Shown here: positions 1 through 64,000 of the stretch, piece after piece
Numbering within the stretch: the first letter of the stretch is position 1
Layout: the number at the start of each line of letters is the position of its first letter
Assembly: GCA_963682175.1 (NCBI GenBank)
Contig: OY821792.1
Location: 1,005,501-1,069,500 of the forward strand
DNA length: 64,000 bases
Source of the DNA: Triglochin maritima
Taxonomy: Eukaryota > Streptophyta > Magnoliopsida > Alismatales > Juncaginaceae
Reading direction: 5' to 3'
Made by a program: the position numbers and the translations under genes
The notes under the pieces: model-generated
What the model was told of the DNA's origin: nothing
The model's input: the letters and a program-made list of their open reading frames with translations, nothing else
The model's database searches: none

Positions 1-3000
1 AACAAAGCCATAACATCTAGAAAAACAATACTAAAAAGGTGTTACTCTTCCTCCCCTAGCATAATACTTCAAGACAACCCACGAACACCAACTGTAAATG
101 TTCTTCATCTAAATGGATCACCGTCTAACTTAACTACAAGGACACTGCTGAAGGTCTTGGAGCCTAATTTGGTGAAGAACAAAGGTCACCCAAGTAATGC
201 TAGGCTAAAGTCTACTGTTTAAAGTAATTAAATCCAATGTACTTGTCCTATTGAATCAGATTAAACTCTCGAAACTAGATTTACTCCAACCTACCATCTC
301 TTCTATCAATTGGATTTACAATTACGGTTACTCTGCTATTGAATTCAACTTAACCCGTCTATTATTTCACGTTACCCTGCTATTGAATTCAACTTAACTC
401 GTCTATCAATTAGGGTTGCACTGCTATATTTTACTTACCCCGTCCATCAATTAGGGTTACCCCCAGAAATATCATTTCAAACATTTTATTTAGTCCAAGT
501 TACCCTTCCTATTAAATTGAATTAACCCCTGTCGCAACTAGATTTACCCCAACCTACAATCCCTTCTACCAATTGGATTTATCAATTAGGGTTACTCTGC
601 TATTGAATTCAACTTACACTGTCTATCAATTATATTAAATAGCTGGGTCGACAATTTTTTCTCATTTTATGGAACCCGTAAAGCATTGGAAAAATGTGTA
701 AAAAGAATTCTAGGTGAACTGCCCAAAAAAGATGTCCAATTGGTGATTGATGCATTAGTAGGCAACAAGAAACAATGGAGCTATGTGCTTTCTTTGAAGA
801 GGAGTCGTTCCAATCTCATGAACAATCATTGGAGGTGATGGAAGGTCTAAGGTCTTTAAAGTTGAGATTACTTGAATCTAAGTCAGATACAATATCTTAA
901 ACCCTAAACCGTAAAACGTAGTGATTGTATCGAGGAATGGGTCGAAGAGGATCGAGAATCAGAGGGAGATTGTGGAGCTCTACGAGAAGGTTGGGTTTGA
1001 CGTACATGTAATAATAGACAATTTAATTCCTTCTATTTAATCACATTTACCCTGCTATTGAATTCAATTTACCCCGTCTATCAATTAGAGTTACCCCACG
1101 AACCATCATTTAATCCATTTTATTTACTACACATTATCCGTCCTATTAAATAAAAATACCACCTATCGCAATTAGATTTACCCCAACCTACCACTCATTC
1201 TACCAATTGGACATGAATTAGGGTTACCATGCTATTGAATTCAACTTACCCCGTCTATTAATCATGATTACCCCCACAAACCATAATTAAATTCTTTCTG
1301 TTTAATCTCATTTACCATGCTATTAAATTCAACTTACCCTATCTATCATTTAGGGTTACCCCGTGAACATCATACAAGGTTCACCCACAAGCACTGATTT
1401 CAACAACAAGAATTTCAGGTGCTTGAACTTGCACTGCACATTGCTCGATGCCCTCCCAAAATCTCCAATGGGTACATAACGTGTTCCATAACCACCAAAG
1501 AACAAAATAAAATATATTATAGTCCATTAACATAATACTTCAAGACAGTCCATGGAAACTAGCTGCAAATGTTTTGCATCTAAATGAATCACCGTATAAG
1601 GGCACCACACAAGGGTTTGGATCCAAATCTAGTGAAGAAAAAAGGTCGCCCAGGTAATACTAGGATAAAGTCTACAGTAGAGGAAAATAAAGCCAATGAA
1701 CTCATCCTATTGAATCAAACTACCCACTCGTGACACTATATTTACCCCAATCGACCATCCATTCTACCCTTCGAATCTATCATTTTAGGTTACTCAGCTG
1801 TTGACTTCAACCTACCATGTCTATTATTTAAGTTACCCGGCTATTGTATTCAACTTATCTCGTCTAGTATTTACTTCTAAATTGGTATTCATAATTCAAC
1901 TTCCCCAACCAATTAGTTAGGATTACCGGCCGAATTCAACTTACCATGTCCTTTACTTAGGGATACTCCGCTATTGCAATTAGCTTACCTCGTATATTAT
2001 TTTTGGGTACCCCATTTTTGAATTCAGCTTACCACGTCAACCAATTAACATTACCTTGCTACATTCAACTAGATTTTACACTACTATTAAATTTAATTTA
2101 CCCCATCCATCAGTTAGGGTTACCCCCACGAAACATCCCTTGATATATCTTATTTACTCTAACTTATCGGTCTCGTTGAACCAAATTATCCTCTATCACA
2201 TTTATATTAACCCCACCATACCATCCATTCTACCATCTGGATTTATCAATTTACGGTTGGCTTGCAATTGAATTCAACTTACCTCGCCTATCAATTCAAT
2301 TAAATAGCATAGTCGACATATGTTCCTCATTTTGTTGCCAAAAACATTTACCATTGCTAATGCATGGAATTGATAGGAAAAAATAACAATGGAATTTTGT
2401 GCTTTCTTTGTATATGAGTAGTTTCAATCTCAAGAACAATCATTGGAGGTGATGTAAGGTCTAAGGAATGAAAAGTGGAGTTACTGAAATCTAAGTCGGA
2501 TGCAATTTCCTCAATCCTAAACCATAACATAATGATTGTGTCGAGGAATGGGTCGTGGTGGACAGCGAACAAATATGTTTGGTTCGACGTAAAGGAAATA
2601 ACAAACCATTTTAATTCATTCTTTTAAACCCAGTTACCCTGCTATTGAATTCAATTTACCACGTCCATCATTTACGGTTACCCAATCGCAACTACATTTA
2701 CCCCAAACTGCCATCTCTTTTACCATTTTGGACACAAACAAAGAAACCATAACATCTAGAAAAACAAGACTGAAATGGTGCAACTTTTCCCCCTGGGGGT
2801 GTAATAGTTCAAGATAGCCCACAAACACCAACTCAGAATGTTTTTCATCTAAATGGATCACCATCCAACATAACTACAAGGATATCGATGATCATCTTGG
2901 ACCCTAATTTGGTAAAGCTCAGATGGTGTCCAAAAAGTTCTAGGGTAAAGTCTATCGTTGAAAGTAATTAAACCATATGTAAACGTACTATTGGATCAAA

Positions 3001-3530
3001 TTACCCACTCTCGAAACTAAATGTACCACAACCTACAACCTACCAATATGATTTATCAATTATGGTTACCCCTACTATTGCATTCAACTTATCTTGTCTA
3101 TTATTTAGGGTACTTTGTTACTGAATTCAGCTTATCCTATCGACCAATTAGGATTACCCTATTAAATTTACCCAACTACATTCAACTAGATGTACCCTAT
3201 TGTTAAATTCAATTTACCCCATCCATGAATAAGGTTTACCACCAAGAACCATCACTTAATATATCTTATTTACTCCAACTTACTTGTTCTATTTAATCAA
3301 ATCCCCCCCCCCCCCCCCCAACATTTACTCAACTAACCTGCCCAATTAACCCAACATACCATCCTTTCAACCAATTGGATCTCAAGTTAATTTATTTTAT
3401 TTTATTAGAGTCACTTTGCCATTGAATTCAAGTTACCCCTTCTTTCAATTCGGGTTACCTCCAGAAACCACAATTAAATTTAGGTTACTCCAAGTTACCA
3501 GTCATGTTAAATCAAAGTTACCATACCTTG
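1..3530. repeat. Degenerate AT-rich higher-order repeat field
   Basis: The stretch is built from diverged short modules with recurrent words such as TATTGAATTCAACTTACC and TATCAATTAGGGTTAC. Longer modules recur: one at about 1-235, 1505-1690 and 2735-2975 (containing CATCTAAATGGATCACC), and another at about 640-1010 and 2310-2590 (containing CATTGGAGGTGATG and GAGGAATGGGTCG). This gives a higher-order period of roughly 1.4-2.7 kb. No convincing ORF runs through it; the short ORFs are broken by the repeat decay. TTAGGG words occur inside the unit but not as a telomere array. It could be decayed satellite or repeated pieces of an unknown element. Confidence 0.6.
3303..3319. repeat. Poly-C tract (17 C)
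   Basis: An uninterrupted run of 17 cytosines within the repeat field. It is a slippage-prone homopolymer, so its length may be inaccurate. Confidence 0.9.
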
Positions 3531-3903
3531 AATATAAAAGCACTCATTAAAAAAATATTACATAACTTAATTCATAACACATAACAAACATAACCATTAC
3601 ATCAACTTAGTTCTTAACAAACATTAACCATTACAACAAGTCACTAATTTAAAAATATCTATCAAACATTTAATAACTTCAAATGACTAGAATTGCTTTG
3701 AATTAGATTTACAACAACTAAGATCACTCTCACATGACAAAATTGTATATATTAAGGTACACATCTTTGTACTTTTGGGATCAACTCAACATATACTCTG
3801 GGGGTTTACGAAATTACCCTACACCTCTGTTGGAATGACCCACCTCAGTAAATCAAATCTACACCACGAGGCAAGAAATGCCACAAATGCTCCATAGGTG
3901 AGT

Positions 3904-4040
3904 TTCCCCAACTTCATTACAAAACATGAACCTTGTTAAACAAAAATGTGATTAATGGATTCCTTGCAACTTACAAGACACAGATGAAGTAGGGGCATCC
4001 CAAATAAACAAGGTTCATGTTTTGTAATGAAGTTGGGGAA
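3904..4040. repeat. 34-bp perfect inverted repeat (hairpin)
   Basis: Positions 3904-3937 and 4007-4040 are perfect reverse complements with a 69-bp spacer. Each arm contains CTTCATTACAAAACATG. The right arm overlaps the 3' part of the minus-strand acidic ORF. A transcript from either strand would fold into a strong stem. It could be a small-RNA precursor, a MITE remnant or an inverted local duplication. Confidence 0.8.
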
Positions 4041-4295
4041 CATAAACAAGATTAATGTTTGGAAACTCTCCATCATCGGTAACCAAACCGGAACACCAGA
4101 ATCATCATCGTCGTTGTCATCATCTTCGTCGTCGTCGATCTCGTCGGAGTTGGCCCCAACCTCATCTCTCCCACTCCCATGCAGAATCCTTACCCCACTC
4201 CTCCTCTTGCTCCCCCCTCTAGATCTCTCATGATCCCTATCCCTATCCTTCCTCCCGCTCCCCTCCCTCAACCTACCCGTCTCCGCCATCTCCAA
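3936..4295 (-). CDS. Unrecognised acidic/basic low-complexity protein, probably one exon
   Basis: I do not recognise this ORF. It encodes 119 residues: an Arg/Lys/Asp-rich N-terminal third (repeated RDRD and SRGGSKRR-type charge), then an acidic run of about 20 residues rich in D and E, then a hydrophobic tail containing VPVWLPMMESF. A pyrimidine tract ending in TTTTTGCAG lies just upstream on the minus strand (near 4310), so the ATG-proximal part may be an exon of a longer gene. The C-terminal part runs through one arm of the 34-bp inverted repeat and is probably not native. Charge-rich ORFs can arise by chance in biased sequence, so this is a weak call. Confidence 0.3.
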   Translation of the reverse strand: MEMAETGRLREGSGRKDRDRDHERSRGGSKRRSGVRILHGSGRDEVGANSDEIDDDEDDDNDDDDSGVPVWLPMMESFQTLILFMFPNFITKHEPCLFGMPLLHLCLVSCKESINHIFV

Positions 4296-5420
4296 TCCCC
4301 CATCTTCCTCTGCAAAAACACCAAAAAATCAGATCAAAACTCGCAAAGATCAAATTTTGAAGGTTGATCTGGAAGAAAAGGATCCTCACCAGGGGAATCC
4401 CGGAGTCGCAAGCGTTGCCGTCCCGTCCCTCCGTTGACGGCAGCGGTGGAGGCCATCAACCCGTTCCTCACCTCCCGGCTCCTGTCCATCCCAATCAGGA
4501 CTTTCGCCGCTTACCCAATACGAGGAATCCAAACGTAGGAAAACACCTTCACCGCAAAAAAGAAGGTATTGTTGAGGAGAGGGGGTTTGAGCTTGAGGTT
4601 GGATTTGAAACAACATGAATCATATGGAGAGTATTTTGAATTCAAAACATTGTACGTATGGTGCTTTAATTGGGTTTGGTGTATTAGTCATATGGAAGTT
4701 CAATCCATATTTGAGTAAATGCTAGGATAGGGATAGAGATTGGGCTAGGTGAAAGGTTTGTGGAGTGATGTGGAATTCCACGTAAGGGTGCGTTTAGAAG
4801 TGTGTGAGAAGTTGGGTAAAATACAACTTTTCCTTAAGATAAAGGGTCTGGGAAAACCATCTTTTATCACGATTGGCACTTCCACAAGTCTAATAATAGT
4901 TCATCACATTTATATACTTACAAAAACAATCATCTTTGGATATGTTTAATTGTCTCCTCATTTGTAGGAACATAAAGCCTCACCTACCAAATAATGTACG
5001 GCCAACCAATCACCTTTTCCTTCTCTCTCTCAAACAAAATCCATTTTTTTGTTGATTTTGCATGTTTCTCTCTCCTCTCTTCAATCTCTTTCTCAAACAA
5101 AACAACTACCTCTTGTGTTTCACTCTCATGTCTTCTCACTCACTTTGCTTATCTTAAAACAACAAAACATGCATCTACAATTTGTTTAGAAATCAAATTA
5201 ATAATAGAACTTGTCTTTTGACAATTTCACTGACCTTCCAAGCTTCTCTCCTCTCCCTAATCAAAGTTTCTCTCTCCATTGACATTTTGAATTCCCAACA
5301 TTTGACCATTCTTTGACAGTTCCGTTGACATTTTGATTATTGGATGGTTGATTAATGGCGTCTTTCTCACCCCTAAACGTGACAAATGCCGGCACCAACG
5401 CCACCGCGGCTGCCTAATAC
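4296..5420. other. Intergenic, no supported gene
   Basis: This holds a GC-richer patch (4380-4620) with short uninformative ORFs on both strands, followed by AT-rich sequence leading to the first recognisable CHX codons. I see no conserved domain, RNA gene or clear transposon end. Confidence 0.5.
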
Positions 5421-5850
5421 CGGTCGGGCCCCTCACATGACACATTCATTGTGTGTTACTCGCCGACGATGATCATGACGAATGGAATTTGGTAAGGAGA
5501 TAATCCTTTAGATTACTCCTTGCCTTTGTTCATCCTCCAGTCTATAATGATTGTTGTTGTTACAAGGTGCCTCAACTCTCTCCTTGCCCGATTCCGTCAA
5601 CCGAGGTTCGTCGGAGAAGTGCTTGTAAGTTTTGAATTGCTCTCATTCTTAATTCTTCTGAGGAATATTAATGTACTAACTCCATGATTAATCAGTTGTC
5701 ATTTTCCAATATATAACACAATTATTTATATTTAAACTTTCAAATTATACATAAACCAAAAAAATTGTAATGTTGAAGATACTCATTTCTTTTTACATAA
5801 GGGTTGAAAACAAATTAGGGTACAAGTGATGGTTGAGAGATATTCTATAA

Positions 5851-5852
<2 letters not shown>

Positions 5853-5892
<40 letters not shown>
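5853..5892. repeat. (AT)n microsatellite
   Basis: A run of about 20 AT dinucleotides inside CHX intron 1. Confidence 0.95.
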
Positions 5893-5894
<2 letters not shown>

Positions 5895-6538
5895 CTAGAC
5901 TTGGAAATCTAATTATTATCAATAGTTATTGCACCAAATATTTAATAGTAGGAACGACATCATTTTTGTGTTCTAAACATGCATGCATGAGAAGCTTTAA
6001 TATATAGTTGTTAGGGTATCCATATATGTATGATTGTTGATAAATCTTCAAAAAGAAAATATATTAGAATTAATGTTATTGTCATCAACATTTTATGTTA
6101 ATTAAATTTGACAATATTATATATTAACAATATCGATCAATCAATCGATGGATTCATGTGTGTGTATATATGTATATATAGGGTGGTATCATTGTTGGCC
6201 CGTCAGCTCTGGGTCTAATACCAGAGTACATGGACATGGTGTTCCCAACAAGAAGCCCAGCAGTGCTTCAAACAATGGCAGACCTTGGGTTGGTGTATTT
6301 CGTGTTTCTGGTGGGTCTCCAAGTAGACTTGAGCAACATCTCCAGGGTTGGGAGGAGTAGGGTTTGGTTGGTTAGCCTCTCCACCATCATCCTCCCAATT
6401 CTTGTCCAAGTTGTGGTGGTTCTCTTCTTTGGAATTGGATCATCATCAATATTTGTCTACTTTGTTACTGTGTCGGTTATGGTCACAGCCTATCCTGCGC
6501 TTGTTACGATTTTGGCTGAGCTGAAGCTGCTCAATACT

Positions 6539-8616
6539 TATAAAAACCCAACCCAACTATCTCTCTCACCTATCTTCCCCAAATCCCTAACCCTAAACCC
6601 AACCAATCTCTTCCTCTTTCTAGCAACTCTGGTGGCGACGACGACTCCGGCGACGAGAAGCTTCGGCGATCGCTTGTAGACGCGGAGAGGAATAGTCCTC
6701 GTCTCCGGTCTTCTTCTTCTCGTGAGGTACGACATCCCTCCCTCGTGCGTAGAGTTAAGGATGTTGGGGGAGGTTGTTGGAGGAGTTGGAATCACACGCG
6801 GGTTGGCGCCACGAGCAACCGGTCGGAGTTGTGTCGGTGGGCAGCTGCGAGCGAGGTTGGAGCCGCTTGTGCGGCCGGGTGAGCCGCGCCATTTCCCGGG
6901 GATGGTGGCTAGCGGCTGCTTCAGCTGCGCCCGGCCGTTCGACGGTGAGGGTGTGTCCGGAGGAGCGACGTCCGACGGCTGGCGGGTTGGATTTGGTTGG
7001 TGTAGGCGATCGAGGGCATGAAGATGGGAATATTGCATATAGTTGATGCATGTTTTGATTATTTGAGTTGATATGAGTTAAGTGGAGTAATTACAAAATA
7101 AATCGGTAAGTTAAAGTAATTGTTTAATTAATAATAACTGGGAGAATTGCAGAATAAACTAAAGACTTCTAAATAATTGGTAAAATAAGTTAATCTGGGT
7201 GAATTGCATAGGAGATCTTGTGGTTTAAGGGTATTTGAATTAAATGTGAATACCTAGGTTAATTGCTTTGAGAACCCTGAAAATTGATTGTATTTGTTTA
7301 ATTGATTTAATTTAGAGAAATTGTTTCATTCTCCCTGCAATTTTTTTATATAATTGCATAAAATTCTATTAATTGGGAAATTTACTGTTATTCCCTTGGA
7401 CTTGTGAGAATTACGCTTTGTACGGAAATTTGGGGTAAATTACACTTATACTCTTGTATCTTGATTTGTGGACAGAGCTATAATTTCACCACAGTTCTTA
7501 CATGATTTTATAGTCTTGTTTATTCTTTATTGCTCTATGCCTTGTTGGGGTTGTGGACCCGTGTGGTTGGGGTAAATTGCTTTTACCCCATTGTCTTGTG
7601 AGATTGCAAGAATGTGAGAGGTTCGTGGAACCGATGGTTCACCCACGTTGTTACGAGTGACCGTTGGAGCGTTGCTCACGGACTCGGGCGTGTGGTCGAG
7701 TAGTGGAGATGACGCGTGATGCACGTATGACTAGATGTAGGGTGTTCCCTTGTTGGGGTGGTCCGGGATGGTTTACCAACGTTGTTGCGAGTGACCGTTA
7801 GGGAGCGTTGCTCACGGGCTCGAGCGTTGTGGTTGGATTCCCGGAGTCGGTTTTCCCCCTATGTTGTTGCGGTTCGGAAGGGTCCACCCACGTTGTGGAG
7901 AGTGGCCGTTAGGGAGCGTTGCTCACGGGTTCGAGCATGTGGTCGACTTCCGAAGCCGGATGCGGAACTGGTCAGCTCACCAACGTTGTGACGAGTGGCC
8001 GTTTGGGAGTGTTGCTCACGGGCTCGGGCATGTGGTTGGAGTAGGGTGTTGCTTGGTGGCCGAATGCGCGATCTTGTCGAGGGTGCACGCTCGACCTGGT
8101 TGGGCGCGTGGTTGCCTTGGGACGCGTGACAGTTCTATCGTGAGAGCGGGTTGAGTGTGCCTTGTGAGTTGGATGCACGGTGGGGGTTCGAGGTGCACGT
8201 TTGGCCTTGTTAGGCGCGTGACCACCTTGGAACACGAGACCAGTGTGAGTCGTCAGGGACGACTGGACCTTGTTCAGTGTCGGGTTGGGGTGGTGTACTG
8301 GGTCTTGATTTAAGACTCAGGCGTGCTTGTTCATGTGCAGGTGGGACGCGGTAGGTGATCGGAGGCGACTTGGGCTTGGGACGCGTGGACTGGATCTGTT
8401 GAGCTCAGTTGTCATATATTTTTCCTACTCCTTTTAGTAGTTGTGTAGTAGGTTTCAGTTTGATTGTGTTTCCCTTCCACATTGTACTTTGACTTGACCT
8501 TATCATATATTTTAAATTGAAGCCTCGAGTTGGTTATTACAGTTAATGTTCTTTTTTCGCTTTCTTTTAATGGTGTACTCGTTGCTGTGTCCCGAGTGCA
8601 GATTAGGGGTGTTACA
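6539..8616 (+). mobile_element. Old LTR-type insertion (probable solo or truncated Ty3 LTR) in CHX exon 2
   Basis: CHX coding sequence stops at 6538 and continues at 8617. The insert ends in GGGGTGTTACA, like the other Ty3 LTRs here (all ending TTACA in element orientation), so it reads on the plus strand. Its 5' edge begins directly with TATAAAAACCC and lacks the expected TG, so that end looks eroded or truncated. Candidate duplicated target: ATACT (6534-6538) versus ATATT (8617-8621), one mismatch, consistent with age. It has no gag or pol. A pyrimidine-rich leader after the TATA and a tandem array at 7646-8080 fill it. It lacks the CGGTNNACCG cluster seen in the other LTRs. Confidence 0.65.
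7646..8080. repeat. Tandem repeat inside the 6539-8616 insertion
   Basis: Four diverged units start at 7646, 7780, 7891 and 7984 (spacing 134, 111 and 93 bp). The shared core is CGTTGT, then GAGTGRCCGTT, then GCGTTGCTCACGG (GTGTTGCTCACGG in the last unit), followed by CTCGRGC and a GTGGT-containing tail. The units are GC-rich in an AT-rich neighbourhood. Confidence 0.75.
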
Positions 8617-11600
8617 ATATTGATATTGGACACCTTGCAATGGCCGCAGCTATTCTTAATGATTGTTTTGCTTGGGCTCTCATGTCTATATGCATCACAT
8701 TGACAGGTACATGATTAATTAATAATTAACAATGTTTTTTTGTTTTGTTTTTGAATTTTAACTCGATCGAGCTCATAATTATGGTAGCTCAAACAAGCTA
8801 GCTAGTTGATTAAAGTAGGTTAGAAATGAAATTCATTTAGAAATTAACACGATTCTGAATCATCTCCTAATTAAACTTTGTGCATGCATGTAAGTATACA
8901 TATATAGACAATATTATTTTGTTATTGCCTGAACGTATATTAATTCATGCGTTTAATTAATTTGTTGGTGAGGTACTAGTACATGAATGAAATTAATTAA
9001 TTTGTCGTACGCACCATAAATTAAAAGTTTAAATATTGGTGAAATTAATAGATCGATTTTTCCATCCTAAGGATACATACATCCGTGGGAGCATCTTTGG
9101 CGACGATAGCCTCAGGTGTGTTTTTCGTGTTATTCTCCTACTACATAATCCGACCAACCGTAAAATGGGCGATATCGAGGACAAAAGAAGGTGAGCTAAT
9201 GCACGAATTGTGCGTCGTGGGTGTGCTCCTCGGAGTAATGGTCTTCACGACGCTAGCCGATACTTTGGGAATCATGCAATTTTCGGAGCTTTCGCGGTAG
9301 GGGTGGCGGTTCCAAACGGACAATTGGTGGTCCTTCTGATAGATAAGATGGAGGATTTCGTCACCGGATTTCTTCTTCCTTTGTTCTTGGGAGTTCTCGG
9401 GATAAGAGTGGACCTCAAGTCCTTGAATAACCCAAAAATCTATGGATTTGTTATGGTTTCAGTTGCGCTTTGAGCCGTCGCTAAAGTTGTGGCGACGGTT
9501 CTTGTGTACATGTTCTTTGGAATGTCTAAACGCGATGGTCTTTCTCTTGGTATTCTCGTCAACACAAAAGGCATCGCATCATTGATCTTATTGTTCTTCA
9601 CATTGGTCTTGACAAACAGGTACATACGTACAATAATTAAGCTCTTCTTAATTTGGTTACATTTTTTACACATTTATTATTTCCTAACAAATCAAAAAAA
9701 TTAAGGCATTAATTACATGAAAAGAAGTGGTCCATATATATGTAAATTTGTCCAAGTAGCTAGCCTTAACCATTTCATGCACCATATATAGCTAAGTGGT
9801 ATTTATTTTTAAAATAATTAACTGTAATTAGGCACATTACTTTTCTAATGAATTGTAGCTTATTCTAAATCATACGACCAGCCAGATTACATAAAATTTC
9901 AATATTACTTATTACATCACTTTTCGTCACTTTTATTATATATAATTAATTTAATTACGGATATTGTAATTACATTTTTCATTATCATTTACATAGAAAT
10001 ATCATTCTATCCACACAATAATATTAATTGCAAATAATACCACTTGGAGTAGATTTTGCGAATATATAACACCTAAACTTTGATGTGATCTTAGGAGATT
10101 TATGTAATAATAGTACAAAATAGTTTAAACTTGGCTACAACTTTAAATTCAATGATGCATGTATAACATCACAACTTACTTTGTTTAAAAAATGTTCAAC
10201 ATATAATTTGCAGGTAATATTCACCCAATCCTACACTGCAATGATCATAATGTCGTTGTTGATGACGGCGGCGGCGACACCCCTCTCTCTCCTCCTCCAG
10301 CGCCCGTCCCGCCACCACCTTGTGGCCTACAAACGGCGAACAATTCAGCAAACCAAACCCGATTCGGAGCTCCGAATGCTTGCTTGCATCCACACCACCA
10401 AGAATGTACCCTCTTTGGTTAGTCTTCTCGAGATGTCAAACCCCACTAAGCGATCCCCGATATTCGTCTATGCCGTACACCTTGTTGAGCTCACCGGACG
10501 CGAGTCGGCCATGCTTGTCGTCCATGACACGCAACATAATGCTACCAAGAGGCGCCAATTGGGCAACCTCAACCGTATCCACGTACAAATGGGACATGTT
10601 CGTGTTCGTGTTCGTGTTCGTGTTACAATAATAATTGTTTTACTTTCCTATATATTTATCAACCAATTTGGACACATCGATCGTCCAGTGCACAATTCAA
10701 ATTGATGATAATTTTCTTGATGTCACATTGGAAAAGGAGAGAAAAAAAACTTGCTTTTGCGAGTATTGTATTAAATTTGTTAGCTAGTTTGCAAGATAAT
10801 TGAATCATATTAATTTGCAATTCGGGAACACAATTACAGTTAAGGTTGCACATTGTTAATTTGCTAAACTTAATCTTTAAAATCCAGTTCTTAATAAACC
10901 CTCATAAACTAAATGCACATTATCATTTCATATAGTTTGTGTCTTAATAAAACTACTCGTAATTAAGTAGTTAATTACACTTTGTGTTTGAGCAAATTAA
11001 TTACAAAGTTTTCTTTCAATGGAAGTGTTAATTATTTTTATGTTGGCATGGCCTTTTATTTATTTTTTCTAAAATCAAAACATAATTGATTTTTGTAGTT
11101 AAGACGTTCCAATACTCTTGAGTTATATTTTATTAGTAGCTTCATTTTATTTCGTGTTATGTCGTGTCGTGTCACACGTAGGCTCAAGCTGACCAAATCA
11201 TTAAGGGTCTGGAATCGTACGAGCAACATGCCGGTGGGGTCTTAATCCAACCCCTCACCGTCGTCTCGGCCTACTCCACAATGCACGAGGACATGTGCAA
11301 CCTCGCCGAGACCGAACACACGACCCTCCTAATCCTCCCACTCCACAAGCAACATACCGTTGACGGCGGGCTAGAGGTGATCAACCCCGACATTAGAGTT
11401 GTAACATCCCCGAACAGCGGAAAATTTAAACTTTTTAAATCAAGAGAAACACGTGGACAAAACCATCAAGAGTGGGGACATTACTGAAAGAAATACATAA
11501 ATAAGTCTGGTGCACCATAATACAATACGAGTTTGTCAAAAGAGTGATTACATCATAACACAAAACACAAGGTACATGTAATCACGACAACCTAAAGTAG

Positions 11601-11833
11601 GTAGACGACAGGATCCAGTCCCAAAGTCCAATCTCCCTCGGTCACCACCCGCCGGAACCTAACGCGGTCCTGAAAAAGATGCAACAACAATGCCTGAGTT
11701 TCCATAAGAAAACCCCGTATGACAAGCTCACCTATATGCCCTAACATACTAGTATAGCATGACATGGAATACAAAGCAGTAAAACAACATTGCCACCAAG
11801 GGCCAAACTGGACATCCGTCCTGCAATAGTTCC

Positions 11834-12363
11834 CGCTGCCACACAGGCCCCGCGGTCTACAATCGCCACCGCTGCCACACAGGCTCCACGGTCCAACATC
11901 GCCGTCGCCACACAGGCCGCACGGTCGAACAACCACCGGTACCACACAGGCCACACGGTCAAACATCACTGCCGCCACACAGGCCGCACGGTCCAAACAA
12001 CGGGTCTCCGTAGAGACCTACCGTAGGCACATACGGTCTAACGGACAGTACGCAACACATCCCCACACGCGACTACACAAGCCAAGGGATCGGTGAGGAG
12101 GCGTTTGCACTTCCGCACAGGTAGAATCAGATCTGAAAACATCGTGGTCCACCACCACACCAACGGAGCCGTCGCTCAGGTCGGTCCATCCACTGCCGCC
12201 ACACAGACCGCACGGGATATCACTCGATAGGTGCCCAGTCGAGCTACCTGCCGGAACACATCATCGGCAGTCTATCGCCGCAACCACACAGGCTACGCGC
12301 GATCCTCCCTGCCGCCACACAGACCGCACAGGGGCCCTACCGCCGCCACACAGGCCGCACGAC
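11834..12363. repeat. CCGCCACACAGGCCGCACGG-type tandem array
   Basis: About nine imperfect copies of a roughly 21-40 bp unit with core GCCACACAGGC lie inside the solo LTR. The ORFs across it are repeat artefacts. Confidence 0.75.
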
Positions 12364-12880
12364 ACGTGCAATAACTGCCATCAAGGCCAGTCGAACATAT
12401 CCGCCACACAAGGCCAGACAATCGACAGATCCGAACCGAAGTCCGCAGGGTCAACGGGCTCCACGTGCAACACCAACTCCGACTCCAAACGAGCAGGGTC
12501 GCGACCTCCGTCGCCGTCAATAGGCCGGTACCTCTCTGGACCTCCGTCGCCAATCTTGGCCGGTAGTCTTTGTGCCTCCGTAGCCATCGGCCGGTAGTCA
12601 CTGCACCCGTCGACAGTTGTGTGTTGCTGAAGCAATGGGATCCGTAATCCCTCAGGCTGCTACTCTAACGCGAGTCAAACGATCCACCAGATATAGTCAC
12701 GATCCATACATGGAGGTGACGCGTTCCGGACACACACACTCTTCCACACGGCGGTCCCTGGGCAGGCACGCATAACGCGCCCACCGTCACCTCCCGGCTC
12801 ACGCACAAGGCGAGGACACGGGTTTCCGTGGACAGAGTTGGCATCCTAAGCGGAACCAGGAATTCTGTCCTGTGCAAAAA

Positions 12881-13364
12881 CGGTCGACCGGAAGAGACAC
12901 TCGGTCGACCGTTTCCTCAAGGGAATCGGTCGACCGCTGTGACAACCGGTCGACCGCTTCCACAAGGGAAATCGGTCGACCGAAAGTGACAGCTCGGTCG
13001 ACCGCTTCCACAAGGGAATCGGTCGACCGAAGCGTCTGCAACGGTCGAACTATTTGCGCAACACAATAATTCCTAATGGTCTACCGAAGGTCTAAAACCG
13101 GTCGACCGAACTAGGTCAAAATCCGGAATCTGGTCAACATCAAAGTCCAATCTATCGGTCGACCGACGCAGGGGTCTCGGTCGACCGAAAACTTACATGG
13201 TCAACTTAATATTTCTATGTCATCAACGGTCGACCGAAAACACTAGCATCCTACCGGTACACTCAAGTTCTGGTCGACCGAACAAGGGAACAGGTCGATA
13301 GAAACACCACAGACAGTAAAATAACGCTACGTTCGGTCGACCGTCCAAAGGACCCGGTCGACCG
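12881..13364. promoter_or_regulatory. Paired CGGTCGACCG palindrome array
   Basis: Copies of CGGTCGACCG or one- to three-base variants start at 12881/12902, 12927/12947, 12973/12995, 13020/13042, 13077/13099, 13156/13178, 13271/13292 and 13334/13355. Within-pair offsets are 21, 20, 22, 22, 22, 22, 21 and 21 bp. An unpaired copy sits at 13227. In LTR orientation (5' end at 13886) the block lies about 520-1000 bp into the LTR. A function as protein-binding sites is inferred from symmetry and spacing only. Confidence 0.7.
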
Positions 13365-14876
13365 ACAGACGTCTTCAACCTCGCGCCAGCCGAGGTTTTG
13401 ACGCCCCAACTCGTCGCCGGCGAGGTCTCCGACCTCCCGCGACCCACCAAAACCTCACCCCAACGTGGGTGAGCACTAAGGCCTCTAATGCAAGAACTTG
13501 GCATACCTTTCTCGCGAGAACGACGATGAACGCCGGAGCTCCGCAACCAACTCCGGTCTGCACCACGCACCTCCTCGCCCCTTCACCAACGCCCAGCACG
13601 CTCGCCTCGCGCACCTTCACCACTGGAACTCGAGCACCACAGGAGAGGAAGAAAGGTTTGAAGAAGAAGAAGAAAAGGAAGAGGAGAAGGAAACATTGGT
13701 TTTCCTCTTAAAACCCATCAACCAACCATCACCTCACCTCACCCCTACAACCCAGCCTACTGTTCACGCACACCTCCAGCCCATCCCTCTTCAACAGTGC
13801 AAGCCCCCTCTTCCCATCCCCATGCAAAGTCATCATCAACTCCACCTAAACATCATTAAACCTTAATCAAGGTTAGGGTCATAACAAGAGTTCTTAACCA
13901 AAATGTCTTAGCCAATGCGCCTTGTTCGGTAGGAATGCTTGTCGATAGGGGCATTGAGGGGATCGCAAGGATTGCCACTGGCTGGCAGGCGGTGAAACGG
14001 GTGGCCGTGCTTTTTATTCAAGGGAGGGACGATAGGGAGGCGTTGGGGTACGCTGGGAGGATGGTCGATCATCCGTTGGTCAACCTCACGGTGTTGAGGT
14101 TCATTGATGCTAACTATGAGGGGGATGACATGTCTGTCTCCATTTATGATCTCAGGTAATGTAAACGAGTCGAGTCGAGTCAAGTCAAACGTATCATGTT
14201 GACTTAAGATAGACTTCATGAGTTGCATAAAAGATAATAAACATATATATATATATATTCTGGTTATTTGAATACCCACCAAAATAATTTTTATAAATTT
14301 AGATATTGTCATGCCATAGATATATATTATTCATACTTCGCAACACAAACAAATATGTATGGTTTTTCACATTTTTATTTTTAATTATAACTATTCAGTA
14401 CATAACGGACTAGGGAACCGAGGCAACCCTAACACGTATGATTTAGCTCAAGTTTAAATTAATTATTTGATGTTAGACTATTCTCAAACGAACGAATTAA
14501 ATGGTTTTCTTAATTGATGTGCAGCGACTCTCAAGTCCTGAACGTCCTGACAGAGAAAGAAAGAGAGCGAGAGATTGTTGGACGACAAGTGCGTTAAGGA
14601 GTTCCGACTGAAGACAATGAACGACGACACTGTTTCATACATGGAGAAAACAGTATCGAACAACGAGGAAATGGTGATCGCAATACGATCAATAGATTGC
14701 ATTCACGACCTCTACATAGTGGGGCGAGGTGAGGGGATGGAGTCGGCGTTGACCGACGGACTTACGGAATGGACGAAGAATCCTGAGTTAGGATCCATAG
14801 GGGACTTGTTGGTGTCCTCCGACTTCACCACCACTGAGTCTGTTCTTGTCATCCAACAATATACAGGAAATGAATG

Positions 14877-16567
14877 ACCCAAGGATAGAAATACAATGCC
14901 ACTAATGATACTAATGTAATTAATATCAATTTTTAGGGTTTGTATTTGTGTTTGAGAACCATATATAATCACAATCAAACTCAATGCATTCAACAAGGAC
15001 TAACTGATTCAGTGAATTTAAATTGAATTGAGTTTATCTACTCAACTCACTCGTTTCAAATCCCAACACATGTAGATACGTCATTTTGAACTTATTGATC
15101 TTCTTGATAATTTCAAGACTAAAGATCTTTCAACTATGATAATTTTAATCGGTAATTACAAGTTATTATGAGTTTTTCTTCTTCCTACCATCATTATCAC
15201 ACTCACCTACCTGCCTTTACTAACTCTTTCATCCCTCTATTTGTACTCTAGATTTTGTTGTCATTAATGCGCTAAAATTGATGGGATAGATGACCTACTA
15301 ATCAAGGTCCAAATGAGGTCTCAGGGGTGAATAGACCTAAATTGGATTCAATTCAATCGAATTCCAACTTCTAGACTTAGATCAATTACTCTGTCCGATT
15401 GAGATTGTGCCACCTAAATCAGACTACTCAGAGACACAAATCATTTAGATATAGAGCAAACGTTTCAAGGTGTTTGGGGTTTGGCCAGTCGGACGATTGA
15501 GGCTCGATTCTGATAAATAGTGCAAGTGTAGACTTAAGATCCGCCGACTCGTTTTTACTTTAGTTATCTTTTGGTAGATTGAACGATTCAAAATAGGTGC
15601 CAATCATCCGATTTGACTAAATTTCTATCATATCTCTTGTGCCAAGTTTACAATCAATCCTAACTTCATAAGACTATAAAGTTAAAATACACGTCTTCTT
15701 AAAGATTTGGTTACATTTCCTCGATCTTGGAATACAAATCCGTTTATGAAATATATATCTGTTTATGAAATATCTGTTTCATATCTGTATTTGTTTTTTG
15801 AGGATATGAATACATATTTTTCATATCTGAGACTATCTGTATCTGCAAATTAAATATGGATATTGCACTCCTACTCATGAGTCATTATGCATGTTTTATG
15901 CAAGGTTAGACCAATTTGTTTGACTTAATTGATTTGGAATTGAATGTTAGTCAAAATTAAAGATATTATTATTGTCCAATTATGAAACATAAACAAGATT
16001 AAGACAAAAAACCCAACAAAAGATATTCTTATTAATACTTTAAACCATTTAGTTGTCCACTATCTCAAACTCTATAATATACAATTTTTGTCATCGATAA
16101 TGCTCAATCATCGAGAATGTCATATGTCTTTTTAGATTTGTGTTGAATTTTTCCACTATGTTAAGATTTTCCTTTGACACTACTATTACATTAACGACGT
16201 TAAAAATTAATATTTAATTATAAATTTTACAAAGACATCTCTAAATAATTCAATAGACCTTTTTCTTTTTTCTTTTCTCTTTAATCTTGTTTCTCTGTCA
16301 TTTCTTGCTCTACTAGTCTACTCTTGACATATAGTTATAAGTTTATAACATGATGACATTTTGAGAAATATGATCTAGATATTGGCCGAAGGTGGACTAA
16401 CCCGACCCATGGATTGAATTTGAATTTATGCAAATTAAACCAGATTAAAGACTAAATTGACTCATTTATTTATTAGTAAACAGTAAGTAAACACAGTTAG
16501 TGTGAGTCACCTTTTAACGATCCATCTCCAAAACCCTAATCGATCCCAAATTCGCAAACCGAATATC
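14877..16567. other. Intergenic, AT-rich
   Basis: Spacer between the CHX pseudogene stop and the TOP6B ATG. I see no conserved ORF, RNA gene or element boundary. The last ~100 bp are presumably the TOP6B leader. Confidence 0.5.
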
Positions 16568-19500
16568 ATGGATTCCGACTCTGGCGAGACGGAGAAGCCG
16601 AAGAAGGGAAGGGCCAAAGCTACCGCGAAGGCGACGCCGACAAGCACTCTCAAGCAAAGTGAGTTTTTTTAATATAAATTTTATATGTGATTTTGAGTTT
16701 TTTATGTGATTTTGAGGTTGTGATTGTTGTTGGTAATCGTGTTTTGTGATGCAGAGTCGCCGGCAGAGTTCTTCGCCGAGAACAAAAATATCGCCGGGTT
16801 CGACAATGTGAGCTTCGGTTTCCCCTGTAAAATTGAATTTGTTAATGTAGACTTTGGGTTTTGATGGTTTAATTGAATGAGCTGATTTTAGTAATCTAAA
16901 CTTCAGTTTCTATCGTGGTTTAATTGATACTGACCAAGTTTTTTTATAAAACTAGTAAGCTTCAAGTTCAGTAGTTGAATTGAATGCCTGACTCAACTCT
17001 ACCTAATTGGTAAGGTTTTGGTATGTTTGGACTTGCTTGGAGTTGAAGTCGTGTGGTGATCATTTGGATCAACGACTCCTAGTCTGGTGATTATTAGATT
17101 TTCGTTTGTTACATACAGCTGTTTGAACTTTGAAATGTAGTTGAACCAGAATGACCTTATGAACAAATTACTAATGGGTCGACCACTTCCTAGTCAAAGT
17201 GTAAGAAAATTGGTGGCTTGTGGTCCATGTGAATCCAAGTCAGTAGTTCAGTCAATGATCCATTTTTTTATCTTTTATTTGCCCATTATTTGATAATGTA
17301 GGTTTTTCTTTTGTTGTTTTAATTGATCAAACTGATTTTGGTAATGTAAACTTCATTTTCTAGAGGTTCAACTGATAATGATCAAGTTGATGGTTAAGCT
17401 TCAGCCTTTTTTTTGCTGATTACGAGTACTTGATTTGATGATCAGTTTCAGTAGTGGACCGTAATTGTTTGCATCCTTTCTCAAGTGATGAATGTACATG
17501 ATTACAATGCAATTGAGACATGATCTAACATGATTTTGGCAAAATATCATGCTGTGGCTACTTCATGGTTATGATATGCTTGTCATTTACATAAGTCGGT
17601 TCATTGAGACACGGCATATAGATCTTAGCTTGAAACATAGAAAAATTGCATGACATGATTGTTGATACTCAATTATCTCCAAAGATTGGGTTATGCTTGC
17701 ATGAAGTTCATGTCCAAATCCAATTTCCTTCCCTTACTTTAAATAGTGTGTTCAATTTTAACAATGTATGCAATGAACGCAGCCAGGAAAATCATTGTAT
17801 ACAACAGTTAGAGAGTTGGTAGAAAACTCACTTGATTCAGCGGAATCGATTTCTGAGCTTCCAGTGATCGAAGTAACAATGTGAGTATTTTTCATCTTTA
17901 ATGTGCAATTGGTTTTGATACTCGTTAAATGCTGCTCAAAATTTATATGGATACTCCTTAAATGCTGCTCAAATTTTATATGTCAAATTACATGAGCTAT
18001 GAAGTATGATTTGTTCATGATTTCATGTATTTGTTTAACAGTGAAGAGATCACGAAAAGCAAGTTTAATACAATGATTGGCCTTGTTGATCGTGAACGTA
18101 TTGATACAGAGCTGTATGATGATTTTGAGTCTGCTAACGCTCGTGAGGTGTGCCTAGAGCAAAAATTGCACATTTCGTTCCTAAATCTTCAATCCTTCAA
18201 GCATGCAAGGGCTACCTTTGTGATTTCTTACTGTTCCATAACAGAAACGGCTTGCTAAAGAAGCCCGCATTCAAGAAATTCAGGCCAAAAATGCTGCTTC
18301 TGGTAAAAAGGTTAAAGAACCACAGGCTACAAAGATCATAAGAGGTCGAGGTGATGCATCTTTTTTCAGGGTTACATGTAAGGCATGGTTCTGCTTCCTT
18401 TCTAAGCTCTTGATTCTGTGTGGCATAACAATAAGCAAACTCATATTTCTTAAGTTCTTTTGAATTGTTTCTGCTGGTTAAGAATTTTTACGTTTTTGGT
18501 GTTCTGTTGTAGTCTTCCAGACAGCTCATATTAGAACATATGGATGACCTCAATTTCAAATCCAAATCAAGAATGCTTTGCTGCACTACTTCATGCTGAT
18601 TAAATAAACATAATTGTAAAACTGATCCAAAGGCATTTATTTTTAGTTAGACATGGTAACTTTATTAATTGTCTTTCATTCACAGGATAATGGAAGAGGA
18701 ATGCCACATGATGACATCCCTTCGCTGAATGATCATGTTATAGAAAGTTCACAATAAGCACAAAGAAATCTATTAATATACATGAATTTGACTAAATGAT
18801 AAAGATTCCCAAGGGCATTCATATTACGATCACTCAGGTCGATCAGAGTGGTTTCATGACTTTGGTCTCAGCCCACAATGGCTTTAATTTTTTTTAGTTA
18901 CATAAATATTGTGTGTTAAGGGTTTCACTGACAGCTTAAAACAGCCTTACATTGACATCAGGCTTCTACAGTATAATTAATTTTGCTTAAAATTTTCTGT
19001 GGTTCTACAGCTCACTGCATTAGTCCATTTGGATCACGAAGATGACAACCTATTTGTTTCTAAATACAGGCGTTGATATGGTCCAAGATGAGCACCGGTC
19101 TACCTATAGAGATTACATCATCAATGAAAGGCCAAAGTTACACTTCCTTCTGTAGATTAGGTATTGATATTCACAAGTATGCACTACACAGAAAGCTAAA
19201 TTAATGCAACACTTATATGATTTCTTTGAAAGTTTACTTACCTTTTTTGTTACATGAAAAATACTAGTATTGATTTAGAGTATTTTTCAGAAACATTCCT
19301 CATATTCATTTACACGAAAAGCTAGATAACAAGGACCACTGGCATGGAGCAGAAATTCAAGTTATTATTGAAGGGAACTGGACAACTTATCGTGTAGGTG
19401 ACACTTTCTTTGGCAGCGGTTCTGTGAAGTGATTTCTTTCAGAGAACTTATGGTTTTACTCTTTAAACTTATAGTCCAAGATCCTGCACTACATGCGTCA

Positions 19501-21120
19501 GATGGCTGTAATTACACCCTACGCACAGTTTATGTTTAGTTTCATTTCCGACTTGCAAGAGTAAGTTCTTGTTTGCGCTTCATGTTGCAGTGCGTCATTT
19601 GCTAGACCATACTGATACCATCATCTTTGGCTTGATGCAACAAAAATATTACGATACGATTTACCCGAAGGACAGATGTCATGCCTTCAATTCCTCCTGA
19701 GACAAAGTGTCATCCATCTGCTGTTGACTTGCTTCTAATTAAACGTCTTATAGCTGAGACATCCAAGCTAAACCTTTTGCAGTTTCTTCAACATGAATTT
19801 GTGAACATTGGCAAGGCTTATGCTGAAAGATTAATTGGTAAATGCTGCCATCGTATTATTGGTTTCCAAGAAAACTTTGGACCTTGCCTGCAAATTGTGT
19901 GTTTCATGTACATTTCCTTTTCTTTTAAACCTGCCCTCTTGTTATAATTTACCTTGCAGGAGAAATGGGTCCCGAATTTAGTCCAAAGATGCCTGTAAAG
20001 AGCCTCACCTCCCAGCAAATAGTTCGCATTCATCAGTTATTTCGTCAGGCAAAATTTGATGATCCGAGTGGTGATGTGAGCTACATTTTCTTTTTACTAG
20101 GATCTATTGAATCCAGTGCTGTGAGTTTGTTCTCATCATAAAAATGTCTTTTGCTTTTATTCAGTGTCTTAGTCCTGCTGGGGAGTACAACCTTCGGCTC
20201 GGAATCATAAAGGAATTGCATCCTGACATGGTCGCGACTTACGCAGGAAGGTTGGTGCTTTAGTCTAAAAAATAATGCACCTTATTTATCATTTGGTATT
20301 AACACAAAATATAGTTGGGATTTCAACTAGACCATATCAATATATACTCGTAATGGAGCACAGACTGGCTTATGATAATAGAACTCTCAACCATTATATT
20401 TCCTGTAACTATCTTCTTTCTCTTCTTCCAAACAGTCCTCTGGTTTTTGAAGGTCATCCATTTATTGTTGAAGCTGGAATAAGCCTTGGGGTGGAAAAGA
20501 TGTGAAGCAAGTAAGCTGGATGCATTGAACCATCACTTGAGTTACCATGTTCTAGTTTGACTCTTATCTGTTTTTGTATGCTTTACCTTTTTTTCCTATT
20601 CATTAATTAGAATAGGATGCTTGATGGAGGTATGCGTACTAGCATCGTCCTAGATAGTTACCATGTTCTGGAGTATTGATATGTAGCCGTCTTTGTAACA
20701 TCCTCAAAGCAGCGGAAAATTTAAAATTTTAAACACTCAATCAACAGAGGATATTACGCAATAAAAGAACACAGGTGCACCGACATATATCATATATATG
20801 TGTGAACATCAGAGTATACAAAAGTTGTGATTACATCAAAAGCATATACAAAGGAAACAGTAATCACACGACCTCAACTGAGAGAAAGCTGGATCCGGTA
20901 GCGGTGCTCCTCTCCTCGGTCACCACCCCCTAATGCCGATCACGGCCTGAAAGTAAACATGCAACAATGCCTGAGTTTCCAGAAGGAAACCACGTATGCC
21001 AAACTCTAAATGTACGAAATAAAAGCATCCTAGCATGCAATTCTACTCAACAAGAAAAACATCACAACACGCCCAACACCAGGGCTCTCAACTCCACCAC
21101 AGGACACACCACAGGTACGG

Positions 21121-21511
21121 GGCTCCAGGTCTAATCTCAACCAACCGCCGCACCCACCACAGTCACGGGGCTCCAGGTCTAATCTCAACCAACCGCCGCG
21201 ACTCACACACGTCGCCAAGCTGGGCTCCAGGTCTAATCTCAACCAACCACAGCTACCACGACACGACCAAGGGCTCCAGGTCTATTTTCAACCAACCCAA
21301 ACGTATAAGGGCTCCAGGTCTATTTTCAACCAACCCCTACACGCGGTCCCTGCTCAGGCTCCAGGTCTATTTTCAACCAACCCGAACGCACTACGGAGCT
21401 CCAGGTCTAATTTCAACCAACTCCGTACAGACTAGCTGGGCTCCAGGTCTATTTTCAACCAACCGCAGCTCTCACACGGTTACGGGGATCCAGGTCTATT
21501 TTCAACCAACC
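21121..21511. repeat. GGCTCCAGGTCTA tandem array
   Basis: Nine units start near 21121, 21169, 21223, 21272, 21309, 21357, 21395, 21439 and 21484 (period 37-54 bp). Each contains CTCCAGGTCTA (last one ATCCAGGTCTA), then TCTCAACCAAC, TTTCAACCAAC or TTTTCAACCAAC. Conserved cores are separated by variable spacers, a pattern more like repeated binding sites than a simple satellite. Confidence 0.8.
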
Positions 21512-21623
21512 ACCGCAACCCTCGTGCACCTCGCACACTTGCCGGAAGAACATCGGCACCACGACTCGCCCCACACGGACAACCACGACCACAGCACCTC
21601 CATAGTGCAGAACAGGACACAAA

Positions 21624-22310
21624 CGATCGACCGAACCAAAAGTCCCGGTCGACCGAATCAAGCAAATACAGGGCAATCCACTTCGACCGGCACTCTATCG
21701 GTCGACCGATTCCCAACACCACACTCGTTCGGTCGAACCCAAATCAAGGGACGGTCGACCGTTTAGATGGTCAACTCCCGGTTCAACGAACAAAACGACC
21801 AATCGGTCGACCGACAAAGGGGTCCCGGTCGACCGAAAGTCACCAGGGAACAAATCCCACAACACCACAACGAATTCGGTCGAACGCCGAGCACATCTCG
21901 GTCGACCGAATCAGCCCAGGGAAGTATCCCTCACATGCGCCACGAGTCCGGTCGAACGCCGAGCTCACCTCGGTCGACCGAATTCCACCAGAGCGTTTCC
22001 CACGCTCAGCGCACAAGTCCGGTCGACCGAACCCTCATTCGGTCGAACCGACCACAAGGTCCACTTAAGTCACGGTCGGACGAGATCAAAGGGCGGTCGA
22101 CCGTTTATATAGTCTACGCCCTCTCAACCGACTTAAGACAGTGCACACGGTCGACCGGCAAAGGAGACCCGGTCGACCGAATCTCTCCAGACTTGCCTCC
22201 TATGCACAATCGGTCGACCGCCCCACAGGCATCGTTCGACCGATTTGAGGCAGAGCCCGAATTCTCTTCACGAACGGTCGACCGTTTGCACAAACCGGTC
22301 GACCGATCAG
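21624..22310. promoter_or_regulatory. Paired CGGTCGACCG palindrome array
   Basis: Pair starts read by eye: 21624/21646, 21680/21699, 21730/21752, 21804/21826, 21877/21899, 21949/21971, 22020/22040 and 22073/22094, with offsets 22, 19, 22, 22, 22, 22, 20 and 21. More copies follow to 22310. In many pairs one partner is the asymmetric variant CGGTCGAACG or CGGTCGAACC. Confidence 0.7.
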
Positions 22311-24477
22311 GCAGTGAAATTTGCTGCATGTTTACTCGCGACGAGCCGAACGGCCTACCGTCGACTTCCAAATACTCACGGTAATTAAGTGAGCGAGCTT
22401 GACATACCTGAAGGTCTGAAGAGACCTTTGAAGAACCACGACGACGTCTCCACGAGCGCGCCTCCCCAAAAACGATCCGTCGACGACTCTCGCGTCCAAA
22501 CGACGATCAATCGCCTCCTCGACGATCCAAAGCCACACACCACCTCTTCCAACCTCAACAACCCAACCAAGACCCCAGAAAACACGAGTTAGGTAGATGG
22601 AGAGAGAACCAACACAAAGGAGCGAGTAAAACCAATAACTCACCTTCAACCACCACCTTCGCCGGGGATCACCAACTCGCTGGAGCACAAACCTCTCGCC
22701 GGAGCTCACCACAGCAGATGAGGGAGAGAATCGCGAGTGAGAGAGAGAGAGAGCAACGAGTGAGAGAGAGAGATTTCCCCCCAAATATCTCCTCCCCTCA
22801 ATCCACACCATCCAATCCAATCCAATCCATCTCCACCACTCATCTCATCCCCTCTCCATCTCAACCCTCCATCCATCCAACTTCAATCCAAGCCATCAAT
22901 TCCATCTCCTCTCAATCCCAGCCGTCCATCTCTAATCTCCTCTAATCACCACCTAAACAACCACAAAGCACAATTAGGATTAGGATTAGGCTAGAATCCT
23001 ACAGTCTTAGTATTGAAGATCTTCAGGCAGATGTTACATGTAACTGACACGCCATACCTGAAAATTGGATTTGATAAATATTATGTCATTTAACGATAAG
23101 TTGAAGTATCATGTCGACATGTCGTTTATGTTTACGTATATGAATGATACCACATCCGTTTCTCTACGTATGACTTCATTTGTTATTTATCACTCGGGGA
23201 TTGAATATTTTTCGCTTTGCGAATCGTATCCCTCTTCTTTTAAAACAAGGTGCTGATGCGGTAACAAGAACTGCTCAGAAAAGAATCAAGTAAGATTTTC
23301 TACGTGCTGATGTATCCAGAAACTCATCTTGCTTTTCATCTGAACTGCAAATTACTATGAAATGATTTTGCAGTTGGAATAACTATAAGATCAACCAGAC
23401 ACAAGATAAATTAGGTGTGTTTGTGAGCATAGTAAGTACCAAAATCCCTTTCAAAGGAACGGGCAAGGAATATATAGGTGATGATATCAGTGAAATATCT
23501 TCAGCTGTTCAGGTAATGACTTGGAAATAATCTTTAGCTGATGGCATTTATTGGAACAAAATCGTCCAACTGATACTCATTTTGTGTACGTGGTATACTT
23601 GCAGGCTGCTATAAAACAATGTTGTCTTCAGTTGAAATCTAAAATAGTGAAGAAACTACAAGCTCGAGAGCGACAAGAAAGGAGAAAGAACTTAACCAAG
23701 TGTGTTGTTTTTATAGTTGGATGTTTAAACGTAAACAACGTTAAAGGTTTCACTTAATCATTCCTATCATGTTTCAGGTACATTCCTGATGCTTCTAGGG
23801 CTATATACGATGTTTTGAGTGCAACAGCAGAAAACAACAAAAGAAAACACGAGCTTCTCTTGGATAGTGATGAAGACGAAGAAATTCTGAAGAAGGTTGC
23901 AACCAAGGAAATTACAGAAGCAACATTGAGGGAGAAACTTATTCGACATGCTGAGCAGGTAAAAATTGTTACTCAAGTTCCTCTTATACACCTTTTCACA
24001 ATTTCCAGTGGCAGACATTCTCAAACTCAATATTTATCATGATTATTAGATCCCTAAAAGAAAAGGCAGTATTTCTTGGCTCAACTTTGAACAAGCTAGT
24101 TACAATCTTAACTTCAAGCTCTTGGATGTGAAATTTGGTCTTGTTACCCAGTTAGAACTTAAATCACAATTGTTTTAGTAAACAATATGTTAGTAGTTTA
24201 GGCTGGTTAACCTTGTTAAGAGAAGCTATATTGGTAAGTTTAGTTTAGCTTAATCAAGCTTGAGCCATTTATTATTTTACCCGTTCTAATAACAATAATT
24301 ATAATCTCTATTTGACGGTAACAACAGGTGGATTATGAAATGGCTCTGGAATATGCCACCCAAAGTGGAGTGAACGAGGAACCTCGGGAAGATATTTACA
24401 TAAAAGCTTTCGAAGAATCGAAACATACTTTTCTTGACTTCAAGAGTATCAATTTCATTTTTAGATTGGTTGTTTAA

Positions 24478-25815
24478 GTTCAATATTCAAATAATTCTCT
24501 GAAACCAATAAGAACTTGGTTGTTTAAGAGAATTTGTAATATTGTATAAAAGTTGTATTCGTACCATTTATATTCAACTTGATCTCGAAAATAAACGAGT
24601 CAAACATAGAACACTTTCTTAGGCTTTAGTCGTTGAGCAAGCTCAGATTGACTTTGAAAATACTTGTGTTATGCTTCAGTAAATTTCATGTAAACAAGTA
24701 TATGTATGTATCATATACGCAAGAGGGATCCGTTACCTTTAAAGTCTACCGACACGAATTTACTTTTGTCAATAATCTAAAAGTCAAATGAAAAATTCAA
24801 TCCGTAGATGTTAATTTATGTTTAGAATCATCCATGTCAAAAATCATAAAATTTAAAATGTTTTACATAGGATCGGCAAAAAAGAGATACACTACATTTG
24901 TTAAAATACCCGACTTCTAAATCTTATATAGAATGACTATCAAATATTATGTTTTTCGATATGCTTAGATAACATAATCATAAATCAACATCTAGGGTTG
25001 AATTTTTCATTGGAGTTTAAATTTTGAGGCGGTGCCAAGGACAAATTTGTGTCAACAAATTTCAAGAGTAGTTGATCAGTCATCATCATCATTATATATG
25101 GATAAATGTTTACAATATATGTTTTCATATTATATTAAAGTTATTGGGTCAAGTGGGTTAGTGACTTAGTAGTAGAAATTTTGAAACTCTAGGTGTTTGG
25201 ATGTGTTATTTATAAATCATGTGGAATTTTCAATTGATAGAATCTACAAATTTAAAATTTGAATATGATGTAATTTTGTATTTAGCATGTTTGGATGAAC
25301 ATGCTATTTCTAAAATGACAACCACTAAAAAAGTTATATAACATCTTGCACTTGTGAAATTTGAAATTGCATGTAAACCATAAAATATATAGTACTAATG
25401 AATATACAAACATATTTGAAGTATAAATTCAAAACTTAGTATTAATTTGAACGACCATTGTTAAATCCTAAATAGAGATTTATGGAGTGTGCTTGAGATG
25501 ATGGTGAGGTGAAGGGATGGTTGGAGGCATGTCCTTGGTTGGTGGGAGTTTTGCTAATGTCCGAGACCACAACCCCCTTTGTGAATCTAAAAGTTTCGAA
25601 GACTTCATTGGGAGCAATGAGAGTGGAAATTTGTAACCCATCTTTATCAGGATTGCTAGGGTAACTTCCAACCATATCTCATTGCTTCTCGACACAACTA
25701 ATCACCCAAAAGGAAAAGTCTCTATGAGGCTACAATTAACAACATCATACAATCAACTATCACAAACACCATACACATACTACCTCACAAAATCCTGAGG
25801 GAAATTAAGTTCAAC
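24478..25815. other. Intergenic, AT-rich
   Basis: Downstream flank of TOP6B. A short minus-strand ORF at 25442-25675 has no recognisable domain. Nothing else supported. Confidence 0.45.
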
Positions 25816-28349
25816 GTGAAAAAACATTTCAAGACAAATAAAGAGGAAAGTTCTAATGTCAAAATCCTTGAACTCGATGTTAAAAAACAAAATTGTAACC
25901 CATCGTTGGAGGATAAAAATAAATTAATGGTCCTAGATGACATGGAAATCTACTGGAGACAGAGATCTCAAATCCAGAATACCCATTTTCTGGGATGTTG
26001 TCTTCCCCGAAAAAATATCAATGCAGGACGATCTCATCCAAAAATTCACGGTAAAGGAAGTCAAAGAAACAATGTTTAAGCTAAAACCAAGAAAAGCCCC
26101 TAGTCCTGACGACTTCAATATAAAGTTCATTCACCAATACTGGCCTCAGTTGAAACAACATATAATCGAACTCTTTGAGAGAATGTCTGAAAACCAGCTA
26201 GGTAAACAAGAATTCCTAGACTTTAACCAATGCTTTATAACATTAGTTCCAAAAAACCCAGTTATTGAAACTGTAAAGGACCTTCGTCCAATTTCGCTAA
26301 TTTCGAGCATCTATAAGATTATCGTAAAAGTGTTGACTACTCGTCTTGGGGAAAAAATTAAGGAAATAATTCCAAACACTCAATCTGCCTTTCTCAAAGG
26401 TAGACAAATTTCTGACACAATCATAGCAGCACAAGAAATGGTCCACCACTTGCATAAGAAGGGTGATGGGGGAATTATCCTAAAGATTGACTTTTAAAAA
26501 GCATTTGATAAATTAGATTGGACTTTCCTTTTAGCAAACCTTCAAGGTCTCGGATGCTCAAAACAGTGGTGTGATTGGATTGAGCTGTGTATATCCACCT
26601 CAAAAGCCTCCGTTATTATCAATGGAAACTCGGAAGGATACTTTAGAAGAAAATATGGGGTCCGACAAGGAGACCTACTCTCCCCATTGCTATTCATTAT
26701 AATGGCAAATTTCCTTACTAATTTCCTTTCGACTGGGGGTACACAATGAACTCATTAAAGGAATCAAATTAAGAGATGAAAATATTATTAACATGCAATT
26801 CGCAGATGATACTATTCTTTTCCTCAAACCAAGCATGGATAACATCATAAACACGAAAAGAATTTTGGTTATTTTTTAACACATATCAGGATTAAAAATA
26901 AACTTTGAAAAATCAAGCATTACCGGAGTATATGTCACCAACAACGATATGATCATGTTCCAAAATATTTTAGGTTGCAACTCTTGTACACTGCCCTTTA
27001 AATACTTGGGTATCCCGTTACAACCTAAAACTGGTCCGCAATCCCAATGGAACAACATCATTCAAAAAATGAAAAATAAAATAAGTAGTTGGACTACTAA
27101 ACATTTATCCATTGGTGGCAGACTAACAATGATTAATGCGGTGATCACTCCCATGGCATCCTACTACATGGCATGTCTCAAAACACCCAAAGGAATCATC
27201 AAAATATTGAACAACTATGTCGTAACTTCTTATGAAATTCTTCTACTGAACATTCCAAAATCAAAAACTTATTTAATTGGCATAACTTGTGCCAAAATAA
27301 ACGTATGGGTGGGCTGGGAATTTTAAAGATCGAGAATCATAACCTCAATATGAGAATAAAAAAATTGTGGAATGTCCTGAGTGGAAAAGTCACTCTTTGT
27401 AACCTAATTATAAAAAACAAATACCAGGACTCAACCCAAAAGCTAGGCATGTTCCCAAGCAATAAAAGAAACATTGCTCCGTTCGTTAGAGACTTAATAA
27501 ATTGGATACCTACCGTATGCAACTATTGTTCCGTCTCAGTAGGCAATGGACAAAGAACATTGTTCTGGTTTGATATTTGGTTTAACAATAAATCAATAGT
27601 TGAAAGCCACTCAGAACTAGGGGTGAGCAAAATTCGGTTCGATCCGGGTGTCCGGACCGAACTTTTTCGGTCCGGTCTTAGGTCCGGGAGACCACGGTAT
27701 TTCGGTCTTCGGTCCGGTCAAAGACCGAAATTTTAAGGGTTAAATTCGGGTTTTGGACCGAACCGGACCGGACCGAACCGAATTTATTCGGTCCGGGCTT
27801 CCAAAAGTTTCGGTCTTCGGTCCGGTCCGGTTCGGTCTGATCCCGGACCAAAGCTCACCCATACCCAGAACTCTTCAGAGCGTCCAAACAACCATTGATA
27901 ACTTTAAAAAGATTCTGGGAAGATGACCCATTATCACAAACTTGGTTTAGAAGACAATTCCGAAACTCAATAACTAAGTTAATCATTAACGATATTTATG
28001 TACTATATCTTGGTTTCCAACCGTCCTACTTGGATGATAAACGCCATTGGAAACTAAGTAAAAGTGGACTCTTCACAGTAAAGAGCTTCTATAATCTTCT
28101 AAACAATAACGGGGAGAATTATCCATTATATAAAACCATTTGGAAATCGTATAGCCCATCAAAAGTAAAAGTCTTCCTTTGGATTTTATATGAACATAAA
28201 CTTCTAACACTGGATAATATCATCAAACGTAGGGTCCCAGTCGAGCCAATATGCCCGATGTGTGGCATAGAATCGGAAACGATCAACCATATTTTCTTCA
28301 CTTGCTCCTTTGCTAGTCAATTTTGGGAAAGAGGAATGAGAATGGACTT
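25816..28349 (+). mobile_element. 5'-truncated L1-type LINE, reverse transcriptase part
   Basis: The segment starts in the linker before the RT domain (MEIYWRQRSQIQ). RT motifs follow in order: KAPSPDDFNIKF, LRPISLISSIYKII, NTQSAFLKGRQISD, KAFDKLDW, YGVRQGDLLSPLLF and the catalytic FADD (26799-26810). A zinc-binding RVT region with CPMCGIESETINHIFFTC ends near 28330. No endonuclease or ORF1 is seen. In-frame stops (26495 just before KAFD, 26877) and frame breaks (near 26745 and 27240) show it is dead. It is interrupted by a MITE at 27619 and by the Tekay-like element at 28350. Confidence 0.85.
27619..27864. mobile_element. hAT-like MITE in the LINE
   Basis: An insert of about 246 bp opens AGGGGTGAGC and closes GCTCACCCAT plus a few bases, so the ends are inverted repeats. 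It is flanked by TCAGAACT (27611-27618) and CCAGAACT (27865-27872), an 8-bp duplication with one mismatch, typical of hAT elements. The interior is a dense array of CGGTCCGG/GGACCGAA words capable of heavy self-pairing. No ORF. Confidence 0.75.
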
Positions 28350-28475
28350 TGTAATAACCTAATCTAAACACCTAAATTAAACTAAACTAAACCTAATTAA
28401 TCTTAATTAAGCTTGCTACAATGAAGCATGAGGTGGAGAGTGAGGTGGAGGTTGGATAAGATTTGGTTTTTTTCC

Positions 28476-28483
28476 TATAAATA
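28476..28483 (+). promoter_or_regulatory. TATA box of the Tekay-like LTR
   Basis: TATAAATA 127 bp into the LTR predicts a start near 28508. U3 would then be very short and the palindrome array would lie in the transcribed leader. Confidence 0.6.
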
Positions 28484-28772
28484 GAGGTGTTAGGTTTTAA
28501 CTAAAACGTTTCTTCATTGTTTGGATTATCAGAGAGTGAGAGAGGCGATTTCTTTGGAGAAGAAGAAGGAGAGAAGAAGTGAAGAAGAAGAAGAAGAAGA
28601 AGAGGAGAAGAAGTGGGTTGGGTTTGCCAAAGCTTGGGAGACTTCCACGAACGTCAAAAAGGTATGCCAAATCTTCATTATAACTCACATAAGCCTTGTG
28701 AGTGTTGGGTATCGACGTTGGTGTCGAATTCCCCGTCGGATTGCAACCTATTCAGAGGTTGAAGACGACGAT

Positions 28773-29413
28773 CGGTCGACCGGTGCCTGTGGGCAGTCGA
28801 CCGATCCTATTATTATATTGATTTGTACCCGCGAACGGTCGAACGATGTCTATGGACGGTCGACCGTTATGCCAAATTCGTGCGGGAAAAGGGGTGATGC
28901 TGTTATCGGTCGAACGGGACCACTTAGCCGGTCGACCGAAAAACAATGAGAATGGGTCGGTTGGGGATTTTGACTTATTAAACGGTCGAACGTCCTTAAC
29001 CTTGTTCGACCGATCTATTCGATGGTAAGTCGGTTGGGAGTTTTGACCATCAAAACGGTCGACCGCTCTTTAACTTTCGGTTGACCGACTGAGCATTTTA
29101 ATTAAGCAGTAGAGTGCATGTGATGTTTCGGTCGAACTGTATAGCAGTTCCGGTCGACCGAATGCCACTTAGGCAAAATGCTGAATTTCCTGTTATCGGT
29201 TGAACGGCCCCTTGGTTCGACCGATCGGATATATATATTATATTATATAAAATTGTATAGCGTAGACCATCCAAACGGTCGACCGCTAGATGACTTTTGT
29301 TCGACCAATGGGTCGGTAATTCGGTTGGCGTGGTTCGACCGGTACACTTGTTTGTATAGTACCGAGTACTGTGTGGAGGGCCGGTCGACCGGTGTGCTTG
29401 TAGCGGTCGACCG
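28773..29413. promoter_or_regulatory. Paired palindrome array, 5' LTR
   Basis: Pair starts: 28773/28794, 28836/28857, 28907/28929, 28983/29003, 29056/29078, 29129/29151, 29197/29214, 29276/29298 and 29382/29404. Offsets are 21, 21, 22, 20, 22, 22, 17, 22 and 22. Most pairs contain one good CGGTCGACCG and one variant (CGGTCGAACG, CAGTCGACCG or TGTTCGACCG). The block lies 265-905 bp downstream of the predicted transcription start. Confidence 0.7.
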
Positions 29414-30278
29414 ATCTGCCGCAGGTTGGTGGATTTATCCACACGCGATCCGTTGAGTATAGGTTGACTACCGGCTCCGAGGCGACGGTTGATTACCGGC
29501 TTTGAGAGCGACGGATTTCACCTTCGACGAGGGCGTATTATTGTATTACTGTTGCCTCTCTTACTGAGCGGGGTGTGAGGGATGTGTGCCGTAAACCTTG
29601 GGCAATTTGCGAGGGTTTAGCAGTAGGCCGAGGATGTTCCGGCAGGGTGCGCGTATGGCGGCTCTTGGGGGAGCAGCGGCTGTCGTCTGACCCGAGTTGT
29701 GTATTCGGCGGGCTGACTCGCTCCTGGGGTGGCGGCGTGTGCCGGGGGTTCCTTCCTGCACTTTTGGGGAGCAGTGGTGTCGACTGACCTTTGTGAGGCA
29801 GCGGTGGACTAACTTGACCTTAGTGGCAGGAGTGGTTCAGTGCCGCGGAGGCGGTGAGGGCATTATTGTGGGCCCGAGGTGGATGATCATGTGCACTGCA
29901 TTGCATTGTCTTTAATTTCCTTTTTGTATTTTAGGAGGTTTGGTATACGGGGTTCCTTCAGGGAACTCAGGCATGTTTGTTTGTTTTCATTTCAGGTAGC
30001 GAGTAGCATTAGAGTCAGGTGGTGACCGAGGAGGGTGCCCCCGGGATCAGATCCTGTCCTCTTGTATATCTTTCTTTTGTTGAGGTAGTGATTACATGTG
30101 TATTCAGTTTTGTTGTAATCACAGTTGACTCATTTGTATAGTTTGACTTCCACGTGGATCTATATCTTATATATTTTATATATATGTTGGTTTGTTTTCC
30201 CGTGACGTGCCCTGTGTTGACCGTTGACGGTCTTTATTATTGTTTAAATTTTCCGCTGTTTTCGGGTACGTTACAATT

Positions 30279-30290
30279 TGGTATCAGAGC
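30279..30290 (+). other. Primer binding site (methionyl-tRNA type)
   Basis: TGGTATCAGAGC begins 3 bp after the 5' LTR, matching the 3' end of plant initiator tRNA-Met as used by many LTR retrotransposons. Confidence 0.85.
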
Positions 30291-30400
30291 GTTGATTCCG
30301 GCGTACTTGTCCAAAGAAACCACCTTTGAGTTAGGAAGTAGGTCTTAGAGGATCATGCATGCATATTTTATATTGATGATTGTCTTGTTTCCTTTGGGAG

Positions 30401-31405
30401 ATGCCTCCTAGACGGGGGAAGGTCGTCGCTCATACTCGCGGTGAGAGTGAGACTACGAGGGATGAGGCTTGGGAGGATGAGCGTCGGACGTTGTTCGATA
30501 CGGTCGGACGTCTGACTGAGATGCTACAACAGCAGACAGCACAGACTGGGCAGACGGGGACTGGCGCTATGCATGAGCGGTTTATGCGTCGGCATCTGCC
30601 TACCTTTCTGGAGCAGTATGACGTAGAGGCTGCGGAGGAGTGGATCTTCAGGATGCAGAAGATCTTCAGTGCTATTGGTTGTCCTCCAGAGGCGAGAGTG
30701 GGCATGGCTACATATGTTTTGGGCGGTGCTGCGTCCAACTGGTGGAGGTCCACATCTGCAGTGGTATTTGCGGACAGAGATGATATAACCTGGGAGGCGT
30801 TCGTTGGCAAGTTCAACGAGCAGTACTTTCCGCAGCATGTGCAAGATGCGAAGAGGGAGGAGTTTCTGAGTCTACAGCAGGGGGACATGACCCTGGCAGG
30901 CTACATCGGGAAGTTCAACGCCCTTGAGCGTTACTATCCCGACATGTACATCACACAGGAGCAGAGAGCTGGGAAGTTCGTCCGAGGGCTCCGGAAGCAT
31001 TTGAGGACGAAGGTGTTGACGCGTATGCCGAGCACGTTAGTCGAGGTCGTGAAGAGTGCCACTGTTCTTGATCGTGACTACAGGGAGAACTACCAGGATG
31101 AGAGGAGACCATCGGGTAGGTTCTCTGGGCGGCCAGGAGGTCAGACTGGGGGAAATCCGGGCAAGAGGCCCCGGTTTGAGGGAGCAGGAGCTGCAACACC
31201 ACGACCTGAGCCTTGTGGTAGTTGTGGCAGGTTTCACTATGAGCCGTGTTTTCTCACCGGAGCTTGTCATGGTTGTGGCCAGCTGAGCCACTTTATTAGG
31301 AGCTGTCTGAGCCGAGGAGCGGGGCCGAGCAGACCACCGGGATTACCAGCACCAGGCAGAGGTGGAGGCGGAGGTAGACCACCTTTCAGACCACAGCAGG
31401 GGTAG
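30401..31405 (+). CDS. Gag polyprotein of the Tekay-like element
   Basis: I chose the ATG at 30401 (MPPRRGK) because upstream codons are leader. The product is about 334 residues: a charged N-terminus, the capsid region of Ty3 gag (HLPTFLEQYDVEAAEEWIFR, then FNEQYFP and EFLSLQQGDMTLAGY), an R/G-rich linker, and a CCHC zinc knuckle CHGCGQLSHFIRSC near the end. It stops with TAG at 31403. The protease continues in the same frame after this stop, so gag was probably part of one gag-pro-pol frame and the TAG is a lesion, although stop readthrough is a formal possibility. Confidence 0.85.
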   Translation: MPPRRGKVVAHTRGESETTRDEAWEDERRTLFDTVGRLTEMLQQQTAQTGQTGTGAMHERFMRRHLPTFLEQYDVEAAEEWIFRMQKIFSAIGCPPEARVGMATYVLGGAASNWWRSTSAVVFADRDDITWEAFVGKFNEQYFPQHVQDAKREEFLSLQQGDMTLAGYIGKFNALERYYPDMYITQEQRAGKFVRGLRKHLRTKVLTRMPSTLVEVVKSATVLDRDYRENYQDERRPSGRFSGRPGGQTGGNPGKRPRFEGAGAATPRPEPCGSCGRFHYEPCFLTGACHGCGQLSHFIRSCLSRGAGPSRPPGLPAPGRGGGGGRPPFRPQQG

Positions 31406-34400
31406 CGCACTGGCAGAGTTTGCACCATCCAGGCAGAGGAGGCTCGTGATGGAGGCGTTGTTGTGGAAGGTACACTTCTTGTCGCTGGTTCGGTAGCTAG
31501 GGTGCTCTTTGATTGTGGCGTGACACACTCGTTCATCTCAGAGTGATTTGCGGGAGTGTTGGGTTGTACCCTTGCGATGTTGACTGCCACTTTGGAGGTC
31601 AGCACACCCCTGGGTCTGGTGGGCACTGTGGGGAGATTTGTCCCCGGCGCCACAGTTGTTTCGGGAGATCAGGAGTTTCCGGCAGACCTGGTATTGCTAC
31701 CGATGGAGGACTTTGATGTCATACTTGGGATGGATTGACTGTCCCAATATGATGTTCGAGTCTTGTGCCGTGAGAAGAAGATTTTGATCCCGAGGAAGGG
31801 TTTGCCTGATATTCTGATTAGAGGGATCAGAAGCAGAGGAGGTCGCATTATTGTATCTGCCGTGAGAGCTCAGAGACTGTTACAGCAGGGTTGTACAACA
31901 TTTTTAGCAACACTTGTGGTTGCGGAGGCAGAGTCTCAGAGGCTAGAGGACATTGAGGTGGTGCAGGAGTTCGTGAATGTTTTTCCAGCGGAGATTCCGG
32001 GTTTACCACCACACCGGGAGTTGGAGTTCGGCATAGAGTTGGTAGCTGGCACTACACCACAGTCGAAGGCTTCATACCGGATGGCACCTGCTGAGTTGAC
32101 AGAGTTGAAGAAGCAGTTGCAGGAGTTGATAGACTCTGGATTTATCAGGCCGAGTGTCTCGCCTTGGGGTGCACCAGTTTTGTTTGTGAAGAAGAAGGAC
32201 AGATCCTTGAGGATGTGCATAAACTACAGGATGCTGAACCAGGTGACAGTGAAGAATAGGTATCCCTTACCTAGGATCGAGGACCTCTTTGACCAACTGC
32301 AGTCAGCGAAGGTTTTCTCGAAGATTGACCTGCGTTCAGGATATCACCAGTTGAGGATTCGAGATGAGGACATCCAGAAGACAACTTTCAGGACGAGATA
32401 TGGACACTATGAGTTCTTGGTGATGCCATTTGGATTGACGAATGCTCCGGCAACGTTCATGGATCTGATGCACCGGACATTCAGACAGTATATTGATATA
32501 TTTGTGATTGTCTTCGTGGATGACATTTTGATCTATTCACCAGATGTGGAGCAGCACAGAGAGCATCTGAGGATTGTACTCAGCATCTTGAGGGCTCAGC
32601 AGTTATATGCTAAGTTCTCAAAGTGCGAGTTTTGGTTGGACAGAGTGGCATTCCTCGGGCACATTGTATCGGCAGAGGGGATATCAGTGGATCCGGCGAA
32701 GGTAGAGGCAGTGACACAGTGGAGGACCCCTACGAGCGTGACGGAGATTAGGAGCTTTGTTGGACTGGCGGGTTATTACTGTCGCTTCATCAAAGACTTC
32801 TCGAGATTGGCAGCACCACTGACGGCTCTGACGCAGAAGGGAGTCACCTTTGTATGGTCACAGAAGTGCGAGGACAGCTTTCAGGAGCTGAAGAGACTGT
32901 TGACCACAGCACCAGTTTTGTCATTGCCGAGTGGCACAGGTGGATTCGTGATTTATAGCGACACTTCAGGTGTTGGCTTTGGATGTGTACTTATGCAGCA
33001 CGGGAGAGTGATCGCGTACGCATCCAGACAGCTGAAGGTCCATGAGAGGAATTACCCGACGCATGATTTGGAGTTAGCAGCAGTGGTTCACGCACTGAAG
33101 ACCTGGAGACACTATCTTTATGGCGAGCAGTTTGAGGTGTTTACAGATCATCAGAGTCTGAAGTACCTGTTCTCGCAGAAGGAGCTGAACATGAGGCAGC
33201 GCAGATGGCTTGAGTTCATTAAGGACTACGATTTCACTATCTCTTATCATCCGGGGAAGGCGAACACAGTTGCAGACGTTTTGAGCCGGAAGTTGGAGGT
33301 ATCAGTAGCAGGCTTATGCATTCAGGAGTGGCGACTACTAGAGTCTTTAGTAGCAGAGTGGAGACCTTTTGCAGATAGCTCTGAAGGTGCAGTGATTCCA
33401 GGATTGAGAGTAGAGCCTCAGACAGTATCAGCAGTGATTCATGCTCAGTCTACAGATGAGGAGTTGAGCAGTTTGTTACAGTTGGCTGCTAGAGATGAGT
33501 CAGACTTCAGAGTTGGAGTTGATGGAGGTCTGAGATTCAGAGACCGTATCTGGGTGCCGAAGACAGATGACCTGAGACATGATATCATGGAGGAGGCACA
33601 CAGATCGAGATATTCCATTCATCCAGGGAGCACCAAGATGTACAAAGATCTGCAGCGGAACTTCTGGTGGCGAGGTATGAAGAAGGACGTTGCAGACTTT
33701 GTGTCGAGGTGTTTGGTCTGTCAGCAGGTGAAGATAGAGCACCAGAGACCAGCGGGGCAGATGCAGAGGATTGAGTTGCCCGAGTGGAAGTGGGAGCACG
33801 TGACGATGAATTTTGTTACGGGGCTACCGAAGACACGGAGATTTCACGACGCGATTTGGGTTATAGTCGATCGACTGACCAAGTCGGCGCATTTCTTAGC
33901 TATTAAGACCACCCTTGCTCTGGATGGTCTAGCTAAGTTATATATTGAGGAGATTGTCAGACTTCATGGTGTACCAGTCAGTATCATTTCAGATAGAGAT
34001 CCAGATTCACTTCGCGATTTTGGGAGAGTCTACACAGAGCACTGGGGACACGCCTGAAGTTTAGCACAGCTTTCCACCCACAGACAGATGGCCAGTCAGA
34101 CCGGACGATACAGACATTGGAGGACATGCTGAGAGCGTGTACACTTGACTGAGCTGGGCATTGGGATGAGCACTTGCCGCTGATAGAGTTCGCCTACAAC
34201 AACAGCTACCACTCGAGTATTGGGATGACACCATATGAGGTATTATACGGGAGACCGTGTAGATCGCCGGTATGCTGGAGTGATGTGGGCGAGAGACAGC
34301 TAGTTGGACCTGACATTATACAGTTATATTCAGAGAAGGTCGACGTGATTCGGAGACGACTAGCTACGGCACAGAGCAGGCAGAAGAGTTATGCTGATAC

Positions 34401-34845
34401 GCGGAGGCGTGAGCTGACTTTTGAGGTAGGAGATCATGTCTTCCTGAAGATCTCGCCTTCCAGAGGGGTGATGAGATTCGGGAAGAAGGGGAAGCTGAGT
34501 CCGAGATATGTCGGACCTTTTGAGATATTGGATCGGGTCGGTGAGGTGGCATATAGGATTGCTTTACCGCCACAGTTCGCAGGACTTCACAACGTCTTCC
34601 ATGTTTCTATTCTGAGGAGGTACGTGGCCGATCCAGCTCATGTGATTGAGATATCAGTACCGGAGATCCAGCAGGATTTGTCATTAGATGAGAGACCAGT
34701 TGAGATTGTAGATCAGATGGTACATCAGCTCAGGAGGAGAGCAATTCCGATGGTGAAGGTTAGGTGGCAGCATCACAGTGTCAGAGAGGCTACCTGGGAG
34801 ATCGAGGAGGATGTCAGGAGGCAGTATCCAGAGTTGTTCCGGTAA
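31406..34845 (+). pseudogene. Pro-pol of the Tekay-like element, multiply broken
   Basis: The protease region contains FDCGVTHSFIS, where the family active site is normally D-S/T-G, so the catalytic motif is altered. In-frame TGA codons lie at 31543 and 31736. An open frame from about 31739 to 34057 carries RT with FVDD (32513-32524), RNase H (32960-33120, [19 protein letters not shown]), and the integrase zinc region and core. A 1-bp loss near 34004 in the integrase core shifts the frame, and TGA near 34149 follows. The last frame (34174-34845) holds the integrase C-terminus and a chromodomain-like tail (VKVRWQHHSVREATWEIEED). The element cannot make its own integrase. Confidence 0.9.
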
Positions 34846-34882
34846 GTCTGTTTGCTTCGAATTTCGCGGACGAAATTCTTTT

Positions 34883-34890
34883 AAGGAGGG
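34883..34890 (+). other. Polypurine tract before 3' LTR
   Basis: AAGGAGGG lies 5 bp before the 3' LTR, after the conserved CGGACGAAATTCTTTT word. Confidence 0.75.
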
Positions 34891-34895
34891 TAGAT

Positions 34896-36807
34896 TGTAA
34901 TAACCTAATCTAAACACCTAAATTAAACTAAACTAAACCTAATTAATCTTAATTAAGCTTGCTACAGTGATGCATGAGGTGGAGAGTGAGGTGGAGGTTG
35001 GATAAGATTTGGTTTTTTTCCTATAAATAGAGGTGTTAGGTTTTAACTAAAACGTTTCTTCATTGTTTGGATTATCAGAGAGTGAGAGAGGCGATTTCTT
35101 TGGAGAAGAAGAAGGAGAGAAGAAGTGAAGAAGAAGAAGAGGAGAAGAAGTGGGTTGGGTTTGCCAAAGCTTGGGAGACTTCCACGAACGTCAAAAAGGT
35201 ATGCCAAATCTTCATTATAACTCACATAAGCCTTGTGAGTGTTGGGGATCGACGTTGGTGTCGAATTCCTCGTCGGATTGCAACCTATTCAGAGGTTGAA
35301 GACGACGATCGGTCGACCGGTGCCTGTGGGCAGTCGACCGATCCTATTATTATATTGATTTGTACCCGCGAACGGTCGAACGATGTCTATGGATGGTCGA
35401 CCGTTATGCCAAATTTGTGCGGGAAAAGGGGTGATGCTGTTATCGGTCGAACGGGACCACTTAGCTGGTCGACCGAAAAACAATGAGAATGGGTCGGTTG
35501 GGGATTTTGACTTATTAAACGGTCGAACGTCCTTAACCTTGTTCGACCGATCTATTCAATGGTAAGTCGGTTGAGAGCTTTGACCATCAAAACGGTCGAC
35601 CGCTCTTTAACTTTCGGTCGACCGACTAAGCATTTTAATTAAGCAGTAGAGTGCCTGTAATGTTTCGGTCGAACTGTATAGCAGTTCCGGTCGACCGAAT
35701 GCCACTTAGGTAAAATGCTGAATTTCCTATTATCGGTTGAACGGCCCCTTGGTTCGACCGATCAGATATATATATTATATAAAATTGTATAGCGTAGACC
35801 ATCCAAACGGTCGACCGCTAGATGACTTTTGTTCGACCGATGGGTCGGTAATTCAGTTGGCGTGGTTCGACCAGTACACTTATTTGTATAGTACCGAGTA
35901 CTGTGTGGAGGACCGGTCGACCGGTGTGCCTGTAGCGGTCGACCGATCTGCCGCAGGTTGGTGGATTTATCCACACGCGATCCGTTGAGTATAGGTTGAC
36001 TACCGGCTCCGAGGCGACGGTTGATTACCGGCTTTGAGAGCGACGGATTTCACCTTCGACGAGGGCGTATTATTGTATTACTGTTGCCTCTCTTACTGAG
36101 CGGGGTGTGAGGGATGTGTGTCGTAAACCTTGGGCAATTTGCGAGGGTTTAGCGGTAGGCCGAGGATGTTCCGGCAGGGTGCGCGTCTGGCGGCTCTTGG
36201 GGGAGCAGCGGCTGTCGTCTGACCCGAGTTGTGTATTCGGCGGGCTGACTCGCTCCTGGGGTGGCGGCGTGTGCCAGGGGTTCCTTCCTGCACTTTTGGG
36301 GAGCAGTGGTGTCGACTGACCCTTGTGAGGCAGCGGTGGACTAACTTGACCCTAGTGGCAGGAGTGGTTCAGTGCCGCGGAGGCGGTGAGAGCATTATTG
36401 TGGGCCCGAGGTGGATGATCATGTGCACTGCATTGCATTGTCTTTAATTTCTTTTTTGTATTTTAGGAGGTTTGGTATACGGGGTTCCTTCAGGGAACTC
36501 AGGCATGTTTGTTTGTTTTCATTTCAGGTAGCGAGTAGCATTAGAGTCAGGTGGTGACCGAGGAGGGTGCCCCCGGGATCAGATCTTGTCCTCTTGTATA
36601 TCTTTCTTTTGTTGAGGTAGTGATTACATGTGTATTCAGTTTTGTTGTAATCACAGTTGACTCATTTGTATAGTTTGACTTCCACGTGGATCTATATCTT
36701 ATATATTTTATATATATGTTGGTTTGTTTTCCCGTGACGTGCCCTGTGTTGACCGTTGACGGTCTTTATTATTGTTTAAATTTTCCGCTGTTTTCGGGTA
36801 CGTTACA
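34896..36807 (+). repeat. 3' LTR of the Tekay-like element (1912 bp)
   Basis: It pairs with 28350-30275 over its full length and contains the second copy of the palindrome array (35310-35946). It is shorter than the 5' LTR by 9 bp in the GAA tract and 5 bp in the AT tract. Confidence 0.92.
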
Positions 36808-37572
36808 GACTTAAACTTAGAAATAGGTGCCGATATCGATTTCCGACTGCATGTATCAAACCAACTTGATTTAGATCATGTGGAATGGAGTAATCTTATC
36901 AATTGTTTTTGTTGGTCTCTTTGGAAAGAAACGAATAATCGCATATTTTGACATTCCTCAAACTCTTTCTGGCAAGTGATGAATGAATGTTTCGATTCGC
37001 TAATATTTTGGACAGGATCGCGTAAACGTGGAGCGAATGAGCTCACTCAGGCTCGTCGCAAAAGGGTTAGGACAGCAAACTTCACCCCCTTGTCGGACAC
37101 CGTCACAACGCGACACAACCACCAAATGTCTCTTATTGCAGTACCAGTCGCCAACCATCAGCATGCTGGGAATCCTATTGCCTCCGGTCCATACAAGAGC
37201 GAGTTGGCGGAAATACATCACTAACGCCAGGATGGATGAATTAGCACGGGAAGAAGAAGACCGAGCAGCTGAAGAAATGGTTGCGAAGGAAGATCAAGAG
37301 ACATTCCTCGAAGCAACAATATTCTTGCCTCGTGAATCAAGATCGCTGCCGTCTACCTGACACTTAAGAAGAAGTGTACATCGGCTCTTCGAAGTCCGCG
37401 TTTTGTTTTAAGGAGTGGTTAGGACTGATATCAACCATAAAGATTGGAACTTTCGACTATATATTTATGTTTGTACGCTGGTAACTGAAACTTTGGAGGT
37501 TTGTACGGTTTAGGGGCAGTTGTGTTTGCGGCTGTTCCCATTATCTAACGAAAACCAACTAATTAAAAAAAA
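36808..37572 (+). mobile_element. LINE 3' remainder after the Tekay insertion
   Basis: Coding resemblance resumes after the GACTT duplication (FCWSLWKERNNRIF, then a stop at about 36948). A run of eight A at 37564-37571 could be the LINE tail. Short ORFs at 36976-37360 rich in charged residues lie between; I do not recognise them. Confidence 0.5.
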
Positions 37573-39635
37573 GAGACAATCCACACTATTTTTTGAAGTT
37601 CAGTAGTGGATACATCTTTGTTATGGAATTTTGTACTCCTTTTAGCAATATTAGGACACTTTCAAATATTTTCAGTCGGCAATTTACCGCAGGTACTTGG
37701 ATGGTGCTGGGCGGAAAAATTCCCTGTACAATGGTGTGGCTCTGTTCCTTGGTTGGTTGGTATGATAACATCCTCTGTAACTTCCATATCTGAAGATAGT
37801 ATTGAAACTAGATCGTATAAACAGTGCGCTTAATTCTTGTGAAGATTGAGATATATGCATCTTAACTAAATAACTTCTTTGCCTACTGCAGAATTTGACT
37901 TCGAATTATGTATGTTCAGGTTGCTAGAGTTCTTCTATTCATCTATTTCTTCGCTCATATATATCTCCATTTTAGTCAGGTACTAATGACACCATTTTCT
38001 TCTTACGACAAATTTCCGTGAATAACGTATAAAATTATTGACATATTTGAAGGTCAAGAAATCTAATTTGACTTCGAATTATTGATACTCTCAGAACTTA
38101 ACTAAAATTATTATCAGTAGAATATATGCTTACATAGTCCTCTGACCCCGTTGAGTCAACTTTTGATGTTGCATCTGATGGGAGTGGTGCACTACCTTAA
38201 ATATGTTTTCTGATAAATTGATGTCTAACATTTGATTAGGCGGACTAATTCGTACGTGCTGAACTTATTATCTTTTTAAAACCTGAGGGGTTGTTGACAT
38301 ATTTGAAGGGACAATGACTGTCTGCTTATATTATAATGTGACAAATTTCGATGTCTTCACTTCACACATTTTTCTGCAAAAAATGCTTGAACTCGGTACG
38401 ATGCCCAATCTGGACTACAATAATGAGAGAGATTTCACCATATGAAATAGTTTTCATACTAAATTATTCGTTTAAAACAGAGTTTGATATGATATTTTCT
38501 CCCTTTCAGGTGAAAAGACAATGTTCAGTTTGGGATTTTACAGTCTGCTGGTGGGACCTTCACTTCTTGCACTGATGAACACCTACTGGTTTCTGAAAAT
38601 CATTAAAGGTCTCATAAAGACAATTTCCAGAAGCAAGCATGGTGACCATATTCAGTGATTTTGAGATTACATGTTGGATTTTGAGATATGATGTGGGATT
38701 TTTCACGGCCAAACGATTCATTGTTGTTTGAGGAATGTTTAATGATCTTCTGGTTCGATGAAAATGGATTAGATTTCTTGGAAAGTGTATGACACATTAT
38801 AAAGAATAATGAATGACTAATTACATGACGATGGATGGTAAAAATGATTAAACTTTGCTCGAAATACAATACTCTTTACTTTTGAGGAAAAATTGGTTGA
38901 TCGGTCAATTTCCTTTTATGACACTTCTACCGTAAAGCCGGTCGTCTAATCCATTTAACAAAGACACACTTAAACTGATAATTCAGCAATGGAGGGGGCG
39001 AGGCCTTTCAATGGCTACTTTTGGAAGTAAATAAAATAGCATAATGCAGGAAGCAACAAAAGGCAAATATTACATTTTGAATCGACGCAAAATGGTGCTG
39101 CAAATGAGACTACGACTCCATATTATTAGATGTGGGATGCAATTTAGAGGAGGCTACTCTTGAGGTGAAATTGAAAAACCAGTTCAATTTTTTTAAGATT
39201 TTAGTATTTTACACCATAAATTGCACAATAATGGCCCTAAAAGTACTCTGATGTTTTTGAGTCTCTCAACTAGGACGAACCTGACCCGTTATATATGATA
39301 TGGATTGAATATTTCAATAGGGTTGTGATCAGCTTCTTTTAAGTTCACTACTAACATTCACTAGAAAGAAAAGAACAATCAAACATTGATAACAAATGAC
39401 TTCTTTTCGAAATCTTTCGAAAACCCACGTTACATGAAAGAATCAAACCGACTATTCAAAATAAGCTGTTCAATACCAAAATACTATGTTCAAAAAGCTT
39501 CAACTAGTACACCGACGAACACTATCAGATTATATGAAAATACTTCTCAACTCGCTCTCTTTTTCTTGAATATGTAGAAAATTCATGTAAAATGTAAAGT
39601 GCTTTTCTTGGAGCAGAGCAAACAATATCTGATAC
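37573..39635. other. Intergenic, no supported gene
   Basis: AT-rich. An ORF at 37606-37833 has hydrophobic and tryptophan-rich stretches (QVLGWCWAEKFPVQWC) that could be an exon relic, but I cannot assign it. Confidence 0.4.
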
Positions 39636-41417
39636 CTAATGCCTCCTTGTCTTCGTCTCAGTCTTGGCAACGGTCATGCCGGAAAGCTTGTTCACTTCAT
39701 ACAGAAGGCCAGCAGAGAAAATGAAGCTGCAAAGATATGGGAATGAACAATAAGCTTGAATAGAGCACGACGGTTCAACAATTTCTCCGAGAATCTGATT
39801 TTACAGATTATGGAATCCAAAAAAAAATCCAATACAAACATCAGAAATTTTAATTCTCAAATTTCAATGTTTATAAATCTATGAAAATAGAAAGCTCACT
39901 TGAGGAGGCTTACAATGATCAATTTTCTTTAATAGTTGATTTATGAAATTACATGTTACAGGACAGCATGGGAATTTCACTGATAATGACACTAATCGTA
40001 TGAATTTTTCATCTCTTTTCTACGGTATTAAAAATGACGATCTTCTAGTGTGATATCCTTATAAATTAAACCTAACATGAGCTTGGTTTCTCAATCAAGT
40101 ATGCTGAATGAGAAATCTGAAGTAGATTCTGAACAAGCTGAATGTCGATAAAAATACGTATTTGGTTGAAACTCCAACCCGAAATTGGAAGTACAAGATC
40201 ACTAGTCATTGTAGCATTCTACATGCAGTAAAAGGTCCTCCAAACTATAATACTAAAACATTTCAGAGATAAGCATGTTCAGCAAAGCGACGTGATAAAT
40301 TTAAGAATGGATTAAGTTAATTTAACATCAGCATATACCATGTTGTGATGCAGACACGATGCACAGTGCTGGCACAAATAAGTGCAATAGTTTCTGCTAA
40401 AATAACTGCAAGATAGAGCAAGGACAGGTTAAAGTAGAGTGCAGCAGAGACAACAGTTGCGCAACCCACACTAAGACATACTAACCAGCACCCCATCCAG
40501 TTTTAGCACCAGAAGACTCCTGAAAATTCCCAATGAACTGCAAACAACAATGTTTCCGTAAAATTAATCTGAAGCAATGTCTGCTGAAATGTCTGAAGCT
40601 AGTTTAGCAGGAAAAAGTAATATGAAGACTAACATGAAGTTAGAAAACATAGACAGTAGTATTACAGTAGCCTGATAGTGGTAAACTAAAAAAATTTGGT
40701 ATTGCCTGTGGGTGAAATTTGGCAGATTGGTAATGAAGATACACGACCAAATATGTTCACAAGACTAATTTGCCCTTGATATCATGACCTCCTGTTGCTA
40801 GATATATAAATGTATAAAACAATCTCGAATTTCTAACAATCAATGGCAGGTTCCACAAGTTCATGAATCAGGTATGAAAATAATACAGTAATGCATATTA
40901 GAGGTAGAGATGCAAACTCAGTGGCATGTAACTATATAAGAAACCATTTTCAAGTTTCAAGGAATCAACATCAAAATGATATATTAATCGGTAAGGAGGC
41001 AAAACCACATTGAATGGAAAAGCATGTGAGCAAATATCAATGACTGCAATTGTGCATAACTTTTTACAATAATAACATCTTATCACGGCCTTAGACAATT
41101 TTTGGGGCGACTTTTGGGGAGTTTCAATTTTCTTACTACAGTAACCACTTAATAAAAAATACAACCGCCTCTGGATTGAGTCGGACTCCCAGGTTGAACC
41201 TTCCATTTAGAAAAGGTAACAACGCATGGAGAAAATTAATAAATGGAAATTCATAACTTACAGTAAACGCAACAAGAAATAAGAGAGAGCTGATGAAACC
41301 CCCAAGAATCGTCAATAGTTCAGAAGATGCCAATTTCCCTCTGTTCATCTCCATGAGCGAGAGTATGATGACAAATAAAAGCAAAGAGTACAACATCGAC
41401 CTTCCTGGCCCAACCAT
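39636..41417 (-). CDS. KRTCAP2/KCP2-like oligosaccharyltransferase accessory membrane protein
   Basis: Four coding exons on the minus strand: 41262-41417, 40486-40537, 40339-40405 and 39636-39726. They sum to 366 nt, giving 121 residues and a stop with phases 0, 1 and 2 that join perfectly at GT-AG introns. I chose the ATG at 41417 because an AG acceptor lies 2 bp upstream, making upstream codons intronic. The product begins MVGPGRSMLYSLLLF and has LASSELLTILGGF, then FIGNFQE, then ASTVHRVCITTCFIFSAGLL, the conserved core of keratinocyte-associated protein 2, which associates with the ER oligosaccharyltransferase for N-glycosylation. About three to four membrane segments are visible; the C-terminus ends in basic residues (TKTRRH) consistent with ER retention. 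No lesions. It is the only host gene here that appears functional. Confidence 0.9.
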
Positions 41418-41827
41418 GACTGCAAACTGACAAAAGACAATAACAAAACATTTTAATGAAATTTGCCAACTTATTCGAGAATCGAAACAACCAAACACCA
41501 CAATTGCTAGAATTTAAAGCAAAACCAGCAGTTTACATCATGAGCTTATACAATACCCGACGCTAAATTATGAGTTGTGCTCAATTCGTAATGATTTAAA
41601 CATTGTCGTGAATAAAGACCAAATCTATCAAACATGTCAAAAAGTCAACGTCTCAATGTTGCTCACAAAACAGTAACATGGCACTATAGACAAAACAATT
41701 TTCATGTAAAGGTTCAAAAGTAGAACAAGTTCTTCAATATCTTATTTAACAATGATTTATTATTGACATTTGACAACCAGATCATACGGTTCAAAATAGT
41801 GATGATTTAGTTGAATGTTGAAGGGCT

Positions 41828-41897
41828 CAACAATTGGTTTTCATGTTCCAATTAGAAGGCACCAACAATTGGTTTTCATGTTCCAATTAGAAGGCAC
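41828..41897. repeat. 35-bp perfect tandem duplication
   Basis: Two exact copies of a 35-bp unit starting CAACAATTGG lie in KCP2 intron 1. Confidence 0.9.
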
Positions 41898-42320
41898 CAA
41901 CACAGCATACCTATCAATTGTATAGAAAGAAGATTTGAAGAATATAATACCAATAAATAAGAGATTTGAATAATATAATTGTTTTTTTAACATCAAACCC
42001 ATACCTTATTTTACAAGAGTTTTCTGGCTAACAATGTACCCCTTTATTATCTTCAATTCAATAAAATTTAGAAAGATAGTCATGGTGATTCATTAATTTC
42101 ATTGCTTCAGAAATTGTTTCCTTAACAGTACAAAGGTTCAGAAATTTTCAGTTATGTACAAGAAAAACTACCAAGACAACAGGCTTAGCAGTAGAAAATG
42201 GAAATTTAAAAAAAAAGTATGTTAGAATAAAAAAGAAAATAAATGTTTTTACAATTTGATCGGAAAACTAAGACTCTTAATAGTTCACCAATTTTTCTGA
42301 TTTCATATGAGGGTATGGTT

Positions 42321-42336
42321 GGGGGGGGGGGGGGGG
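42321..42336. repeat. Poly-G tract (16 G)
   Basis: Homopolymer in KCP2 intron 1; the length is prone to sequencing error. Confidence 0.9.
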
Positions 42337-42881
42337 AAAGGAGTCAAAGATTAAGTTAATTATTGGCTTTTAGGTTAAAATAAACTAAATCAGCGTGGTT
42401 CATATAAGTTGTCTGTAATTGTTGATTATTGTGAATTAACAGAAAGTTGTCTAGGCATCAGATCATGGATCAATCGGAAACAACCTTTCTGACATAGGGT
42501 GACAGGAGTATGGATGCGTACATCCGACATTAATTAAACTATTATACATATGTATCCATGACTAGGCACAACTACCACAACATGATCTAGGGTTGAAGAC
42601 CCAACCAAGTTATTGAGCCATCTTCCCTCAATCCTTAGGCTACAAAGTCAAGCCAAGTTAGGGCTCAACACAATACACACAACACAATAAACAACCAAAA
42701 ACCCTAAAGTCACATTCTTTGTTGTCTCTAATCAAGTAATCCTTATGGTTCGATCTCAACTTAACAACATTCACAACAAAATCCAAACCAAATTCGAATT
42801 TTTTTTCTTCATAAAATTAACAAAAATTACCATAAACTGAAACAAAACGAATCGAAGAGGAAGGGAAGGGAATGGAAGTAC

Positions 42882-43090
42882 CTTAGTAGAAGACGGAGAT
42901 AAGGTCGCCGGACCGGCGAGATCGCGTTTAGGGTTTCGACGAGATCAAAACCCGACCAAAAAGTTTAAGTCTTCTAAATTCTAATCAAACCAAATTGCAA
43001 CTCCAACCATAACTAATCTCGAATTTGCAAATTGGAACTTTAAACACGTGTTCCGAGCAATAATCCAGCAGAATAGATTCTCAGACTCAA
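42882..43090 (-). other. Likely 5' untranslated exon and promoter-proximal region of the KCP2-like gene
   Basis: A good donor (CTAAG then GTACTTCC on the minus strand) at 42881 pairs with the acceptor before the ATG exon, implying a noncoding first exon with an AAACCCTAAACGCG word (near 42930), a motif common in plant housekeeping 5' regions. The upstream limit is a guess. The MULE edge at 43123 is only tens of bases further. Confidence 0.5.
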
Positions 43091-43122
43091 TGCAATAGAT
43101 AACTGATAACATCATATTTTTT

Positions 43123-43164
43123 GGGAACTACTATTCGTCGTCGGAAAACTACTTAAATCGCCCC
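43123..43164 (+). repeat. Left terminal inverted repeat of the MULE
   Basis: Begins GGGAACTACTATTCGTCG and ends TTAAATCGCCC; it is mirrored at 63451-63490. Confidence 0.85.
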
Positions 43165-43335
43165 AAAAATAATATTTTTGCCCTTAACAAATCAATTAAT
43201 ACTGATTTCGTCCCGTGTCTTTAAATAAGGTGTTTGACTCAGTTTTACTCACATTCCTAGTACCAACACCACGAAAATGTCTGGCGAAGCACCTGAATCC
43301 AGCGAGGTAACGTGGGCGGAATTTTTTTCACAACT

Positions 43336-43424
43336 CGGGCGTCTGGCTAAACCGCCTCCACCTATGTGGAGGCGCGTTAGGCAGACGCCTCCACCAAGGT
43401 GGAGGCGGTTTAGCCAGACGCCCG
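43336..43424. repeat. Perfect 27-bp stem hairpin in MULE intron 1
   Basis: 43336-43362 and 43398-43424 are exact reverse complements (words GTCTGGCTAAACCGCC and GGCGGTTTAGCCAGAC). The 35-bp loop contains a second small stem, TGGAGGCG (43367-43374) with CGCCTCCA (43386-43393). The block is GC-rich within AT-rich sequence. Confidence 0.92.
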
Positions 43425-45396
43425 TTTTTTTGTTTTTTTTAATTTTCTGTTAAATTCAAATTTTTCAGGTTCCGTTGCAAGATTTCGGTGGTGATGGAGT
43501 AGATTACAGTGAGCTTTTTGACAGTAAAGAAATATTTCCAACAATCGAGGAAGGTTGTAAATGGGCGAAACAAGTTGCAATAGCAGCCAGATTTTTTTTT
43601 GTTATATCATCGTACAAACCGAAAGCAGATAACCGGATGGATTGTTACCTCAGATGTGATCGCAGACGTGAGATGAGTTCTCGTGATACGAGTATTGCAC
43701 TACGAAAGAATACGAAAAGAAAAGGTTGCGGTTGTCGGTTTTTGGTAAAAGTGGTGGAGCGACGAGATCGTGATGGATGGGTTATTGTTTCTAGTAGCAT
43801 GTATGGGCAGCACAACCACCCATTGACAGTTTATTCAGAGGGTCACCGACAGGTCAGCGGACTTAGTGCTGGGGCAAAGCAAATTGTTCAGGATATGACA
43901 GAGGCACAAGCAAGACCCCGTAACATTTTGTTGGCGGTAAAGAAGAAATTTCCGGACGATAATCTGAATCAAAGGTACATTTACAACTTCAGAGAGTACA
44001 TGAGGAGGACGAAATATGAAGACAGGAATCTCGCGCAGCAGTTTCTCAGAGAGGCAGTGCAGCATAAGTATTTGCATTGGATTGTGGCAGATGAAGAAAC
44101 TAATGTCTTGACTCACGCATTTTTGGCACATCCGACTTCAGTTCAGTTGTTGCGTACATACCCATTCGTGATCTGTATGGATTCGACGTATAAGACGAAC
44201 AAGTACAAGATGCCTTTGTTTGAGATGGTTGGGGTTACTCCAACAAATATGAATTTCCTCGTCGGAAATGCGATTTTGCAGGATGAGACTGAGTCTAGTT
44301 ACCGGTGGGTGTTGGAGAGGTTGCGAGATCTGTTATTGGATATTGTTAGCCTGACAGCGATAATTACGGACCGGGAGATGGGGCTGATGCGACCAGTGGC
44401 AGAGGTTTTTCCTGAGTCTGCTCATTTACTATGCACCTGGCATATCAACAAAGACGTGTACAACTACGCATACCACGTATTCGGCAAGGAGAAGCAGCTT
44501 GCAGAGAGTTTTAGGCATGGAAGGTGGAGGAGAATCATGCTTTCTGATTCACAGACGGATTATGATAGAGCAGTTCGTAATCTGAAAGATTCTTACAGTT
44601 CCTGGCCAGTGCTGACGAAGTATGTGGAAGACACGTGGTTGGTGCATAAGGAAAAATTCGTGTTGAATTGGACGAATCAAGTTTTTCACTTCAGCAACAC
44701 TACGAACTGCAGGGTGGAAAGTGCACATTCGGCTCTGAAAGAGTGGATCACTACATCGACTGCCGCTCTCGACACTCTTTTCGACCGCGTGAACTCGTCT
44801 ATTGAAATGCAGCTGACAAATATTCGGAGCTTTCTTGAAGATTCGAGACGTTGAAATTTGGCACATTACATAGGTCCTTTGTTTCAACATATAAATGGCC
44901 GAGTTTCGCATCACTGCTTGTCGTTAATGACTCAGGAGTTGAAGAGAATGCAGGACTTAAGTGATGAAATTGAATATCGTTGTGGGTGTGCTTTCCTGAC
45001 AACACATGGGATTCCTTGTGCATGTACCATGTACGAGTGTTTGGCGTCAGGTGATGGAATTTATTTAGAGCAGATTCATCCATTCTGGAAAACACTTGTT
45101 ATCGGAGAAGGAGTCCAGATGTCAGAGTTTGTTGATCAGACAGCACAAGACGCCGAGCATTTTCGGAAGCTAGTGGATGAGATCTCGCAGAGCGACCCTG
45201 CAGTAATTCGTAGTGTCTCTCGTATTTTATACGAACAGTTACACCCCGATCAGTCGAACTATGGAGAACCCGAAGAAAATACTATGATACGAGGTCGACC
45301 TAGGGGAAAGTCGACACGTCGGGACCCGAGTGCCTTCGAGTATGCTGAGTGAGGTCGTGGTCGGTCTGGCAGTAGTGGGAGCAGGGGGAGGCAGGG

Positions 45397-45735
45397 CTGC
45401 TGCTTTTTTCAACACAGAACCGGGAAGGAAGGCCGGCATAGAAGTCTCTTGCACGCAAGGAGGGAGATGATGCTGCTGGATGTCATGGTTCCGGGCGCCA
45501 TGATCCTTCTCTCTTGAACAATCGAGTCCCGCCGGGTAGGCCTGCATCAATCATCGCTCAGTCTTTCTATTCGAGGGCCACCAAGGAAGGGAGCTTCGCT
45601 TGCATGCAAGGCGGCGAAAAAGGCCGGCCGGGTAGATCCCTCGCGCGCGGGCGAAGGCCCGGGTAATGGACAAGCTTTGGGGGAAATAATCTCTTTCTGA
45701 TTTCTGCTTTTCTTTCCCATGACAACTAGGCAGGG
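45397..45735. other. Foreign insertion in the transposase linker, possibly mitochondrial-derived
   Basis: 339 bp of GC-rich sequence interrupt the Gly/Arg-rich linker codons and are bounded by AGGCAGGG at 45389-45396 and 45728-45735. Words such as CGCTTGCATGCAAGGCGG and GGGCGAAGGCCCGGG resemble plant mitochondrial intergenic DNA to my eye; this origin is recollection, not a search. No transposon termini are seen. Confidence 0.4.
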
Positions 45736-46445
45736 GTCGTCGGTCTAATTCGTCTCGATCGTCCTTGAATACGGGCACAGGATCTTCTGGTATGTCGATA
45801 TCTTTGTTGTTATGTTATTTAATATATATCAGTAATCTAAATGGGGTTGAATATATTATCTCCTAATTTTGTTGTTTTAATGAATTATTATTTACCTATC
45901 TTACAGTGTCCGGACGGGTTTGTTAGGATCTATGGCCCTCTAATCGATAGAAAAATGCGGAATTAAAAATACTAATCGAATGATTAAGGAAGAGACAATT
46001 GCAAACCACAAATTCGTCGACACCGGAGTTTAGAGAGGTTCGGCACCCACACCCGGGTCCTAGTCCTCCTCGCAAGCCTCGCTCGATCCCCCGAGCCTCG
46101 CTTACGGTTCCACTAACCGATCTCCGTTCCGGGCCGAGACCAACGCCGTTTACAACACCGAGCCTCGCGAACAACCTCGCCTCGCTCGTGTCTCCTCTCA
46201 CAACCCGAGAGGGAGCTTCCTCGAAGCTTTACAACTTGGTGATTCTTGAATAAGGAATTGGAATCACAATCTAACTAACACTCTATACTTGAGCACACTT
46301 GGATATGATATGGAATTGGATATGCAAGTGGTGAAGTTTAGGCTTGAGTGTTGTGGATTGAGAGCTTGAAGATGGAGAGGATTTGGCTTTGAGTATTGGA
46401 TAGATAGGAAGTGTTCAAGATGTCCAAAGCAACCAAATGAGGTCC

Positions 46446-46453
46446 TATTTATA
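46446..46453 (-). promoter_or_regulatory. TATA box of the copia LTR
   Basis: TATAAATA on the minus strand, about 980 bp into the LTR. The palindrome array lies 98-680 bp upstream of it, the position of an enhancer. Equivalent sites recur every 3622 bp. Confidence 0.6.
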
Positions 46454-46550
46454 AGTCTTCAAGCTCATCTAGCCGTTTGGGAGTTGGTGGGGAATGGACC
46501 AATGAGAAAGCAAGATGTGACTTAAGCTCGGCCAGAAATCGAGACAGATT

Positions 46551-47127
46551 CGGTCGACCGTTATCCACACGGTAGTCCGAAACATTGGTCTGAACAAAGA
46601 ACTCGGTTGACCGATTATGTATCGGATCACCGTTCACCAACCTCCAGTAGCTTTTATCTATTTAGCCCTAATTAAATTTGGTTCACCGAAGTCCATTCGG
46701 TTCACCGTTCCAAGGTGGACAGTAGAATTGATTGGGCTCTGATCTACTCAAGTTCGGTTGACCGTGTATACTTCGGTATACCGAAGTAGCGCGGGAATTG
46801 CGCTGACAAAGCGTGGGAGATTGGTTTACCAATAACGGTCAAGTTAAATAGCCGTTGGTCTCCTAAAGCAATATGATTCGGTTGACCGAATGAAGTTCGG
46901 TGTACCGAATATGGATAAGTCAATTTGGCTTTAGGTCAAGATTTAAATACGACCGTTGGAGCAAAGTCCAAAACCGGTCCAGGCTAATTCGGTCTACCGA
47001 AGGCGGTTCGGTATACCGAGGTGGTTATTCCAGGGAACACCTAAAGGATTCTACACGGTTGACCGCAAGGTGTTCGGTGGACCGAACTCTACAAGATTCG
47101 GTTTACCGAGAAGGGTTCGGTTAACCG
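46551..47127. promoter_or_regulatory. Eight palindrome pairs, each offset exactly 19 bp
   Basis: CGGTNNACCG-type sites start at 46551/46570, 46604/46623, 46679/46698, 46755/46774, 46879/46898, 46990/47009, 47056/47075 and 47099/47118. Every within-pair offset is 19 bp (9-bp spacer) while distances between pairs vary and spacer sequences differ. The two central bases vary (TG, TC, AT, GT, CT, GG, TT, TA), but the outer CGGT and ACCG are mostly kept. Four further copies occur at 50173-50749, 53795-54371, 57417-57993 and 61039-61615. Confidence 0.8.
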
Positions 47128-47433
47128 TGGGGATACGGGACAAAATCCTAATGTGCTCAAGTTTACATTAATCCTTAGGACTCAAATTATACTACATTAC
47201 ACATTGGTCCAAAGCTTGATTACATGTCTTGAGTCTTTATCTTCTTGTCCCCAAGCTCCTTAGCTTGATTCTTCATCAACCTATTAAGAATATCGCAAGT
47301 ACACGAATATATATGCAATGCATGTATTCATGTTTGCTTACTTTGATTGTCTAGGTTGATTGATTAAATATAGATTAAGATTAGATTACTTAATCATCAA
47401 AACTAAATAAAGATTAAGGCTAAAAAGCCAACA

Positions 47434-47785
47434 ATCTCCCCTTTTTTGATGATGGCAAATCTATATCTTAATATTTTGAGTTCAATTGTATTTCTCCCCT
47501 TTCTATATGTTTTGTTTCTTAACATATATGTAATCTATGCATTTACAAGATTTCTCCCCCTAACAACATGCATAGTTTATTTAAAATTGAAGCTCTATCT
47601 TAATTCTTCTCCCCCTTTGACATCAATCAAAAAGCAAACATTAAGCATTTGATGCAAAGGTAAGAGATATCTAACTCTCCCCCTTAATTATATGATTTTG
47701 CAATTTTAGGCTCCCCCTATCAATTAGGCTAAATAGCAACAATGAGTATTAACAATTAAGTGCATTTCTATTCTCCCTCTTAGCC
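47434..47785 (-). other. Polypurine tract and six PPT-like repeats
   Basis: On the minus strand, AAAAAAGGGGAGAT abuts the LTR (47434-47447). Related purine runs follow at about 47491, 47550, 47605, 47675, 47711 and 47770 (for example GGGGGAGAA). Multiple PPT copies upstream of the 3' LTR are, as I recall, a Sirevirus trait. The same set is in each unit. Confidence 0.6.
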
Positions 47786-48010
47786 TATTTAACATCCATT
47801 TTACAATTTTACATTTATGATTATTGATGTGGTATATGATATGCAATGAATTATATCATAAGATATGTCTATTAAGCTCTAAAATTTGGATTAGAATCGA
47901 TCAAAATTTATACCGTCGTGGCGCTTTGAATTGACTCAACCCATATTCGGTGATGCAACCGGCTTTAAATTTTTCTTTTAAGCTCATCCGGTCACCACCG
48001 ATTTCCTCCT

Positions 48011-49489
48011 TCAAGTACCTACAATTGAAGATTTTGGTACCCATTTTTGCTTGGGTCCAATCATGTTAGTTTTTGGAACCCAAACCATTTTGGTTTTAGG
48101 TGCCCAAATACTTGAGGAAGTTTTATTCACTACAAAATGCTTTCCATTCAAAGTAGTGTGAATAACATGGTTCTTAAAGTTATTAGCATAAAAACCTATA
48201 CCATGTTTATCTAGTGATTGTCTTTGACTATCAATAAGCATATCAAGCATTTTCTTTCCACTTGTGAATTTTTCAAGATCCTTTTGTAATTGAACATTCT
48301 TAGCAATTAGATCTTGAATATCAACACTACATGAAGGTTTTGCATTTAGAGTTGCAATTTCATCAATCAATTGAGTGTTCTCTAATGCAATTTTATCATG
48401 ACTAGCAAGTAATTCATTCTTATCATTCATGATAGATTCAATTTGAGATTGTAGCTCATTGATTTTCTTTCTTGCTAGTTTATTCTTTTGACAAATTTTC
48501 TCAAAATTTTCAAGCAATTCATTGAATTCACATTGAAGTTCATTATATGCATTTGAATCATTTGAATCATGACTAGAGCAAGAAGATACCTCACTATCAT
48601 CGTCTTCTATTGCCATGAAGCACATTGAGGCGAATTCGCCTTCAATTGATGAAGATGATGAAGTGTCCCAAGTAGCTTTAAGAGCTTTCTTCTTCTTCTC
48701 TTTTCTCTTGCTCTTCTTCTTCTCTTTTCTTCTTTCTTTCTCTTCTTTGAGAAATTCCTTAAATTGTTGTGTCGCTAATTGTTCCTCGATATCACTATCT
48801 CCTTTTATCGAATTGGCGACGGCGTGTAGCCCTAAGGATTTCTTGACTCTCTTCTCAATGCGGTCTTTCATTTGTATCTCATATGTCATGAGACTACCCA
48901 TTAGCTCATCGACCGATAATTTTGTGAGATCTTGTGCTTCTTCGATGGCGGTCGTCTTTTCCTCCCAATCGTCGGTGAGTGATCGGAGAATCTTTCGAGT
49001 AATCTCTCCCTTGCTAAAATCCTTGCCAAGTGCTTTAAGAGAGTTAATTATCTCGGTGAAGCGAGTGTGCATCTCACTTATGTTTTCACCGGATTGCATA
49101 CGAAATAATTCATATTTATGCATGAGCAAATTAATCCTAGTTTCTTTCAATCTATTTGAACCCTCATGATGCATTTCTAATGTATGCCAAATATCATAAG
49201 CACTTTCACAACCTCTTACCCTATTGTATTCCCCTTCATTTAACCCACAATACAAGATATTCATAATGCGGGAATTCATCTCCGCTTCCTTAATTTTGGG
49301 TTTTGTTAAGGATACAATTTCATCATCATTAGGAGGTGTATATGAGTTTAATATGAATGTCCAATATTTCAAATCATTTGATTGCAAATATATTCTCATT
49401 CTTTTCTTCCAATAGTCATAATTTAACCCATTAAACAAAGGTGGCTTAGATGTGGATAATCCTTCACAATGATTAGAAGTAGATGCCAT
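48011..49489 (-). CDS. Copia Gag, unit 1
   Basis: 492 residues, intact. The N-terminal region (PPLFNGLNYDYWKKRMRIYL) and the downstream ISEMHTRFTEIINSLKALG and ILRSLTDDWEEKTTAIEEA belong to the UBN2/copia gag-polypeptide family. A Lys/Arg-Glu run at about residues 250-275 precedes an Asp/Ser-rich stretch and a long coiled coil (about 320-430). The tail has three tandem WVPK/WAPK-type motifs. The CCHC zinc knuckle expected between the basic run and the coiled coil is missing. The ATG lies about 50 bp after the primer site. Particles would need pol supplied in trans. Confidence 0.88.
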   Translation of the reverse strand: MASTSNHCEGLSTSKPPLFNGLNYDYWKKRMRIYLQSNDLKYWTFILNSYTPPNDDEIVSLTKPKIKEAEMNSRIMNILYCGLNEGEYNRVRGCESAYDIWHTLEMHHEGSNRLKETRINLLMHKYELFRMQSGENISEMHTRFTEIINSLKALGKDFSKGEITRKILRSLTDDWEEKTTAIEEAQDLTKLSVDELMGSLMTYEIQMKDRIEKRVKKSLGLHAVANSIKGDSDIEEQLATQQFKEFLKEEKERRKEKKKSKRKEKKKKALKATWDTSSSSSIEGEFASMCFMAIEDDDSEVSSCSSHDSNDSNAYNELQCEFNELLENFEKICQKNKLARKKINELQSQIESIMNDKNELLASHDKIALENTQLIDEIATLNAKPSCSVDIQDLIAKNVQLQKDLEKFTSGKKMLDMLIDSQRQSLDKHGIGFYANNFKNHVIHTTLNGKHFVVNKTSSSIWAPKTKMVWVPKTNMIGPKQKWVPKSSIVGT

Positions 49490-49528
49490 GCTAAATTACG
49501 ATTAAGTAAATGAAATTAGCAACCTAAT

Positions 49529-49540
49529 GCTCTGATACCA
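49529..49540 (-). other. Primer binding site, copia unit 1
   Basis: The minus strand reads TGGTATCAGAGC, 2 bp from the LTR edge, the methionyl-tRNA type. It repeats every 3622 bp. Confidence 0.85.
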
Positions 49541-49542
49541 AT

Positions 49543-51055
49543 TGTTAGGATCTATGGCCCTCTAATCGATAGAAAAATGCGGAATTAAAAATACTAATCG
49601 AAGGATTAAGGAAGAGACAATTGCAAACCACAAATTCGTCGACACCGGAGTTTAGAGAGGTTCGGCACCCACACCCGGGTCCTAGTCCTCCTCGCAAGCC
49701 TCGCTCGATCCCCCGAGCCTCGCTTACGGTTCCACTAACCGATCTCCGTTCCGGGCCGAGACCAACGCCGTTTACAACACCGAGCCTCGCGAACAACCTC
49801 GCCTCGCTCGTGTCTCCTCTCACAACCCGAGAGGGAGCTTCCTCGAAGCTTTACAACTTGGTGATTCTTGAATAAGGAATTGGAATCACAATCTAACTAA
49901 CACTCTATACTTGAGCACACTTGGATATGATATGGAATTGGATATGCAAGTGGTGAAGTTTAGGCTTGAGTGTTGTGGATTAAGAGCTTGAAGATGGAGA
50001 GGATTTGGCTTTGAGTATTGGATAGATAGGAAGTGTTCAAGATGTCCAAAGCAACCAAATGAGGTCCTATTTATAAGTCTTCAAGCTCATCTAGCCGTTT
50101 GGGAGTTGGTGGGGAATGGACCAATGAGAAAGCAAGATGTGACTTAAGCTCGGCCAGAAATCGAGACAGATTCGGTCGACCGTTATCCACACGGTAGTCC
50201 GAAACATTGGTCTGAACAAAGAACTCGGTTGACCGATTATGTATCGGATCACCGTTCACCAACCTCCAGTAGCTTTTATCTATTTAGCCCTAATTAAATT
50301 TGGTTCACCGAAGTCCATTCGGTTCACCGTTCCAAGGTGGACAGTAGAATTGATTGGGCTCTGATCTACTCAAGTTCGGTTGACCGTGTATACTTCGGTA
50401 TACCGAAGTAGCGCGGGAATTGCGCTGACAAAGCGTGGGAGATTGGTTTACCAATAACGGTCAAGTTAAATAGCCGTTGGTCTCCTAAAGCAATATGATT
50501 CGGTTGACCGAATGAAGTTCGGTGTACCGAATATGGATAAGTCAATTTGGCTTTAGGTCAAGATTTAAATACGACCGTTGGAGCAAAGTCCAAAACCGGT
50601 CCAGGCTAATTCGGTCTACCGAAGGCGGTTCGGTATACCGAGGTGGTTATTCCAGGGAACACCTAAAGGATTCTACACGGTTGACCGCAAGGTGTTCGGT
50701 GGACCGAACTCTACAAGATTCGGTTTACCGAGAAGGGTTCGGTTAACCGTGGGGATACGGGACAAAATCCTAATGTGCTCAAGTTTACATTAATCCTTAG
50801 GACTCAAATTATACTACATTACACATTGGTCCAAAGCTTGATTACATGTCTTGAGTCTTTATCTTCTTGTCCCCAAGCTCCTTAGCTTGATTCTTCATCA
50901 ACCTATTAAGAATATCGCAAGTACACGAATATATATGCAATGCATGTATTCATGTTTGCTTACTTTGATTGTCTAGGTTGATTGATTAAATATAGATTAA
51001 GATTAGATTACTTAATCATCAAAACTAAATAAAGATTAAGGCTAAAAAGCCAACA
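49543..51055 (-). repeat. LTR 2 of the copia array (mosaic)
   Basis: Carries G and A at the two positions where LTR 1 is private (as LTR 5 does) and A near its right end (as LTR 1 does). Confidence 0.95.
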
Positions 51056-51632
51056 ATCTCCCCTTTTTTGATGATGGCAAATCTATATCTTAATATTTTG
51101 AGTTCAATTGTATTTCTCCCCTTTCTATATGTTTTGTTTCTTAACATATATGTAATCTATGCATTTACAAGATTTCTCCCCCTAACAACATGCATAGTTT
51201 ATTTAAAATTGAAGCTCTATCTTAATTCTTCTCCCCCTTTGACATCAATCAAAAAGCAAACATTAAGCATTTGATGCAAAGGTAAGAGATATCTAACTCT
51301 CCCCCTTAATTATATGATTTTGCAATTTTAGGCTCCCCCTATCAATTAGGCTAAATAGCAACAATGAGTATTAACAATTAAGTGCATTTCTATTCTCCCT
51401 CTTAGCCTATTTAACATCCATTTTACAATTTTACATTTATGATTATTGATGTGGTATATGATATGCAATGAATTATATCATAAGATATGTCTATTAAGCT
51501 CTAAAATTTGGATTAGAATCGATCAAAATTTATACCGTCGTGGCGCTTTGAATTGACTCAACCCATATTCGGTGATGCAACCGGCTTTAAATTTTTCTTT
51601 TAAGCTCATCCGGTCACCACCGATTTCCTCCT

Positions 51633-53111
51633 TCAAGTACCTACAATTGAAGATTTTGGTACCCATTTTTGCTTGGGTCCAATCATGTTAGTTTTTGGAA
51701 CCCAAACCATTTTGGTTTTAGGTGCCCAAATACTTGAGGAAGTTTTATTCACTACAAAATGCTTTCCATTCAAAGTAGTGTGAATAACATGGTTCTTAAA
51801 GTTATTAGCATAAAAACCTATACCATGTTTATCTAGTGATTGTCTTTGACTATCAATAAGCATATCAAGCATTTTCTTTCCACTTGTGAATTTTTCAAGA
51901 TCCTTTTGTAATTGAACATTCTTAGCAATTAGATCTTGAATATCAACACTACATGAAGGTTTTGCATTTAGAGTTGCAATTTCATCAATCAATTGAGTGT
52001 TCTCTAATGCAATTTTATCATGACTAGCAAGTAATTCATTCTTATCATTCATGATAGATTCAATTTGAGATTGTAGCTCATTGATTTTCTTTCTTGCTAG
52101 TTTATTCTTTTGACAAATTTTCTCAAAATTTTCAAGCAATTCATTGAATTCACATTGAAGTTCATTATATGCATTTGAATCATTTGAATCATGACTAGAG
52201 CAAGAAGATACCTCACTATCATCGTCTTCTATTGCCATGAAGCACATTGAGGCGAATTCGCCTTCAATTGATGAAGATGATGAAGTGTCCCAAGTAGCTT
52301 TAAGAGCTTTCTTCTTCTTCTCTTTTCTCTTGCTCTTCTTCTTCTCTTTTCTTCTTTCTTTCTCTTCTTTGAGAAATTCCTTAAATTGTTGTGTCGCTAA
52401 TTGTTCCTCGATATCACTATCTCCTTTTATCGAATTGGCGACGGCGTGTAGCCCTAAGGATTTCTTGACTCTCTTCTCAATGCGGTCTTTCATTTGTATC
52501 TCATATGTCATGAGACTACCCATTAGCTCATCGACCGATAATTTTGTGAGATCTTGTGCTTCTTCGATGGCGGTCGTCTTTTCCTCCCAATCGTCGGTGA
52601 GTGATCGGAGAATCTTTCGAGTAATCTCTCCCTTGCTAAAATCCTTGCCAAGTGCTTTAAGAGAGTTAATTATCTCGGTGAAGCGAGTGTGCATCTCACT
52701 TATGTTTTCACCGGATTGCATACGAAATAATTCATATTTATGCATGAGCAAATTAATCCTAGTTTCTTTCAATCTATTTGAACCCTCATGATGCATTTCT
52801 AATGTATGCCAAATATCATAAGCACTTTCACAACCTCTTACCCTATTGTATTCCCCTTCATTTAACCCACAATACAAGATATTCATAATGCGGGAATTCA
52901 TCTCCGCTTCCTTAATTTTGGGTTTTGTTAAGGATACAATTTCATCATCATTAGGAGGTGTATATGAGTTTAATATGAATGTCCAATATTTCAAATCATT
53001 TGATTGCAAATATATTCTCATTCTTTTCTTCCAATAGTCATAATTTAACCCATTAAACAAAGGTGGCTTAGATGTGGATAATCCTTCACAATGATTAGAA
53101 GTAGATGCCAT
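51633..53111 (-). CDS. Copia Gag, unit 2
   Basis: Intact 492-residue copy identical to unit 1 in translation, including Asp in MLIDSQRQ. Confidence 0.88.
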   Translation of the reverse strand: MASTSNHCEGLSTSKPPLFNGLNYDYWKKRMRIYLQSNDLKYWTFILNSYTPPNDDEIVSLTKPKIKEAEMNSRIMNILYCGLNEGEYNRVRGCESAYDIWHTLEMHHEGSNRLKETRINLLMHKYELFRMQSGENISEMHTRFTEIINSLKALGKDFSKGEITRKILRSLTDDWEEKTTAIEEAQDLTKLSVDELMGSLMTYEIQMKDRIEKRVKKSLGLHAVANSIKGDSDIEEQLATQQFKEFLKEEKERRKEKKKSKRKEKKKKALKATWDTSSSSSIEGEFASMCFMAIEDDDSEVSSCSSHDSNDSNAYNELQCEFNELLENFEKICQKNKLARKKINELQSQIESIMNDKNELLASHDKIALENTQLIDEIATLNAKPSCSVDIQDLIAKNVQLQKDLEKFTSGKKMLDMLIDSQRQSLDKHGIGFYANNFKNHVIHTTLNGKHFVVNKTSSSIWAPKTKMVWVPKTNMIGPKQKWVPKSSIVGT

Positions 53112-53164
53112 GCTAAATTACGATTAAGTAAATGAAATTAGCAACCTAATGCTCTGATACCAAT

Positions 53165-54677
53165 TGTTAGGATCTATGGCCCTCTAATCGATAGAAAAAT
53201 GCGGAATTAAAAATACTAATCGAAGGATTAAGGAAGAGACAATTGCAAACCACAAATTCGTCGACACCGGAGTTTAGAGAGGTTCGGCACCCACACCCGG
53301 GTCCTAGTCCTCCTCGCAAGCCTCGCTCGATCCCCCGAGCCTCGCTTACGGTTCCACTAACCGATCTCCGTTCCGGGCCGAGACCAACGCCGTTTACAAC
53401 ACCGAGCCTCGCGAACAACCTCGCCTCGCTCGTGTCTCCTCTCACAACCCGAGAGGGAGCTTCCTCGAAGCTTTACAACTTGGTGATTCTTGAATAAGGA
53501 ATTGGAATCACAATCTAACTAACACTCTATACTTGAGCACACTTGGATATGATATGGAATTGGATATGCAAGTGGTGAAGTTTAGGCTTGAGTGTTGTGG
53601 ATTAAGAGCTTGAAGATGGAGAGGATTTGGCTTTGAGTATTGGATAGATAGGAAGTGTTCAAGATGTCCAAAGCAACCAAATGAGGTCCTATTTATAAGT
53701 CTTCAAGCTCATCTAGCCGTTTGGGAGTTGGTGGGGAATGGACCAATGAGAAAGCAAGATGTGACTTAAGCTCGGCCAGAAATCGAGACAGATTCGGTCG
53801 ACCGTTATCCACACGGTAGTCCGAAACATTGGTCTGAACAAAGAACTCGGTTGACCGATTATGTATCGGATCACCGTTCACCAACCTCCAGTAGCTTTTA
53901 TCTATTTAGCCCTAATTAAATTTGGTTCACCGAAGTCCATTCGGTTCACCGTTCCAAGGTGGACAGTAGAATTGATTGGGCTCTGATCTACTCAAGTTCG
54001 GTTGACCGTGTATACTTCGGTATACCGAAGTAGCGCGGGAATTGCGCTGACAAAGCGTGGGAGATTGGTTTACCAATAACGGTCAAGTTAAATAGCCGTT
54101 GGTCTCCTAAAGCAATATGATTCGGTTGACCGAATGAAGTTCGGTGTACCGAATATGGATAAGTCAATTTGGCTTTAGGTCAAGATTTAAATACGACCGT
54201 TGGAGCAAAGTCCAAAACCGGTCCAGGCTAATTCGGTCTACCGAAGGCGGTTCGGTATACCGAGGTGGTTATTCCAGGGAACACCTAAAGGATTCTACAC
54301 GGTTGACCGCAAGGTGTTCGGTGGACCGAACTCTACAAGATTCGGTTTACCGAGAAGGGTTCGGTTAACCGTGGGGATACGGGACAAAATCCTAATGTGC
54401 TCAAGTTTACATTAATCCTTAGGACTCAAATTATACTACATTACACATTGGTCCAAAGCTTGATTACATGTCTTGAGTCTTTATCTTCTTGTCCCCAAGC
54501 TCCTTAGCTTGATTCTTCATCAACCTATTAAGAATATCGCAAGTACACGAATATATATGCAATGCATGTATTCATGTTTGCTTACTTTGATTGTCTAGGT
54601 TGATTGATTAAATATAGATTAAGATTAGATTACTTAATCATCAAAACTAAATAAAGATTAAGGCTAAAAAGCCAACA
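53165..54677 (-). repeat. LTR 3 of the copia array (mosaic)
   Basis: Same diagnostic bases as LTR 2. Confidence 0.95.
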
Positions 54678-55254
54678 ATCTCCCCTTTTTTGATGATGGC
54701 AAATCTATATCTTAATATTTTGAGTTCAATTGTATTTCTCCCCTTTCTATATGTTTTGTTTCTTAACATATATGTAATCTATGCATTTACAAGATTTCTC
54801 CCCCTAACAACATGCATAGTTTATTTAAAATTGAAGCTCTATCTTAATTCTTCTCCCCCTTTGACATCAATCAAAAAGCAAACATTAAGCATTTGATGCA
54901 AAGGTAAGAGATATCTAACTCTCCCCCTTAATTATATGATTTTGCAATTTTAGGCTCCCCCTATCAATTAGGCTAAATAGCAACAATGAGTATTAACAAT
55001 TAAGTGCATTTCTATTCTCCCTCTTAGCCTATTTAACATCCATTTTACAATTTTACATTTATGATTATTGATGTGGTATATGATATGCAATGAATTATAT
55101 CATAAGATATGTCTATTAAGCTCTAAAATTTGGATTAGAATCGATCAAAATTTATACCGTCGTGGCGCTTTGAATTGACTCAACCCATATTCGGTGATGC
55201 AACCGGCTTTAAATTTTTCTTTTAAGCTCATCCGGTCACCACCGATTTCCTCCT

Positions 55255-56733
55255 TCAAGTACCTACAATTGAAGATTTTGGTACCCATTTTTGCTTGGGT
55301 CCAATCATGTTAGTTTTTGGAACCCAAACCATTTTGGTTTTAGGTGCCCAAATACTTGAGGAAGTTTTATTCACTACAAAATGCTTTCCATTCAAAGTAG
55401 TGTGAATAACATGGTTCTTAAAGTTATTAGCATAAAAACCTATACCATGTTTATCTAGTGATTGTCTTTGACTACCAATAAGCATATCAAGCATTTTCTT
55501 TCCACTTGTGAATTTTTCAAGATCCTTTTGTAATTGAACATTCTTAGCAATTAGATCTTGAATATCAACACTACATGAAGGTTTTGCATTTAGAGTTGCA
55601 ATTTCATCAATCAATTGAGTGTTCTCTAATGCAATTTTATCATGACTAGCAAGTAATTCATTCTTATCATTCATGATAGATTCAATTTGAGATTGTAGCT
55701 CATTGATTTTCTTTCTTGCTAGTTTATTCTTTTGACAAATTTTCTCAAAATTTTCAAGCAATTCATTGAATTCACATTGAAGTTCATTATATGCATTTGA
55801 ATCATTTGAATCATGACTAGAGCAAGAAGATACCTCACTATCATCGTCTTCTATTGCCATGAAGCACATTGAGGCGAATTCGCCTTCAATTGATGAAGAT
55901 GATGAAGTGTCCCAAGTAGCTTTAAGAGCTTTCTTCTTCTTCTCTTTTCTCTTGCTCTTCTTCTTCTCTTTTCTTCTTTCTTTCTCTTCTTTGAGAAATT
56001 CCTTAAATTGTTGTGTCGCTAATTGTTCCTCGATATCACTATCTCCTTTTATCGAATTGGCGACGGCGTGTAGCCCTAAGGATTTCTTGACTCTCTTCTC
56101 AATGCGGTCTTTCATTTGTATCTCATATGTCATGAGACTACCCATTAGCTCATCGACCGATAATTTTGTGAGATCTTGTGCTTCTTCGATGGCGGTCGTC
56201 TTTTCCTCCCAATCGTCGGTGAGTGATCGGAGAATCTTTCGAGTAATCTCTCCCTTGCTAAAATCCTTGCCAAGTGCTTTAAGAGAGTTAATTATCTCGG
56301 TGAAGCGAGTGTGCATCTCACTTATGTTTTCACCGGATTGCATACGAAATAATTCATATTTATGCATGAGCAAATTAATCCTAGTTTCTTTCAATCTATT
56401 TGAACCCTCATGATGCATTTCTAATGTATGCCAAATATCATAAGCACTTTCACAACCTCTTACCCTATTGTATTCCCCTTCATTTAACCCACAATACAAG
56501 ATATTCATAATGCGGGAATTCATCTCCGCTTCCTTAATTTTGGGTTTTGTTAAGGATACAATTTCATCATCATTAGGAGGTGTATATGAGTTTAATATGA
56601 ATGTCCAATATTTCAAATCATTTGATTGCAAATATATTCTCATTCTTTTCTTCCAATAGTCATAATTTAACCCATTAAACAAAGGTGGCTTAGATGTGGA
56701 TAATCCTTCACAATGATTAGAAGTAGATGCCAT
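55255..56733 (-). CDS. Copia Gag, unit 3
   Basis: Intact 492-residue copy with Gly instead of Asp in MLIGSQRQ (C at about 55475, where units 1 and 2 have T). Confidence 0.88.
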   Translation of the reverse strand: MASTSNHCEGLSTSKPPLFNGLNYDYWKKRMRIYLQSNDLKYWTFILNSYTPPNDDEIVSLTKPKIKEAEMNSRIMNILYCGLNEGEYNRVRGCESAYDIWHTLEMHHEGSNRLKETRINLLMHKYELFRMQSGENISEMHTRFTEIINSLKALGKDFSKGEITRKILRSLTDDWEEKTTAIEEAQDLTKLSVDELMGSLMTYEIQMKDRIEKRVKKSLGLHAVANSIKGDSDIEEQLATQQFKEFLKEEKERRKEKKKSKRKEKKKKALKATWDTSSSSSIEGEFASMCFMAIEDDDSEVSSCSSHDSNDSNAYNELQCEFNELLENFEKICQKNKLARKKINELQSQIESIMNDKNELLASHDKIALENTQLIDEIATLNAKPSCSVDIQDLIAKNVQLQKDLEKFTSGKKMLDMLIGSQRQSLDKHGIGFYANNFKNHVIHTTLNGKHFVVNKTSSSIWAPKTKMVWVPKTNMIGPKQKWVPKSSIVGT

Positions 56734-56786
56734 GCTAAATTACGATTAAGTAAATGAAATTAGCAACCTAATGCTCTGATACCAAT

Positions 56787-58299
56787 TGTTAGGATCTATG
56801 GCCCTCTAATCGATAGAAAAATGCGGAATTAAAAATACTAATCGAAGGATTAAGGAAGAGACAATTGCAAACCACAAATTCGTCGACACCGGAGTTTAGA
56901 GAGGTTCGGCACCCACACCCGGGTCCTAGTCCTCCTCGCAAGCCTCGCTCGATCCCCCGAGCCTCGCTTACGGTTCCACTAACCGATCTCCGTTCCGGGC
57001 CGAGACCAACGCCGTTTACAACACCGAGCCTCGCGAACAACCTCGCCTCGCTCGTGTCTCCTCTCACAACCCGAGAGGGAGCTTCCTCGAAGCTTTACAA
57101 CTTGGTGATTCTTGAATAAGGAATTGGAATCACAATCTAACTAACACTCTATACTTGAGCACACTTGGATATGATATGGAATTGGATATGCAAGTGGTGA
57201 AGTTTAGGCTTGAGTGTTGTGGATTAAGAGCTTGAAGATGGAGAGGATTTGGCTTTGAGTATTGGATAGATAGGAAGTGTTCAAGATGTCCAAAGCAACC
57301 AAATGAGGTCCTATTTATAAGTCTTCAAGCTCATCTAGCCGTTTGGGAGTTGGTGGGGAATGGACCAATGAGAAAGCAAGATGTGACTTAAGCTCGGCCA
57401 GAAATCGAGACAGATTCGGTCGACCGTTATCCACACGGTAGTCCGAAACATTGGTCTGAACAAAGAACTCGGTTGACCGATTATGTATCGGATCACCGTT
57501 CACCAACCTCCAGTAGCTTTTATCTATTTAGCCCTAATTAAATTTGGTTCACCGAAGTCCATTCGGTTCACCGTTCCAAGGTGGACAGTAGAATTGATTG
57601 GGCTCTGATCTACTCAAGTTCGGTTGACCGTGTATACTTCGGTATACCGAAGTAGCGCGGGAATTGCGCTGACAAAGCGTGGGAGATTGGTTTACCAATA
57701 ACGGTCAAGTTAAATAGCCGTTGGTCTCCTAAAGCAATATGATTCGGTTGACCGAATGAAGTTCGGTGTACCGAATATGGATAAGTCAATTTGGCTTTAG
57801 GTCAAGATTTAAATACGACCGTTGGAGCAAAGTCCAAAACCGGTCCAGGCTAATTCGGTCTACCGAAGGCGGTTCGGTATACCGAGGTGGTTATTCCAGG
57901 GAACACCTAAAGGATTCTACACGGTTGACCGCAAGGTGTTCGGTGGACCGAACTCTACAAGATTCGGTTTACCGAGAAGGGTTCGGTTAACCGTGGGGAT
58001 ACGGGACAAAATCCTAATGTGCTCAAGTTTACATTAATCCTTAGGACTCAAATTATACTACATTACACATTGGTCCAAAGCTTGATTACATGTCTTGAGT
58101 CTTTATCTTCTTGTCCCCAAGCTCCTTAGCTTGATTCTTCATCAACCTATTAAGAATATCGCAAGTACACGAATATATATGCAATGCATGTATTCATGTT
58201 TGCTTACTTTGATTGTCTAGGTTGATTGATTAAATATAGATTAAGATTAGATTACTTAATCATCAAAACTAAATAAAGATTAAGGCTAAAAAGCCAACA
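56787..58299 (-). repeat. LTR 4 of the copia array (mosaic)
   Basis: Same diagnostic bases as LTRs 2 and 3. Confidence 0.95.
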
Positions 58300-58876
58300 A
58301 TCTCCCCTTTTTTGATGATGGCAAATCTATATCTTAATATTTTGAGTTCAATTGTATTTCTCCCCTTTCTATATGTTTTGTTTCTTAACATATATGTAAT
58401 CTATGCATTTACAAGATTTCTCCCCCTAACAACATGCATAGTTTATTTAAAATTGAAGCTCTATCTTAATTCTTCTCCCCCTTTGACATCAATCAAAAAG
58501 CAAACATTAAGCATTTGATGCAAAGGTAAGAGATATCTAACTCTCCCCCTTAATTATATGATTTTGCAATTTTAGGCTCCCCCTATCAATTAGGCTAAAT
58601 AGCAACAATGAGTATTAACAATTAAGTGCATTTCTATTCTCCCTCTTAGCCTATTTAACATCCATTTTACAATTTTACATTTATGATTATTGATGTGGTA
58701 TATGATATGCAATGAATTATATCATAAGATATGTCTATTAAGCTCTAAAATTTGGATTAGAATCGATCAAAATTTATACCGTCGTGGCGCTTTGAATTGA
58801 CTCAACCCATATTCGGTGATGCAACCGGCTTTAAATTTTTCTTTTAAGCTCATCCGGTCACCACCGATTTCCTCCT

Positions 58877-60355
58877 TCAAGTACCTACAATTGAAGATTT
58901 TGGTACCCATTTTTGCTTGGGTCCAATCATGTTAGTTTTTGGAACCCAAACCATTTTGGTTTTAGGTGCCCAAATACTTGAGGAAGTTTTATTCACTACA
59001 AAATGCTTTCCATTCAAAGTAGTGTGAATAACATGGTTCTTAAAGTTATTAGCATAAAAACCTATACCATGTTTATCTAGTGATTGTCTTTGACTACCAA
59101 TAAGCATATCAAGCATTTTCTTTCCACTTGTGAATTTTTCAAGATCCTTTTGTAATTGAACATTCTTAGCAATTAGATCTTGAATATCAACACTACATGA
59201 AGGTTTTGCATTTAGAGTTGCAATTTCATCAATCAATTGAGTGTTCTCTAATGCAATTTTATCATGACTAGCAAGTAATTCATTCTTATCATTCATGATA
59301 GATTCAATTTGAGATTGTAGCTCATTGATTTTCTTTCTTGCTAGTTTATTCTTTTGACAAATTTTCTCAAAATTTTCAAGCAATTCATTGAATTCACATT
59401 GAAGTTCATTATATGCATTTGAATCATTTGAATCATGACTAGAGCAAGAAGATACCTCACTATCATCGTCTTCTATTGCCATGAAGCACATTGAGGCGAA
59501 TTCGCCTTCAATTGATGAAGATGATGAAGTGTCCCAAGTAGCTTTAAGAGCTTTCTTCTTCTTCTCTTTTCTCTTGCTCTTCTTCTTCTCTTTTCTTCTT
59601 TCTTTCTCTTCTTTGAGAAATTCCTTAAATTGTTGTGTCGCTAATTGTTCCTCGATATCACTATCTCCTTTTATCGAATTGGCGACGGCGTGTAGCCCTA
59701 AGGATTTCTTGACTCTCTTCTCAATGCGGTCTTTCATTTGTATCTCATATGTCATGAGACTACCCATTAGCTCATCGACCGATAATTTTGTGAGATCTTG
59801 TGCTTCTTCGATGGCGGTCGTCTTTTCCTCCCAATCGTCGGTGAGTGATCGGAGAATCTTTCGAGTAATCTCTCCCTTGCTAAAATCCTTGCCAAGTGCT
59901 TTAAGAGAGTTAATTATCTCGGTGAAGCGAGTGTGCATCTCACTTATGTTTTCACCGGATTGCATACGAAATAATTCATATTTATGCATGAGCAAATTAA
60001 TCCTAGTTTCTTTCAATCTATTTGAACCCTCATGATGCATTTCTAATGTATGCCAAATATCATAAGCACTTTCACAACCTCTTACCCTATTGTATTCCCC
60101 TTCATTTAACCCACAATACAAGATATTCATAATGCGGGAATTCATCTCCGCTTCCTTAATTTTGGGTTTTGTTAAGGATACAATTTCATCATCATTAGGA
60201 GGTGTATATGAGTTTAATATGAATGTCCAATATTTCAAATCATTTGATTGCAAATATATTCTCATTCTTTTCTTCCAATAGTCATAATTTAACCCATTAA
60301 ACAAAGGTGGCTTAGATGTGGATAATCCTTCACAATGATTAGAAGTAGATGCCAT
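58877..60355 (-). CDS. Copia Gag, unit 4
   Basis: Intact 492-residue copy sharing the Gly variant with unit 3. Confidence 0.88.
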   Translation of the reverse strand: MASTSNHCEGLSTSKPPLFNGLNYDYWKKRMRIYLQSNDLKYWTFILNSYTPPNDDEIVSLTKPKIKEAEMNSRIMNILYCGLNEGEYNRVRGCESAYDIWHTLEMHHEGSNRLKETRINLLMHKYELFRMQSGENISEMHTRFTEIINSLKALGKDFSKGEITRKILRSLTDDWEEKTTAIEEAQDLTKLSVDELMGSLMTYEIQMKDRIEKRVKKSLGLHAVANSIKGDSDIEEQLATQQFKEFLKEEKERRKEKKKSKRKEKKKKALKATWDTSSSSSIEGEFASMCFMAIEDDDSEVSSCSSHDSNDSNAYNELQCEFNELLENFEKICQKNKLARKKINELQSQIESIMNDKNELLASHDKIALENTQLIDEIATLNAKPSCSVDIQDLIAKNVQLQKDLEKFTSGKKMLDMLIGSQRQSLDKHGIGFYANNFKNHVIHTTLNGKHFVVNKTSSSIWAPKTKMVWVPKTNMIGPKQKWVPKSSIVGT

Positions 60356-60408
60356 GCTAAATTACGATTAAGTAAATGAAATTAGCAACCTAATGCTCTG
60401 ATACCAAT

Positions 60409-61921
60409 TGTTAGGATCTATGGCCCTCTAATCGATAGAAAAATGCGGAATTAAAAATACTAATCGAAGGATTAAGGAAGAGACAATTGCAAACCACAAA
60501 TTCGTCGACACCGGAGTTTAGAGAGGTTCGGCACCCACACCCGGGTCCTAGTCCTCCTCGCAAGCCTCGCTCGATCCCCCGAGCCTCGCTTACGGTTCCA
60601 CTAACCGATCTCCGTTCCGGGCCGAGACCAACGCCGTTTACAACACCGAGCCTCGCGAACAACCTCGCCTCGCTCGTGTCTCCTCTCACAACCCGAGAGG
60701 GAGCTTCCTCGAAGCTTTACAACTTGGTGATTCTTGAATAAGGAATTGGAATCACAATCTAACTAACACTCTATACTTGAGCACACTTGGATATGATATG
60801 GAATTGGATATGCAAGTGGTGAAGTTTAGGCTTGAGTGTTGTGGATTAAGAGCTTGAAGATGGAGAGGATTTGGCTTTGAGTATTGGATAGATAGGAAGT
60901 GTTCAAGATGTCCAAAGCAACCAAATGAGGTCCTATTTATAAGTCTTCAAGCTCATCTAGCCGTTTGGGAGTTGGTGGGGAATGGACCAATGAGAAAGCA
61001 AGATGTGACTTAAGCTCGGCCAGAAATCGAGACAGATTCGGTCGACCGTTATCCACACGGTAGTCCGAAACATTGGTCTGAACAAAGAACTCGGTTGACC
61101 GATTATGTATCGGATCACCGTTCACCAACCTCCAGTAGCTTTTATCTATTTAGCCCTAATTAAATTTGGTTCACCGAAGTCCATTCGGTTCACCGTTCCA
61201 AGGTGGACAGTAGAATTGATTGGGCTCTGATCTACTCAAGTTCGGTTGACCGTGTATACTTCGGTATACCGAAGTAGCGCGGGAATTGCGCTGACAAAGC
61301 GTGGGAGATTGGTTTACCAATAACGGTCAAGTTAAATAGCCGTTGGTCTCCTAAAGCAATATGATTCGGTTGACCGAATGAAGTTCGGTGTACCGAATAT
61401 GGATAAGTCAATTTGGCTTTAGGTCAAGATTTAAATACGACCGTTGGAGCAAAGTCCAAAACCGGTCCAGGCTAATTCGGTCTACCGAAGGCGGTTCGGT
61501 ATACCGAGGTGGTTATTCCAGGGAACACCTAAAGGATTCTACACGGTTGACCGCAAGGTGTTCGGTGGACCGAACTCTACAAGATTCGGTTTACCGAGAA
61601 GGGTTCGGTTAACCGTGGGGATACGGGACAAAATCCTAATGTGCTCAAGTTTACATTAATCCTTAGGACTCAAATTATACTACATTACACATTGGTCCAA
61701 AGCTTGATTACATGTCTTGAGTCTTTATCTTCTTGTCCCCAAGCTCCTTAGCTTGATTCTTCATCAACCTATTAAGAATATCGCAAGTACACGAATATAT
61801 ATGCAATGCATGTATTCATGTTTGCTTACTTTGATTGTCTAGGTTGATTGATTAAATATGGATTAAGATTAGATTACTTAATCATCAAAACTAAATAAAG
61901 ATTAAGGCTAAAAAGCCAACA
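60409..61921 (-). repeat. LTR 5 of the copia array
   Basis: Terminal LTR followed by the GGGTT duplication. It has one private base, G at about 61860 (AAATATGGATT). Confidence 0.95.
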
Positions 61922-61926
61922 GGGTT

Positions 61927-62520
61927 GACGTGGACAACTTCCCATATAATGATAGACTGCCAGGAATCATTTTGCCATTTCTGCAAAGGTGGAATGACGT
62001 ACGTGCTGATGGCAACTGTGGATTTCGATGTGTTGTCGATGTCTTTCATGGTGGTCAGGAGAACTGGTCGTACGCCCGTCGTGCGATTTCTAATGAGATA
62101 GGTGCACATCCTATTTATGAGACAGTCTATTTCGGCTATGTGAGAGAGGCTCGTCAACAAATTGATTGGGGTGGGGGAGGTTGTGGCGAGGATCATTATA
62201 TGGAGGTTTGGTCCGACTTGTTTCTTATTGTGAATTTTTACAAGTGTGCGGTCATGTATTTCACAGTGGGAACGGATGGTTCGTTGTTCCCGTGTCTTGT
62301 TGTTCTACCCTGGGAGTGTCCGTCTACCATGACGAGGCCTGTCAGAGAGTTGGTCACTGCTCATTTAGGGAGTTACGCTCATTTTATTCGTTTGGAATTA
62401 CTTGATGATTTCCCAGTACCTCCTATAGCGACCTTATGGTATCAAATGCGAGATGAGAGTGCTGTTGGATGGGAGGATCAGTACCAAAGTAGGATGGAGT
62501 ATTGGAACCGGTTACGTTGA
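61927..62520 (+). CDS. OTU-like cysteine protease domain, C-terminal part of the MULE protein
   Basis: About 198 codons ending in TGA. The catalytic signature ADGNCGFR (nucleophile Cys, about residue 36) and the distal YAHFIRL histidine are both present, so the OTU fold looks catalytically complete. The acceptor AG at 45905-45906 and the 14 bases at 45907-45920 begin this exon; the copia array then splits it, and coding resumes after the duplicated GGGTT (VDVDNFPYNDRLPG). In plants OTU domains are found attached to some MULE transposases; a deubiquitinase-like role in transposition is plausible but unproven. Confidence 0.8.
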   Translation, partial: DVDNFPYNDRLPGIILPFLQRWNDVRADGNCGFRCVVDVFHGGQENWSYARRAISNEIGAHPIYETVYFGYVREARQQIDWGGGGCGEDHYMEVWSDLFLIVNFYKCAVMYFTVGTDGSLFPCLVVLPWECPSTMTRPVRELVTAHLGSYAHFIRLELLDDFPVPPIATLWYQMRDESAVGWEDQYQSRMEYWNRLR

Positions 62521-62798
62521 TTGTAATTTGTAATGTTTTTGTAATGTATAATATATCGTGTATTCCTACTTATATCGTGTTGTTTTTTTACCGTATTTTA
62601 AATTTAAATATTATTTCATATCTAAAGAAATAAGTTGAAAATCTTTTCGTGAAAAATAAATATTAAAAAATACGATAGTCAAAGAAATATGTAGAAGATA
62701 TGTTCGTCAGAAATAAATAGAAGAGTACACAAATAAACATAAGCAAATACCATCAAATGTACTAACAGTGCAACAAAACGAAAGTAAAAGCAAGACAA

Positions 62799-63344
62799 CT
62801 ACAGCTCAGCATCTGAATCATGGTCCGAAATGCCCAACTGGTTGTTCCAATCCTCGATCAGGCGATCCCAATCTGTACATGCAAGTCTCGTCGCCTCAGT
62901 CGGCATGATGTCTCTCTCTCGCAAGAACGGTTGCGTACACTGTATCGCCCTACTCATCCACTGTATGTAAAATAAAAATTAGCGCACAATAACAAAATAT
63001 ACTTTAAAATTAAAAAATAAATTAGATAAACTTACCGCATCGGCACATGTCCTATCTAGTGGTCTCTCCGGTCTCGGAATGATACCGCGTACGAGTAGTG
63101 GATGTGAGCACCTACCGAACCACTGCAAATAATCTGGAGCACAAGTGGAGGGGTCGCGGCTACGACTCAGATCGGCGAGGTGTAGTTGTCCTACTCTCGG
63201 AAATGTCCCCCAAGGGGGAGGCGGTTCCGGCGACCGCCCGACTCAAAAATGTTTTTTTTTAAATTAATTAAAATAAACAAGGTAATTTACCAGATGTGAG
63301 TAGTCAGGGGTCTCCGCTGGTTCTTTTCCTGGCCTCCGAGACAT
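62799..63344 (-). pseudogene. Opposite-strand MULE ORF with plant mobile domain (PMD/MAIN-like) resemblance
   Basis: Candidate exons on the minus strand: 63291-63344 (ATG, MSRRPGKEPAETPDYSHL), 63036-63241 and 62799-62960 (TAG). The middle exon encodes DYLQWFGRCSHPLL and the last encodes WDRLIEDWNNQLGISDHD. The phase of exon 1 does not fit the best frame of exon 2, which otherwise meets a stop, so it is broken or my junction is wrong. The PMD link rests on the YLQWF...HP pattern only. It converges with the OTU exon. Confidence 0.4.
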
Positions 63345-63450
63345 TTTATGTGGGGAATAGAAGAGTGATATGAAGAGAAAGTTGTGTTAAAAGAGTGAAA
63401 TGAGGAGTTATATTAGTAGAAAGGGTAGAGGGGCAAAATGGTAATCTTAC

Positions 63451-63490
63451 GGGCGATTTAAGTAGTTTTACGGCGACGAATAGCAGTTCA
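63451..63490 (-). repeat. Right terminal inverted repeat of the MULE
   Basis: The reverse complement begins TGAACTGCTATTCGTCG and includes AAAACTACTTAAATCGCCC, matching the left TIR. Confidence 0.85.
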
Positions 63491-63499
63491 GTATTTTTT

Positions 63500-64000
63500 T
63501 GGAACTACTGTTCAAGGTCCGAAAATTACTTAAATCGCCCTAATAATTACAGTTTTGCTCTTTATAATTCATTTAATACTCATTTCGTCCCGTCTCTTAA
63601 AATAAGGTTTCTGCCTACATTTTCTCATTTTCCCATTACAAACACAACGAAAATGTCTGACGAAACGTCTGGATTCGGTGAATTAAGCCCAGCAAAAAAA
63701 ATCGGGTCGGACGACTGGGTAAAATGTCCCCCCATGTGGGAGGCGTCTTAGCCAGATGCCTCCCCCATGGCGAGGGCGTCTTAGCCAGACGCCACCCCCA
63801 AGTGGCGGGCGTTTTACCCAGACGTCTCTCTCATACTGATGGGGGGTGCCTCGCTAAGACGGTCGTCTAAAAAAAAATTAAAAAAATCGTAAAATTATAC
63901 GATATGTCATCTCAAATTATTTGAGGTTCCGTTGCAAGTTTTCAGTGGTAACGGGTCGGATTACAATGAGTTTTTTTTGCAAGTGATTAAGATTCAAAAA
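63500..64000 (+). mobile_element. Second MULE of the same family, left end (runs off the window)
   Basis: Starts TGGAACTACTGTTC, then AATTACTTAAATCGCCC, parallel to 43123-43164. An ATG at 63653 (MSDETSGFGE) corresponds to the first element's exon 1, and GTTCCGTTGCAAG near 63927 corresponds to the start of exon 2 (43469). The GT donor after exon 1 seems lost (GAATTAAG). Overall similarity is well below identity, so it is an older relative, not a fresh copy. Confidence 0.8.
63718..63865. repeat. GC-rich hairpin cluster in the second MULE
   Basis: Inverted and direct copies of GGCGTCTTAGCCAGAYGCC-type words occupy the same position as the 43336-43424 hairpin but with a different arrangement. 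Confidence 0.7.

Follow-up and report, generated by a model that had tools for sequence, protein, structure and literature searches.

The window, the whole stretch of DNA analysed here, comprises 64,000 nt of Triglochin maritima (GCA_963682175.1, contig OY821792.1, positions 1,005,501–1,069,500, forward strand), within an assembly of 1.06 Gb. Between positions 45916 and 61926 of the window, five LTRs alternate with four gag-only internal regions in a tandem array that has the 5-bp direct repeat GGGTT on either side. The array has a period of 3622 bp, and its units are at least 99.8% alike. The first of its five near-identical LTRs (45921–47433, minus strand) is 1513 bp long and of the copia Sirevirus type; it is delimited by TGTT..AACA ends (read on the plus strand), by repeat boundaries in a self-BLAST comparison, and by an adjoining primer-binding site (PBS) and polypurine tract (PPT). 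The array looks as if a single insertion had grown by unequal recombination between LTRs, all within one GGGTT target-site duplication. The palindrome blocks described below are identical in all five LTRs. Because these form one tandem array with identical blocks, the pairing seen in them counts once inside the window. The same LTR family recurs at steps of ∼3.69 kb on contig G000:C1 (near 2059101, 2062789, and 2066478 among the matches listed, partly within locus L070); thus, tandem arrays of this kind also exist outside the window. A MULE transposase-type ORF of 459 aa lies nearby, at 43475–44854.

The internal region of the repeating unit is sparse. Its gag ORF (48011–49489, minus strand) encodes 492 aa whose only domain match is Retrotran_gag_2, of the copia type. 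No zinc knuckle was found in this ORF, and no pol or reverse transcriptase was found in the gag-only unit by ORF and domain searches. The PBS, TGGTATCAGAGC, lies at 49529–49540 (minus strand) in the first internal unit. Polypurine tracts on the minus strand cluster at 47436–47718: AAGGGGAG occurs at 47436–47443, as the terminal tract, and again at 47494–47501, and four exact copies of AGGGGGAG, from which the terminal tract differs by one base, start at 47554, 47609, 47677, and 47711, all within 285 bp of the LTR. Read by eye, the PPT/LTR junction AGAT|TGTTGG contains an AT-TG attachment site, and an inverted repeat spans it, with CATCATCAAAA before and TTTTGATGATT after. Multiple PPT copies are a hallmark of Sireviruses in the passages of Bousios et al. 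(2010; PMC2829016), and the PPT cluster, junction inverted repeat, and AT-TG site described there all occur in the copia unit. The large zinc-knuckle gag of the same description found no counterpart, the 492-aa ORF matching Retrotran_gag_2 only. With the coding part reduced to gag, the assignment draws on the noncoding hallmarks, by which we classify the unit as a Sirevirus-derived, nonautonomous element. A 294-bp stretch of locus L052 is 70% alike to the unit's internal region and sits in a zf-CCHC-bearing gag ORF that is followed by a copia RVT_2 domain.

TR-GAG elements consist of two LTRs around a PBS, a gag ORF, and a PPT, lack pol, and measure ∼4 kb or less. The copia unit has this layout of LTRs, PBS, PPT, and a single gag ORF without pol, but it is less compact, since two 1513-bp LTRs and a 2109-bp internal region amount to 5.1 kb. 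Unlike TR-GAG elements, moreover, the units here share LTRs in a tandem array. Searches found no relatives of gag or of gypsy pol in viral contigs and no relatives of gag in prokaryote genome contigs. Separately, AGGGGGAG or its complement recurs every 492–493 bp in loci L056, L060, L062, and L063, which looks like a tandem satellite with a Sirevirus-like polypurine tract.

The copia LTR carries sixteen CGG-CCG palindromes arranged as eight pairs. The pair closest to the putative TATA box, CGGTCGACCG/CGGTAGTCCG, occupies 46551–46579 (starts at 46551 and 46570); it is followed by CGGTTGACCG/CGGATCACCG at 46604–46632 (46604 and 46623) and TGGTTCACCG/CGGTTCACCG at 46679–46707 (46679 and 46698). 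In the remaining five pairs both mates are exact; these lie at 46755–46783 (starts at 46755 and 46774), 46879–46907 (46879 and 46898), 46990–47018 (46990 and 47009), 47056–47084 (47056 and 47075), and 47099–47127 (47099 and 47118). Exact CGGTNNACCG is thus found at 13 of the 16 sites, and the three with one mismatch each (46570, 46623, and 46679) are confined to the three TATA-proximal pairs. TT ahead of the core and AA behind it weakly extend the dyad. The whole window holds 108 exact copies of CGGTNNACCG, as against 0.28 expected from shuffles. Read in the sense of the element, the first palindrome stands 306 bp inside the LTR, the block runs for 577 bp, and the TATA box (TATAAATA, 46446–46453, minus strand, assigned by sequence match) follows 98 bp past the last palindrome.

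The first-pass annotation, made from the letters alone, had described eight pairs with an invariant 19-bp offset, upstream of the TATA box, at variable distances from one another and with unrelated spacers. Each of these descriptions is borne out. All 16 sites were recovered and all eight pairs have starts exactly 19 bp apart; in 20,000 trials that scattered 16 sites at random over the span, eight equal neighbor offsets never arose. From pair to pair the starts lie 53, 75, 76, 124, 111, 66, and 43 bp apart, within the 43–124 bp originally given. The inner five bases of the spacers have an identity of about 0.22, compared with 0.257 for random LTR stretches. The flanks 3′ of the pairs likewise show no homology (identity 0.209), and the half-sites are 95% alike.

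Family copies show how the half-sites fare over time. Three copies were aligned; the near-identical L068 was excluded, so that the pooled count comprises L069 and L070. Half-sites were changed at 15 of 236 positions and sequence outside the pairs at 117 of 702 (P = 3e-5), while changes fell on 17 of 59 center positions and 24 of 129 spacer positions. Half-sites were therefore altered 2.6 times less often than their surroundings, despite their CpGs, which usually decay fast. L070 is by eye a mosaic, with a diverged TATA-side part and a remainder almost identical to the LTR at 45921–47433, so its changes are spread unevenly; several sites have been lost in L069, so decay also happens. None of the three aligned copies has an insertion inside a pair span, and gaps within pair spans occur only in the first pair, where copies are cut off or misaligned.

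Besides the copia LTR, three LTR families in the window carry CGGTCGACCG arrays, about which the first-pass annotation was silent. One belongs to a Ty3/gypsy element at 28350–36807 (plus strand), with gag, reverse transcriptase, RNase H, and integrase between two LTRs that are 97.6% alike, and with GACTT on either flank. Its matches above cutoff are RVT_1, RT_RNaseH, Integrase_H2C2, SH3_Tf2-1, and Ty3_capsid; a chromodomain match scores 20.1 bits, under the cutoff of 25.1. The array in its 5′ LTR (28773–29413) has 14 sites, none with more than one mismatch, and close pairs at 21–22 bp, and the same array is present in the 3′ LTR (35310–35945). A second gypsy-type LTR (minus strand, ∼20693–22990) has an array at 21624–22305 with close pairs mostly at 21–22 bp, and a third (minus strand, ∼11399–13890) has one at 12881–13364 with close offsets of 20–26 bp. 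Among neighbors less than 30 bp apart, those at 20–22 bp number five of five in each LTR of the complete element, seven of nine at 21624–22305, and six of nine at 12881–13364; the remaining close neighbors lie at 25–27 bp. The two further gypsy-type LTRs are related, at ∼60–65% in their best stretches, and the gypsy arrays of the window, being mutually related, are not independent cases. When the gypsy LTRs are aligned, all 14 sites of the 5′ LTR fall on sites of the second LTR and 6 of the 14 on sites of the third, with identity between the 5′ and second LTRs at 132 of 140 positions inside sites and 653 of 1280 outside; we give this alignment little weight because the palindromes themselves may have guided the aligner.

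Two further features of the gypsy-type LTRs were recorded. The off-consensus variant CGGTCGAACG recurs in their arrays (at 28836, 28907, 28983, 21877, and 21949); its change from C to A is unlike CpG decay, so a second form of half-site may be tolerated. In addition, a gypsy-type LTR contains at 21086–21511, adjoining the palindrome array, a further layer of repeats, with units of 38–54 bp that bear GGCTCCAGGTCTA..TTTCAACCAACC.

Across the genome, pairs of exact palindromes were counted at offsets 19 and 22. Offset 19 yields 35,680 and offset 22 yields 54,349, compared with three at each offset for a reversed control pattern. A systematic sample of 20 10-kb stretches of contig 1 contained 66 exact palindromes and three copies of a control palindrome. 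With an array defined as at least four sites, at least three of them exact, and smaller groups dropped, the sample held 11 arrays, located in 7 of the 20 stretches. All 50 of their neighbor offsets between 10 and 31 bp fall at 18–24 bp: 18 (1), 19 (12), 20 (0), 21 (10), 22 (22), 23 (1), and 24 (4). One 7-bp overlap lies outside that range. A second sample consisted of loci fetched for holding an offset-19 match; its 67 exact neighbors at 40 bp or less fall at 18 (3), 19 (31), 20 (7), 21 (5), 22 (8), 23 (2), 24 (6), 25 (1), 32 (1), and 34 (3). With seven of these 67 pairs at 20 bp, that offset is rare rather than forbidden; the LTR designated E1 also has one.

A universal 19-bp offset is thus ruled out by the gypsy arrays of the window together with the systematic sample. 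As a general rule the 19-bp claim fails, because offsets are 21–22 bp in other families and vary from 19 to 22 within some, as in the near relatives of gypsy element B, which combine 19, 20, 21, and 22 (3′ part of the LTR 90–92% alike). The centers of the palindromes differ as well. At offset 19 they are varied, with CG in 46 of 106 (53 distinct pairs from the first 100 places listed), whereas at offset 22 they are mostly CG, in 113 of 130 (65 distinct pairs, likewise from the first 100 places listed). This composition suggests two kinds of pair. A pair of the form CGGTCGACCG-N9-CGGTCGACCG, with 19-bp geometry, is also conserved, once, in the GC-rich viral contigs L001, L007, L009, L010, and L011; there it resembles a phage operator, and a link with the plant elements is improbable.

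The distances between pairs follow the helical repeat of DNA in pooled families. In the systematic sample the wider neighbor gaps lie mostly at 41–45, 48–53, 63–65, and 72–75 bp, with a few at 32–34, 56, 84, and 93 bp. These gaps are phased at 10.5 bp (R = 0.54, P = 0.0004), as are those of 13 families represented by one array each (R = 0.36, P = 0.0008); over the counting variants, R ranges from 0.47 to 0.54 in the systematic sample and from 0.36 to 0.43 in the 13 families. When near-equal gaps of one array were counted once, R was 0.41–0.48 with P of 0.0073 or less, and when the period was left free between 7 and 15 bp, P ranged from 0.0003 to 0.035. The 22-bp class is phased most strongly (R = 0.62–0.67 at 10.5 bp), and the 19-bp class fits better at 9.7–9.8 bp than at 10.5 bp. 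Among single LTRs, B and E2, which are mutually related, are phased at 10.5 bp (P = 0.0005 and 0.001), with P of 0.045 and 0.064 once periods of 8 to 14 bp are allowed. Phasing is not significant in the copia LTR at 45921–47433 alone (P = 0.12) or in LTR E1 alone (P = 0.25). A phase rule of ∼10.5 bp therefore applies between pairs, in the pooled families. It does not apply to the 19-bp offset itself, which had been equated with about two helical turns and in fact amounts to 1.8 turns at 10.5 bp per turn. In family copies, inter-pair distances have shifted by −11, +11 (two events, of 9 and 2), and +10 bp; these three cases, noticed post hoc, are near one helical turn and are a lead only.

Much of this architecture has precedents. 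A CGG-CCG palindromic repeated motif (RM) of Sirevirus LTRs was published in 2010 (PMC2829016), whose Table 3 gives the consensus of a Vitis element as CGGTCGACCG. As described in that paper's passages on it, the RM resembles the array of the copia LTR in its CGG-CCG core, its at least eight copies, its CpG richness, and its location, which is ahead of the TATA box and for the most part within the upper half of the LTR. It starts 200–400 bp inside the LTR and runs for 300–500 bp, so that the position of our array fits and its 577-bp length slightly exceeds the published range. The maize Sirevirus palindrome has the consensus CACCGGACNNNGTCCGGTG (Bousios et al. 2016, via PMC5311732 and PMC10760457). 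The passages that relay it likewise describe clusters in the LTR cis region, fast evolution, and strong predicted folding, with an emphasis on small RNAs and folding. The 2010 passages account for copy number, symmetry, and position, with no mention of pairing or fixed distances, and they treat the RM as Sirevirus-specific relative to classic copia elements, whereas here a Ty3/gypsy element carries it too. Among the matches listed from the open literature, none, judged by title, opening of the abstract, or retrieved passages, dealt with pairing or spacing of these palindromes or with their presence in gypsy LTRs. Exact CGGTNNACCG was not found in literature text, with no plant LTR study by title among the exact-motif matches listed, and a search on LOB/LBD-type binders gave no usable motif study among its listed matches. 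As far as these sources extend, the palindrome, its copy number, and its position are already published, and the spacing grammar and the gypsy presence look new.

Our favored explanation, which we regard as somewhat better than even, is that the palindrome block of the copia LTR is a cis-regulatory array of the kind known from Sireviruses, in which a dimeric DNA-binding protein occupies the sites in pairs. The most likely ligand of each TTCGGTNNACCGAA palindrome would be a symmetric protein dimer, recognizing the CGGT half-sites and, in the copia family of this LTR, indifferent to the two bases at the center. Each pair would hold two of these dimers next to each other, perhaps cooperatively, at a set distance, which is 19 bp here and mostly 21–22 bp in gypsy-type families. 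The tendency of pairs toward near-whole-turn distances along the LTR would bring the complexes to one side of the DNA. In the copia LTR, the array, ending 98 bp upstream of the TATA box, would probably raise transcription of the element. The dimer-of-dimers operator proposed at the outset survives as a paired dimer site, which fits the constant geometry, the unrelated spacers, the conserved half-sites, and the lack of covariation between mates; 19 bp as a general offset does not survive. The enhancer role proposed with it took its basis solely from position, which agrees in the copia LTR, before the TATA box. In the gypsy LTR, with its TATA box at position 128 and its palindrome starts at 425–1056, the array lies downstream, so that a single position rule fails.

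Three other explanations deserve weighing. Mates could pair as hairpins, in RNA or as cruciforms, forming a stem, closed by a loop of 9 to 12 bases, that acts in RNA or feeds host small-RNA production. The sense strand of the arrays does fold much better than 20 shuffles (z = −8.0 for the copia LTR and −7.4 for the gypsy LTR), maize Sirevirus palindromes are described as small-RNA hotspots (PMC5311732, PMC10760457), and the gypsy array, standing after the TATA box, would be transcribed at the 5′ end. Good folding, however, is expected of any dense set of palindromes. The central bases of mates are complementary only at chance level, folding is no stronger in native pairs than after mates are re-paired (P = 0.57), and predicted hairpin stability is nearly independent of loop length from 5 to 15. 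Variants on one side occur in 9 of 18 gypsy pairs and are compensated on the other side in none. With no covariation and no added stability, a hairpin between mates is ruled out as the cause of the spacing, and we consider a hairpin function of the arrays improbable. Protein dimers binding in twos are preferred because the centers are free, the half-sites conserved, and the mate distance fixed, with no covariation. A chromatin signal, in which CpG-rich palindromes set nucleosome rotation or a methylation pattern without a sequence-specific factor, seems to us the least probable of the alternatives. It would accord with the ∼10.5-bp ladder of inter-pair gaps and with the CpG observed/expected ratio, which is 1.34 in the array, 0.88 in the TATA-side part of the LTR, 0.28 in its far part, and 0.58 in the internal region; the palindromes hold 32 of the 42 CpGs of the block, and Sirevirus motif clusters are described as defining CpG islands in PMC2829016. 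Yet a rotational signal could do without an exact 8-base dyad, and it would not require 20-bp offsets to be scarcer than those at 19 and 21–22 bp.

The spacing could also be a relic, inherited without selection from an ancestral pair block that was copied along the LTR and has since decayed. Across the eight pairs the site-1 centers are more alike than chance (TG in four of eight, P = 0.01), the 5′ flanks show a slight similarity between −15 and −3 (0.302 vs. 0.257, P = 0.04), and a site-1/site-2 class signal reaches P = 0.06; the similar centers and 5′ flanks leave room for an old common origin of some pairs. In another LTR family, moreover, whole pairs have been multiplied with their spacers kept, the identical spacer appearing again 64 bp on. 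In the copia LTR, the inner spacers and 3′ flanks have no residual similarity, yet spacer length is constant in all eight pairs; no pair-span insertion occurs in the three aligned family copies; and identical offsets recur in array families that BLAST left unclustered (by single linkage on motif-rich DNA, in which unrelated families may merge). One duplicated segment with alignable spacers is therefore ruled out for this LTR, its inner spacers being unrelated, and decayed duplication as a general account seems to us unlikely, and slightly less probable than hairpins. The original statement that the array is not a decayed tandem repeat stands for the LTR at 45921–47433 and does not extend to the family that duplicates its pairs.

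The paired-dimer explanation has a broader and more tentative extension. The copia and gypsy elements may possibly have converged on one cis-regulatory code, in which pairs of dimers at 19 or 21–22 bp are stacked on one helix face and served by a common host factor, to form a retrotransposon enhanceosome; we think this rather less likely than not to hold as a whole. Since the same half-site occurs in two unrelated superfamilies of one genome, a host factor would be favored over an element protein. The spacing rule predicts that dimers bind in twos, and it thereby separates DNA-binding explanations from hairpin explanations. With ∼90,000 exact pairs at two offsets, the landscape of the binder would matter for the host genome. 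If the extended reading is true, the enhanceosome would number tens of thousands of copies and could retune host genes.
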